Assembly (NCBI GenBank): GCA_014898425.1
Contig: RCSZ01000016.1
Coordinates: forward strand, 1,054,001-1,118,000
Length of the DNA: 64,000 nucleotides
Source of the DNA: Botryotinia globosa
Lineage: Eukaryota > Ascomycota > Leotiomycetes > Helotiales > Sclerotiniaceae
Reading direction: 5' to 3'
The translations under genes were made by a program, and so were the position numbers. The notes under the pieces were generated by a model. It was not told where the DNA came from. It ran no database searches and was given only the letters and a program-made list of their open reading frames with translations. This document shows positions 1 to 64,000 of the stretch, piece after piece. The stretch's first letter is position 1. Each line of letters starts with the position of its first letter.

Positions 1-205
1 ATCCTGAATCTGTAATGGGCCCTTTCTGAAATTCACGTGGAGTCAGGACAGAAATAATTATGCTAAGATATGGTGTCGTGTTTTTTCAGAAACATAAAAA
101 TACTAGTCACCATCGGTATTCCTAATCTGGTTCTTGACATATTATATTTGTTTCATTGCAGATATCTATGCTCCTAGTATCGTCGGCTCTACGTAAAGAA
201 ACAAC

Positions 206-2440
206 CTATCCTAAAAGCTCGACAGGAACCTCAACCCACTTATCCCTCAAGTAATCCGCAAATCCCTTTCCTAGACAATCCAAACGACTGCTGCTACTAA
301 CGCCTCTCCCCAGATACCCATAGATCACAAAATGCACTGCCATTATGGCCGGAAACTCAACTCTTTCAATCACATAGCCTTCTTTCCATTCTTCGCCCAA
401 TAACTCTTGCATTTTCGAACGGCTGAAATAGTTCTGGAGCCAGTTATATAGTTTAGGATTAGAGGATGATGGGATGAATATCCCACAGTTGAGATTTGCG
501 CCCTTATCGCCGGAGCGAGCGAGTGCTATATCGCCTAGTCGAACACTTTTTGTAGGTCCAAACGTCGTCAGGGATCGGGGAGAGACAGTGTCGTATGTAG
601 CGCGACGAGTGAATGGTTGATATTTTGGTGGGTGTCCGCATTTAAATGTCTTTACTTCATTGTCGGAAAGGATTACATGCATTTGTTCATCGAGTTCATC
701 TTGAGGGAAAAGCGCTGGGTAATATCCCAGGAAGGGTTTGGGGATTGCAGTACGCATATCGAGGGATGCATGGAAACCTGAGAAGTGTTGAAGAGATATT
801 TCGGTGAGGGCTTTGACTAGGCCTTGGAGGGTTGCAGCTTCGATGGCTTCGGCGAAAACACGACAATAAGTTGTGCTGCTGAGTTGCGTCAAAGGATTCG
901 TTTCAGGCACACCGATACTGTATGATCAGTAACTCGTTTATTCCAAAAAAAAAGCAGGTATAAAGGGGCTCTTACAATTGAAATTCCAAGAGTTCAAAAA
1001 ATGTATCAATTCCAGCAATTTCTAATTTTCTTCTCATCTGCTTTTCAAATAGAGCCCATTTCTCTTTGGTACCATAACCTGTTGCGTTTACTAGAATTTG
1101 GCATTGATATCCGGCATGATAAAATATTGCTGCTTTGGTTGTTGGAGGTGGCGGAAGACCAGTAATACCGGTAACTTTGACACTTTTATCATTACATTAG
1201 TAACAAATCTCGACATGGAGGTAGATTTTTGACACTCACCGATTCTCAGATAATTGAGAGACAGATATATTATCAAGGACGGCAGTCACATCACTATTCA
1301 GATAATGATTACCTTGAATCTCATAGAGAAATTGGGCCACGACAGTATCAGAAGTAATCATCCCACCAGTGGCTTCATGTTTAGTGATTGTGCAAGAACC
1401 ATCTGCTTCAATTTCTGCAATAGGGAATCCTGGATCAATGAAAATGTCCTGATTATATTCAGTGAAGCCAGAAAAGTTGGCGCCAGTTACATAGGCTGAA
1501 CATTCAATTAGATGGCCGGCGATCAAGGATCCAGCAAGCGAGTCGTAATCAGTTTCTGACCATGAGTGCCAATACTAAAATGTCTAGCAGTCAGTAAATG
1601 CCTATGATTGAAACGCTTTCACGAGACAAAAAAATGGCTACATAGGAAACCGAGGAAGGAAAAAAGTGAGTGAAATTGGTGCTATCATTAGACTTACCCA
1701 TGCAGCGGCAATCACAGGAGATGCGTCAGAAACTCGCCCGCAGATTATAATATCGGCACCTTCACGCAAACCCTTAACAACAGCATGAGCTCCGAGATAA
1801 GCACTACTTAACACGATAGGAATTGATTTACCCTCCAAAAAAGAAAACGTATTGGCCGGTAATTGTAGGTCCTGGTTCCATGAATCAAAGTGTTTCGGTA
1901 AATTTCCAAGTAAGGATGCCATATCCGGTCCGGTATGTGAAATCAGGTCATCTCCAGAGACCCAGCCAACCTTGAGAGCAATCCCGCGTTGTTTGGCAAG
2001 TTCATCGACTTTTCTTGCTAAGCCTTCGGGATTCAAAGCTCCTCCGTTAATAACAACCTTGGTCTTTTTCTCGGCTAGCAATTCAAGAGATTGAGACAAT
2101 CCCTCTAAAGAAGTCGAGATATATCCTGGATGATTTCCAGCTCTATATGCCTCTGCGTTCTCGGCCATATTCATCTCTTCCCAGGGTTTGTTAGTTTCGT
2201 TCATGATTCTCACACATCAATGGCATACCTGCAAGGTAGTCACCGGTGACAAAATCGACATTTCCTAATGAAATCTGCTCGTACATCCTATAAGCGGGAT
2301 CACCTCAGGGGGGAGTCAGTATCTTTCTCAAGAACTCATAGCAGAAATCACGAACATAAGTAACCCGAACAATTGGCGACTCTGACGGGTCTTCTGGGCT
2401 GAAAAGTGCCATGAATCGGAGTCTCATTTGACGTCGCCAT
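206..2440 (-). CDS. AtuA-family (DUF1446) acyclic terpene utilisation-like protein, 6 exons
   Basis: I join exons 2440-2365, 2303-2229, 2176-1698, 1574-1240, 1182-976 and 917-206 (reverse strand), which stay in frame and give 627 residues. Every intron is GT-AG and 52 to 123 nt long except exon 4/5, which is similar. The family pattern is clear: an N-terminal RPVRVANCSG segment, then GDPAYRMYEQ, VDFVTGDYLAEMN and AENAEAYRAG, a GRVSDASPVIAAAW segment near the middle, and the C-terminal RSGDKGANLNCG motif typical of the AtuA C-terminal domain. AtuA is needed for acyclic terpene (citronellol/geraniol) use in Pseudomonas; its reaction is not settled, and fungal members are uncharacterised. No signal peptide or membrane segment is visible. 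The start ATG at 2440 is chosen because it directly precedes the conserved N-terminus. It is transcribed away from the CoA-transferase gene at 3212, so the two may share a promoter. Family call is firm; function is inferred. Confidence 0.85.
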
Positions 2441-3211
2441 AGCATCGAAGCTGGGCTCCGATTGACAAGAAACCGATATGTGAAGGTAATGGCAAAGAAG
2501 AGGAATGCAGAAAAGTGAATTTGAAGAGATCAATTTCACATGAAGCCGATATATGAGTTTGACTACATAGTTTTTCATCAACCTCGGTGGCTTGTACCTA
2601 GCCTCAGGGCTTGAGACTACTGCTGGTGATGCTGCGTTGGGTAATTTTTATACGAGCGGATGAAGAAGATCTGCTGTCAAGCTTTGCAGCCATGACCACA
2701 ACTAAGTTATGTATAGTGTTTGATATACAACACACACTCCTAGCGATCTTCGTCAAACGAGCAATGATAAGTCACTGCGGCAATGTCGGAAATGGCGGGT
2801 CTCTTTTCACTGTGCTTGATACAAGATTGTGGGGTAATAGCATGCGGCCGATCTGCGGCTCATACTGAAAGCGCAGAGTCTATTCCATCCAGAGTCCCAA
2901 ATAGGAAATTTCTCGTGAAACTATCATCGGCTTAAAAGACTCGGACAACAACACGTGGACGACAACCACCCAGAGCTTCTTTCGTGTCAGTTAATTCACT
3001 GTCTGAATGTTTTCTTATAGTAAAAGTATGGAAATGGCGTGTCACTTGAGTCGAGACCCGTTGATGGGTTCCCGGACTAAAGTTAGAATCTGTTGAAAAG
3101 CTTGATATTGTGGCTACCACTCTGTCAGTATGAGCACTCCTATAAAGAGCTTCCCGTGGAACGTACCTTTTCAAGTATCATTTGTCACTCAATAGATATA
3201 ATAAGACGATC
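2441..3211. promoter_or_regulatory. Divergent intergenic region between AtuA-like and CoA-transferase genes
   Basis: This 771-bp gap separates the start codons of two divergently transcribed genes and so must hold both promoters. A CCTCGG hexamer lies at 2582-2587. That hexamer is the binding core known for the fungal fatty-acid regulators FarA/FarB, but one copy in this length is not statistically remarkable. Open frames in the gap lack family features and are not called. Confidence 0.5.
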
Positions 3212-5517
3212 ATGTATTCTGTACCAGAAGAGACCAAAAAGGTTTTCCAACAAGGGATATTGGAAAATCCCACCATCATACCCAACCTGCCGAAGGACTT
3301 TCAAGATCATGCCAAGAAGATCAAATTTGAAGGACAGGATGCTCCAACTTTACCAATAAATTGGCGGTTCGCTGAGAGTATATCTTCAATCAAAGCTTTG
3401 GAAGCGACGGTGCTTTTATCGCTGTTGAAAAAGAAATATGATGTGGAGCCAAAAGAAGTTATCATAAACACGTGAGTAACCTTGATCTTACTATAGCGAC
3501 ACCGTCTCGTCTCCTATATTCACACCCTTACCCCTTCCATCACATCTAGGGTTGGGCAAATTATATAATCCGGCTGAGGATTACATATTTTTATAATATA
3601 ACGTTTTTTGATTGGTATAAAATATCACGCCAAGATTATGCACGTGATTTGATGGCCAATCAAACCTTTAGAATGAATGAAAGTGGGGAAAATTCGAAGG
3701 TATTCTTCGATGGGTTGTTAAAAAAGCTATTATGGATTTTTATATCACATGATTCATATCATGTGATATAAAATCGTATGATTTCAAGAAAAAAATCTTA
3801 TTTTTAAGGATTTCGGCTTGATTTTTCTTTCAAATTTATTGTATAGGAAAAATCGATATATAATTTGCTTGACTAATATTATATATCATAATTTGTTGAT
3901 CAATACGTTCAAATATTATATTATATATGCCCAACCCTAATCACATCACGTCCGCCTTCGCTTTCGCTTTCGCAACGTCAGTTAACATATTACAATAAAT
4001 ACAGCGATCATGCACAGCTTTTTATCATGTCTACTCTATTGTGGGAGATTAACCACGAAGGAACCAAGGTGAAACTATTAAATGGCTCTGATCCGAATTC
4101 TGAAAATGGAAAACTTCTTGCAAAATGGTTCCCTTCAACCGATCTTCACAGATTACAAGCAACACATCATCGTGCCTCTTGTACAAACATTTACAAGACA
4201 AAAGATGGAAAGTACTTTCATATACATGGTAAGAGTGCTTCTAGATGATTTTGGAGATGTCATACTTGCTCACTTCTTTCAGGAAGCATGAATCCAGATC
4301 CTAGCTTGGATAGTATTGGACTACCTCATGAAATGGACCAGCCAAGCGTCGAAGCGTCTTGGAACCCGTTTATAGAAAAGATAGGACAAATAGAATCAGA
4401 TGACATGCAAAGAATAGCATCAGATGAGTACAAACAGGCAGGAACGATTTGTTGGACAAAGGAGGAATACAAAAATAGCGAGCATGGCAAAGCCAATGCT
4501 AACGTTGGATTGTTTGAAATCAGACATCATCCAAATACCACCCAAGTTGCAAGTTGGTGGCCCGAAACCGAGCAAACAAGCCCAAAGCGACCTTTGGCTG
4601 GCTTGAAAATCGTTGACATTACCCGAGTCATCGCAGCTCCAGCAATCGCAAGGGGTTTGGCAGAATTGGGTGCAAGTGTCATGAGGATCACTCCTCCACA
4701 TCTTCAGGACTACTCTCAACTGCACTGCGATCTGAATTGGGGAAAATGGAACACCCATTTGGACTTCAGGAACAAGGATGATTTTGAGAAAGCCAAGGAA
4801 CTCATCCGAGATGCAGATGTTGTTGTTACGGGTTACAGACCGGGAGTCCTTGATAAATATGGGCTCGGGAATGATGGCATTCGCGAGCTAGTCAAAGGCA
4901 GAAGTCGAGGTATTATTATCGCAAGAGAAAATTGTTACGGATGGCATGGTCCTTGGTCATATCGAAGTGGATGGCAACAAATTAGCGACGCAAACTGTGG
5001 TGTCTCGATGGAATTTGGTCGAGCTATGGGTAATGATGAGCCTGTCACACCTATCTTACCGAACTCGGATTATTGCGCTGGAGTCTCAGGTATTGTTGGA
5101 ATTCTTCAAGCACTGATACAGCGCTCAGAAACTGGTGGCTCCTACGAAATGGATGTTGCTCTAAACTACTATTCTCAGTGGCTTGTCAACTCATGTGGCA
5201 TGTATCCACAGAAAGTTTGGGAGGATCTGTGGTCAAGGAACTGCAAACCTGTCTTCCGACACTTCCACAATATGAATTATACAATGTCCAGGCTATTCCA
5301 GACCCTAATCAAGTCAGGCACCGGCAAAAGTATTTTACGCGATGAATTCTTCGAGAATAGAGAGACTAAGGCTGTCGGGGTAAACATCAAAACTGTAAAA
5401 CCTATTTTAAGGTTCCCAAACAAAGAAGTGGAATTGAGGTACAATGTTGGTACCAGAACAAACGGTGTTGATGCTGCGCATTGGCCGACTGATCTGATGA
5501 CAGAAATAGTAGTATAA
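3212..5517 (+). CDS. Family III CoA-transferase (CaiB/BaiF-like), 3 exons
   Basis: Exons 3212-3471, 4005-4228 and 4283-5517 join in frame to 572 residues, the usual size for the long fungal CaiB/BaiF-like proteins. The diagnostic block follows PLAGLKIVDITRVIAAPAIA, with GLAELGASVMRI shortly after, then the NHLDF-like turn and a DVVVTGYRPGVLDKYGLG segment, all in the nucleotide-binding-like core of the family. A FHIHGSMNPDPSLDSIGLP segment spans the second splice junction, which supports the junction. Members move CoA between acyl-CoA and free acids, commonly to activate carnitine, oxalate or branched acids; the substrate here cannot be read. The first intron is 533 nt because a hAT-type MITE lies in it; without the element and one target copy it would be about 132 nt. 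The gene is divergent from the AtuA-like gene, suggesting one catabolic pathway. Confidence 0.85.
3547..3939. mobile_element. hAT-type MITE in the first intron of the CoA-transferase gene
   Basis: The 393-bp element begins TAGGGTTGGGCA and ends with its exact inverse TGCCCAACCCTA. It is flanked by perfect 8-bp target duplications ATCACATC at 3539-3546 and 3940-3947. Eight-bp duplications with a TAGGGTTGGG-like end are the hallmark of the hAT superfamily. The interior is AT-rich with no long frame, so it is non-autonomous. Confidence 0.9.
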
Positions 5518-7610
5518 ATGCCTATCAATTTTTACTGTTATTCCCTTCTAAGTAACAATGACACCCCTTTGAAACTAGAGAGGCTGTATCGAGAGGTGGT
5601 AAGTCGCTCCACTACTGTGTCAGTTGCCGAAATGATATATCACTCCCTCTGAAAACAACTTAAGACTCCTCACTCCCAGGAACCCTCCCAAAATGCCAAG
5701 AGAGTGTCGATCCTACCTTGTACTCTTCTTCGTTTTCCGTCTCTATCTCGCGTGTCATTTACCAGCATCTCGACCTTACCGGAGACCCCATTGCACTCAG
5801 CCACAGAACCAACCGACAATTCACCACTATCCCGCCAGTCCTATTGCTACAAACGATATAACATATTCGATTTTGAAGGCTCGTTCCACATTTCCATCTC
5901 TAGGATCAAATTTTGTATCAATTAGTCATTCTCAAGAGAAGAGGCGCAACTTGCCCATAAAAAAACATCATATTGAAAAAAAGATTAAAAAATACCTTAG
6001 AGACATTGCAATCAGTCCTACAACAGATATTAGAAATAATTCTATTCCAATAAGAGCTATCATCTAGACAGGAATGATACTCGATCTAAAGAATATATTT
6101 CCCAAATTCTAATATCCAAATGTTTTTTTTACCGAGGAAAGGCACACCATAATAAACACTTATAAAGACATTGAATTGAAAAAGATAACACAACGTTGCA
6201 CATGTATTTATTTTACCATTAACACTTCAGGGAAACTCGCTAAAATATAAATCATCGAATATAACGTTTTGATAAATAGAAACAAGGAAATTGACAAACC
6301 ACTATTGATTATTAATAGAAAGAAAGATCCATTCATAGATTTTCAGTCTTACAGAAAAGACTATACATAATACAGCTATGAAGTATCCTGATCCTAAATT
6401 GGAATTCACAAGTTTGCCTATTACACACAACTCGGCTATCATAAAAATTCAATAACTATAAATAGATTGGATCAAAGAAACATTCGAAAGCGAAGCAATA
6501 AAAAGCTATGGAAAGATACACTCAGAAAAAGGAAAATTGATACAGGAAAGAAGTATTGTTTCGAAAAGACCGAAAGAGAATTTTGGATTTGAAACTAGTT
6601 AGTTTATAATAAGCACAACCAAGCATCATCACAAATCTAAAACGACATACTTGCAGAACTACAAAAGAAAGTTTTCAATAATTTAATCTAGAATATGGAA
6701 ATAGAAACCTTTCAAATGATCAGCCCAATTAAGCATCCTGGACCCTCCCATCCACTTCAGGTACTGGATAGCTCCTTGAAGTAGATACTTTCTATCTAAT
6801 TTAGATTTTTGAGTTTCTTGTACAGATATGATGATCGCTTGTGTATTGAAAATCATGACTGAGCTTGATCATGTATCTGAATCTTCCTAGTATTGGCTAA
6901 TAATACTGGAAAAGACGTGATACTAGAGCGGGTATCAGCACAACCTCCTGACGACGAGGGAAATAAAGTTAAAGGCGCCCAAAGCCCCAGACCACGGCAT
7001 TGGCATCGGCTTCAAGGAATACACGACGTTATGAGTTTTAGAGAGGGGAAGATAACGGATCAATCACAGAGATTGGTCAAAGTGACTTGAGGGGTGAGAC
7101 CCCTGGTCAATACCAAGCATCACACAACTTCAATCATTGCTAAGATAACGAGAGATTTATCTCAATACAGATACACAATTCGAGCAAGGACGTCATATCT
7201 CCCCGAGAATCTATTCTAGTAAATCTGAGGTTGCATCAAAAGTTTTCTGGGGGTAGTATGTATTATCGTCGTTGATAACGAAATGCATGTAACCTATGAC
7301 GAGCTTTCGTGATTAGATGCACATCAACCACACAGCTGCGTTATCGATCCTAGCATCTGGTACTTCTACACTGCTGATTGCGACCCCAGTAGTGGCGCAA
7401 TGAAAAGGTAGAGTGTGGGATTTTATGATGTTAGACAATTGGTCGCTCCGAACGTCGTACATTATCACGGCTGTGATGCAATATCTCGCCAATTGTGCGA
7501 GCTGAGATATGGAGTTGTTATGGCCATAGAAAAGCTGCTCGATTTTGGTACTTATCTATGAGTCTCGCCGTGAGTAATGAAGATTCAACTGCTGGAGACT
7601 TGTAATCAAG
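5518..7610. other. Intergenic stretch without a supported gene
   Basis: This stretch is AT-rich, especially 6060-6700. The open frames near 5693-6067 and 6893-7090 have no family features, no convincing splice partners and biased composition. I see nothing else in it. Confidence 0.5.
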
Positions 7611-9731
7611 ATGTCGGAGACCAAAGATTCAGAAACTGTGGTAAATCGCCATACTGGAGAAGCGGAATTCAGGGAACTTGGAGCGCTAGAATTCGTTCAT
7701 GAATGCGGAAACAATGGATCGAAACCATCATATCAAGAAGCTTCAGGAGCACCAGTCGAAAATGAATCGCCTCTTGGTCTGCAAGTTACGTGGTTCACTA
7801 CAATCTTCTAGAACATTGGTATTGCTCACCCCATTCACAGCTCAGAAAAGACCACTAGTTACCTACAGGTCAAATGATTGGCACAGGTGTCTTCTCAAAT
7901 CGTACGTTCCAACACATATCACATAAAACTCAGGCTAATATTTTCCAGCCGCAAGCATCTTGTCAGCAGTAGGTTCAGTCGGTCTAGCTATGATCTATTA
8001 GACACTCGGTCTACTAATCTCCGGTTGTCAATTTTCAATCTATACTGAACTTGCCAGTTTCTTCCCGAATAGATCTGGAGCTGAAGTGATGTATCTGGAA
8101 CAAGCGTATCCGAGACCAAGATATCTGCTTCCGACCACGTTCGCTGTGCAATCGTTTTGCTTTCTTTCAGTAGTAGTAATGCTATTGGTAAGTGGCTTCT
8201 CAAAGTTACAATGAGTATCAATGAAAACTACTGATATGATTAGTCATGGGTAATTATCTGTTTGCTATGGCTGGTTACACACCCTCATCTTGGGAGCAGA
8301 AGGGACTGGCAGTTGCTTGCATAACTTTCATTACCCTTCGTTAGTATTAATTCCACCTCATGAGATTAAAAGCGGCTGACGTAGTATCATAGTGGTGATA
8401 TTTAGCACTAAACATTCTCTACGAATATCAAACGTGATCGGAGTGATCAAGCTCATAACGCTCGTATTGTAAGTCGAGGCATTCCATTTGCTTTTCTCAT
8501 TTTAACTAATGTTTTCCTTCAGCATCTGAATCGCGGGTCTCGTGGTACTAGGTGGCCACACTAATGTTGCAAATCCAACAGAGAACTTCAAGAATGCTTT
8601 TTCCGGTACAACAAATAGTGTTTATAGACTTGCAAATGCACTAGTCAAAATAAATTTTGCCTACTCTGGATATGCAAATGCATTTAATGTCATCGCAGAA
8701 GTGAAAGTAGGATTTCAATATCCCGTAACAGATGTAAGAAAATTCTAATATCCTCAAGGACCCAATAAGAACCATAAAACGTACTGGACCCGCTTCGCTT
8801 CTCGTTGTGGCTATTCTTTATATTCTTTGCAATGTGGCTTATTTTGTAGCTAGTATGTAACCCCTCCAATCACCTACAGATCCCTCCAATCACCTACAGA
8901 TCCCTACTAACACATCTGCCAGTCCCCAAAGAAACTCTCAAAGCGTCAAATCAACTCGCCGCCTCTCTTTTCTTCACCGCAGTATTTGGTGCCGGTAAAT
9001 CTGTTCGCGCGCTCCATTTCCTCATCGCTCTGTCGGCATTTGGAAACATTGTCTCAGTCACCATAGGGTCATCGCGCATCATCATAGAATGCGGTCGTCA
9101 AGGTGTACTTCCATATCCTCGTATGTGGGCTTCTACTCGACCTTTCGAAACTCCTCTTGCTGCTTATATTTTAAAATGGGGTTTGACTATTCTCATGATT
9201 TTGGCCCCACCTTAGGGTGATGCTTTCAATTTTATCGTGTATTTGTATAGTTATCCAAGTAATCTCTTTTTGTTCGCATTGACTGCGGGATTACTCACTA
9301 TCAGGAGGAACAGAAAGAGACTAGGCATCGTGGACGATGACTTTAAAACGTGGGATGTAGGGATCTATTTTTCATTGGCGGTCAATATTTTCTTATTAGT
9401 CATGCCGCGGTGTCCTCCTCCCGGAGGAGCTAATGGTGGCGATGTGAGCTTCTGGTATGGTACTTATTGTGCCGTTGGCTTGGGTATCATGGGTGCCTGT
9501 ATCCTCTACTACGCTTTTTGGATCTACATCCTGCCGTACTTTGGTAAATACCAGATCCGGCAAGAATTGGAAGTTATGGATGGTAAAAGTTCAAAAGCTC
9601 ATAGGCTGATCAAAGTACCGAATGCTGAGCTGGAAGCTTGGGACAGAGAGCATGATGCGCTGGGGAGGAAAATCGATTCAAGTGAGCCGTCGGAGGATGG
9701 TGGGGCTGAGAAAGTTCTGGAAAAAGAGTAA
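7611..9731 (+). pseudogene. MUP1-like methionine/amino-acid permease pseudogene (APC superfamily)
   Basis: Translated pieces read continuously as a fungal MUP1/LAT-type permease: MIGTGVFSN after the N-terminal tail, ISGCQFSIYTELASFFPNRS, EVMYLEQAYPRPRYLLPTTF, MGNYLFAMAGYTPSSWEQKG, NFAYSGYANAFNVIAEVK, TAVFGAGKSVRALHFLIALS, GRQGVLPYPRMWASTRPFET and a final membrane segment with a hydrophilic C-tail (9237-9731). The reading frame is broken. There are in-frame stops at 7809-7811 (TAG), 7999-8001 (TAG where the family has Trp), 8527-8529 (TGA where Trp is expected) and 9213-9215 (TAG). About one base is also missing near 8151-8156, after which SFSSSNAI is read in another frame. Introns otherwise remain recognisable. 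Live homologues import methionine or cysteine at the plasma membrane. Trp-to-stop changes are G-to-A and the last stop could be a C-to-T change, as expected for mild RIP. Confidence 0.85.
8861..8900. repeat. 20-bp tandem duplication
   Basis: The unit with core CTCCAATCACCTACAGA occurs twice in a row, in an intron of the permease pseudogene. Confidence 0.85.
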
Positions 9732-11103
9732 AAACATTTAAAGGAAACTGGAAAAGTCTGGAATGCGGGGATGTATTCACGACACGGAAGGTCATGGAAC
9801 TTGAACAGTAGATGTCATTTAAGGCTTCGGCAATTAACCGAGCCTTAGCAACGAACAGGCCGCGCCTAGTTCGGTCTCCCAGCCAGGTTATTTGCAGCCT
9901 TTTTCAGAGTATAAGACTTATTATTAGGGATTTCCACGCCTTATTCATATGTACATTTTATTGATGATTGAATTTACTGGATTCAAGCCAACAACCCACA
10001 TGTAGCCATTTGACCAATTGGGGGAAGTAGTGGAGTTATAAGCCGTATAAAACCATCTTGACTTTGGAAAAAGACATCATATCCCCGTGCCGATCTCTTT
10101 AAGTTCAATCCCAGAATCGACGGCAAAAAGCTGACACTGGTGGAAATAATGTCATTTCTTTCCCTTCAAGAATGATTCGTTGGAAAATCACTTTCTACAA
10201 CAAATTATAGCGCGGCCTTTTGATGATTTGCGAAGATACTTCATCACTTCCCTTGGATTCGGGGATTCATATTCTCACGCCATGCATCATGACGCATATA
10301 ACTTCATGAGATCCATATGCGCCAATTGCAACCACTCTTTACACTTCAAAGATTTTCAACGAAAGGTGATAGATATTAGAACCGATCATTAAATCCAAAA
10401 CAATTCAGCCTCGACTAGGGCTAACATAACGGCCATCGTAAATTAAAATTGTATCGAGGTCAAAGATGAAATCAAAATCTACGAAATGATCGAAATGATC
10501 GAAATGATCGAAATCTAAAGAGACGAATAAGAATTGCCTGACTTCCTCCTTATATAGTAGCCTACGCCGAGCTTTCATAAAATAGATTGAGAAAGAATGA
10601 GAATAAGAAGCGCAAGTTATTCGAGCGTCTAACACCGAGCCCAAATTAGCTCGAGTAAACAGAAAGAATAATGATAATCAGCGGATAATGATTGCAGGAA
10701 GAGATGGATAATTTGATATCCGATGGCGGATAAAATGTACCATGAATTAGAGATATGAAGGTTATCTAATTGTAGAGATGACATGGCCACCTCACATTTT
10801 ACCTGTCACGTAGAAGGCTCGTAAACATGCGTGTGCACTATATTGTTTCATGTTGGCTATGCATCGTCGTATCGTTATATTTTTGGCGACTTGAAGGAGC
10901 TCCTCAAGTAGCGAAATGGGTATTTATTTGCATAGCTCTTCTCCGACCATGAGCATTAATGGCTGAGCGAAAATGTCCAAAGTATCCCTCCTAGTGGTTT
11001 GGTTTCGGTTGTGGAATTTCGAGGCGCCTGAATAGGTGATATAACAGGCTCAGTCGGCTTCGAACCATGCTTTGCAACTACGAAAATCCAAAGTACTGCC
11101 TGC
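9732..11103. other. Intergenic stretch between permease relic and pICln gene
   Basis: No supported gene. Around 9820-9885 there are two short imperfect inverted repeats of GC-rich sequence (AAGGCTTCGG pairing with CCGAGCCTT, and CGAACAGGCC facing GCGCCTAGTTCG) just past the permease end. They may be 3'-end hairpins or debris of an old element. Confidence 0.4.
10481..10515. repeat. Short tandem repeat, 9-bp unit GATCGAAAT
   Basis: About four consecutive copies of the nonamer are visible. Confidence 0.85.
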
Positions 11104-12003
11104 TCAATCGGTCCTTGGACGTTTGCTAGCCTCATCGCCCTCATCGTGACCATTTGCTTCAGCCTCTCCGTCGACCTCATCGTGTGCCCTTACCCTTCCG
11201 GCGCCTTCACCAAGTACTTCGACAGATTCTTCACCTCCAATCCAATTTCCATCTGCGTCAAAATATTCCGAAACATTCTCCGCAGTGATCCAGCCTCCAC
11301 TACCTGGAAATGGAGGGGGTAACCCACCATCCGTAGCTCCTTGTTGTACTCCTGGAAGTCCGGTAATACCTTCATATCCGACATTACCTTCAAATTGAAA
11401 TTCGGGACCTCCTTCTTCCATATCTTCGTCTTCGTCTGGTACAAGATTTGAGCAATTCGTTAAAGCTTCGTATAATGTTTGTGTAGAATCCGATTCGGAG
11501 GGAATCAGAACCAGCTCGATAATCGATGGCATATCATCTCCGGCTGGAGAAGGTGTCTCTAACTGCATGAATAACCCAGTTACCTCTCCTTTCGATGCAT
11601 CTGTAGGATCAGGCAGACGTTGAATGGCATGTAAGGATATAGAAGTATAGGGAATTGCGAGTCCAGCTGAGGTAGTATTATTGAATATAGTGACATTCCT
11701 AGATGAAACAAACGAGTCAGCCTTTGCGCAATGTGTACAATGGTGAGAGATGAACAATTACTCAGTAGAAATATAGGCGTCAACTGTCTCTACAACAGCT
11801 GCCTCCGAATTCTGTGCTGGACCCTCTGCGAAAAATGGCAATTCTTTTATATAGTCTCCAGAGGCAGCTGCACGCGCACCTTTAGCATGATAATGTAACA
11901 CAGGTCTAGCGTCGTAGAATGTGCTTGGTGTTTGTGTTTGATGTTCTACTAAAGGTGTGAATGAGTCCAAAGCTGGCGCCGAGTGTATTGTTGATAAAGG
12001 CAT
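11104..12003 (-). CDS. pICln/LOT5-type protein (regulator of volume decrease domain)
   Basis: Exons 12003-11762 and 11698-11104 join across a 63-nt GT-AG intron into 278 residues; the junction reads DAYISTENVTIFNN. The N-terminal half has the PH-like fold of the ICln/Voldacs family: a VDAYISTENVTIFN strand pair followed by LAIPYTSISLHAIQRL and VTGLFMQLETP, then IIELVLIPSES and the acidic helix TLYEALTNCSNLVPDEDEDM. The second half is acidic and glycine-rich and ends in a basic KRPRTD tail that could be a nuclear signal. Family members (pICln in animals, Lot5 in yeast) are chaperones of the methylosome that hold Sm proteins for arginine methylation and snRNP assembly. That role is known for animals and fission yeast and is inferred here. 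The ATG at 12003 is the first in the open frame. Confidence 0.8.
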
Positions 12004-12672
12004 GTTAGCTTTCGGATTGAGAAAGCAAAGTAAGGGGATCTGATGCTTCGAGGTTCCTGATTCGTTTGAATTCGACTCTGAATTTACAGGTTTCGTGAAT
12101 AAATGACAATTTTTTGCTGTCCAACAAATCTAACAGACCCCTCTGGAATTGTTTCTACAAGGCTGAATTGAGGGAAGGTATTCGGAGAAAGCGGCCGCTC
12201 GGACTAATATTTATCCGCAGAAATTCCCACTATCAGAACGTGTGCAAGTCTCAGTTGTGTCTGCTCTACCTTTCTGTTATCGAGCCTAGCTAAGATACTG
12301 GTAGCAAGTACAGATGAATCGCTTTGTTCGCAATATATATTCGTGTTATATCAGTCCGACTCCTTCAACCGCCATGACTCTTTCGAGTGCAAATGCGTAC
12401 GTCGGATATCAAAGCGAGCAAACATAAGCGACCTATCATATTGCACTCCTTCGAATTCCTTCTATTCAAGACATTACACTCTCAATCAGGGAAGGATCCA
12501 TCAAAAGTAAGAAAATGAAGCTAACTATTCCAACAAACGAACATTTGACAGATGTCTGTGGTATATATGCGGAACCCCAACGAGTCCTATACGATTCCAA
12601 GCAACAAAGCAAAATTGCAAATATTATTCCCTTCCTGCACTCTTTATGTATGGTTGTACCTATAGACAACAA
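12004..12672. other. Intergenic stretch between pICln gene and bZIP gene
   Basis: It holds the promoter of the pICln gene and the 3' flank of the bZIP gene, both reverse strand. The forward open frame at 12515-13012 is the complement of the bZIP coding region and its tail. Confidence 0.5.
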
Positions 12673-13502
12673 TCACTCCGTATTTTCATCATTATTTTCC
12701 TTCTTTTTCTCTTCTGCATTCACTTCCTCGTTCTCTCTCTCCTCTTTCCACTTGATTCGGCCCATGACTAATTCCTTTAAAAATCCGTTTTCGCCTTCTA
12801 GCTCCTTTATTCTGCATTCCATCATCTCAATCCTGTCTATCTGTTCTTTGACATTGATTTCTAGGCTCTTTTCCCTCTGCTTCTTTTTCTGGCGAAATCG
12901 TGCAGAAGCTGCAGTCGATGCATCGCGCTTGGCATTTGGTTCTCTTGGGGAAAGCGATTGTGTGGGTGAGGAAAGTGTTTTGGCATATAGAGGTGCCGAT
13001 AGTGGGGGCTGAGAGTGCAGATATGGATGCATAGGTATGGCTAATGAGAGTTAGTGCCTCGAAATTCGTGGACTATGATGGCTTGCGGGGAATATTGGGG
13101 TATGACGATCGCCGTCATTTTTCCCGAACACCTTGTGCTAGAACGCAGAAACCTTTTCAGTCGCCTGCGGGTGTATTCTTCTGCCTGTAGAACGAAAGAG
13201 ATAAATAAGAAGAACCTACCGGCATTCTGTCTATCGACCCAATTCATTACACCCCCCCACATATCCATCGAACCCTCACTACTATCCGAGGCCGGGTATG
13301 GCGCTATTGGGGTATCGTAGCTCGGGTTCTGCGCCAGCCGTTGAGTGAATACTCTAAGATCATGCTGAGCTAGGGCAGGATCTGAATGCTGCTGCTGCTG
13401 CTGAAAAATAGGTTGTAGTTGAGGATCGAAACGCTGCGATTGGTAGAGTAGCTCTGGTTCTGTTACAGGAGCGATAGACGGATATATCTGCGTGGCCGTC
13501 AT
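12673..13502 (-). CDS. bZIP transcription factor of the CYS3/MetR/Zip1 type
   Basis: Exons 13502-13220 and 13040-12673 join across a 179-nt GT-AG intron to give 216 residues. The N-terminal part is Gln-rich and likely an activation region (QPIFQQQQQH, SYDTPIAPYPASDSSEGS). The basic region reads NAKRDASTAASARFRQKKKQ, followed by a zipper containing EQIDRIEMMECRIKELEGEN and ending FLKELV. The TAASARFRxKKKQRE signature matches the sulfur regulators CYS3 (Neurospora) and MetR (Aspergillus) rather than CPC1/GCN4. Those factors switch on sulfate and methionine uptake and assimilation in sulfur limitation. The protein is about the size of CYS3 and has a very charged C-tail. Sulfur regulation is inferred from the basic region alone; a paralogue with another role is possible. 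The nearest upstream gene relic is a MUP1-like methionine permease. Confidence 0.8.
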
Positions 13503-16500
13503 AGTGACTTGTTGTAGGGTAAATTTTTGTGCTAATTAGATGTGACAGGACGACAAAACAAATACACCAGAATTGCAGATATCACACAATCTTCAGGGTA
13601 TTTATTATTCTAGCACCCCGCCCAGTTGACTCGAGCACAAAGCTGGAAATCAAAGTTCGACAAGTGGGATATGTCTGATTTATGGGTGTCTATTGGCGGT
13701 AGAGCGTACGAATATTATGTAAGTACGCTCTATATATATGCGATAGCGTGGAGAAACTTCCAGGGTCGTGCCGTGGAGATGGGGTGAGGCGTCGTAAGGC
13801 GCAGGTGAATGGATCCCAAGTGTGCGGAAAGGAACGCCCAAGACCAGCATCTATGGAAGAAGCAAACATATGCGTGGGATTCTCTCATCCAGTATGATCC
13901 CTAATGTAGAAGTGAAAAAAGAAAGGCCTGATTCGCTCAATTTTTCTGCGAATGTGAATGTGCGGAAATAGAATCCTGGCGAAATGACACCGGCGAAATC
14001 CTACAGTGACAAAATCTCCAGAGTAACAACGAATGATGAAGACGAGATAGACGGATTATCGAGTTTTACCCGAATACCTTCAACATATAAAACTTTATAT
14101 GTTCCATTCAATCACGCGCTCTCGATTACCGAGCTATAACTCTACATATTCAACAAAAGGACCGAAGAAAACAAAGATATTACGAAAATTTGAACCTCTT
14201 TCAACAGACAAAGGAAGTCGAAATCGAAGAATTTTGAACCTCCCGAGGTCCTCTCAAGTAGCCCAATTTACTAAGCAAGCTGACATTGACAGGACGTATT
14301 TGAATCCAATCAATTTTCTGTATTGTAATTAAATTTCCGATTCCCGATTGGACTCCACTTGAGTCGATGGCGTCTTGTATCAAAAACGATGATAGAGTGA
14401 GTGGATGAAGTGGACACGGTAGCTAAGAGCTTTCACATCTCGCGGACTGTTCCGAGTCCAAGTGCTCAATTTATGATATATAACTTCTCAATTATCCGCT
14501 ATTTCCCAATCATTATTTTCGAATACCCAAGCTGAACAAGCTACGAACCCCACTCATGCAGCTGAGAAACAGCAATAAAGCCACTAAATTTATCAGAGAA
14601 CCACCAGTGTCACGATTGATGAAGGGGTGGAAAGACATCAGTACAAATCTGTACCTCTCCCGAGTTGCTTACCCGGTCGAGTGGGGGTTCCACAAAGTAT
14701 TGCTAGCATGCACGCGCAGTGTAGAAACAAGCATTTCTGCAGGAGTTATCATTTTCGGCCATGCGTCGCTGAACTCAAAATTTTGTCATCACATTCCTGC
14801 CTTTCGGCAACAACACTCACGAACCCTTTATCAAAATATTATAAAATACTCCCCAATAACCTTATCTACCTTTCTTTCTCTTTCTTCTCTCTTATCTCTT
14901 CTCTATGTTAAGGTTCAAGCCTCTTAGGAGCACCCAAGGAATAATCGAAAAGTTCGATTCTCCGAGGTGTATTGAGCACGCAATACAGGGGTTCGATGAG
15001 CTCTTCGATTTACGCGAGGTGGACGGCTGGTAGACCAATTTTTCGAAATCTTTATCTCTCTTAAGTCTCGATGAATGCTCGCTCATACATTTCATAGAGA
15101 ACATAAGTTCCTGAAATCAGGCTATTCCTCTCAATGATATTGATGATGATGATTATGCAGATCGTCGTCAATGGATGAAATAGGAGTTCGCTTGGCAAGT
15201 CTCCCGACATTTCTCCGTTGGTGCCCTCAGACCTCAAGTTGAGGTTTTTGTGGGAGGATTGAGATTCGCGGCGTGGGGTAAGAGTGGAAAGTGTGCCGAT
15301 TTCTTGTATGATATCATATGGTAGTATTTTATCACATCGTAGGGTGGTATTCCATTATTGAAGGGTGCTATTATGCTGGGGATGTTTCATGGTCATTTTC
15401 CAAAAACATATACCAGTTCTGATTAACAGGGGATCGTTGTTTTAGATCTTCATCAAGCAGTGTCATTGCGTTATCTTACAGTTGGGTGGTCATTGTGGGT
15501 GGCGATAGATCGCCTCCAAGACTCCCAGAATACTACGTATTAGGAGGCGCTTAAATGTTTGGATTGAAATTTTCATTTGGCGGAGACATTCCTAGCCAGT
15601 TCCATTCACAAACTTCATTTATTATCGCTGATATTATGCTGAGAGAGAATATCGATTTTTCTAACATTATATCGAGCCGCAGAGCTTACAACGATGATGA
15701 AGTCTGTGCACACAATAAATCTTTTCAAATAGATAAGCTGTCAAAAATAGCAAAACTGCATCTAAAAAGCATTCTTATCCTACTCGCCACGAAATCTTTG
15801 CACTAAATAGGACTCTCGCTAATACTCTCTCGAGTCTCGAACTCAATAGACTTTTGTCAAACAATCGCGTTTCTGAACCCTCATTTTGACGCGTAGAACT
15901 TTGATCATGGATTACGAAGCTGTTTGTATTCTGCAATACCTTCTCATTCACTTCCACCAACACCAGGACCAGCACCAGCATCACATCTTCATCTACCACG
16001 CACGCACGTACTTCAATAGAGTACGTAGCTCTTCATCCGCATCCACAACCACATGCACCTCCGCACAAAACTTGATTAATAATGACATCGCACTTCACTC
16101 ATCTTTATCTCCAATTATATGTCAGACTGATTCATCCCTTAAATCCTCTCCATACTATCGTATCTCATGCCAGCGGTGAGAACGACAGATAACCTCTCCA
16201 TATCGACAGTACAGTAACACAGCAATATAAAGCCACAATCCGCGCGAGGATTTTGCCCAGCAGATACGTTCCGAAGAAGGAGTCCAAAACGAAAGATATA
16301 GCGGTGAGTATTGCGGATGCGAATCTACGTATATAGGTTATGTATTTTTCATTTATTACATTTTGTTGTAAGAGCTGGGTGATATTTTTAACATGCTTAA
16401 ACATTATATGGATGACGCTCGGAGATGTTCATTTTGACTAGAATAGTATGATGATTATGGAAACGAGAAAATCAAGGGAACATGTATCGCTTGATGGCTA

Positions 16501-16860
16501 GTGCTAGGTAGATAGGTGTGTATATTGTGTATATGTTCGTTCATGCGGAAAAGTGAATCCCCTTCATGTGGGAATGATGTAAGATTTCTAGTATTTAGAT
16601 ATCTATATGGATATAAACCCATCGCCTTATACTCTTTGAGTCTTATTGATTCTTCCTTAACCTGTAGAAAATAGCTGGGTTAGAATTCTTCACCATTTAT
16701 AGCAAGATAACTCAACCCAATCTAGGTAATGCAAGCCAGCCTCAAGCGATTATAGATAGTCCCCCATTCCTTCAACATCTCCTTTTGAGTTAAGGCATCC
16801 TAAAAAATTAAATCGTTACTATAAAATCACATCTTCTCATTTTCTTATATCTCATATCTC

Positions 16861-17060
16861 ATATCTCATATCTCATCTTCTCTTATTTTATTTTTATATT
16901 TTATATTTTTATATTTTTATATTTTTATATTTTTATATTTTTATATTTTTATATTTTTATATTTTTATATTTTTATATTTTTATATTTTTATATTTTATA
17001 TTTTATATTTTTATATTTTTATATTTTTATATTTTTATATTTTCTCATATTTTCATAGTT
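16861..17060. repeat. AT-rich microsatellite, 8-bp unit ATTTTTAT
   Basis: Roughly 20 nearly perfect copies, preceded by a few copies of CATATCT. Confidence 0.95.
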
Positions 17061-17082
17061 TTTTATTTTTTTATTTTTTTAT

Positions 17083-17166
17083 TCTCATATCCTCATATCC
17101 TCATATCCTCATATCCTCATATCCTCATATCCTCATATCCTCATATCCTCATATCCTCATATCCTA
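17083..17166. repeat. Microsatellite, 8-bp unit ATCCTCAT
   Basis: About ten consecutive copies of the octamer are visible. Confidence 0.95.
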
Positions 17167-17420
17167 TAACCCCAAGATTCTTCATATTCATTCTAAACAT
17201 CAACTTTCCCATCAACTTCTCCATCCCAACCTTCTTATCAACCCTCTCAATCCCAACTCCCAACATCCGCACACCCACTCACCCACTCACCCACCCAACC
17301 AATCAAGAAATTCAAGCCCACAACTCAAGATAAACACTAATTGATAAATACCAAGATATTCGAAGATATCTTACGATACAATACAACACAACATAATACC
17401 ATCAAAACCCCACCCCTCTC

Positions 17421-17537
17421 CTCTCCCTCTCCCTCTCCCTCTCCCTCTCCCTCTCCCTCTCCCTCTCCCTCTCCCTCTCCCTCTCCCTCTCCCTCTCCCT
17501 CTCCCTCTCCCTCTCCCTCTCCCTCTCCCTCCCTCTC
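17421..17537. repeat. Microsatellite (CCCTCT)n
   Basis: Almost 20 perfect hexamer copies. Open frames on both strands here (Ser-Pro or Gly-Glu/Gly-Arg runs) are products of the repeat. Confidence 0.97.
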
Positions 17538-18236
17538 CACATAACCCCCTCAGAAACCGACTCCACACCCATAAATTCGTATACATACCTACATACCTAC
17601 ACACCTACTTATTCATATACCTCTCTACCCATCCATCCACACCGTACCACACCGTACCAAACCACAACAAAGAAACCCGCCAAACCCCCCCTTCCCCCCC
17701 CAAAACCAGCAAAGCAAAGCAAAGCAACTATCCAAAAAGAACAAAAAAAAAACAATCATTGACCTGAAAAACGATATTGATTACCAGACACAAGAAGCAA
17801 CTCATACTAATTTAGATCTATAAATTATAAGCGTCGCCTATGTAGGAAAAGTCAGTGAGGAAGTCAGTGATACCGCTCATGAGGCGAAGATACCTACCTG
17901 TAGCATTCTTCCCCAAAAATAACACAGCAGTTCGAATTTATACTGGACTGGACGAAAGAAGCCTCGACGAATCAAGTAGACTCAAATCAAACAACAACAA
18001 ATATCACACTTCAAAACTTTCAAATATAAATTTAGACTTAACATTGTATGCACTTGATGCATCAACAGTCTAAGTACGCAAATCATTGATCAAAATGTAT
18101 CTATCGACCTAAATCGATCCCCATGGCAGCTTCCCAAAGAATATCACTGATATGACCTCCAAGACGTTATCGATTATCATAGTAGCTTCCCAAAGTGCTC
18201 CTGATTCCCTTCCTTCCTTTGTATATTTGTATCTTA

Positions 18237-20115
18237 TTATTTCTTACGATCACTACCCAGACTTCGATGTTAGCAATGGTAAGCTGATTTGGGTTTAGAT
18301 TTGTAACTCACGTGCTAAGCCTTCTGGAAAGCAATTGTAACCCCTTGTCATTATCAGCCTCCCTCTTGGCTCTCTCTAATGCTTGCTCTCGTCCCTCTTC
18401 ATTCTGTCTCGTGACTTCTTCGTGACTAGGTGGGAGACGTTCGTTTTGCAAATCAACCTTTCGTGCATCCTCAAAATTAGTGATCGCGTTCTTGATACCT
18501 TCTGCTCCAAGCATCAAAGTTCCAGCTGGAAGTCTACCACCAGCTGCAGTCTTCAACTCGGTAACTCTCTCGGATTCTTCTCGCAAAACTTGGAAGACTC
18601 GGGAAAGACGACCGATTGCAAGAATTTTGTTCTTGATTGCTCTTCTCTTGTACTCGATGGATTCCGGATCCATTGGAGAATTGATTGGTGGCGATATAGG
18701 ACCTGGAGAAGTGCTTGATGGAGTTTGATCATCCTTGAGCTCATCCTCAGAAGAAGTGCTAAGAATTGCGAGTAACATATCGGTAATCTTCTCTCCAACG
18801 AAGGGTAGAGACCAAGTGAAAACGTCCATGAAATTTGGTAGCCAGTAAGGATGAGGAGTGCAATTGAACTGTCTGATGTTCATAACATTGTTCTCATACT
18901 TTAATACAGCGGCCTTGTTGTTGTAGACATCGAGGTAATTGGGTGCTGAGAAAATGGTCATAACACTAGGAAATCCGGTTGTGCGAGTCTTTCTGTACAT
19001 TCTGTAACCAGCATCTTGTGCCTCATGGGCGCGAATGATTGAAAGAAGGTTGTTTTTCTCGAGGAAGTTGCATGCAGCGGGATATGAGAAGAAGTATGAG
19101 CAACCTCGAACGTGATTGTGAATGAAGAACTCGGAAGTTTTTTCTTGTCCAAATTCCTCCAATGGATCTGCCCATAAGATATCGCACATGAGACCATGAG
19201 TGGGAGGTTCGCGGAATCGATCAATCTGCCAACTCAAATTAGAGACGTCCTGGAAAAGCAATAGCAGGTGTACATACGCTTTTAAGATCATCCAAAGTGT
19301 GTAGCTCAGGACTCAAACCTCCATGAATACACAAGAATTGTTTGTTCATAACAGCCGCTAAAGGCAATGCACAGAATGAATCCATGCATGCTTCGTAGAT
19401 CCTCTCTGAATACTTGTGCTTACATTCAAGCTTGAATGTGAAGTAATCTGTCAAATGCCTGCATTCATGGTTTCCTCGAAGTAGCCACAAGCTGTTTGGG
19501 TACCAGATCTTCAAAGACCAAAGATATAACACACACTCAATACTGAAGTAACCTCTGTCGACATAATCTCCCAAGAAAAGGTATCTGGTGTCAGCTGGAT
19601 CTCCACCAACTTCGAAAAGCTTCATTAAATCGTAATATTGTCCATGAACATCACCACAAACAGTGATTGGCGCATCCATCTCCAGAAGGTTAGGTTCTTG
19701 CTTCAATACTTTTGTACCCTCTTCGAGAATGAAAAGAGCTTGTTCTTCGGTCAAACGACCTTCTCTGTAGAAATGTTGCTTTAAGAATTGTAAATTTGGC
19801 TTGGATGGATCTTGTGGCGAGAAGAATTGTTGATCTGTCGGTGGGACCATGGCAGGTGCTTGTACATCTGCAATTATATAGATTCAGCATCGCGCTCTGG
19901 CAGTTGCGCATCTTGATTTTAACCATACCTTTGCACACTCTTTCCATCGTGCTCACTTGACTTCCATCTTCCATAGTATGCAGAGTAAAATCAATCTCTG
20001 GCACAGGTTTCTTCTGATGAATTGCTCGCAAAGCATTATCAACTTGCATTCTGTTCTCAATGCCCGCTGGCGCAAGTGGGGTCAGCGGGGTTTTGGGTTG
20101 GTCCTCGCCGTCCAT
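18237..20115 (-). CDS. cna1: Calcineurin A, catalytic subunit of Ca2+/calmodulin-dependent phosphatase PP2B
   Basis: Exons 20115-19929, 19867-19278, 19225-18312 and probably 18252-18237 give 568 residues. All metallophosphatase motifs are present: [33 protein letters not shown] and, after the second intron, [15 protein letters not shown] with [12 protein letters not shown]. The calcineurin-specific [20 protein letters not shown] segment is the B-subunit-binding helix. It is followed by the calmodulin-binding helix ([20 protein letters not shown]) and an autoinhibitory region. The enzyme dephosphorylates CRZ1-type factors and governs Ca2+ stress, cell wall and virulence programmes in fungi, and is the target of FK506-FKBP12 and cyclosporin-cyclophilin. 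Start ATG is the first before MDGEDQP. The 3' end is ambiguous: the frame meets TGA at 18310-18308 inside a perfect GTGAGT donor; splicing to the TAG acceptor at 18254-18253 would replace the end by DRKK. Both options are in frame. Confidence 0.95.
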
Positions 20116-20589
20116 GATGGCGAACGATGTAAAGGATGAAGGAATATGGAATTTCCTGGTGACTGTCGTGTCACAAAGGGAATCAGTCGTAACTGGATAT
20201 TTGCGATCGGGATAAGAAAGCGGATGGCAAAAAGCAGCTGAAGAAAAGGGGAGTTTGTTCAATACAGGCGAATTGGACCCTTAAAGTAAGCAGACAAATT
20301 AAGCCGTGAACAACTTGTATCAGCTCCTGAGCAAATTGAACAAATCCGAACGAAGAGTCCAAGGAAGCTGAAGCTGTATTGAAGACCAAAAGAAAGGGCA
20401 GAGTATATTGAACTCGCTGTCGTTGGTAGCTGTTGTCAATAAGGCTGACAATCAGATAAGTTTTAAAGGGTTCAAGTTGTTTGTGTTTCGGGGGGAAGGT
20501 TAAGCCAAAGCTGGAGGTGAAATTTAATAAAAAGGCGGCAAATCCCAGGGTACTGCCAGAATGCGAGACTGCCTAATAAATTTGGTAAG

Positions 20590-20635
20590 GGTGAATGGTG
20601 GTGAATGGTGGTGAATGGTGGTGAGCGGTGGTGAG
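20590..20635. repeat. 10-bp tandem repeat GGTGGTGAAT
   Basis: About four and a half copies, upstream of the calcineurin gene; the last copies have point changes. Confidence 0.9.
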
Positions 20636-20746
20636 TGCCTAAGCAAAAACGATTATCTGTGGAGATTTTGGAGCCTTGACCAACTTTCTACCCATTCACT
20701 GGTTCCACATCACCACAACTTATATTATTATATTATCATTCATTAC

Positions 20747-20827
20747 AAGGACAGGACAGGACAGGACAGGACAGGACAGGACAGGACAGGACAGGACAGG
20801 ACAGGACAGGACAGGACAGGACAGGAC
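20747..20827. repeat. Microsatellite (ACAGG)n
   Basis: About 15 perfect pentamer copies. It lies between the divergent calcineurin and 21416 genes, in a 1.3-kb intergenic region that otherwise shows only promoters and short repeats. Confidence 0.97.
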
Positions 20828-21415
20828 ACATGAACATTGGAGATTGCAGAGAAGAGCAGAAAATACGAATATCCATCTGTTGTTTGCCCATACGAATGAA
20901 TACATACATACCTGGGTGTACCTACTTCTTCGTACATATACACATACACACATACACACACAAATCATTCTCCCGTCTCGAATTGCCAACATCATATGAC
21001 TGTATGATCTCTTCTAAGAGAAGGGGAAGAATTGATCAATCAAGAAAGCCACCGACCTCCAGCTACCTAGGAACGCCTGGGCATCTATCTATACGAAGTA
21101 AAGCAACCATTCCAACCCAATCTTCACCCCAAACCCGTTCCCAGATTTCATAGTCCTCGAACCAGAACCAGATCCAGATCCAGATCCAGGGGCTTAATCG
21201 ATATCGCTCTTCCAAGACTATAAACCAACCTTCTTCCCTTCCAATTCTTCGAGAACACTACACGCAATCCCTTTAATCGGAAGAACAAAAGACAAGGGTC
21301 ATCAATTGTTTGGTAAATCTTATTCCATTTAATTGTCTAGTATTACTTGGAAGAAACGAAGACCAATTGATAGAAGATTACTGGTCATAGCTCTTTCCCA
21401 AGATCCATTTAAATC

Positions 21416-22006
21416 ATGGACAACCGTTGAGTGCCCCCTTGTACAACTTCACCGATAGAGAAACTCAAGAACTAACAATGCTCAGGTACCCATCCACTGT
21501 TAGCGCAGGTACCTCTAACGGTCTCACCGTTCGTCTCTCTTCCTACTGCGACTACTCTTCCATATACATATAAAACTCTTCCCTCAACGTTGCCACCATC
21601 GTCTACGGCAGCTTCAGCCTCGTCCAGCGACGGGAGATCTCAATACGTTGTATCGTCGTCGGGTCACGCAGCACATCCAGATGAGATAATTGCATCTTGC
21701 AAAGCACTTCAAGCTTACATACAGAAGGTTCAAGACGATGCAGACAGGGAGCTGAAGGCATGGGAAGATGCGATAGCTGCAAGAGAATTGGCAGAGAAGC
21801 GTAGAGTAGCTCCCGGGTGGTTGGACAGTGATGCTCGAATATTAGAGCCAGAGAAGAAGACAGTTGCAGGAGGTGAAAGCCTTATGGATGTTGATGTGTC
21901 AAATAATGATGCTTCACGCCTCGCACAAACCCCTGTGGCTGTACCAAATCAAGAAGGCGACGAACTCGATAGAGCGTTCGGAGGAATGGGATTAAATAAA
22001 CCATGA
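21416..22006 (+). CDS. Small conserved-looking protein of unknown function
   Basis: The long open frame has no ATG near its 5' end, so I propose a 10-nt first exon 21416-21425 (ATG GAC AAC C), an intron 21426-21485 ending CTAACAATGCTCAG (a good branch site and acceptor), and exon 21486-22006. This gives 176 residues starting MDNRTHPLLAQVPL. The donor GTTGAG is weak, so the exact start is uncertain. The middle is a probable helix (EIIASCKALQAYIQKVQDDA) with ELKAWEDAIAARELAEKR after it, then VAPGWLDSDARILEP and an acidic tail ending GLNKP. No signal peptide or membrane segment. I do not recognise the family; the helical core plus APGWLD segment suggests a partner protein rather than an enzyme. 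Confidence 0.65.
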
Positions 22007-22206
22007 TTATGAGACGACGACTACCGGAAGACGAACGAATAATTAATTTACCAGATACTACTTATACTTTTCTACTGTGGTGCATTTTGTGACGTAACTG
22101 AAGCTTAGAATATCGCGATATTGGCCTTGAATATAAGGCACAAACACCAACCTTCAAGGTTGAGCTTCCCAAAATCTTCAAACTTGTCTCTCTTGCTTCG
22201 ACCATA

Positions 22207-24168
22207 ATGCCTCCACGAATACCGAGGGCGAGAACTGGCTGGAAAAAATCCCTTCGAACGCCAAATAATTTCGTGAAATCGCATCTCTGCCCGATATGCA
22301 CTCTATCTCAATATTCAGAGAGGCCTCGGAGTGAACCTCGACAACGCAAACTCTTACCCACCCCTCAATTACCAGTTCGGCATTCATCTTCTGCTCCTAT
22401 AAAAGCTACAAATAATGGAGGAACTGGTAATATCTCCAAAATAGACCGCAGTTCTCTTAGAGAGGCATTGCTCGACGTACAAAAACACGCGACGAATTAT
22501 GTGAATATTTCTAGACTACAACTTGCGTTAAGAGGTTTAGAACAACCAGAGGGTCAAGAGACAATAAGGGTTGCGATATTAGGACTTGCAGATGGTGGTA
22601 CCTCTCTTCAGAAGGCCAGAGAGCTCCTGAGACTCATTTTGGCGGACCCATTGAAAGCAGAGGAGGAGTGGGAGCGGCGTATAATCCACGGTGATGACAT
22701 GAACCGGCCATTATTGATAAGGGTGGGACATAATGAGGAAGAAAACTCGGAGCGGAATGGCAGGCTGGTACATGAAATGAATATTTCTTCTCCGATGTTC
22801 AGTGGGCACAAAATGGAGATTTTAGTTTTGGAAATGGAGCCTCCAATAGTCAACGGAACCGAACTTTTCGAAGAAACAGTCTTAGTACCGACAATGGAGA
22901 TACCGTCTAGTGCAGCCCGTTACACTCCAGTTACAACGCCCGTACATAAATCGTTTCTTCTGGGCCAAGGAATTATGGGAGCAGTCTCTCTTGTTTCGTA
23001 TCCTCTGCATGCAAACCAAGAATCTATCGGAAGTGCTGTCAACGTTCCAAACTTCGAATCAAAATCTCTACCTATACCATCTATCGATATTTCATCTGGC
23101 GATGAAGCTCTGCAAATATTTCGTAAGAGCATTGAGAATGCGATGGCTTACGAGCGTCAATGGTTGTCAAGCGGTATTCCAGAAGTTATTGACTGGATGA
23201 AGTCAGGTGCATCCTCAACTCAAGATACTATCAAAGAACCACTCCTCAGACTGATTTTATCTACCATACAAAATGCGGATAGAAACCTAAAACTAGAACA
23301 AGCTAGACAATTGTCCCTTCTTTTGTCCACTCGAGTACCTTCAGCCCAGATGAGATCACTACGCCACGAGCTCTCTAGTTGGTCTGAACGTGCTCATACT
23401 GAACTTCGGGATCAACTGGATGTAGCATTTAGTGGTCAGAGATGGCGTAAGCTGGGTTGGTGGAAGTTATTTTGGCGTGTTGACGATGTTTCCATGATCA
23501 CGTCTGATATGTTGAGCCGAAGCTTCTTGATCGAGGCCGAAAAAGAGATCATATTTCTAGCCGGACGGACAGAAGAAGCTGGAGTCTATCGAAACATAAC
23601 TCTTGATTCTGACTCTACACAGAGCTCTGATTGGGCTTACACACCTGTTCAGGAGGCCTTTCCAGAAGGATTACCTCCTCCACCAAAACTTCGAGATGTT
23701 ATCCCAATCAAAGCGGATGAGGATACACCAATGAAGATACAGCCCCAGCCTTGGCCTTTACATATTCCCATTGCAAGATCATTCTTATCTGCAACTACCA
23801 TTCCTGCTCTTCAAGCCTTAGCGCAAAAGCTTGTCCTACAAACCCTCAGTACTTCATCCTTGACGTCGGCCCTTGCCGGTCTAATGTATGTGAGTAATAT
23901 GTCTACGACTTTATACGAAGCGGGAGCAGTCGCCGCCTTTGGAATAGTGTGGAGTATGAGGCGGATGCAAACCAAATGGGAGACTGCGCGGGCATACTGG
24001 GAAGGCGAGGTTAGGGAAGAGGGTAGGAAGGCTGTCAGAAACGTGGAAACGATTGTTGGTGAAAACCTGAACAAGGCAGAGGAAGGCAAAGGATTAGATC
24101 CAGTTATCGAACGAGATTTGGAGAAAGCACGGGAAGCCATCAGATCTGCGCAAGATATCATACGTTGA
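22207..24168 (+). CDS. Mitochondrial protein, tentatively Mmc1-like
   Basis: A single exon of 653 residues. The N-terminus is rich in Arg/Lys/Ser without acidic residues for about 60 residues (MPPRIPRARTGWKKSL onward), a typical mitochondrial presequence. The body is mostly helical. Conserved-looking segments include ALRGLEQPEGQETIRVAILG near residue 110, VIDWMKSG near 325, RHELSSWSERAHTELRDQLD near 390 and GQRWRKLGWWKLFWRVDDVS near 410-430. A hydrophobic stretch near residues 550-590 (SLTSALAGLMYVSNMSTTLY) may span or touch a membrane, followed by a long charged helix to the end. From memory this pattern fits the fungal Mmc1 family, mitochondrial proteins of poorly known role; I am only moderately sure. 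The gene follows the 21416 gene in the same direction after 200 bp. Confidence 0.7.
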   Translation: MPPRIPRARTGWKKSLRTPNNFVKSHLCPICTLSQYSERPRSEPRQRKLLPTPQLPVRHSSSAPIKATNNGGTGNISKIDRSSLREALLDVQKHATNYVNISRLQLALRGLEQPEGQETIRVAILGLADGGTSLQKARELLRLILADPLKAEEEWERRIIHGDDMNRPLLIRVGHNEEENSERNGRLVHEMNISSPMFSGHKMEILVLEMEPPIVNGTELFEETVLVPTMEIPSSAARYTPVTTPVHKSFLLGQGIMGAVSLVSYPLHANQESIGSAVNVPNFESKSLPIPSIDISSGDEALQIFRKSIENAMAYERQWLSSGIPEVIDWMKSGASSTQDTIKEPLLRLILSTIQNADRNLKLEQARQLSLLLSTRVPSAQMRSLRHELSSWSERAHTELRDQLDVAFSGQRWRKLGWWKLFWRVDDVSMITSDMLSRSFLIEAEKEIIFLAGRTEEAGVYRNITLDSDSTQSSDWAYTPVQEAFPEGLPPPPKLRDVIPIKADEDTPMKIQPQPWPLHIPIARSFLSATTIPALQALAQKLVLQTLSTSSLTSALAGLMYVSNMSTTLYEAGAVAAFGIVWSMRRMQTKWETARAYWEGEVREEGRKAVRNVETIVGENLNKAEEGKGLDPVIERDLEKAREAIRSAQDIIR

Positions 24169-24700
24169 AAATCAACGAATAATTAGCATCGATGTAACAT
24201 TATTGTATTATGAAACATTACTCAGCTAATTGTAAATCAACAAATAATTACGGAACATCATTTGCAGCTTGTGGTAAACGGGTTTCTTGTAGCAAATGCA
24301 TGGAACACTCAAAATATTACACAAAAAATTTATTCTTTACATTTTTACCGTGGTGTTCTTGCGCGAGATGTAAGAAAATGCTTTTGTACCAACACTAACT
24401 GAACAACTGCAACATTTTTCTCTCATTCGATTCACATGTCAAGTTTGCCGATGACTTTCTCAATCACGTGTTAAGAGTTTATACTCATGCCTCAGGCACC
24501 TGTGCTGCTCTAGCGCCTGGATGTTCCAAGGTTCGAAAGTCATTGGCAATAAACCCTTGAATCTTCAACTTTGCGACACCGATTAACTTTAATTTTACAA
24601 CATTTTGTAATCAATCTACTCCGCATATTATCTCTTGTAGCAGGCCATTCCATTTCTTTTGTCAAAAGCTCTTTCTGATGTATAATAGATCCAGTGCAAT
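24169..24700. other. Intergenic stretch upstream of the WW-domain gene
   Basis: No gene seen. It should contain the 3' end of the Mmc1-like transcript and the promoter of the WW-domain gene. Confidence 0.5.
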
Positions 24701-25618
24701 ATGTCTACTCCAGATTCAGGTACCATAGATACTCAACCGGCGAAGTTGACGAAAGCCAATGTCGAAAAATCTCTAGACAACGAGAACCCATCAATCCACG
24801 ATAAAAGAGAATCAACGCATACAGAGCTCGGCGGGGACTCTGCAGAATCTGACAAACTAGAAAATAATGCGACATCTCAAGATTCATCAACAGGTACAGA
24901 AGAGCAAGGCGTCACATCAGATAATGATACGAATCTGAATGAGAATCAAAATGGTGAGGGTGATCCAAGGGAAAAAGATATTGCTACCGAAGGCCCGCCA
25001 TTACCAGAAGAACCTCTTCCGCCCCTCCCAAATGAACAACCTCCAGTTGTCGCACAAGAAGATGATGGTTGGGCGCCAGTCTGGGATGAGACAAATCAAG
25101 CTTTCTACTTCTACAATCGCTTTACCGGAGCCACACAATGGGATAACCCTCGTGTTCCAGAGGTCTCGCAGCCTGGTCCTCCAGGCATACCATCTACAAA
25201 GTCTGCTGTTGTATCTACAGAACTCGACCCAACTTCTCGCCCAGCTGGCGGCTATGATCCTGCTATCCACGGAGATTATGATCCGAACGCCTGGTATGCG
25301 CAATCATCGACAGTCGAAGAACCAACGGCTGCTGGGTTAGATCCAGCCGCCGCTTATGCAGCAACTGGCCAATTCAATCGATTCACAGGACGTTGGCAAG
25401 CTGCAGAATTAAATCCGGAAAATTTCAATGATGAGAATAAGAGTAAAAGGCAAATGAACGCTTTCTTCGACGTTGATGCTGCGGCAAATAATCACGATGG
25501 TAGAAGTTTGAAGGAAGAACGCAGTGGCAAGAAGTTATCTAAAGCGGAACTAAAGCAGTTTAAGGAGAAAAGGAAACAAAAAAAGGAAGAGAAACGAAGA
25601 GCGTGGTTGAGGGATTGA
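24701..25618 (+). CDS. WW-domain protein
   Basis: A single exon of 305 residues starting at the first ATG. Residues 1-95 are acidic and disordered, 99-116 are proline-rich (PPLPEEPLPPLP), and a complete WW domain follows at about 121-153, with its two signature tryptophans at 124 and 147 and the YFYNRFTGATQW core. The second half contains GGYDPAIHGDYDPNAWYAQ and AAYAATGQFNRFTGRWQA, then a very basic Lys/Glu helix (KAELKQFKEKRKQKKEEKRR) at the C-terminus that may bind RNA or direct it to the nucleus. WW domains bind proline-rich or phospho-Ser/Pro ligands; in fungi such proteins are often tied to splicing or transcription, which is only an inference here. Confidence 0.85.
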   Translation: MSTPDSGTIDTQPAKLTKANVEKSLDNENPSIHDKRESTHTELGGDSAESDKLENNATSQDSSTGTEEQGVTSDNDTNLNENQNGEGDPREKDIATEGPPLPEEPLPPLPNEQPPVVAQEDDGWAPVWDETNQAFYFYNRFTGATQWDNPRVPEVSQPGPPGIPSTKSAVVSTELDPTSRPAGGYDPAIHGDYDPNAWYAQSSTVEEPTAAGLDPAAAYAATGQFNRFTGRWQAAELNPENFNDENKSKRQMNAFFDVDAAANNHDGRSLKEERSGKKLSKAELKQFKEKRKQKKEEKRRAWLRD

Positions 25619-27115
25619 ATATACCACAAATTTTTGCATGTATTAGCGTCGCATTGGGTTACATAGGGATCGAATCCAGGAGTTATTGGATGATTTGAGT
25701 GGAATGGGTCTCGGAAACAGACTTCAAAGCTAAGGAAGGCACAAATTAAAAACATATTAATCTTTATGTTCCACATATTTTCTTCTTTCATTTTACAAGA
25801 CAATTGGAACGGCTACCGAACTATGGAGATTTACCCCCTCGAGTACTCCGAGTCCAGCCATCAGGTTTTTCGATTGTTTATTTCCAGGAGTTGCACGCAT
25901 GAGGTTCGGATTTTTGCCTTGTTCGCTCACATTGTACTTTAACGGTCTCGAATTATCATATTTTTGCTCAAATGCGCAGCTGTGAATAGAACAGTCAACA
26001 ACATCATCCCTTTAACTTGGCAACAGACTACCATTTTATTTTACTTTCTGCCACACAATGTCTATTCAATTTACAGTTGTTCTTGAATTTTCCAACTCCA
26101 TTGCCAATTCCGGGCTTCACGAGACGAAAATCTCCATCATGCGGCTGGCTTCGTTATCAAATCCATTAGCCTGTACTCGGTCTCATGATGATTCGTCGAA
26201 CGCTGCCCTGGAACAAAAAACCATCGTACCATTCGTGAGCTACCCCACTCCCACGAAGAAACGTCTCAAGTCTGGAATCAGACGCCACGACCTTATCCAG
26301 GCGTTCTTCCGATAGCCTTTGATCGATATTTGATGGCGACTTTTATGCAAGTGATAAAAGACGTCGTTAGGATAAGTGTTCAAACTTTGCGGATCTTGCA
26401 ACAATGCCAGGGATGACCTTTCGGCAAGTTTTCCGTATGAAATTTCTCCAATGGATTTTGGTCAAGCTATCTATCGGTAGACCCAAAACAATGGGATTTC
26501 CGGTTATTTTTGTCGTTGCTTTGAGCGCGGAAACCAACTGACAATACCGCAGTTGAAAAGATAAGGTGGTGTATCATTGCTTATGCATAACAGACAATGG
26601 ACGAGCAGGCCAGATAAGAAGCTGTTCTAGTTGTCTTACTGCATACTGCGGGGTGTAGAATGAACAAAACGATCCCTTGGCGGAGTATGCCTCCTTAGCC
26701 ATTAACTTTTCTTCTTTTCCGGAGTCGCTCTTTTAGAAATGAAGATCGACTGATTGGTGACAATAGTTGAATATTTGCCAGATTTCACGTAGTTGAATGG
26801 CCTTTCCGCATCAATCCTTTCCGCGTCAATCCTTGCCTTTATGTTCTAGTGACATGTCTGCAAGTCTTCGAACCATTTGAAGAATCACAGGATAAAAATC
26901 CAGATCTCTTTTGTAGAAACTTTTCCCTGTCCGCGACTCCACTTGTTGATATCATCAAGGGTGCGGGAAACCATTGGATAGAAAACATGTTGGATAACTC
27001 TGCATGTATCTCATATGAAAAATTGGGGAGATATCGTCTACTATATATGTTCCGAGTGCTCCTCTTTTCTCCATAAATTAAACATTGCATCATTCATCTC
27101 TCAACTCTGTCAAGC
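25619..27115. other. Intergenic stretch, one doubtful small frame
   Basis: An 85-codon ATG frame at 26058-26315 (basic C-end, no known motif) is the only candidate and I do not support it as a gene. The rest shows only promoter-like AT-rich DNA before the MFS gene. Confidence 0.45.
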
Positions 27116-29920
27116 ATGTCAATTGTAACCAATGAAATGATTCAGAATTCAAGGGATGATGAGTCTACAGCTCTGCTTTTGGATGCGAAAACCCCAGAAG
27201 TCACGAGTTACAATAAATTTTCCATTCACAGCGATGAGGAATCCTCAATATGCACGATACCCCTTGTTGATCCATCGCCGGAAAGCTCGCGTAATATAGC
27301 AAGCGTCATTTTTATTCTTCTCTTAGGTGGGTGTAATTGAACTTCTTGTTTAGAGGCTCTCCAAGCCGAAGATTACTCTCCATCTATTGTCCCGTTCTCA
27401 ATATCAATATACCCCATCTCATATATCTCCAGGTGTCTTTATAGCAAATGCCGACGGATCACTGGTTCTCGCTACGAGTGGAACTATCAGTAGCGAGTTC
27501 AATGATTTGGGAAATGCAGGGTGGCTGATCTCGTCGTATATGCTGGCTATGTGCGCTACTCAGTCTCTAGTGTGTTGTCTACGCCCGTTTTCAAATACAA
27601 GATTACCTTCTAATTAGTAGATACAGATGAACCTTGCATAAGGGCCCAAAAATTTCATGGCCTAAATTCCCGTATAAAGAAATTTTTTGTATAAAAAAAT
27701 TCAGCTTCGTCGTGTCATTTAGCCTCGTTTTATATATTTAACCTCATTTTATGCCATTAGCCTTTCTAATTTCATTGAATTTGTTATATGATAGGCAAAT
27801 TTGTCATATGAATTTATAGATTCATTATATATGATAGGTTAAAGTTCGGATTATTGCCACCAATTTTACAAAGCCATTAGGAAAATTAGGATTATATGCT
27901 TTTATACAAAGGAATACCCATTCAAGTCAATTTCATTATATAAATTTTCGGGAGATTGAAAAAAAAATGCTTGTATAAAGGGCATGCCCGTATGGCATGT
28001 GCCCGTATAGCCAGGTTCATCTGTAGTATGGGAAATTAAGCGATATCTATGGGAGGAAGAGTACAATATTAGCTTCTTATGTGTTTTTCGCTTTGGGTTG
28101 TGCTATCTGGTAGGTGTTTTCATTTGTGAAAAAATCTCGATTGTTATGATTGTTTGGTAAGGAAATGAACTATTCGAGGTTCATTGTGGGTCATTGTTGC
28201 TAGCGCCGATATATGACATGGTGGGGCATTACGAAATTAGTCACTGGACTTGATGTTTCTCACCCAAAACTGTGTCTGATGAACTGTTTGTAAGCAGCTA
28301 ACATAAAACTTAGTGGGCTGGGATGGAATCTCCCGGTAGTGGTGGTTGGTCGACTAGTCGCAGGCATTGGTGGTGCTGGTATCAATTGCCTAGTATCAAT
28401 TGTCATTGCAGGTGTGTTTCTCACACATTGTTCTTAACAAAGCTAATTTCATGTCCAGATATGGTTCCAATTAGAGAAGTCGCTAAATGGAGAAGCTATG
28501 TCAATATTGCAGCTACAACTGGAAGATCATTGGGGGGCCCAATCGGAGGTTTCTTGACTGATACTATTGGGTGGCGATGGTGAGTGACTAATGCATATTT
28601 AGTATTCTACTCTCTGACTGGTTTGTGGTCAGGTCATTTTTGGCACAATGTCTACCTACTATCTTAGCCTTGATGCTAGTACTTTGCAAGCTGGAAATTA
28701 CATCGCAAAAAGCATGCGCCAAACAATCCCACTTCTCGAAATTACGGCGTATCGATTTTCTAGGCTCAACCTTCCTTTCGGTCTCAATCATTTGCGGGCT
28801 TATGGTCCTCAATCTCGGCGGTCATCGAATGCCGTGGACTGATCTGAGATTTCTATCGCTATTAGGCATCTCAGTTGCAGCTGGAATTTTATTTTTTCTA
28901 GTAGAGGGCTTTTGGGCTAAAGAGCCTATTTTCCCCTTGAGATTACTGTGCAATAGAGATGTGCTTACAAGTTATATTAATTTGGGCTTTCAATCGGGCG
29001 CTCAGATGGCGGTATGTGATTTCTTGACGAAGGGTTCGTTCAATTTTAGCGACTAATGAGTGGCTAGATGATGATGCTCGTTCCGATTTATTTTCAAATC
29101 ACCGATCATGCGACTTTACGACAGCTGGTGCACATCTCATACCTTCTGTAATTGGAAATGCAGTAGGAGGTCTCCTAGCTGCATACATTATTCACAAGTA
29201 CCCCTCCTCCTCCTCGTCTCAATTCCTCCTTTTCCGAATATCTCTGATTAACATCCTCTAGAACCGGATACTACAAACCCATTCTCCTCCTCGGTGCCCT
29301 TTCCTCCCTAACATCCTACACCCTCCTCTTCCTCCGCTGGCACGGCCATACCTATTTCCTCGAATCCCTCTACATCATCCCCGGCGGCTTCGGTAACGGA
29401 ATCGCACTTTCAGCATCATTTATAGGATTCACAGCAGGAGCAAAACAAGAAGAGCTAGCTATTGCCACGAGTGGACTGTTTCTAAGTGCAAATATAGGAT
29501 GTGTGGTGGGGGTTAGTGGCGCGGGGAGTCTGATGGAAGCGGGGCTTGAGAAAGGTCTTAGGGTTGCGCTTGAGGGATGGCAGGGGAGTCAAATGGTTTG
29601 TGGAGTTTTGTTTCTTTAATTCTTTTTCTTTTGACTTCGTGGATAAGTTACTAAATTATACCTCCTCTTGACTGCAGATCATTGAACGAGCACTCTCGGA
29701 TATCGAATACGTGCGGAATCTCGATGGGGAACTGGGAGAATTGGTGAAGAGTGTTTATGTGAATTGTTTGTCTTATACTCATGGTATGTGGTTTTCATCT
29801 GTGCTGTTTGAATTTAGTGAACTGTGACTAATGGGGATGGATTAATGAATAGATGTTTCTGTGTTTGCAGCGGTTGTAGCGTTGATCGCGGCATGTTGTG
29901 TTAGACAGCATCGTCTTTGA
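27116..29920 (+). pseudogene. MFS transporter of the DHA2/Vba-Fnx1 type, 10 exons, with a frameshift
   Basis: Exons 27116-27326, 27433-27569, 28027-28109, 28314-28411, 28459-28579, 28633-29011, 29068-29197, 29262-29595, 29678-29783 and 29853-29920. Family marks: GVFIANADGSLVLATSGTIS, WLISSYMLAMCATQSL, motif A YGKLSDIYGRKST, GRLVAGIGGAGINCLVSIVI, and VPIREVAKWRSYVNIAATTG leading to GGPIGGFLTDTIGWRW (motif C region). The pattern matches 14-TM transporters related to yeast vacuolar basic amino-acid transporters (Vba) and fission yeast Fnx1. Exon phases fit perfectly except in exon 7, which is one base short near 29113-29125: after ITDHAT the frame must shift to read AGAHLIPSVIGNAVGGLLAA. Intron 2 also carries a 400-bp MITE. 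If the missing base is real the protein stops early; if it is a sequence error the gene may be intact. Confidence 0.8.
27624..28023. mobile_element. TA-flanked MITE in intron 2 of the MFS gene
   Basis: The 400-bp element starts CAGATGAACCTTGCATAAGG and ends with a near-inverse (CTATAGCCAGGTTCATCTG in the region 28005-28023), with TA at 27622-27623 and 28024-28025. A TA target is the mark of Tc1/mariner/pogo-type elements. The interior has a second inverted structure (GGGCATGCCC) and no coding frame. Confidence 0.85.
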
Positions 29921-30783
29921 GTATTGGAAGGGGAATTAGGGGCTTAGGGGGTTTAAGAGGTTTAGGGATGAGAAGTTATGGGTGGGAAGATAGGAGAAGA
30001 GTAAGGGTGAGAGGTAATAAAAGTGCGAAGATTATATATTGAAGAATAAGAATAATGGAACATCACAGAATAATTCATAACTACCAGTTTTACATTCATT
30101 TCGTTGGATTCTATTTTCACAAGGTCATGATGTATAGTCAGATGACTGGATTTCGCAAGTCACATTTTAATGGTATGACACGATCGAATCAAGAACGCCT
30201 TTCATTCAAAACATTAAGATCGAAATAGTTTAAGTTCTACACCATTTGTCTAGCTAATTAGGGGAATTGCATTTCGATGTCCCAGACCCGTCGCCCGTTA
30301 AAACTTGAAGCTGTTGGTAGCGAATTCGTATAATCTCATCGGACGCTGTCTCTTGGAAGGGGCTTGAAGGGAAATGAGAGGGCGAGAATTGTGTTTTCGA
30401 TTGAGGAGGGGTAAGGTGAAGGAGGGAAAGTGCACGATTGAAATATACGAATGACCAGAAGTTCTTGCCTTTAGCCGTATATCAGCAATGCAGTAGAAGT
30501 TTTGTTTGAGACAATCACAATTATGCATTTGACGCATTGATTTAGTTGGGTTAAGCAGTATGCGATTTAAATACAAGTAGCTTAAAATGAAAAACCAGAC
30601 CACAGCCAGTACTCATGACTCAAAATTATCGTTAAACGGGTATATAAACCAGATCCAGATAACAAAACGACAAAGGGTATCAGAAATAAATTCTAGTTAA
30701 CATGACCTCAAAGTTCAACATCGCTGAACGCTCCAAACTAAATCAAATGCAATATAAATGATGAAAAAGAGACCCATGACAAT
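29921..30783. other. Intergenic stretch between convergent genes
   Basis: No supported gene. A reverse open frame at 30298-30603 lacks features. The region serves as 3' flank for the MFS gene (forward) and the 30784 gene (reverse). Confidence 0.5.
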
Positions 30784-31506
30784 CTACCATCGCCTATATT
30801 CATAAACAGACTCGGAACGCGAACGAACTTGAGGAAAGCGGACTTCTCTAGAGCCTGGCTGTTTCACTCGAATTCTTGGTTGTCTAATCTCCCACACATC
30901 TTGACATGGTACATCGGGAGCTAAAGGAGGTAACAAGTATGGTTCCCTCTCCTCTAGCTCTCGTCGCGAAGGATGTCGTCTTGGATATTCGTCCCGACGG
31001 TCGACTTGTACAGGAAAAGGCAGGATATGTACCTCTTCAGAAGTAGGTGCGGGTGCAGGTGCTGAAGCCTTTTCTTTTTCTTGTGTCGGCTCATGACTCT
31101 TCGTTCCCCCCACCGTAACACCCTCCTTATTCCCATTCTTCTCCATTTGTAGTTGTATTTCCAAATGTGCCTTCTCGTACTCCTTCTCCATCATTCGTCT
31201 CTTATGTATATGATGATGCCATTCGTGTCGTACCTCCAACCCTGCAAGAATCAACGGTGCGCTCCAGAGAACAAGCTTGCCGAGCTTCTTCACTGGATTC
31301 TCGAGTTTTTCAACCGTCTTATACACGCGCTTCCCTACGCCGGCTACTTCCTCTTCGACATCTCTATCTCGTGTATGATGTCGATGTGATCGAGAGTTCC
31401 TTGACATCTTGCGCGAACGTTTGCGATTTTTTGATGAGCGTGAAGATTGGCTAGAGCTGGTAGAGGACTCTCGAGACAAGGTTGACTTTCTATGATTCGG
31501 AGGCAT
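30784..31506 (-). CDS. Basic, largely disordered protein of unknown function
   Basis: The open frame extends further upstream, but I choose the ATG at 31506 (MPPNHRKS) because the upstream part is unlike the rest. This gives 240 residues. The first 50 residues are a Ser/Arg/Lys-rich disordered region with two runs of basic residues (SRSSKNRKRSRKM). A conserved-looking middle follows: VGKRVYKTVEKLENPVKKLG, then a hydrophobic stretch KLVLWSAPLILAGLEV that could dip into a membrane, then a charged His-rich coiled segment. The C-terminus is Pro/Arg-rich (YLLPPLAPDVPCQDVWEIRQ). I do not recognise the family and suggest no function. Confidence 0.6.
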   Translation of the reverse strand: MPPNHRKSTLSRESSTSSSQSSRSSKNRKRSRKMSRNSRSHRHHTRDRDVEEEVAGVGKRVYKTVEKLENPVKKLGKLVLWSAPLILAGLEVRHEWHHHIHKRRMMEKEYEKAHLEIQLQMEKNGNKEGVTVGGTKSHEPTQEKEKASAPAPAPTSEEVHILPFPVQVDRRDEYPRRHPSRRELEEREPYLLPPLAPDVPCQDVWEIRQPRIRVKQPGSREVRFPQVRSRSESVYEYRRW

Positions 31507-32914
31507 TCGCAGAGCTTTGGGTTCCAGAGCGCACACTGCTGCTTCGCTTTTCAAGTACACAACGAGGAGCACAACGGCACAAGAAAATAACGAGTCAAAT
31601 CTGTATAATCAATCTTGAGTGATGATCTAGTAGCAAGAAAATAATTCGCAAAGCAAGCACTTTCACTTATGGAAAGTATTAGGTTGCTATATATCGCCAT
31701 TTTAACACCTGCGACAACTTGAGGCAGTGATGTTCAGCAGTCAGAGTCATGTGTAATCCATGACCAGCTGACCTACCGTATGAGTCTTTTATCTCGACAC
31801 AGATATGTTGCGAGACTATGTTTCGAGAATAGATGACTCTTATTCATCATGATTTGCAATCAAATGATTTTGAGGGAAGAGAAGTGCTAAACACTTCATG
31901 AGTTGCTGGAAGTTCATAGATGATGAGGACTGGAAGCGCGACGCGTTGCTAGCTCATGAGTTCACGTGATATTATATAAGCGAGATATCAACGTGTAATT
32001 CCCGAGGTCCCCCACAAGCAATGCTGCTCAAAATAAGCAACTTCAATGATTTGTCGAACAGTGCCGTATTCTGTATGCAATGGTTCCTAGTGGAATCTCT
32101 TGGACTTGCTATTCGATCTTGAGCAAGTGTATGTTCAGAGGAGTATCTTTCACGTGGCTATTCTCATGATTATAGTCAGTTGATTATCATGTCATCTGAT
32201 TCAACCTATGTTCCGAAGCCCCGCGGAGTATCACTTGTGTTCTGAGTTTGCACCCAGTCAAAACTAGCACCCATTATGTATTTCCAAGGGTACTTCCATA
32301 TCTTGACTGTTTTTTCTGATATTGGTTTACTGTTCTCTGCCCCATCAACAGGCCCTGACTCCACGTCGCGTCTTTGGTCTCTGGTGACTACCACCATGTA
32401 ACTTACTGTGAATGGAACGAGTAGACTTATGAGAGCTATGAGCTTTAGCCGTCTAATGTAATCTTTTAGTTGCGTGTACGAGACGCTTCTTCCAGCGATG
32501 CGATACGTATTAAACGTCTATTTCTCGCAAAACAACATTCGTCTTTAATTGGCTTTTGATAAGATTTTCAAATTTGTCCTTGTAGAGAATACCTACAAGT
32601 TCTCTATTGGTTCACCCGAACAAAAGAAAAGGCTTTTCTTGTACCCCGTAGAAGCCCAATAATGAATTGCCGTCTAAATCCAGGGTAGGATCAGGACACC
32701 TGTAAGTGACGTCTACCTAGCCCGCCCTCAGCACATTTGGATACTTGATTTTTATTGCCTTTACCGCAATAGTGGCGCCTAAAAGTTTAAGACACAAGGC
32801 TCTACACATTTCCCCACATATGAAATTGATTCTTGGTCAACGTCGAGCAGACAACAACAGCACTGAGCTCAACCATCCCAAAGATTCTAACTCTTATACA
32901 TTGAATTTCACGTC
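31507..32914. other. Intergenic stretch without a supported gene
   Basis: Only short frames without features (for example 32206-32397 reverse). It precedes the HET-domain relic. Confidence 0.5.
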
Positions 32915-34494
32915 ATGTCGCAATACAGTTATTCTAAAGACCCACTTGATTCTGGCAGTATTCGCTTGCTCGGTTTAATGCCAGACAAAGACCCAACCTC
33001 TCCAATACATTGCCGACTTCATGACTATTCTCTTCTAGAATCGGACAGGGGGATTCATCTATACGAAGTTTTATCCTATGTATGGGGTAGCTCGGATAAG
33101 CCTAAAGTTGTCTTTATAAACGAGAATTCTCTACCTGCTATAGCAAACCTTTACACTACACTGCTCCATCTTTGGGATCGTATTTTTTAAAAAATCTTAT
33201 GGGTAGATTCTATTTGTATCAATTAGGAAGATAATATAGCGAAGGGTTATCAGATTCAATTAATGGCAAAGATCTTTGGTCGAGCTAATTATGTAATTGT
33301 TTACCTTGGTGATGCAGAAGATGATAGCAACCAAGTGCTTGAAAGTATATGTGTTGCTGTAGAAGGCAAATCCCTGGAACAGGGAATCAATGAAATGAAC
33401 CAGAGGGGAATTTTTGGACTGCTCAAACGACCATGGTTTAAACGGATCTGGGCAAGTTAATTTACCGTCGATGATATTTTTCGATAAATTAGTAACGAGG
33501 TTCGATGCTGGTTCTTCAAGAGGTTGGCTTCGCTCAACAAGTCCTGATAATGTGTGCCTCTACAACAATAGACAGGTATACCTTCAGCACAGGCTTCAGC
33601 TAGCTTTTCCACAGCCGTCACTCAGACTTGCTGGCTCTGATCCGTCAATTGATTTACCTAGTAAGAGGAGCAATCTTCCGACCGAAACATGCCATTAGGT
33701 CATCAGGCGCCCTTTCCCTAGGCGAGCTGATAGATATGTACCATACCCGTATGGCCACTAAAATTCACGATAAGGTATATGCCTTGCTTAGTTTGAGCTC
33801 TGATACTCCTAGCCTAGCTGGACTATCGCCTGATTATAAAGTGATATGGAAAACACTCTTGGAGCTACTTGTTAAATTTATACTTTTTAAAGATGTATCT
33901 GTAAAGACTTGGGATGGCAAGGAAATAGCACTAATTGAAAGCTGGGGTTATGTCCTTGGCCATGTGCTCTCAATAGATATTGATAGCACTAGGTATAAAA
34001 GACAGTGTGTCAATATCGACTTCAACAATCGATTAGAATCTGTGTATCATTACAAAGAGTACAGCACTCGGTGGTTTCTCCCGGTTTCAGCAAAATCTAT
34101 TCAATAAGACAATCTCGTTTGTATTTTGCAAGGGGCTTCAAAGCCAGCTATCATTAGAGCATAAAAGGATCATTTTTCTATCATCGTGATTGCGGTTAAT
34201 TTGGAAGGACACACACAAAGAGACAGAGGATATATTGAGTGTTCAGCTCCCTCGCATTCGATGAAGAATTTCTCTCGAGATTTCTTGCTTATCTGGAACT
34301 GGGAGCAGAGCCTTAATTACCCACAAGGTCAAGCAGAATATGAAGGTACAATTGAGAGCTATTTCTCGGTGCCAGAGTATCTGGAGACGGATACAAACAG
34401 AGCAGTCAACTCAATCAATGTACAGCAACCATACACTTCTATTTGGTCGATCTCAAAAATACACCCAAATACATCATTTTATTACTTTTTAGAA

Positions 34495-34860
34495 ATTAGA
34501 TTATTATTCTTTTGAATAGTTTTTTCTTAGAATAAATTCAATAATTTAATCATTTATATATAAATGATATTTATAATAAGATTTTTCTTTTTTTTAAAGA
34601 ATTAATAGATATAATATATATTTTTTAAAATTTTTTATTGAAAGATTCTTGAGAATTCGCTTATTTTGGCTGTAATTTCTAATATATTAGAATTTTAAAA
34701 CTTTAAATAAATATTATATAATATATAAAATTTCTAAAAATAAAATAAATGATTTTTATTAAAGAAAATATAAAAATAAATAAATTGATATAATTATTTC
34801 AAAAATAAATATATAATTTTGTTTAAAACTAAATATATTTAAATGATGAGTTTTGGTGCA
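34495..34860. other. Extremely AT-rich patch inside the HET relic
   Basis: About 366 bp with almost no G or C, between the last readable HET-protein segment and the first TPR unit. It may be an old RIP-mutated insertion; no terminal repeats or target duplication could be placed. Confidence 0.5.
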
Positions 34861-35327
34861 AAATGACTGTCGACCAAATAGAAGTGCCCTAGTACTGTAG
34901 CACTTGCCTTGGGGGATACAAAAAACTACGTGAAGGCAGAAAATATACTTCGCATACAGATAGAAAATTACGAGGGAATTCTTGGAAGAGAGAGCTTGCA
35001 TGTATTAGCACTAAAAGAAACCCTTGCATGGATATATCATGAGAAAGATGAACGGACCATAGCAGAGAATCTTTTCTTGAAAGTGATAAAAATAAGAAAA
35101 AGTTTCCAGGGGATGTACCACCACGATACGTTGAGCACTGTGACAAAGCTGGGGTTGGTCTATATGAAAGTAAATCCCGCGTGGGGAGTAGCAAGGAAAG
35201 ATATGAGAAGAATATCGAATCGAATCGAGAACAATATTCAAATGAGCGAGGAAGATTTGATAACAGTAGGCTATATGATTATAAAATGATGGAACTTTTG
35301 TTGGAACTGGAAAGAGATAATGTCAAA

Positions 35328-36074
35328 GTTACAGAAGAGGTGGTGAAGGCTGCAGTGGGGAATCGGTATGATGGGTATGAGGTTATGAAGCTTTTGTTTG
35401 AGAAACGAGGCGAATTAATAACAATCACCGAAAAGCTGGTGACAGCTGCAGCGGGGAACTTGAACAGTGGGTATAATATCATGGAACTTTTGTTTGAAAA
35501 GCGAAGTAAAGATATGATAATCGTTGAAGAGGTGGTGGTAGCTGTGGCAGGGAACCCGGATAGTGGGTTTGAGACTATAAAGCTTTTGTTTGCAAAACAA
35601 GGTGAAAAGATAACAATCACTGAAAAGATCATCAGGGCTGCGGCAGCGAATACGAATAGTGGAAAGTTGATTATGATGCTTTTGCTTGAAAAACAAAGTG
35701 AAAACGCTATCATTACTGAGAAGGCGGTAGAGGCCGCAGCAGGAAATCTTCGTTTTGGGAAGGAGATTATAATGCTTCTGTTGGATAAACGACGTGATGA
35801 CGCAATAGTTCCCAAAGAAGTGGTGATAATTGTTGCTGAAAAGTTCGATTCGAAAGTTATGGCACTTTTGCTTGAGAAACAAAAGGAAAGAATAGTTATT
35901 ACCGAAGAGATAATGAAGGCCGCAGTAGGAAACAGTCGTTATGGACGGGGTATAATAAAGCTATTGATAGAGAAACGAGGGGGAGAGGTCATAACTACCG
36001 TAGAGGTATTAAAAGCAGCAAGAAAGAATATGAGTCTGGAACGAGAAAAGATTGTTTCATTATTGGAGAATCGA
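35328..36074 (+). repeat. Eight tandem 32-residue coding repeats (EVVKAAxGN...ExMxLLLEKR type)
   Basis: The repeats run uninterrupted in one frame. Each unit has the plan [IV]TEEVVKAAAGN, a short variable turn with Ser/Gly, then [IV]MxLLLEKRxxx. One unit is 30 residues and the last is shorter. The plan resembles degenerate ankyrin/HEAT-like helical pairs seen at the C-end of fungal NLR-like proteins, where repeats act as ligand-sensing surfaces. Confidence 0.85.
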
Positions 36075-36411
36075 CTGTATGTATGTTGTACACTCTGTTA
36101 TACTTGCATTGCTGACATATTATTCATATCAGCAAAGAAGAATTCTGAGTGTACCGAGAGAGCCAAAAGTCCGGATCTGGTATGTGAACGGTAATGAAAC
36201 TAGCAACGATGAATATGTTGAATCTTATGTAAGAGGCTGAATCTTCAGAGGCTAACAGTGTAGAAGATGGAAATAGAGGGACATACGCAGAGTCAAGCTT
36301 ATTCTGATAACAGAAACTAGTTTCAACTTTTATGACGATATTTGAGCATTATTTGTAGATTTTAGTGTATAATGTTGACGCAAGAGTAAACTCGCTTAAC
36401 CCAAAGACTAA

Positions 36412-36779
36412 GGGCCCGTTCGGATCGATTTTTTTAGGCGATTTAGAGCTATATTTGTTAGCAATATAGGTCTAAATAAGTATTTACCGAACGCGAATAT
36501 TGATCAACAATTTATATTGATAATATAATTAAAAAAAAGTGATTTGCCGAACGCTAATATTGAACTGCAAAAAGCTACAAATGTGAATTTATAAATTTTG
36601 AAAATTTGTATAACAGCCTTGCTAAACCTCGCCAAATCTCCAATGCAACTTTTATCAACTGTTGACAATATTTATCAACATTTATTACTCTACATTTTAT
36701 AGATCTATAGAATTTAGACTAAATTATTAATCAACAAATTATTTTGTCAACAAATTAAAAAATCGATCCGAACGGGCCC
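36412..36779. mobile_element. PIF/Harbinger (Tourist-like) MITE
   Basis: The 368-bp element has inverted ends GGGCCCGTTCGGATCGATTT and its exact inverse ending at 36779, and a TAA target duplication (36409-36411, 36780-36782). A 3-bp TAA target and a GGGCC-GTT-GG-like end are diagnostic of PIF/Harbinger MITEs. The AT-rich interior does not code. Confidence 0.92.
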
Positions 36780-36819
36780 TAAATATGTTAAATTCCCATT
36801 AGCGAGTGCGTATAAAAAT

Positions 36820-37287
36820 CAGTGTAGGCAATAGTATACTACAGTGAAACTATGGCGCGTATTAGCATATTGATATTGCAGCTAGTACATATAAAAAGGA
36901 GGTTATACCACTCTCGTACATATTCATATATTTAAAGAATACTAGCAATATACTGAAATACTGGAATTCAATATAAAATATACATTCCTATCCAAATTAG
37001 GCTAGAAATAAGAGATTCTTAATTCATATTAGGTAATAAAATTCCATTCCTTATTCGAATTGATATGAAATCCCTTATTTCTAGTCTAATTTGGATAGGA
37101 ATGTAGATTTTTATATTGGATTCCAGTATTTCAGTATATTGCTAGTAGTATTGAATAACTAAATGATATTGAATACTTTCAGTGGTATTGGATTCTGTAC
37201 CACATACGTACATATTTCGAAAAAATTCGATACGCACCACTAAACTAACCCGTATACGAAATACGGGAAATACTATTGCCTACACTG
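36820..37287. mobile_element. hAT-type MITE, copy 1
   Basis: The 468-bp element has inverted ends CAGTGTAGGCAATAGTAT and ATACTATTGCCTACACTG and 8-bp target duplications ATAAAAAT (36812-36819, 37288-37295). The interior holds a long inverted repeat (TACTGGAATTCAATATAAAA facing TTTTTATATTGGATTCCAGT), so the transcript could fold into a hairpin. A related copy is at 57333. Confidence 0.92.
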
Positions 37288-37295
37288 ATAAAAAT

Positions 37296-38275
37296 TATGA
37301 TTTTGATGATCTTCGGTCACAGATCATTAGGCTAGGAATAAAGCGAAACCATGATAGGTAAAAAACTATACGCTGAGTCCGCGGGGCTGAATTGAGGATG
37401 AGAAGAAACAGCTTTTAGAAGATGGCTAGACGCCGTTTTCTGAGGTTGTGAGAGAATAGGCGTGTAAGCGCTGAGGTAATCTACTTAGTATTCAAAGTTG
37501 TATAATACAATATTCAAAAGTACTGGATTCAGTAGCCCAAATCGTCGTACTTGGAAATAAAGTATAAAATAAGACTAACAGAATAATATAATTTCGAAAC
37601 TTGTAATACTCACCGGGATTGGGTAATCATTTTATCGTATCTTGAAGGATAGAGATGTTAGTTGAATTGAAGATATAGGGAGAATGTATCAAACTAATTG
37701 AAGAATAAAATCATAGAATAATTATCTAGTCATATATATAGTATCTATGATAGTATGATCCAAGGCCGTTACCGAGATTTTTATTAAAACATAAAGATAA
37801 CAAGATCTAAGTTAGCCTGATTTGAATCTCGACTGGTTGAATTGGAGGGATTAAGAAAATGAGAGAGGAGGATAGAAGGATAGGAAAATGGGCGAGTAGC
37901 AAAGTAGAAAAATATAGGAGAGTTAGAGGGGGTAGAACTTTAAAAGGGAAAAAGTAGAGAAGTACAAAAGATGAATACTGGTATGGATTGAGATAATAAT
38001 CGAGCATAAAAGTGATTCTAATAGGTTTATGAAAGCTGACCAAGCATAGAAATATGAAATTCGCATCAAACAGTGAAGATAAAATAATAAATACTAATAC
38101 TACCTAGATATATCATTGCTTATATCTTTAGAGGGACGTTGATGTCCTAATCAGGTCACATAGATTATATCTATCCACCTATTCTTATATCCACGCAAGA
38201 TCACACTGATTCATCTTTTGAGGCAGCCGAGCCATCCATCTAATCTTCCACCAACATCTTAAACCCCCAAACAGT
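37296..38275. other. Intergenic AT-rich stretch
   Basis: No supported gene; polypurine strand near 37840-37950 gives spurious frames. Confidence 0.5.
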
Positions 38276-39530
38276 CTACCACTCCAATTGGTCCCCCTCA
38301 TAACTCCAAAGTTTTCCACTGCGACTCTCCTTCGTACTTTTCGTAATAAGTGGCACCATCAGGGCACATGAATCTTCGACTGAAATGGCTGCTTGATCCA
38401 TTCCAAAATAGACAGCACCAGCGTTACCGAGCTCACGTTGACACCAGCCGGGATCGAGAACGAAGGCGTTCAACGGGGGGTTCTCGACGTTCATGCGCTT
38501 GGTGAGCCAATGGATGGCGGCTTTGGAGGGGCCGTAGGCTCCGTTCGGGATGGGGAGTTGGTTCTGGGTAGGGATTCGGTGGATTTTTTAGTTGGTTTGG
38601 GTGGGAAGGTGAGATGGGGGAAAGGGCGAAGGGAGTGAAAAGTTGAAAATGGAAGGATGGGACAGAAAGTGGGAGAAGTGAGGAATGGGGTGTGAAGAGA
38701 GAGATCTTATCAAATATTAAAATCAACAATGAAAAAGAAATACTCACAGTGATCATTCCCGCTGTACTCCCAATAGTAACCCATTTTGGATCCTTACTCT
38801 TCAATAACAATGGCAAAATCGCCTGATACAGTCTTACAGCTCCATAAACATTTGGAATGAAATGGCCTTCTAGGTCTTCAATTTTGAGATCAATAACAGA
38901 GGGCCACGCGTAAGATACACCAGCGTTGGCGATGACAAGATCTAGATGGTTTATTCCGAGGGAGGGGAGCGTGTCTATTGCGGTTTGCGCAGAGGTAGGG
39001 GAGGAACCGTCGATTTTGATGACGACTGGGGGTGAAGAAGGGGATTAGTGGATGTGGGGATGGAGATGGTTAGCGGATGTGGGGGAGAATCATGAGATCT
39101 TAATGTATTACGGAGTGAGAAAGTCGGGTATCTATGATTGCATCTGTAATATACGAAGGTGAAATCTTGCCGTCGCAGAGAAGAGTAATCATATTCGGAA
39201 ATCATGAAATAAGGAAAGAAGAAAAATATTTGAGCTCACCAAGTTTGGAATTAGCACCAGTAGGCAGCTATGAGAGAGCTTTCGATGTTGTATGCGAAGG
39301 GTCCCGATTGGCAGCAATGACAATGTGATCGGGTTTGCTGATGTATTGGGCTAGGAGACCTTTTCCTTTTGGGTGAGAGGATTGTCAGAATGATGCCGGT
39401 CATTTCTATCCATCAAGTTGGAGTCCCAGAATGAATGAAACGAGGATAGTGAATCATAGGTGAACCAAGGAATTACTATATCTAAACCTCTGTTTGCACC
39501 ACTAATGAGAGCGATTGTCGGAGCCATCAT
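38276..39530 (-). pseudogene. Short-chain dehydrogenase/reductase gene with a broken splice site and a stop
   Basis: Four exons by homology: 39530-39482, 39365-39240, 39025-38748 and 38563-38276, about 245 residues from the second ATG. SDR marks are all there: the cofactor loop SGANRGLG-KG (across intron 1), the NAG-type strand in LDLVIANAGVSYAWPSVIDL, the active-site Ser strand VTIGSTAG, and YGPSK (YxxxK) with KAAIHWLTKRMN, then LDPGWCQRELGN. Two lesions: the expected first donor reads AT (39481-39480) instead of GT, and a TAG at 39270-39268 interrupts the second exon between SKALS and LPTGANSKL. A nearby GT six bases upstream (39487) could serve as a donor and still keep a GxxxGxG loop, but the stop remains. 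The substrate is unknown; the fungal subfamily acts on small carbonyls. Confidence 0.75.
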
Positions 39531-39984
39531 GAATTTATTAGAAATCAACCAATTAATCGATTAATCAAGAATTGAAATAGACGAAAGTATAAGTATAGAC
39601 TGTTGAATGCAGATTATTGAAGTAGACAAAACTTTAAAAAGTATGGATCAGTAATCTTTGAATGCAAAACTACCTACACGGATCTGTTCGCCCTGCGAGG
39701 TCTGTTGGACCAACAACTATGTTTTCCAAGGTTACTTGCATTACGATCTGTATTTCCAATCATGAAAGTTACATACTTACAAATCAACATACAGATAGAT
39801 TTGCTTTGTCGTGTCATGCCATTTGATAGAATATTGTTGGCTTGATAGTGTGGATTTCAATTGGTCTCTGAGGGTTGAAAGAGAGCTGAAGCGTATATAA
39901 ATATACCCTGATATATCCCCTATCTAACCAAAGGGCTAAGCAATGAGCTCTGTCGTCTAGGGGTGAGGGCTTACTTCGAATGAG

Positions 39985-40170
39985 ATGCGGGTTGCTTATC
40001 TGTTCCCCCGGAGTCCATTCTTGACTGACGATTACTTCGGAGTAAACTATGATCGATTGAGGGCCGTAAAGAAGAAGTATGATCCGTCTTTCACACTCTA
40101 TACAGCCACGGCGGTGGGAAGTGATGCGTCTACTTTTGAATTGGGAGAGGGTAGATTGTGCACCGCTTAA
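39985..40170 (+). pseudogene. C-terminal remnant of a berberine-bridge-type FAD oxidoreductase
   Basis: The frame reads SPFLTDDYFGVNYDRLRAVK, then KKYDPSFTLYTATAVGSDAS and GRLCTA, the typical BBE-domain end of fungal FAD-linked oxidases (a YFG-NY-RL-KKYDP pattern and a GRLC tail). No FAD-binding domain is found upstream, so this is a truncated piece. It ends about 120 bp from the copia insertion. Confidence 0.7.
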
Positions 40171-40297
40171 TTTTGCTACTTCAATGCGCGCTTATGTGGG
40201 ACGAATCGTCAAGTTTCATAATTTCAAGTTTATTTTCGGTTTAACAACTACTCGCTTCGATAGAAATTGACAATATATTCAAGAAGTCATAGCATAC

Positions 40298-40467
40298 TGT
40301 CAGGACATCGATCATATGATCAAAGAGGGCACTGTATTAACTAGTATTGCACTAGCGTTTCCCTATATATTTAGTATTTAGCTTCCTATAATTAATAATA
40401 ATCAAGAACAAATATAATTATATAGAATTAAGTACTTATACTTATATCAACCAAATTGATATCAATA
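40298..40467 (+). repeat. 5' LTR of the copia element
   Basis: 170 bp, begins TGTCAGGACATCGATC. Differences from the 3' LTR are almost all G/A or C/T. Confidence 0.92.
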
Positions 40468-42393
40468 CTAATTAGTAATATTACAAATTAAAACTTTAAA
40501 TTCTATTAAAAGTATTAGATATTTTTATATAATATTCAGAATTGATAGAAATTCTGAAAAAATTATAGAAAAGATATCATTATATTAGATATAATATATT
40601 ATCTCTTTTTATAATACTAAAAAATATATTCCGGATAATTATATTGAGAAGATATATTCAAGAAATTCAATCTTATTAAATATAACAAATCGATTTTGTA
40701 TCTATTATATATTCACTTTTATACTATATATTATACTAGGTAAAACAAAGATCTTTATTATTCTCTACATTTATAAAAGACTTTTTTATATATACAAATA
40801 TATATACATTTATAACAATTTTCGAAATACCTTTACCTATATATATAATCATATCGGAAAACAATATCACTTCAACTAAGGATATTATTAATAAGAATAT
40901 ATATATAAAGAAGAAAAAAAAAGAGTATAAGAAATAGTTCAATTTATTAAAAACAATATCAAATAATAAGAAAACTATTATTATTAATAATAAAAAGCTT
41001 ACTAAATATATCAAATTCAAATATAAATAATACAATTATAAAGATATCAATAATAATAATCTAGCAAAGATTTTTCATTATAACTTTAGAATATTCATAA
41101 TTATATAATTTACAAAAATCTATTAGATTTATATACAAAAACTATATATAATATTATATATTTAAAGAATATATCTATTAAAAACAAATATTGAAATATC
41201 TATAATTTTATTCGAATAATTTTGTAAGATTATTATTAATAAATAGATGAAAGTATAAATTCAAGAAATTCTGAAAAATATTAATATCAAAAAATCCAAA
41301 TTCAAATTTGAAATTATTTGTAAATTCATTAAAAACGATTTCAAATATATAAACGAAGATAATAAAAATAAGTATAATAAAAACAAAGATACAAAAGACC
41401 CTAATAATAGGGGGGATAATAATAATAAAAGTAATAAAGATTATAAATCCCAAAAAAATAAAATATTAATATTACATTTCAATATATAATCTCTTATTAA
41501 TTTATCAAAATTCTATATCAATAATAAGAAATACAATAGGGATAATAATAATTTCGATTTCAAACTTTCAATATTTTATAAAATTTTATAATATATAAAA
41601 ATACCTATAAATATATATTATAAAACGTTTTTGATTATACTTAAAGAAAATATATTTCAATTCTTTTATATTAATTACAGTTTATTACTATTAATATTCA
41701 AAAAGCTTTATATTTATATATAGAATAATTTTGAAAAAAATGAATATCAATAAAATATACTATCGAAATAAAACAATATTATTTTAAAATCAATTAGAAA
41801 AGAATATAGAAATAAATCATTTAATAAATGTTTTATAATTATAATCAAATAACTATATATATTATAATATTGATTTAATCTTATTATATAATAAATATTC
41901 CATTTTTATAATAAACTTATATTTGTTTATAAAGATATAGAGATATACAATCTAATTTATTTTGATTTCAAAAAAAGGTATTTGATTTAATCAATTAATT
42001 ATAACAATCCATTAATATATAAAAGAGATTATATAAAAATAAAAAGAATATAATACTATTTATTAATAAGAAATTCCATAGTAATAATAATTATAGTAAT
42101 AGTCAAAATAGTTCTAAAGATTTCAGAAATAATAATAATTTCAGAAATAATTTATATAATAAATAATAATATTTAGGTTTATTTAATCAATACAATTATT
42201 ATTGAATATACAAAAAAAAGAATATTAATTAATAAAATATTTTAAAGAAAAATAAGATAAGAATAAATGTAAATATAAAAAAAAGATCAAAAATAATAAT
42301 AATAATATATTTAATAAATATTATAATTAATAAATAATTGAATATAAGAGAGAAATTATCAATATAAAATCTAATTCAAAAACCAAAATAGAT

Positions 42394-42992
42394 TTGTTTT
42401 TCATAGATCTTGATATTGAAGATAATATAAATAAAACATTTTTTATGAATTTCGAGTTTATTAATAATCAGAAAGTATTTAATCAATTGTTATTCAATAT
42501 AATATTATATATAATAACTAGAAACTTTATTGAAACTATTTTATTTATAAAAAATATAATAAACATTTTTTATACAAATTATATAAATAAAGAATTCTTC
42601 GGTATATATATTGATATAGTATATATAAGAAAATCTATAATTGGAATTGGATAATATTATATATAGAAATAAATCTATTTAATTGAATATAATCTATTAA
42701 TAATAGAGGCTGTAAATATATATTTCGGAAAAGGAATTGTAATATCAATAAAATTATTCCGAATTGTTGTATTATTTGGAGATATTGATTTCTATATTAT
42801 AAATATTGATATTCTATTTCTATTGAGTTTTAAAGATATAGATTGTTTTAAAATATTTTATAACAATATTATTAATTAATTTATTATTTTAAAAAGTAAA
42901 TACTCTATTATTAAAAGATATAAGTATATATTTTTAATATAAAAAATGAATATAAATCAATTTATTCAAAAATCGATTTATTAGAATAATTG
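42394..42992 (+). pseudogene. Copia protease and start of GAG-pre-integrase domain
   Basis: The + frame contains a degraded retroviral-type protease (AVNIYFGKGIVISI, then FYIINIDILFLLSFKDID), which follows the fungal copia pattern of FGxGxxxSI and DTPFLLxLxDMD. It runs to the insertion site of the gypsy element in the pre-integrase region. Several Trp/Gln positions have become stops. Confidence 0.75.
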
Positions 42993-42996
42993 CTAT

Positions 42997-43237
42997 TGTG
43001 AGCGAATCTTTATACTGATCACATGATCCACTTCTGTAGCTAGTATTTATAGCCCTTTTCCTTATAGCTTAGAAAAAGCAATCAATTCCCATCCACCAAA
43101 CTTCTAATACATCTTGTAAAACACTATATAAAGTTTTCCCTTTCTCTTTTCTATTTAAAACAATACACTATAATAACTTTCTTATAATATATATAAAAAA
43201 ACTACTCTATAATCCTATCACTTTCTATTTTTTTATA
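42997..43237 (+). repeat. 5' LTR of the gypsy element
   Basis: 241 bp. Shares with the 3' LTR landmark strings such as CGAATCTTTATA, TTGTAAAACA-TATATAAAG and CTATTTAAAACAATA. Confidence 0.92.
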
Positions 43238-46200
43238 TTGATAATTTATATAGAAAAGAATATTAAAAGATTAGAAAACTATATATAAATCTAAATTCTT
43301 AAATTGTTTTAAAAAACAAAAAGTTATTAATTTAGAAAAATCAATAGAAAATAAGGGAATAAAAAACTATTTAATATTATAATAAAATCAAAGTAATAAT
43401 AATCTAATAATAAAAGAAAAGGGGGAAAAAACAAACATTCCACTCTCAAAATCGATTTATAGTTTTATACAAATCTAAATTGAAAATAAAATTGCTTTTA
43501 ATTAGATTATCTTTATTTCTCTCAAAAAATTATAAGAATAAATTATAAGAATTTTGCTATCTATAAAATTTGTAGGAATTTAAATAAAGATTTGATTTTA
43601 AAGAAAAAAGTTTTCTTTTATAAAATAAATCTAAGATTTGTTAATTAGTATTCACTTTTGTATCTAAGATTTAATAAATATTAAATTTACTTAGAATTTT
43701 CAAAATTACCTTGATTATATCTATATCTAAATGGAATTTGATTAATTTAAGAAATTCAAAAACAATCTATATCAAAATCAGAAATATTATATTATTCAAT
43801 CTAATTAAAAGGATTATTTATAAAAATAATCTTTTTATTTTTAAAAACAAATTTCCAAATATATTTTCAAAAGAAATCCAAAATTCGAATTCTTTAAAAC
43901 AAATTGCTAATTTATATTTTTGAATTTTTACAAACAAATTTGTAGTTATATAAATTTGAAAAGAAAAAATAATTTTATCAAAATTTAATAAAATTATTAA
44001 AAAAAGAATGAATAAAATAATAATTAAATCTTTATTTATATTATATTAAAGATTTTTTAAATTTTTATATAATTATTCGATTATTATAACTATTTATTAA
44101 TAAAAACGAAATCATTCAATATAATAATAAAATCTATATTATATCAATCTCCAACTTCAACAATAAATCCAAAATCCAAAATAATTATTTAATTATAGAT
44201 TCAAAATCTTCAAGTTTATTAATTAACCCTAACATTTTTAATACAAATGATTTTGAAAAGAATACTTTTAAATCAAATATTCTTTTTTTATTCAATCGAA
44301 AAATAAATAAGAGTAAAAAACCCAACAAGAATTTTAATTTAAAACTTTTGAAAAGGAATTTCAATATTTAATAACTTATTACTTTTCTAAAATACTTTTC
44401 AAGAATTCTTATACTTTTAATATTATTTTCTGAAATTACTAATATATTATGATTTAAAAATTCCAATATTATTAAATAATATAAAGATATAAAATAACTC
44501 CAATAAAACTATTATATTTCAAATAAAGATTTTCAAATACAAATCTCTCTACAAATAAATTATACACTTCGAAAAGAGATTAAAACTATAAAAAAATAAT
44601 AATCTAAAAAATAAAATTAAAAAAAATATTTCAAATCTACTTTCCTTAAGGAATATTTCAATAATAATATCCTTCAAAAAATATATTTTTATAAATATTT
44701 ATAAAAATTTATTAAAAAGTATAAATAAAAAAAAGATATTAAATATAATAATCTTGATTGTTTTATTAAATAATATAATCAAATTGTATAGTAATTAATT
44801 AAAAATAAAGTTTTAATAAAAAATAAAGTTATTGAATTATTTCTTAAAAATATATTTTTTAAAACCTCTCGAAAATATATTATTCAAATTAAATACAATA
44901 TAAAACAATTAAATATAATAAATTAAAATAAAATATTTAATTAAATAATCTAATATATTAAAAACAAATTCTAATATGTTTTTTTCAATATAAACAATAA
45001 CAAAGATTTTAATTTCAATAAATTATTGAAATCTGTTATTTTGTTTATAAAGATTTAGAATAAAACAAAAGTCTTAATAATTCAAAAAAATAATAAAATA
45101 AAAAAAATAATAAAAACTCTTGAGAATTTTATATTTATTATAAGAAAACAAATACAATTAGATTTCAAATTTAAAAAGAAAATTGAAATTTGTTAGATTT
45201 TTTTCAATTCAAAAGTAATAGAAATACTTTAGATTTCAATTTATAAATTTATATAGATTATAATATTTATTACTATCAATATTATTATTAATTTAAAAAT
45301 AATAAAAATTGTATATATAATTTATAAAAAAATATATTACAATTACAATAATAAATAATCTAATAATAAAAACTACATTCTAAAAAAAGATTATTCGATT
45401 TTTAAAGAGTATTTTAATAAAGGATTTGTATATTATAATAAATTAAAATAGTTAATATAAAAACTAATAGATGGTTTAAATAATCCTACTCTAATTATAT
45501 ATAATAATAAAATTAATCTTAGTTTAATAAAAATAATTAGATTATAAGCTTTTCAAAACAATTAATTAAAATCCTTTAAAAATAAGAAAATATTATACTT
45601 TATTAATATCAAAAAAGAATCTATCAATATTATATTAAAAAAAAAAGTATATATTATTCAAAAGTATATTAATATTATAAAAAAAATATAAAGAAGATGT
45701 GAAAAATTATTTTATAACAATTTAAATAAAGTAATTAAATTATATTCAAATACTTTTATAAAATCTATATTTTTATTTACAAATAAAATTCTTAAATTCA
45801 ATTAATAATCTATAATCAAAATATTTTTTCAAGAGTTTATATAAATTGAATTAATAAAAATCTATATTTATAATTTTGAGAATCTTATAATAAAAATTAT
45901 AATCAAAAAAATACTAGATAAAACCAAAAAGCTTAGGAAACAAATAATTCCTTAAATAATAAACAATAGTTATAAAACAATAAAAAAAATCAATTAGAAT
46001 ATTTTATTAATTATAATTTTTATTATTATAGATTTTATTATTAAAGAATACTTTAATATATAAAAAAAATAAATTATAAAAATAAATAATTTAATAAAAC
46101 TATCAATTTTTGATAGTTATATGATAAATTTGATTAATAAACTTTTTATTTTGTTTAAACTTTTAAAATAAATTAAAATTATAAAAACTTTCTATTCGAA

Positions 46201-48059
46201 TATAATCTATAATTCTATTTATATTCTTATGAAAAATAATAAAAAAGATTTTCTTTATATTAGAATATTTCTTAATAATTAAAATTCTATTAAAATAATT
46301 CTAGATTTTGATTTGATTATTAATTTAATCAATATCAATTTAATTATAAAATTCAATCTATTAATTAATCTAGTTTAGATTATTATTATTAAAATTAATC
46401 TTTTCAAAACTAATATTAGAAGTTTTTATAAGGATGTATATATATCTTTTAAAAGAATATTAAACATTATTAATTTATTTATAATAAAAAATATATATAA
46501 CAATTTATTATTTAAAATACTATAATTTATTATAAATAAAATTATATTTATATATAAAAATAGATTGTAATATATTACAATAATAAATAACAATCGAAAA
46601 AATCAAGCAAGTATTTAATGTATTAAATAAAAGATAATTATATTTTTCCAAATTTCAAATCTAAAAAACTAAAATCTGATATATCCAAAGAACAATATAT
46701 TGAAACAAATTTATACTTCTTATTAGAAAATAACTTTATTAAATTCTAACAAAATTGTTTTTTGTTTTATATAAATACTTTATATAAGAATAAAACAAAT
46801 AAGATACTTTTTTTAAATCAATCTAAAAACCTTACAAATAAAGAGCCAAAAGGGAGAAATAATTGATTAAAGAAATACAAAAAAAAAACCCTTATTTGTA
46901 ATTTTTAGAAGAATGAAAAAATTATTTGATTTTATAATTTAATAAAGAATCTAAAGATTATTGTTTAATTATAAATAAATATAAAAAAATAGATTTTGAA
47001 AAAATACTTTTTATTTATAAATAAAAACTATTATTTGTTTATTTATTAAATCAAAAAAAAACATTTGTTTTTGATTAGATATATATTGAATAAATATAAG
47101 AAGAAATAGTTTTTTTATAGAAAATACAAATTATTTTATATAAAGCTTAATAAATATCTAGATTTTTTATTTCAAAAACTTTGATTGAGATTATATTCAA
47201 AATACTTTAAGAAAGAATAGATCAAGGAGTTTTTGAATATATAAATAATCTTTATAAAAACCTATAATTTTTAATAAAAAAAAAGACTTTTAATATTTAT
47301 AAATTTATAAATACAATTATTAAACTCAATAAATATTTAATTAAAAATATAAATCTACCTTCAAATACTAATACTTTTACAAAAAACTTTATAGAATATC
47401 AAATTACTTCCCTAATCAATTTCTTTTCAGATTATAATTAGATTCCTTTAATTATAAAAAATCGCAATATAATTATCTTTCAAATACTATTTGGATTATT
47501 ATATTATATAATATTATTACAAAATACTATTAATTTTATTATCTAATTCTATAGAATTATTATAAAAATTCTGAGCGATTTAGTTTCTAAAATAACTATA
47601 TCATTTTTAAATAATATAGAAATAAAGAAATCTAAGATTGATTTCAATAATAAAGAAATTATATTTGGAATATAGAAATTTATTTTTATATATATTCAAA
47701 AGATTAATAAAATCTTGGAATATATAAAAAAAACAGAATATTCAATTAAAACGAAATCTAAATGATATTTTAATAATATAGAAATTGTAGGGTATATTAT
47801 AAAATCTAAAAAGCAAATTCTACAATAATCAAAAATCATTTGGATTATAAACTAATCTGAATCTAAGGATATTATAAAGATTTATATATTTTTAGATATA
47901 TATATATACTATTATATCTAAATCGAACAATTTATTTAAAAAGTCAAACCACTATATTATTTATTAAAAAAAAACTAGAAATTTATATAAATAAAAAAAC
48001 AAAAAAATATTATGGATTTATTAAAGATTAAATTAACCAAACCTTTTATTTTAATATTA

Positions 48060-48480
48060 TTAAATTATAGAAATACTTTAATAATTGAAATAATTATTTT
48101 AGATATAAATACTAATCTCAATAATTGGAATATAATATTAGATTAAAAATTTAATAGTAAATATATAATAATTAGATTTGAAAATAAATTATAAAATAAT
48201 ATAGAAAAAAATTATAATGTTATAAAAAGAGAATATAAAAAAATACTCAAAAATTTTTGAAAATATAAATACAATTTATATAGAATATATTTCATTCTCA
48301 AGATTAATATTAAGATTCTTATTACTTAATTAAATAGAGTAGTAATAGATTTTTTAAAAGTTTTAATAATAAAGTGGATTATATAGATTAGATTTTTTGA
48401 TTTTAAAGTTTGATATATAAAAGGAATAATATATATTATAATAAATAAACTTTTTCATAGATCAAATACTTTTATAAAAT
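48060..48480 (+). pseudogene. Gypsy RNase H domain
   Basis: Degraded reading contains EKNYNVIKREYKKILK, KYKYNLYRIYFILK and WIIWIRFFDFKV, equal to the fungal gypsy pattern with KRECK, FRYYLYGVxFxLETD and WIAWIRLFDF-VRHV. Catalytic Asp codons have mostly become Asn, as G-to-A changes give. Confidence 0.8.
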
Positions 48481-49734
48481 TTTAATAAGAAAAAACTCAA
48501 AAAAATAATATTAATAAATAGATTATTAATAAATTTAATAATATTCAAAATATTCTTATTTTATATAATTTTATTAAATTTGAATAAAGTTATATATTGA
48601 ATTTAATATATAATAAAGAAAATCAAGAAATAACTAGATATTTAATTTTATTATAAAAATCTAAAAATATAATAAAAAAAGTCTTCAGAAATTTCAAAAA
48701 AAAAGTTTTCGGATTTTGTATTTGCAATAATTATCTTTTTAAGATTGATATAAAATATTTATTTTCTAAAAAAATAATTGATAATAAAATGGAATAGATT
48801 ACTTTTATTAATAATTTATATAAAGTTTATAATTATAAAAAAATAAAAAGTATTTTCGATAAAATATTATGATTATATTATTAAATAGGGATATACAATA
48901 TTATTAAGAAATTTATTAATTCCTATTTAAACTATTAATTATAATAATCAAACCTCCAGAAAAAACCTTTATATTTAATATGAGTAAATATATATTGATA
49001 AAAATATAGATTAAATATTATATATATATCCCTAGATAATAATTACAAATATCTAATATTCCTTAAAAATAATTTATCAAAATAGATAAATGGGAAAGCC
49101 CTTTGAAATATAATTTTATAAATAATAATTATTTTTATATAATTTATTATTTATTATTATTTTATTTTCAATAAGATCTTAATAAATAATAATCCAAAAA
49201 ACAAAATATATATAATATATTTCTTAAAAAAATATAGTATTTAATAAATACAAATCTCTATATACAATTTTAAAGTAAACAATTAAATTGAATAAGATTA
49301 TAAATCTATTATTAATAAATTATTCAAAATGATAAATAAAAAAGGAGGATAGCTAAAATACCTTAATATAATATTATTTGTTAATAAAATTATAACACAC
49401 CAATCAATTAACCTTACCTTATTTTATATAATCTATAATTACTATCCGATATTATTTATTAAAACAAAATTTTATATTTAAAAAATCTTTAATTGGAAAT
49501 CAATAATAATCCAAATAGATTTATTAATATTATACTTCTGATAATTAAAAATATATAACATTGATATAAAAGAAATTATATTTTATAAAAAACATTATTA
49601 TTTAAATAAAAAAGAGTATTTCAATAAAAATAATAATATAATAAACAAAAATATCAATCTAGAAAATATTATATTCTAATATAATTTACAATCAAAAATT
49701 GATATATTATACAAAAAGAAATTTATATATCAAT

Positions 49735-49920
49735 AATTTAAACTATACCAAATAGTAACTATAAATTCTAACAAAAATATTTATACCTTGAAAAAAATAG
49801 ATAGAATCTTAATTGATAAAATCTATTCAAAATCTTATCTCAAGAAATTTATAAAAAGAAAAAGGGAATACTTATTAATTTCAAATAATAATATTAAGGG
49901 AAATAATAACTAATCAAATT
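49735..49920 (+). pseudogene. Gypsy integrase C-terminal end
   Basis: The frame reads YQIVTINSNKNIYTLKKIDR, then DKIYSKSYLKKFIKRKREYL, the YxLxxLDG...RLKxF pattern that closes fungal gypsy polyproteins. This marks the end of pol. Confidence 0.7.
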
Positions 49921-52900
49921 ATAAGGATTTATTAAAAATATTATTAAAATTATAAAAATCTAATTATATAAATTAATACTTTGATAGTTTAAAAATAATA
50001 ATTGATTATATATAAACAAATAATATATTGAAATCCCCAAATATAATTTCAAAAAATATTTATTATATATTTATAGAAATTCCAATTATTAATTTAGTAA
50101 TAAAAATAATGTTTTTTTTATACAATAAAAAAAATAATTGTTTATAAAATTCCTTTAATAAAAAAAAATGTTTATCTACCTTTATTTAGAAAAATAATTT
50201 TTCTTTTTTTTTTTCTTTTTCCAGGAGTTATTTCCTATATCTCTTTCTTTAATATTATAAAACAAAGAAAACTATTTATAAAATAAAAACACTTTTTTTT
50301 CCTTTCCCAATATTTCTATTAATCTATAATTCTTTTATTCTTTTTATTACCTTTTTTCCTAATCATTTTAATATTTTAATTTTTTATTATTATATATAAA
50401 ACAATTTCCTTTTATATTTCCTTAAGTAATCTATATAACTTTGTTAAATTTTGATAAAATTATCTTTTTTGAAAAACCCCTTCAAAATGTTTGAATAGTT
50501 TAATAACGAATTGGATTATATTATATAATATTCAAATATTTAATTACAATATATATATTATAATATAATGATAATAATTAATGATACTTAATTTTTTAAT
50601 ATATTGAAAGTTTTTGAAGTTATATAAAAACTTCTAGAAAAACAATAATATACAAAATTCATTGAATTCAATATATAAATAAAAAAATAAAAAACTAAAG
50701 TAAATATATTGATAGAAATAATTATAATTCTAATTCTATAGAATAATTTTTATATTAAAGTTTATATAATAATAAAACAAATAAAAATCGATAATAAAAT
50801 TATTCTTTTTAGAATAAAAAAATCCTGTGAATTATGGTAAAAGGTTATCAATAAAATTTATATATATTAGAACTATTTATAGAAAGGTATAATATTCGTT
50901 ACAATTTTGATTATGTTTTATAATACGAAATTTTATAATAAATTTTCTAAATTGATTAGGATTATTATTTTAGAAACTGTATTGAAATTGATTAATAAAG
51001 AATTTATATATAAACTTTTTAAAGATTTAAAATCTAGAGTTTAAGTTAATTAATATCTAATATCTTTTGAATTCAAAATTACTTTCAGAATTTTAAACAA
51101 AAAGTTTTCTAATAAATCTTTCGAATAGAATAACAAAAAAAAAAAAAAACTTGGTTTTCAATATAATATAATTGAAATACTTAAAAAAGTTAATATAGAT
51201 TATTCCAAAAATATTCTCTTTATTAAAGATTCAATTATTAAGTTTTTATAAATTCCTTTCTTTCTATTTTTGAAAAATATTTTTATAAATTTTTAAAAAT
51301 AATTAAGATTTAATTTGATAATAATAAACAAAGATATTAAATTATTTAATAAATATTTGATAAACAAAATCATATCTTGATAAGGTATCTTATTAAGAAA
51401 TGAAAATGAGGAAAATGAGGATAATAATATTAGTCAATTTAAAGTATATAAATACAGAGAAAGTGTTTTATAATTATAGGATTAGTTTTATCTATTAAAG
51501 GAAAAGTATATTGCAAAATAAATGAATTAAAGAATAATAATAATATTTATAAACAAAATGCTTGATAATCTTTATAATTATTATTTATATTAATTTGTTA
51601 GTATTCTTGGATTCAAAATTGTATATATAAATCGAAAGGATTTGTTAAAACATTTTCGGTTTTTATATAAATATTAAAATTGAATTAATAATAAATACTT
51701 TTATTAATTCAAAAAAAATATAATAGTTAATAAGAAAAGAAAAACAAAGTTTTTTGATATATTAAAATTCAAATTCATTAAGTGTAATATTATTATATTT
51801 ATAATTATTTAAATCTTTGTTATTGATTTGATTGTAATTTATAGGCTTAGAATGTATGAATTTATGAAATCCGATAAATATCTTTATTTTATTAAAAAAA
51901 TTTATATTTCTTTGATTCAAAAATCTATAAAAATATATTGTTATTATAATTATTATAAGAATATAAAACTCGGATTTGTTTATTATTGTTATTATTTCCT
52001 AATGTAATAAATTTTTAAATGGAATTTAAAAATTTGGCGAATTATTATATTATAGTATATAAATTGGGAATTTTATTTTATTTCTATTTCTTTTTTAATT
52101 ATTATTATTTAGTTTAATAAGATTTTTGATTATATATTTATATATAAAAATATAAAAGAACTTTATATTAAATATCAATTTAAATATATAGATGATTTCA
52201 TTATATATATTATTTATTTTCAATCTAAAAAGTCAAAATACAGAATAAGATATAATAGAATAAAATCAGAATTGGAATATAAAACAATATAACAAGATTT
52301 TATTATATTCATTTTAGAAATGTTTAGTAAGTTTTTCAAGAAAAATTATTTTCAGAATATTATTTCAAAAAAAAATTATATAGAATATATTCATTTGATT
52401 ATCTTGATATAGTTTATTGGAAAAACTAATTACAATTGGATATTTATAATTATAAGGAATTTTATGATATTTAGAATTAGATTTAATAATAAAGATATTA
52501 TTCTTTTTATAATATCAATTATATTATATATTATAATAAAAAGACTTTTAAGGGATGATTTAAATTTTATATTAAAAAATAAATTGAAATATTAAAATAT
52601 TAGGAATATATATTATAATTTGAAATCTATTTTCAATAAATATATTATTAATAATAGTTAATATGAAATTCCTGGATTTTTAATTAAATATTATTTAATT
52701 ATTCAAAATCCTATTGAACAAATTTTTATCAATAAGTTCCCTTGGAATAATTTGTTTATACTTAAAAAAGCTATTAGATTTTTTTTTATAAATAATAATG
52801 AATTCAATATTTAATATTAATATTATACAAAAAATACTAAGAGCTTTTTTTTACATACTTTTGAAAATACTAAGTTTATTGAAAAACATTATAAAAATAA

Positions 52901-53435
52901 ATTATGCTTTATAATCTTAAAGTAAAATCTAAAGGATAGATATAATAATAAATACTTTGAGTTCGATAAAAAAAAATAGAATAAATCAATTTCATTAAAT
53001 AGTAATAATAACAAAAATAGCTCTAACCTTAAATAAAACAATAAAGGATTTTCTAATACTTCAGAGAACAAGAAATTAAAAAGAATAATGATTTCTTTAA
53101 AAAAATAAAAACCAAAAAAAGGAAATATAAAAACCCAATTCTCCCCACTAATCCCCAAGGATTCCAAAAAGCTTATAAAAACCTAAAAGGATTTCAAATC
53201 CTTTGATTCCTTTTTAAAGAAATAAAAGAATATGTTATTAAGTTTTTGTTAATACTTAATCTTAAGATTCCACTAAAAAGCTATTTAACTTTATCAAATT
53301 TTAGTAAAGTTATTTTTCTTCTATAATATTTGTTGAATTAATTATATTAAGCAAAAACAATATATTTTTTTTTTTTTTGATTTTTTTTTTTTATATTCTT
53401 ATATCTAAATTTATTAATTAAAGCAATTAATATTT
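49921..53435. other. Extra 3' region of the gypsy element, unexplained
   Basis: About 3.5 kb between pol and the polypurine tract. It holds pyrimidine-rich blocks (50185-50220, 53360-53395), a 40-bp imperfect direct repeat (50431-50470 and 53281-53320) and only degraded short frames. It may be an extra ORF or a third nested element. Confidence 0.5.
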
Positions 53436-53450
53436 CTATATAAAAAGGAA

Positions 53451-53690
53451 TATAAACGAATCTTTATATTAATTATATAATCTATTTCTATAACTAATAT
53501 TTATAATTCTTTTTTTTATAACTTAAAAAAAACAATTAGTTTTTATTTATCAAACTTTTAATATATTTTGTAAAACATTATATAAAGCCTTTCCCTCCTC
53601 TCCTCTATTTAAAACAATATACCACAATGATTTTCCTATAATATATACAAAGGACTACTCTATGACCCTACCACCTTCTACTCTTTTACA
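53451..53690 (+). repeat. 3' LTR of the gypsy element
   Basis: 240 bp, ends TTTTACA before the CTAT target copy. It retains more C than the 5' LTR at its 3' end (ACCCTACCACCTTCTAC), so the two LTRs were mutated unevenly. Confidence 0.92.
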
Positions 53691-53694
53691 CTAT

Positions 53695-54540
53695 TTAATA
53701 ATTACAAAGTTATAATATTTATATTAATGATTTGATTATTTATTGATATAATATTTTTATAATATATTATAATAAATAAATTATAATAAAAGTAATAATA
53801 CTATTAAGCATTTTATTAAATACTATAAGTATTATTAAATGTATAATAAATCACTAGAATGTTTCAAATTCATTTTATCAAAAAACACTAAATTCAATTA
53901 TATTATTTATATTAATATTATATATATTATAAGCAATCTAGTTCTATATATTATTAATAAAACAATATATTATCAAATAACTCGATTTTTTGAAAACATT
54001 TTTGTTAAATATATATTCAACAATCTTAGAGAATATTAAATTGATATATATATTAAACTACCAAATTATATTATTTATAATATCAAAAAGAATTTTATAA
54101 ATAAAGAATTTATTCAAAATATAAAATCTATATCAATTATTATTAAGAGTATATTTATCGAAGTATATAATTCTATAAACATTATCGAAAGATATTATTA
54201 TTTATTATATCATATATATAAAATTTTAATAAAAGAATTTGAAAATAACAATTTGATTAAAATAATGGTTTTTCAAATGATAATAAAAATTGTAAATAAT
54301 ATAATGAGATTAAATAGATTTGTTTTTATATTACTAATTTATAGAATATATTTTAGATTAAATAATATTAATTTATTAATTATAATAATTATTCAATATA
54401 TAAAAACTACAAAGAAAGTTATAATAAAAGTATATCATATTCAAACTAAAAAACAAATTACAAAAATATTGAAATTAAGGAATAGACTATCTATAATATT
54501 TATTCTTACATTATTATTAAATTCAGAAGTTTTAATATAA
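53695..54540 (+). pseudogene. Copia pre-integrase zinc region and integrase
   Basis: The copia frame resumes after the inserted element: a degraded FGHPS-like stretch (53731 on), KHFIKYYKYY-MYNKSLECFK (zinc-binding HHCC type), NYIIYINIIYI, and FENIFVKYIFNNLREY followed by the integrase core with IDIYIKLPNYI, KKNFINKEF and IEVYNSINIIERYY. The latter equals the DAGKNF and VEAHxSxGxVERYH motifs; the catalytic Asp codon before GKNF is now Asn. Confidence 0.8.
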
Positions 54541-54899
54541 AAAAAGGGAAAAGATAATAATATATTAGGCAAATAGATTAAACTATATATTTTGATTGAA
54601 ATAGATAGGAAAATATATAAAATAAAATTTTCCAATAAATCAATTAAATTCCAATCTATATCTATACAACCTTTTTATATAAAACCTGAAAGAATAAAAT
54701 TGAAAAACGATTATATAAATAATAGTGATAGTAATACTATAATTATTGATATATTATATATAGAAATATTATAATCTCAAATATTATTATTAGCAATACA
54801 ATCAGATATATAACTATATTATCATATAAAAAGCAATTTGATAAAAATAATTAATATAATAAATATTGATAAAGAATATATTACAAAATTATTATAATT

Positions 54900-55640
54900 A
54901 ATTATATTTTTATAAGATAATATATCTATAAAATATATAAAATTGTAATATAAAGAAATTGATGAACTAATAAAGAATAGAGTTTTTAAAATTGTCTCAA
55001 AAAATAGTATTCCATTTAGAATAAGATTCTTCAAATTACACTTTATTAATAAAATAAAAAAAGAAGATATTAATAAAATATATACAAAATCACAATTAAT
55101 GATTCAAATATATCAAAACAAGAATAAAATCATTATTTTAACACAATCACCCACTATTCAATATATTAATTAATATATTATTTTTGTATTTGCTATTATT
55201 CTATAAATATCAAATAAATATATTTAAATCTATTTATAGAATATTATATAAGTATACATTTAATCGATTACAACTTTGAATAGATTTATTTATATAGAAA
55301 TATCAAAAGAGATTGGATTTAAAAACAGATATATTTTATATATTATAAAACCCTTATATAGTATTTTTGAAACAGGAAATTATTGATTTGAAATCTATTA
55401 TAATCATTATAAAAACAAACTAAATATAATATAATCTACATATAGCCCTTGCCTACTCTACTCAACCAATAGCATTGACATTATAAAGCTTTAAATTAAT
55501 AATATTTTTATAATTATAAATAAAGGATTTGTATATTTAAAACAAAAGCAATTAAATAAGATCAACTTTATAGCCAAAAATAGAAAACAATTTATAAAAA
55601 ACTATTCATTTAAATTTAATAATTATTTAATTATTCTCAA
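54900..55640 (+). pseudogene. Copia reverse transcriptase
   Basis: Readable pieces: SRxxVQxYNDxxK-like KSQLMIQIYQNKNKIIIL, TQSPTIQYIN, and KPLYSIFETGNY followed by a stop where Trp is expected, then STYSPCLLY. These are the fungal copia RT landmarks. Confidence 0.8.
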
Positions 55641-55939
55641 AAATAATAAGATTTATCTCGATTAAAAGAAACAATATAATAATATCAGAATAATTATAAC
55701 CAGGAATATCGATATATATAAAATAAAGAGAAAAGTTCGGAAAAATATTATTTCAAAGAATTAATATATTATTCAATATATAAAAGAAATATATATTACA
55801 ATTATATATCAATCAAAAGTATTTTACCATTTTTTTATTGTTGTCCAGATAATAAATTCGAAAAAAGAAAATATAAATAAGCTCAATAAAATCATTAAAT
55901 AATAAATAAATAATCTGAAAAAAGAATTTATATTTGTAT

Positions 55940-56420
55940 CTCTAAATATGGATTTTATTAAATTAATTGTTTTCACTAATATATCATTCATTAATAATAC
56001 TGATTTATCATTACAAATTGGTTATATAATCTACTTAATAAATAAATACAATAATATTAATATTATATATTGAATATTAATTAAATATAAGAGAATTATT
56101 AAAAATATATTAGCTTTTAAGCTATATATATTGATTCTAGGCTTCAATATTGAAATCGCTATTAAAGATATTATTAATATTATTTTCAAGCCTAAAAAAC
56201 TAATACTATTTATATTTTGTACAAACTCAAAGTTATTATATAATCTATTGATTAAATTCGACACAAACATAGAAAAACGATTTCTAATCGATATTATAGT
56301 TTTAAAACAATACTATAAGAATAAAGAAATTACGGAGATTAAATAAATTAATAAAAAATCGAATTCTATAAACGCTATAACCAAAAACAATATATATTAA
56401 GTATTAAAAGATTTAATTGA
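55940..56420 (+). pseudogene. Copia RNase H
   Basis: Reads LIVFTNISFINNTDLSLQIG (family: VFTDASFANNxDLSSQIG), ILAFKLYILILGFNIEIAIK and LFIFCTNSKLLYNLLIKFDT, then EKRFLIDIIVLKQYYKNKEI. Asp of TDAS and TDSK became Asn, as RIP would give. Confidence 0.85.
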
Positions 56421-56564
56421 TATTAATAAAATAATTATTAAAATTATATATTAAATAGAAAAGGGATAGTAATATAAAAGCTAGATAGAGTTAAAAGAAT
56501 ATTATATTTAAAATAAATTATAAACTAAAACACATAATTATATTTATTTTTAGAGAATTATTAA

Positions 56565-56734
56565 TATTAGAATATCGATTATATAATCAAAAAGAGCATT
56601 GTATTAATTAGTATTGCATTAGCGCTTCCCTATATATTTAATATCTAGTTTTTTATAATTAATAATAATCAAGAATAAATACAATCATATAGGACTAAGT
56701 ACTTATATTTATATCAATCAAGTTGATATTAACA
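56565..56734 (+). repeat. 3' LTR of the copia element
   Basis: 170 bp, begins TATTAGAATATCGATT, the RIP-type variant of the 5' LTR start, and ends TTAACA. Confidence 0.92.
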
Positions 56735-56739
56735 TATAC

Positions 56740-57332
56740 TTTTGCTCAATACTCGTGATTCAGCTTGATAAATCTATTTGTGCTATTCTACGAGCGATAG
56801 ATTCTATCCATGGAACTGATCTTCTATAGTATCTATGCGCACTAGTTATCTTCTTCCATTCACATAAGCAGACTTTGCGCCGCTTGACAGCTTTTCCGGA
56901 CCTCTACTCCCGGACAAGAGCTTTAGAATCCAGCAGTTGGCTCCACTTTTTCCACAACATATAGTATCTGCTGCACGAACATAACATTTTAGACGGGGAT
57001 CGGTTTGATTGTATGATGTGGCTTGCTAGAGGCGATTGTATAATACATGTGTACTGTAACTCAACCTTTTTCCCAGACAAATTCGTTTTGTTGAAGGCAT
57101 AGTTTTGTTTACTCTGCAATCCAGTATTCTTCTATATCAAAACTTAATTTTGATAATCGTGCCATCGATTAACATCTAACGAATATCACCGAAACTAAAT
57201 TTTTAGAATTTGCGAATTCTTGAGGTATTTTGTACAGAACTACTTTAACCACATTTATGAATTACGTTGATACTTAGACCTTAATTGACTTATCCAGCAA
57301 TACAACCACAAAGCAGTGTTCAATCTCTCAAG
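56740..57332. other. Unique-looking flank between copia and MITE
   Basis: Base composition returns to normal at once after the copia target copy. No supported gene. Confidence 0.5.
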
Positions 57333-58126
57333 CAATGTAGGCAATAGTATACTATAGTGAAACTGTAGTGTATATTAGCATATTGATATTACAGCTAATA
57401 TATTTAGAAAGGAGGTTATATCACTCTTGTATATATTCATTTATCTAAAAATACTGATATTGTGAGCAATATACTGAAATACTAGAATTAATTATAAAGT
57501 TTTTATTCTTATTTAAATTGGGTTAGAAATAGGGGATTTCATTTTAGTTTGAAGTGAGGAATGGAATTTTATTATTTAATTTGAATAGGAATGAAAATAT
57601 TATAATGAATTCCAGTATTTCAGTATATTATTAATAGGGTTGAATAATTAAATAATATTGAATACCTTTAATAGTATTGAATTCTATGACATATATATAG
57701 GTATGTATTTCGAAAAAAATCGATACGTACTACTAAACTAATCTATATCCCCTAGACCGCTGGAAATGAGCTCCGTCGCTTAACAGGGTCTTATTGATCA
57801 ATTAGATTATTAAGATTCCTTGAATTTAATCTAATATTTATATTTATTTTTTGATATAAAATTCAATCAATATTTTTTCTACATCAAAATTTCTAATATA
57901 ATAATATATATTAATTCTCAATCTTTTCTTTTTTTTTGAAATTATAAAAAATCAATATTTGAAATCAAAATTTAATAATATAAAAAATATAATTGAAAAT
58001 CCATTAAAATAACTATTCTATCCAATAAGACTTTATTATTCAAAGTATATCACACGAATCATTTTCGGAGCCCATTTCCAGCGGTCTAGGGGATACGAAT
58101 TACGGGAAATACTATTGCCTACACTG
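57333..58126. mobile_element. hAT-type MITE, copy 2, carrying a nested MITE
   Basis: Ends are CAATGTAGGCAATAGTAT (one G-to-A change from copy 1) and ATACTATTGCCTACACTG, with 8-bp targets CTCTCAAG at 57325-57332 and 58127-58134. Without the nested 346-bp insert it is about 446 bp, close to copy 1 (468 bp), and the interior aligns to it (for example GGAGGTTATA and CAGTATTTCAGTATATT-type strings). Confidence 0.92.
57748..58093. mobile_element. Nested TA-flanked (Tc1/mariner-like) MITE
   Basis: The 346-bp insert starts TCCCCTAGACCGCTGGAAAT and ends with its near-exact inverse at 58093, between TA dinucleotides (57746-57747, 58094-58095). Comparison with the uninterrupted copy at 36820 shows the empty site (CTAAACTAA ... 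ATACGAA), which proves the insertion. The interior is AT-rich and non-coding. Confidence 0.9.
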
Positions 58127-58481
58127 CTCTCAAGTGCCGCTTTTATTATATTGAAAAGTCAAGCTCCTTTTGGGAACCAAGACCGACTATTTTTGGGTCA
58201 ATAATGATTATGTCATATTAAATACTGTCAAATCAGATAGCAACTGACTCAAAACGTTTGATGTATCTTGAATCTCTAAACTCCCTTAATCATGTATAAT
58301 TGATAGATGTAAGACCAAGATCCCCTGGCTCAATATGCATTCATAAATAACAAGAAAACAATCCTTAAGAAATATCTTTATCTCTTATCTGATGACAGAT
58401 CGCTTAGTATAAGCTAGTCTTGAACTAAGACTAGCATGATGAGTCACTAAATACCTAGATATATAGTATCCGTTATATGAT

Positions 58482-60561
58482 CTATAATTTACTCTCCCTC
58501 CCCTTTTCCCCTTCCCCTTCTAACTCACAAACCAGTACCCCCACCCCCACATCCTCCCCTTCCTCTCCCTCCTCCCACCGATCTTCCTCCTCATTCCCAA
58601 AAACCCACTTCGCAACCCCATCCCTCTGGCTCCTAACCTCAACTTCCATTTTCATCTGTCTGATCACACAAATAGTCTGACCGGCTACTATCTGATCTCC
58701 TTTCTCGACGCAGGTTTCGATGAGTTTCCCCGGGAAGGGTGTTGTTATGTGGTTTGGATTTTTAGGGTTGCCGAGACGATGGGAAGATTGTTGGGAGGTG
58801 GGAGTAGAGGAGGATGAGGTGAGGGAGAGTTTGTAGGGAGTCGATTTTCTGTTAGTGGAGGATGGAGAAGTGAATAGGATGTTGGCTTTGAGAGAGGAAG
58901 GAAAGTTGTTGCTGAGGATGCGGCTTATTTGCATATGGTATGGTATCGGCGCCGAATTCCCGGATTTTGCATTCGTATTGGAGGATTCATCGGGACTAAG
59001 TTCAATATTCCACGCATCTCTCGGACGGAACACCACACTCGATGAAGATGGTAATGTCGGTAATGAACTCGTTGATACCGGTACTGCGGAATTTTTCAAG
59101 CCCTCGCTTATCTTCTTGGCGGATCTGAGTAACACCGGTAAATTCATCTCCAACCATCTTGTATCGCACTTTTGCTTCTTAAACGCATCACTGTCGATAA
59201 TTGCTCTTAATAAATCCAAGTTAGTTTCAATGCCAATGATATATGTATCATCTAATGCTCGTTTAGCTTTCGCGACGATATCTTGCCAGGTAGGTGCGGT
59301 GATAATGAGCTTTGCCAATAGACTATCGAAATCTGTGCCGATGATCGCAGGTCTTGAAGGATGCAGATGAGTATCTACTCGAACGCTATTGCCTGAGGGA
59401 AAATAGAAAGATGAGATCTTCCCGGGACTGAGTGAGAAATTTTGAGAGGGGGATTCAGCTGTGATGCGGAGTTGCAGGGAGTGAATTTGAGGTGGTGTTA
59501 ATGGGGAAGAAGGGAGAGATTGTAGGAGCAGGGATGAGAGGGGATATCCTTGAGCAAGAAGAAGTTGGATTCTAACGAGATCGATACCAGAGGCCAGAGA
59601 TTCGGTAATAGTATGTTCGACTTGTAAACGTGGATTGATTTCCAGGAAATAGAATTCGGGTTGTGATTGCCGAACCAGAAATTCGAATGTTCCAAGCGAG
59701 TAGTAATTCACCTTCCTGGCCATCCTCAACGCACTTTCAATAACCTTCTCGACAGCTCTCCTGTCCGCAATCGAACAAGGAGCAAACTCCATCACTTTTT
59801 GAAACCGCCTCTGGATACTACACTCCCTCTCCCAGAGATGTCTTACCCCTCCTTTGCCGTCGCCAACAATTTGCACTTCTACATGTCTATACCCATCTAC
59901 AGCAGCTTTCTCCGCAAAAACCTTCTTGCTAGGACTTTCTCTCAATGCTGCTTTTAACATACCTTCTAACTCATCTTCTTTTGTCACAATCCTAATACCA
60001 CGACCTCCACCTCCATCTACTGCTTTGATGATAATAGGATAACCAACCTCTGATGCAAATTCCTGGAGTTGAGTCACATCATCTGTTGGGACTTGGAGGG
60101 CCGGGAGAATAGGAACGTGACATTCCTGTGCAAGGTTTCTCGCCATCAATTTATCACCTGTTCTTTCTAAAATCTGGAATCCAGGTCCGATAACAACCGC
60201 GTTAGCTTCTCTCCACATTCTTTCTGCAAACTCGGCAGATTCGGATAGGAATCCATAGCCTGAATGAATAGTATCGATATTGTATTTCTGTACAATAGAT
60301 ATCAGAGTCGAGATATCGAGATACGAAGATGGAGATGGAAGTTGAATGGCATGGGCTGAGTTGAGAGTGTGTGATGAGTCGTTGGTGGTATAAACGGTGT
60401 AGGTTTCTATGTTCAATTCGCGTGCTGTGGATAGAATACGCGTTGCGATTTCTCCTCTTTTGGGAATTAGTTTGGGGGGAGATCAGAGAGGGTTGGTGAC
60501 TGACTACCTACCTGTTTGCTATGAGAAGACGCTTGATAGGGCGGAAGGGTTGTTGGGACAT
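58482..60561 (-). CDS. Biotin-dependent acyl-CoA carboxylase, alpha subunit, with C-terminal SKL
   Basis: Exons 60561-60512 and 60456-58482 join in frame (NR|GEIATRIL) to 674 residues. Biotin carboxylase domain: IANRGEIATRIL at the N-terminus, HSGYGFLSESAEFAE, the ATP-grasp loop KAVDGGGGRGIRIV, RHVEVQIVGDGKGG, ECSIQRRFQKVMEFAP and YFLEINPRLQVEHT. A BCCP domain at the C-end carries the biotinyl lysine (about residue 619) in RQMKMEVEV. This architecture equals MCC/PCC/geranyl-CoA carboxylase alpha. Unlike mitochondrial MCC alpha there is no evident presequence: the catalytic domain begins by residue 10 (MSQQPFRPIKRLL). The last residues are RESKL, so the protein ends in the canonical peroxisomal signal SKL, after an acidic Glu/Gly-rich linker. 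It is divergent from the beta subunit gene, 300 bp away. The substrate is not readable. Confidence 0.92.
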
Positions 60562-60861
60562 TTTCTGAGCTCTTTTCAGGGATCTGGAATTATATCGAGC
60601 TGTATTCTCTCTGATCGAAAATGAAAGAAAAACGAATTGTATAGTTGAAAGTATTGAAGCCTCATCAATGTTCGAGATATGGCCGAGCTCCAAAGTGTGG
60701 TTCAGCCTCCCCACAAAACACGGGGCGGGGAGTAAGCCGAGGTCCAAATCATGTAGGTTAGATCATTAGATCTTCATCAACAAGCTCTCGAATGTTTACT
60801 TCTACTTATACAACTTGGTATCAAAGAATGAAATCTGAAGACCAAATATCACTTCATCATC
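60562..60861. promoter_or_regulatory. Bidirectional promoter of the acyl-CoA carboxylase subunit genes
   Basis: Only 300 bp separate the two start codons, so expression of the subunits is probably coupled. It contains CCGAGG at 60737-60742 (the reverse of CCTCGG, the FarA/FarB core) and a GGGGCGGGG box at 60722-60730. Confidence 0.6.
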
Positions 60862-62698
60862 ATGACAAACGATAGCAAAGAGGAAAACTCTTCAAAAATC
60901 GCGTCAGATCGAATATCTCAAGTCGCCGGTCATATCTCTAATACATCCAGTAAACGTCGAGGGCCCAAAACAAAAAATGATCTCCCAGCCGACTATTCAG
61001 ATATTCTCGGGACGATATCCTCTTTGCGAAATATAGCCCAAACACCTGATCTCTCAAATAAAGGATACATCCGACAAAAGCAAGCTGGTAAACTCTGGGT
61101 CCGAGAACGAGTTCTTCAGTTACTCGACACAGATAGTTTTCGCGAAGTAGGTTCTATTTCTGGGACTGTTTCATGGAAAAAACTAGACCCGTCGGAAAGT
61201 AAAGGGAAGAGAGAAGAGCCGATTTCTTATATACCAAGTAATAATGTACAAGGATTTGGCTTATTGAGAGGAAGGAAAATATTATTTACAGCGGACGATT
61301 TTAGTATTCGTGCTGGACATGCAGATGGTGCATTGACGGAAAAAACGATTTATATGGAAAAATTGGCTGTTGCGTTGAGATTACCTATTATCAAATTGGT
61401 GGATGGCTCTTCGGGAGGAGGGTCTGTGACAACGATTAGGAAAGAGGGGTTTTCTTATATACCGCCCATGCCATCTTTTAAACATGTGGTCGAACAGTTG
61501 AATATGGGGATTCCCAATCTAGGAGCGGTGTTAGGGCCGGCTATTGGGCTTGGAGCTGCGAGAGTTGTTTCATGTCACTTCTCTGTGATGGCTGCGGATG
61601 TTGGAGCGTTGTTCAATGCTGGACCAAAAGTTGTTGCGGGTGAGTGTATTGTATTGGCGGAAGGAAAATGCTAATCATCAACAGGTGCAACTTTTGAGGA
61701 AGGACTCACTTTTACAGATCTTGGCGGCCCGAGTATGCACTGTACCAATGGCACCATTGATAATATGGCAGGAAATGAACAAGAATGTTTTGAACAATTG
61801 AGGACGGTTTTGAGCTACTTACCAAACTCTGGTGCCTCTCTACCTCCAGTTCTAAACACTGAAGACCCAGCTGATCGACTTTGCGAAAGTTTAAGAACGA
61901 TCATTCCACGCCGAAAAGCGAGAATGTATGATCCTAGAAAAATAATAAAGACTGTGGTCGATGCAGAAAGTTGGTTCGAAATTGGAGCACTTTGGGGAAC
62001 TACTGCAATTGTTGGTCTTGCCAGACTTTCTGGTAGACCCGTTGGAATTATATCTATAAATTGTGAGATCAATGCTGGAGCACTTGATGCTGCTGGAAGT
62101 CAAAAGATCACTCGACATCTCAAATTCTGCGATATTTTCAATATCCCTATACTCCAATTTGTCGATATTCCAGGGTATGCAATTGGAACCGTTGCAGAAC
62201 GAGCAGCGACGATGAGGCATGGGGTAGCACTTGGGACAACATATTATTCTACAACAACTCCAGTCTTTAGCGTTGTGACGAGAAAAGCGTACGGGGTAGC
62301 TGGTGGAATCATGCTGGATTGTAGAGATCCACGCTTTCGAGTGGCGTGGCCAAGTGGAGAATGGGGAAGTCTTCCATTAGATGGAGGTATTGAAGTTGGA
62401 CATGCTGCAGAATTGAAAGCAGCAGAAGCCAACGGAAAACTAGAGGAAAGATATAAAGAGTTGGAAGAAGAATATACTCGATTGATGAATCCAGTCAGGA
62501 CAGCCAATGCATTTGGAGTGGAAGAGATTATAGATCCTGCTGTTACAAGGCAAATAGTTTGTGAATGGTTGAAGCACGTGTGAGTACCTCTTCCTCTAAT
62601 GTTCGTGGTGTTGACTAATGTCATGTAGATATGAGGAGTTATTACCCATCCGACTTTTGGATCGTGCGAATGGGAACATTCATCCAGTCTTTTACTAA
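60862..62698 (+). CDS. Acyl-CoA carboxylase, beta (carboxyltransferase) subunit, with a PTS2-like N-terminus
   Basis: Exons 60862-61639, 61685-62579 and 62629-62698 give 580 residues; both introns are GT-AG (45 and 49 nt), and the last exon adds YEELLPIRLLDRANGNIHPV plus FY. The N-half has LLDTDSFREVGSISG, DDFSIRAGHADGALTEK and LVDGSSGGGSV; the C-half has AESWFEIGALWG, FVDIPGYAIGTVAERAATMR, RKAYGVAGGIMLD and WPSGEWGSLPLDGGIEVGHA. It transfers the carboxyl group from biotin of the alpha subunit to an acyl-CoA. The LVDGSSGGGSV segment replaces the SGGANLPRQ signature of methylcrotonyl-CoA carboxylase beta, so it is not a simple MCC copy. Residues 17-25 read RISQVAGHI, which fits the PTS2 pattern R-[LVI]-x5-H-[LAF] except for Ile in the last place. 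Together with SKL on the alpha subunit this suggests a peroxisomal enzyme. Confidence 0.92.
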
Positions 62699-63538
62699 AT
62701 CAGGACGTCGTCGCCACTGAGAGTTCATTTGTATTTCGAACTGCTCGATTACTGACCCGGCTAAATTGAAGGTGGCCACACCTCAACCATTGACCAATTC
62801 TCAGACAATCCAGATTCTCATTCTCATTGGTCTTGGAGAACAAATTACACCAACAGGAATGATTTTGAGCACGTGCGATGACAATGCATCGAATGTTCTT
62901 CCTTTCTTCGCTGGCCCACACGTTCCCATGCATTTGGTGGCGCAGGTAGTACATAGGTGACTTGCCTGTCCTGTTGGCTAAAGGAACAACGTATCTTATG
63001 AAGATCATAACCAATGAAATCTGATTCATCTTGTACAGAATCTTTACTTGATATGTTGATGTGGCTCAGATTTGACGTTATAAATAAGTTGATCGACGTG
63101 ACCATCTGATATTATCGCCAACGCATTGTGTAATTATCAACTCAAAGGAGGTGCGATGAAGAAAATCAAGGTAAATCAGGCAAACCAGACTGTCCCATCC
63201 AAAAATTTCCCTCGAATAAATTTCAAAACAGGGGAAGATATAAAATTACCATAAAAAGAAATCATTTATTTCTGTACCTGAATCCTGATATTGATTGTCC
63301 AAGGACTACCTGGCATACGTCACTGACACTAAGCGAGTGAGGCAATTCCAAGATCTATATCCAAGTTCCGCATTTTAAAACGTGAACGTTTACCCCCTCC
63401 ACCAAGACTTTTTTCTCCACCAGAAAAGCAATCATACTCTGACATATTTTTAAACAATTGATTACATTTTTGTATTTATTCACCACAATTTTATCATATA
63501 ATTAGAGAAAAGATTTTTCATAACACAAATTCGCGAAT
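62699..63538. other. Intergenic stretch before the Pmp3 gene
   Basis: Small frames on both strands lack features. I see only the promoter of the Pmp3 gene at the right end, where the DNA turns AT-rich. Confidence 0.5.
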
Positions 63539-63935
63539 ATGGGTGCTGTTTCGATGAGTAAGTTGACCTCATATGTTTTTTTTACCAACATTAATGAACA
63601 AGCGCTGACAATTCACCAAAGTTCTCTTGATACTAGTCACCATCTTTATACCTCCAGTTGGTGTCTTCCTAGTATCAGGATGTGGACCGGATCTCCTGAT
63701 AAACATATGTTTAACACTCCTTGGGTACATTTCTCTTTCTCTTCACCCGAATCCAAAACTAACACCCAAAAGATACATACCAGGACACATCCACGCATTC
63801 TACATTGAATACGTGTACTACGAACGACGAGAAGCAGGCAGAGAAGGGAGATTTCAAGCAGCGAGAGCTCCAGGAATTTATTCCGACAGAGTGCAAGGAG
63901 GTGGTTACGGTACGATCGTTGAACCTACGAATTAA
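63539..63935 (+). CDS. Pmp3-family plasma membrane proteolipid (UPF0057)
   Basis: Three small exons, 63539-63557, 63622-63724 and 63773-63935, join in frame to 94 residues. Two membrane helices form the whole core: LLILVTIFIPPVGVFLVSGC and INICLTLLGYIPGHIHAFYI, with the family motif PPVGVF and the GYIPGHIHAFYI turn. A hydrophilic tail with YEYVYYERRE-type charges follows. Pmp3/RCI2 proteins tune membrane potential and salt and cold tolerance in yeast and plants. The intron positions interrupting such short exons are typical for fungal Pmp3 genes. Confidence 0.92.
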
Positions 63936-64000
63936 TGGGGGGTCATTGTCTGAGTTCAGCTTGTTTTGCAGTTCATGAGGCGAGTCCATAAATCGATTGG

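Follow-up and report, generated by a model that had tools for sequence, protein, structure and literature searches.

A divergent gene pair of Botryotinia globosa probably encodes a two-subunit, biotin-dependent acyl-CoA carboxylase of the peroxisome matrix, whose carboxyltransferase belongs to a third lineage beside the MCC and PCC/ACC types; for this reading, in which location and activity are predicted from sequence, we estimate a probability of roughly 0.8. The biotin-dependent carboxylases described in eukaryotes reside in mitochondria, the cytosol, or plastids, and no description of such a peroxisomal carboxylase was found among the titles and accessible text of an open-access library. 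The pair lies near one end of the window, i.e., the whole stretch of 64,000 nucleotides that was analyzed, and comprises the following features:

58482..60561, minus strand: alpha gene, biotin carboxylase plus BCCP, 674 aa (exons 60561-60512 and 60456-58482; intron 60511-60457, GT...AG)
58485..58493, minus strand: SKL codons, putative PTS1 at the alpha C-terminus (stop codon 58484-58482)
58650..58652, minus strand: Lys619 of alpha in QMKM, expected biotin attachment site
60562..60861, no strand assigned: divergent intergenic region, 300 bp from start codon to start codon
60862..62698, plus strand: beta gene, carboxyltransferase, 580 aa (exons 60862-61639, 61685-62579 and 62629-62698)
60910..60936, plus strand: RISQVAGHI, PTS2-type nonapeptide, beta residues 17-25
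62290..62307, plus strand: YGVAGG, beta residues 462-467, aligned to the GGAY(D/I) acyl-pocket segment of PCC/ACC (a one-residue shift is possible)
62347..62388, plus strand: WPSGEWGSLPLDGG, signature of the third lineage (WPSGxWGSLPxxGG)

The pair has the makeup of a biotin-dependent acyl-CoA carboxylase: alpha combines a biotin carboxylase with a BCCP that carries MKM (PF00289, PF02786, PF02785, and PF00364), and beta is a PF01039 carboxyltransferase. MKM lies within the last 140 residues in 119 of the best 120 alpha relatives listed (the exception, P0131, is a short model), and Lys619 within it is presumably the biotinylated residue, an assignment taken from family knowledge. Alpha is 95% identical to Botrytis tulipae P0121 and shares residues 1-30 with that annotated protein; beta is 98% identical to B. 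tulipae P0001. No in-frame ATG occurs between the alpha start and the nearest upstream stop. Alpha and beta are also adjacent elsewhere, as consecutive tags show (e.g., BTUL_0069g00130/140, EYC84_005094/5095, EG329_001494/1495), and the lengths of their contigs coincide in at least 35 cases, a number to be read as a minimum and not as a rate, because the rows (36 beta, 35 alpha) were chosen by eye. Many relatives bear the automatic database names mitochondrial propionyl-CoA carboxylase beta and pyruvate carboxylase, which counts against the reading preferred here. The latter was rejected for alpha, which has no HMGL-like carboxyltransferase domain and reaches 504 bits with the NCBIfam model, whose cut-off is 965. 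The intergenic region contains one CCGAGG (at 60737), a possible copy of the fatty-acid response element CCTCGG; with 12 CCTCGG/CCGAGG across the 64 kb, this is too weak to serve as evidence.

The C-terminal SKL of alpha, which the initial annotation had noted, is read at 58493-58485, and the tail is conserved as [SAC][KRH][LM] or a close variant, as expected for PTS1 cargo. Among the best 120 relatives listed, 118 end in [KR]L (106 of 108 distinct 40-residue tails), against a background of 0.03% of positions just upstream of the tails. The strict form [SAC][KRH][LM] is found in 89 of the 120; the other 29 [KR]L tails, which have a less usual residue at position -3 and count against use as PTS1, are ERL (13), NRL (6), PKL (3), WKL (2), VKL (2), VRL, TRL, and GKL. 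All 13 ERL tails belong, by name, to Parastagonospora nodorum. In Histoplasma, AKL, SKL, and ARL are the most frequent tails of Pex5 cargo, and PKL and HKL are sufficient (PMC13343957).

Beta ends in VFY and therefore has no PTS1. At residues 17-25 it carries RISQVAGHI, described beforehand as an imperfect PTS2; the description is accurate, as the final I departs from the consensus (R/K)(L/V/I)x5(H/Q)(L/A) quoted in the literature (PMC3709128). A single loose nonapeptide of this kind would be unremarkable (120 shuffled N-termini give a mean of 3.5 and a maximum of 9), but an R[LI]xQ-type nonapeptide is present in 119 of the best 120 beta relatives listed, and the gene model of the exception, P0065, begins inside the protein. 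R17, Q20, and H24 are invariant in the 59 of the 120 that were aligned; outside these, P0022 has Q for H. The final residue is I in 62, V in 42, L in 14, and M in one of the 119, so that 14 of 120 fit the consensus fully and 119 do so once I, V, or M is allowed; the strict nine-position form as coded here is found in 10. The I or V in 104 of the 119 counts against use as PTS2. In Histoplasma, the 40 N-terminal residues of the thiolase Pot1, which include RLSQVTSHL, carry a reporter into peroxisomes via Pex7 (PMC13343957). Conservation of both signals, the strongest evidence for the peroxisomal reading and a point that the initial annotation proposed to check, holds in their looser forms and largely fails for the PTS2-type motif in the strict one.

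Neither alpha nor beta starts with a mitochondrial-looking presequence, whereas a separate MCC pair encoded in the same genome has N-termini that look mitochondrial (all judged by eye). This agrees with the claim that alpha lacks such a presequence, and the broader claim that the two subunits carry different peroxisomal signals agrees with the sequences as well: both signals are kept across fungi, on a pair distinct from the MCC pair. With regard to orthologues that have a presequence and lack SKL, which would have spoken for mitochondria, the only relatives without [KR]L among the 120 listed have truncated-looking models of 632 aa (P0126) and 556 aa (P0131), but several relatives' models have other or longer N-termini (e.g., P0129, P0132, P0145, P0159, P0027); the NRGE motif lies at most 60 residues from the start in 101 of 120 alpha models. 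That the terminal motifs are unused, the enzyme being cytosolic or mitochondrial and the motifs kept for other reasons, would accord with the relaxed final PTS2 position in most relatives. We nevertheless consider this the least probable of the alternatives, given that the subunits bear two signals unrelated to each other, both of them conserved amid variable surroundings, and given the appearance of the N-termini.

The lineage of beta was addressed with three trees, in all of which it groups with bacterial carboxyltransferases, apart from the sampled MCC and PCC/ACC references. The first (53 rows) comprised the window protein with 12 of the 120 fungal relatives, 33 of 80 prokaryotic loci (34 rows), four MCC-type rows, and two PCC/ACC chains. 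The second (51 rows), a quick tree in which the program's warning of long branches meeting persisted, left out L051_57, which has a long branch, and eight PCC-side rows, and added seven bacterial copies. The third (29 rows) was drawn from the rows of the second: from the third lineage, 5 of the 13 fungal and 11 of the 18 bacterial ones, together with all four MCC rows and 9 of 16 PCC/ACC rows. The identity of only two PCC/ACC rows is known, the others being genes from bacteria and archaea that fall in that clade; the trees contained no GCC, 12S transcarboxylase, long-chain acyl-CoA carboxylase, AccD4/5/6, or glutaconyl-CoA decarboxylase. The clade of fungal beta and bacterial carboxyltransferases received support of 100/98 and 100/100. 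The lineage also has a signature: WPSGxWGSLPxxGG is found in 119 of the 120 fungal relatives listed (P0054 has N for S), and WP[ST]xxxGS[LMI]xxxGG in all ten bacterial rows of the alignment.

Two more familiar assignments have to be weighed against a third lineage. The pair could be a strict peroxisomal propionyl-CoA (or acetyl-CoA) carboxylase that forms methylmalonyl- or malonyl-CoA from beta-oxidation products, which we regard as unlikely, though less so than the other alternatives. By sequence as well as by fold, the nearest solved structures are ACC/PCC beta chains (32-33% identity for the two aligned), the ten chains that score best against beta (206-217 bits) are of the PCC/ACC kind, the predicted beta model resembles their folds at a middling mean pLDDT of 67.5, and the database names agree. 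However, a grouping of the fungal proteins with PCC/ACC is rejected in the 29-row tree (p-AU 0.0013), the Asp/Ile specificity residue of PCC/ACC aligns with Gly467 of beta (with a possible one-residue shift), and methylmalonyl-CoA mutase was not found in a genome search in which the control rang in 8 of 14.

The initial annotation had instead suggested carboxylation of methyl-blocked (methylcrotonyl- or geranyl-type) substrates, i.e., an enzyme of the MCC/GCC type that has moved to peroxisomes and there adds a carboxyl group to the gamma-carbon of methyl-branched enoyl-CoAs during acyclic terpenoid or leucine-type catabolism. The window does contain an AtuA gene (206-2440), the sole copy found in the genome, and therefore looked like a terpene-utilization cluster; a CoA-transferase III gene lies in the same window, and SKL, SKI, or HKL forms the C-terminus of five enoyl-CoA hydratase-family reading frames in this genome. 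The linkage with AtuA is nonetheless probably a coincidence: the genes are 56 kb apart here and not near each other in six other species, all outside Botrytis and chosen by eye. The tags are distant in a Mollisiaceae sp. (carboxylase EG329_001494/1495, AtuA 005849) and in Coleophoma crateriformis (BP5796_06356 and 12010), and the genes are on different listed contigs in Acephala, Aulographum, Lophiotrema, and Phlyctema. Moreover, the sole reading frame taken by eye for HMG-CoA lyase ends in SRK, and beta scores 126 bits with MCC (3u9r), 113 with GCC (5ikl), and 108 with human MCC, although not all alpha-carbon chains lie far above these (AccD6 132, the long-chain enzyme 4rcn 129). For comparison, the Botrytis MCC beta reaches 447 bits with GCC. 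Beta does not group with MCC beta (four MCC-type rows and no GCC row), and such a grouping is rejected in the 29-row tree (p-AU 0.0009). The methyl-blocked substrate is therefore not supported, and this type of enzyme appears quite improbable.

The bacterial relatives (Hyphomonas, Dehalococcoidia, Holophagales, gammaproteobacteria, and others) are 35-41% identical to beta. A prokaryote genome scan with an alignment of fungal rows only found nothing; with a mixed alignment, it returned at least 571 relatives, of which 80 were kept. At least three matches above 600 bits occur in four of seven bacterial genomes. Since a biotin carboxylase gene adjoins only one of the 11 bacterial relatives found first (some flanks are short), the lineage may have a different function in bacteria. 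No recurrent partner was seen in the bacterial neighborhoods, where the simple gene caller missed many genes, chiefly in lower-GC loci. The neighbors that were called include enoyl-CoA hydratases (L145), a CoA-transferase III (L149), and amidases (L053, L143), and are otherwise unrelated.

For the preferred peroxisomal carboxylase of the third lineage, we infer the following course of import, biotinylation, assembly, and activity. Alpha would be recognized by Pex5 via its PTS1 and beta by Pex7 via its PTS2, which implies separate (or partly piggy-backed) import, with assembly of the subunits inside the peroxisome. Alpha would be biotinylated on Lys619, probably before import, because folded proteins enter peroxisomes. 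Its biotin carboxylase domain would then use ATP and bicarbonate to form carboxybiotin, from which beta would transfer the carboxyl group to an acyl-CoA. Given the PCC-like architecture of beta, a first and tentative guess as to the reaction is alpha-carbon carboxylation of an acyl-CoA that the peroxisome produces or processes. A more far-reaching proposal, to which we give slightly less than even odds, is that filamentous fungi owe a biotin-dependent carboxylase of the peroxisome to this third carboxyltransferase lineage, which is spread in bacteria, that the substrate of the enzyme lies outside those of MCC/GCC and PCC/ACC, and that these fungi regularly fix CO2 onto acyl-CoA in this organelle.

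Part of fungal biotin synthesis reportedly takes place in peroxisomes (papers of 2011, by their titles). If the proposed reading is true, biotin- and ATP-dependent carboxylation would sit in the same organelle, the database names of many proteins would need correction, and a first handle would be available on a bacterial carboxyltransferase lineage for which no function was found here.

Among known systems, PCC and actinobacterial ACC (e.g., 6ybp, 7w5u) share the alpha/beta two-subunit layout and the PF01039 beta and resemble the beta model in fold, but form a separate clade at the low identity given above; the fungal pair differs from them by its altered acyl-pocket and WPSGxWGSLP segments and by its peroxisomal signals. 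MCC and GCC (3u9r, 8j4z, 5ikl) have the same domain layout in alpha and beta; however, the fungal beta lies outside the MCC clade with a far lower score, and a distinct MCC pair with mitochondrial-looking N-termini is encoded in this genome. The bacterial third-lineage carboxyltransferases have the WP[ST]xxxGS motif in common with the fungal beta, but, unlike the fungal pair, rarely adjoin a biotin carboxylase gene among those first found. A precedent for mixed signals is provided by the siderophore enzymes SidI, SidH, and SidF, which act in one pathway and are imported by different receptors through PTS1 and PTS2 (PMC3709128); these are separate pathway enzymes, whereas the two signals described here are predicted to serve two subunits of one carboxylase.

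The subunits of the predicted acyl-CoA carboxylase are encoded in the 45.7-Mb host genome by two divergent genes, which are separated by a 300-bp gap at the right end of the window:

58482-60561, minus strand: alpha, left gene of the pair, 674 aa, with biotin carboxylase N, ATP-grasp and C domains and a biotinyl domain
60862-62698, plus strand: beta, right gene of the pair, 580 aa, with a carboxyltransferase domain

All three introns of the pair have GT...AG ends, and the model ends mostly match those of annotated close relatives in Botrytis and Sclerotinia. Two shorter Botrytis alpha models, P0131 (B. cinerea, 556 aa) and P0126 (B. fragariae, 632 aa), are missing the tail and have no C-terminal peroxisomal signal (PTS1); these look like gene-model errors, because another B. 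cinerea entry, P0124, ends in SKL. Judged by genus, the named relatives among the best 120 for each subunit are presumably mostly Leotiomycetes and Dothideomycetes, with one alpha from Blastomyces; a good number of the rows are unnamed.

Alpha ends in SKL, as the initial annotation had it, and PTS1-like tails predominate among the best 120 of 7,989 alpha relatives (E <= 1e-50, from ~8,000 scored candidates): AKL 34, SKL 27, ARL 23, ERL 13 (all 13 Parastagonospora nodorum by name), NRL 6, SRL 5, PKL 3, WKL 2, VKL 2, and FVS, HTI, VRL, TRL and GKL 1 each. Across the 108 distinct tails, the three final positions have column entropies of 0.15, 1.07 and 1.96 bits, below the 2.29-3.31 bits of the 17 preceding columns. 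According to a study on Histoplasma, the commonest tails of Pex5 cargo are AKL, SKL and ARL, and PKL and HKL are sufficient for import (PMC13343957). Beta carries RISQVAGHI at residues 17-25, which had been proposed as an N-terminal (PTS2-type) signal. The best 120 of 1,934 beta relatives, selected in the same way (E <= 1e-50, ~8,000 scored candidates), mostly carry a looser form of it and seldom the strict one: within the first 60 residues, R[LI]xQ[VIL]xx[HQ][LAVIM] is found in 119/120, as is the looser [RK][LVIQ]x5[HQ][LAVIMF] (mean 3.5, maximum 9 in 200 rounds of shuffling), but the strict nine-position PTS2 form occurs in only 10/120 and an L/A-ending form in 14/120; a strict PTS1 at the beta C-terminus was found in 0/120. 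Across an alignment of 59 of these 120 fungal betas, R17, Q20 and H24 never change, while the rest of the N-terminal extension varies; in P0022, a beta outside this alignment, H is replaced by Q. The N-terminal 40 residues of the Histoplasma thiolase Pot1, which include RLSQVTSHL, steer a reporter via Pex7 (PMC13343957). From both signals and their conservation we agree with the initial annotation on a peroxisomal location and rate it very likely, at roughly 0.85-0.9 when taken alone; a working carboxylase is likely.

In the titles, abstracts and passages covered, no fungal peroxisomal carboxylase was found described; the subunits may nevertheless already be listed among the 65 putative PTS2 proteins of a Magnaporthe study (PMC3237427) or in the Penicillium microbody proteome cited by PMC3709128. 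In the passages covered from the Histoplasma study, methylcrotonyl-CoA and pyruvate carboxylases feature solely as endogenous biotin proteins (PMC13343957). Judged from sequence, the pair is distinct from the host's own methylcrotonyl-CoA carboxylase (MCC). The genome search returned three PF01039 loci: beta, a 2,171-aa frame on contig C4, which we take to be acetyl-CoA carboxylase (ACC), and an MCC beta on contig C5. The latter has a mitochondrial-presequence-like N-terminus by eye (MASLRASRILPNLSRKSLRPIYHKASSIHFRTIATY) and adjoins an isovaleryl-CoA-dehydrogenase-like gene, named by eye; the MCC alpha on C5 starts with MHSATRSRVLARALLPSFSRRYATTP, likewise presequence-like by eye.

No obvious partner genes were seen in the flanks of the pair, which is an island of normal composition between long AT-rich blocks: ~17 kb on the left (window ~40000-58000, GC 12-26%) and further AT-rich sequence (L042, GC 18%) on the other side. 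These blocks may reflect repeat-induced mutation of transposons. A small PMP3-like gene (by eye) lies to the right. Low-complexity frames with many FYIFIFLY repeats occur at 16760-17350 (plus strand), and GC skew is strong (-0.67) at 17001-18000. Other features are:

206-2440, minus strand: full-length AtuA homologue, 630 aa, PF07287 and PF23544, ends LLG, no PTS1
4249-5517, plus strand: CoA-transferase family III protein, adjoins AtuA, frame end EIVV, no PTS1
Elsewhere in the genome: enoyl-CoA hydratase-family frames L015, L016, L020, L023 and L028, read without splicing, ends SKL, SKL, SKI, HKL and SKL

The AtuA protein, the sole copy found in the genome, is 100% identical to EAF00_010917 of Botryotinia (Botrytis) globosa; by their names, most of its best 120 relatives come from fungi, and none has a role known to us. 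With five hydratase-family frames that end in SKL, SKI or HKL, the peroxisomes seem well equipped for acyl-CoA chemistry; no link of any of them to the alpha/beta enzyme was seen. The genome search found no methylmalonyl-CoA mutase (control detected in 8/14 genomes), which speaks against the bacterial or animal propionate route.

The database name pyruvate carboxylase is wrong for alpha, which scores 504 bits against the NCBIfam model, far under its cut-off of 965, and at 674 aa lacks the third domain. Its biotin carboxylase part is not nearer to propionyl-CoA carboxylase (PCC) or MCC alpha chains (276-279 bits) than to pyruvate carboxylase and ACC chains (310-319). For beta, the ten best PDB chains by sequence are of ACC/PCC type (206-217 bits), versus 126 for MCC 3u9r, 113 for geranyl-CoA carboxylase (GCC) and 108 for human MCC. 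For a structure model of beta from B. tulipae, which is 98% identical, the best 50 of 719 Foldseek PDB matches are PCC, ACC, 12S, long-chain, alkylmalonyl or single-chain carboxylase types, with no MCC or GCC; given the model's confidence (mean pLDDT 67.5, pTM 0.68), this lends mild support to a PCC-like architecture.

Jurado et al. (2015) distinguish two lineages, PCC/ACC, which carboxylates the alpha carbon, and MCC/GCC, which carboxylates the gamma carbon (PMC4673880). Within the references sampled, the placement of beta in a third carboxyltransferase lineage is well supported by sequence trees. Among the best 80 of 571 relatives from a prokaryote genome scan with a mixed alignment, 11 bacterial ones reach 35-41% identity, followed by PCC-like genes at 30-34%. 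In a 53-row tree the fungal beta and these 11 form one clade (100/98), apart from MCC (100/100) and PCC/ACC (100/100). The program flagged one long branch, L051_57; a quick tree without it, and with seven further bacterial copies, which it assigns to this lineage, keeps the clade (SH-aLRT 99), as does a careful 29-row tree (100/100). In the 29-row tree, forcing the fungal beta into either MCC or PCC/ACC, groups chosen after the first tree had been viewed, costs 43 log-likelihood units (p-AU 0.0009 and 0.0013, respectively). Support for a branch that sets the bacterial rows apart is just 90/73, so a transfer of the gene from bacteria to fungi is no more than possible. The genomes of L050, L051, L052 and L056 (G002, G003, G004, G006) each hold at least three matches above 600 bits to a fungal and bacterial carboxyltransferase model.

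The carboxylation of methyl-blocked acyl-CoAs suggested in the initial annotation is, we think, wrong; our own guess of alpha-carbon carboxylation falls somewhat short of even odds. In PCC/ACC, an Asp/Ile residue sets acyl preference, and some PDB entries name mutants of this residue in their titles; its position aligns with beta Gly467, give or take a possible one-residue alignment shift. A WP[ST]xxxGS[LMI]xxxGG segment is common to the third lineage (10/10 bacterial rows of alignment A4); in its place PCC 6ybp reads AWPTAQIAVMG and MCC 3u9r reads MWPNARIGVMG.
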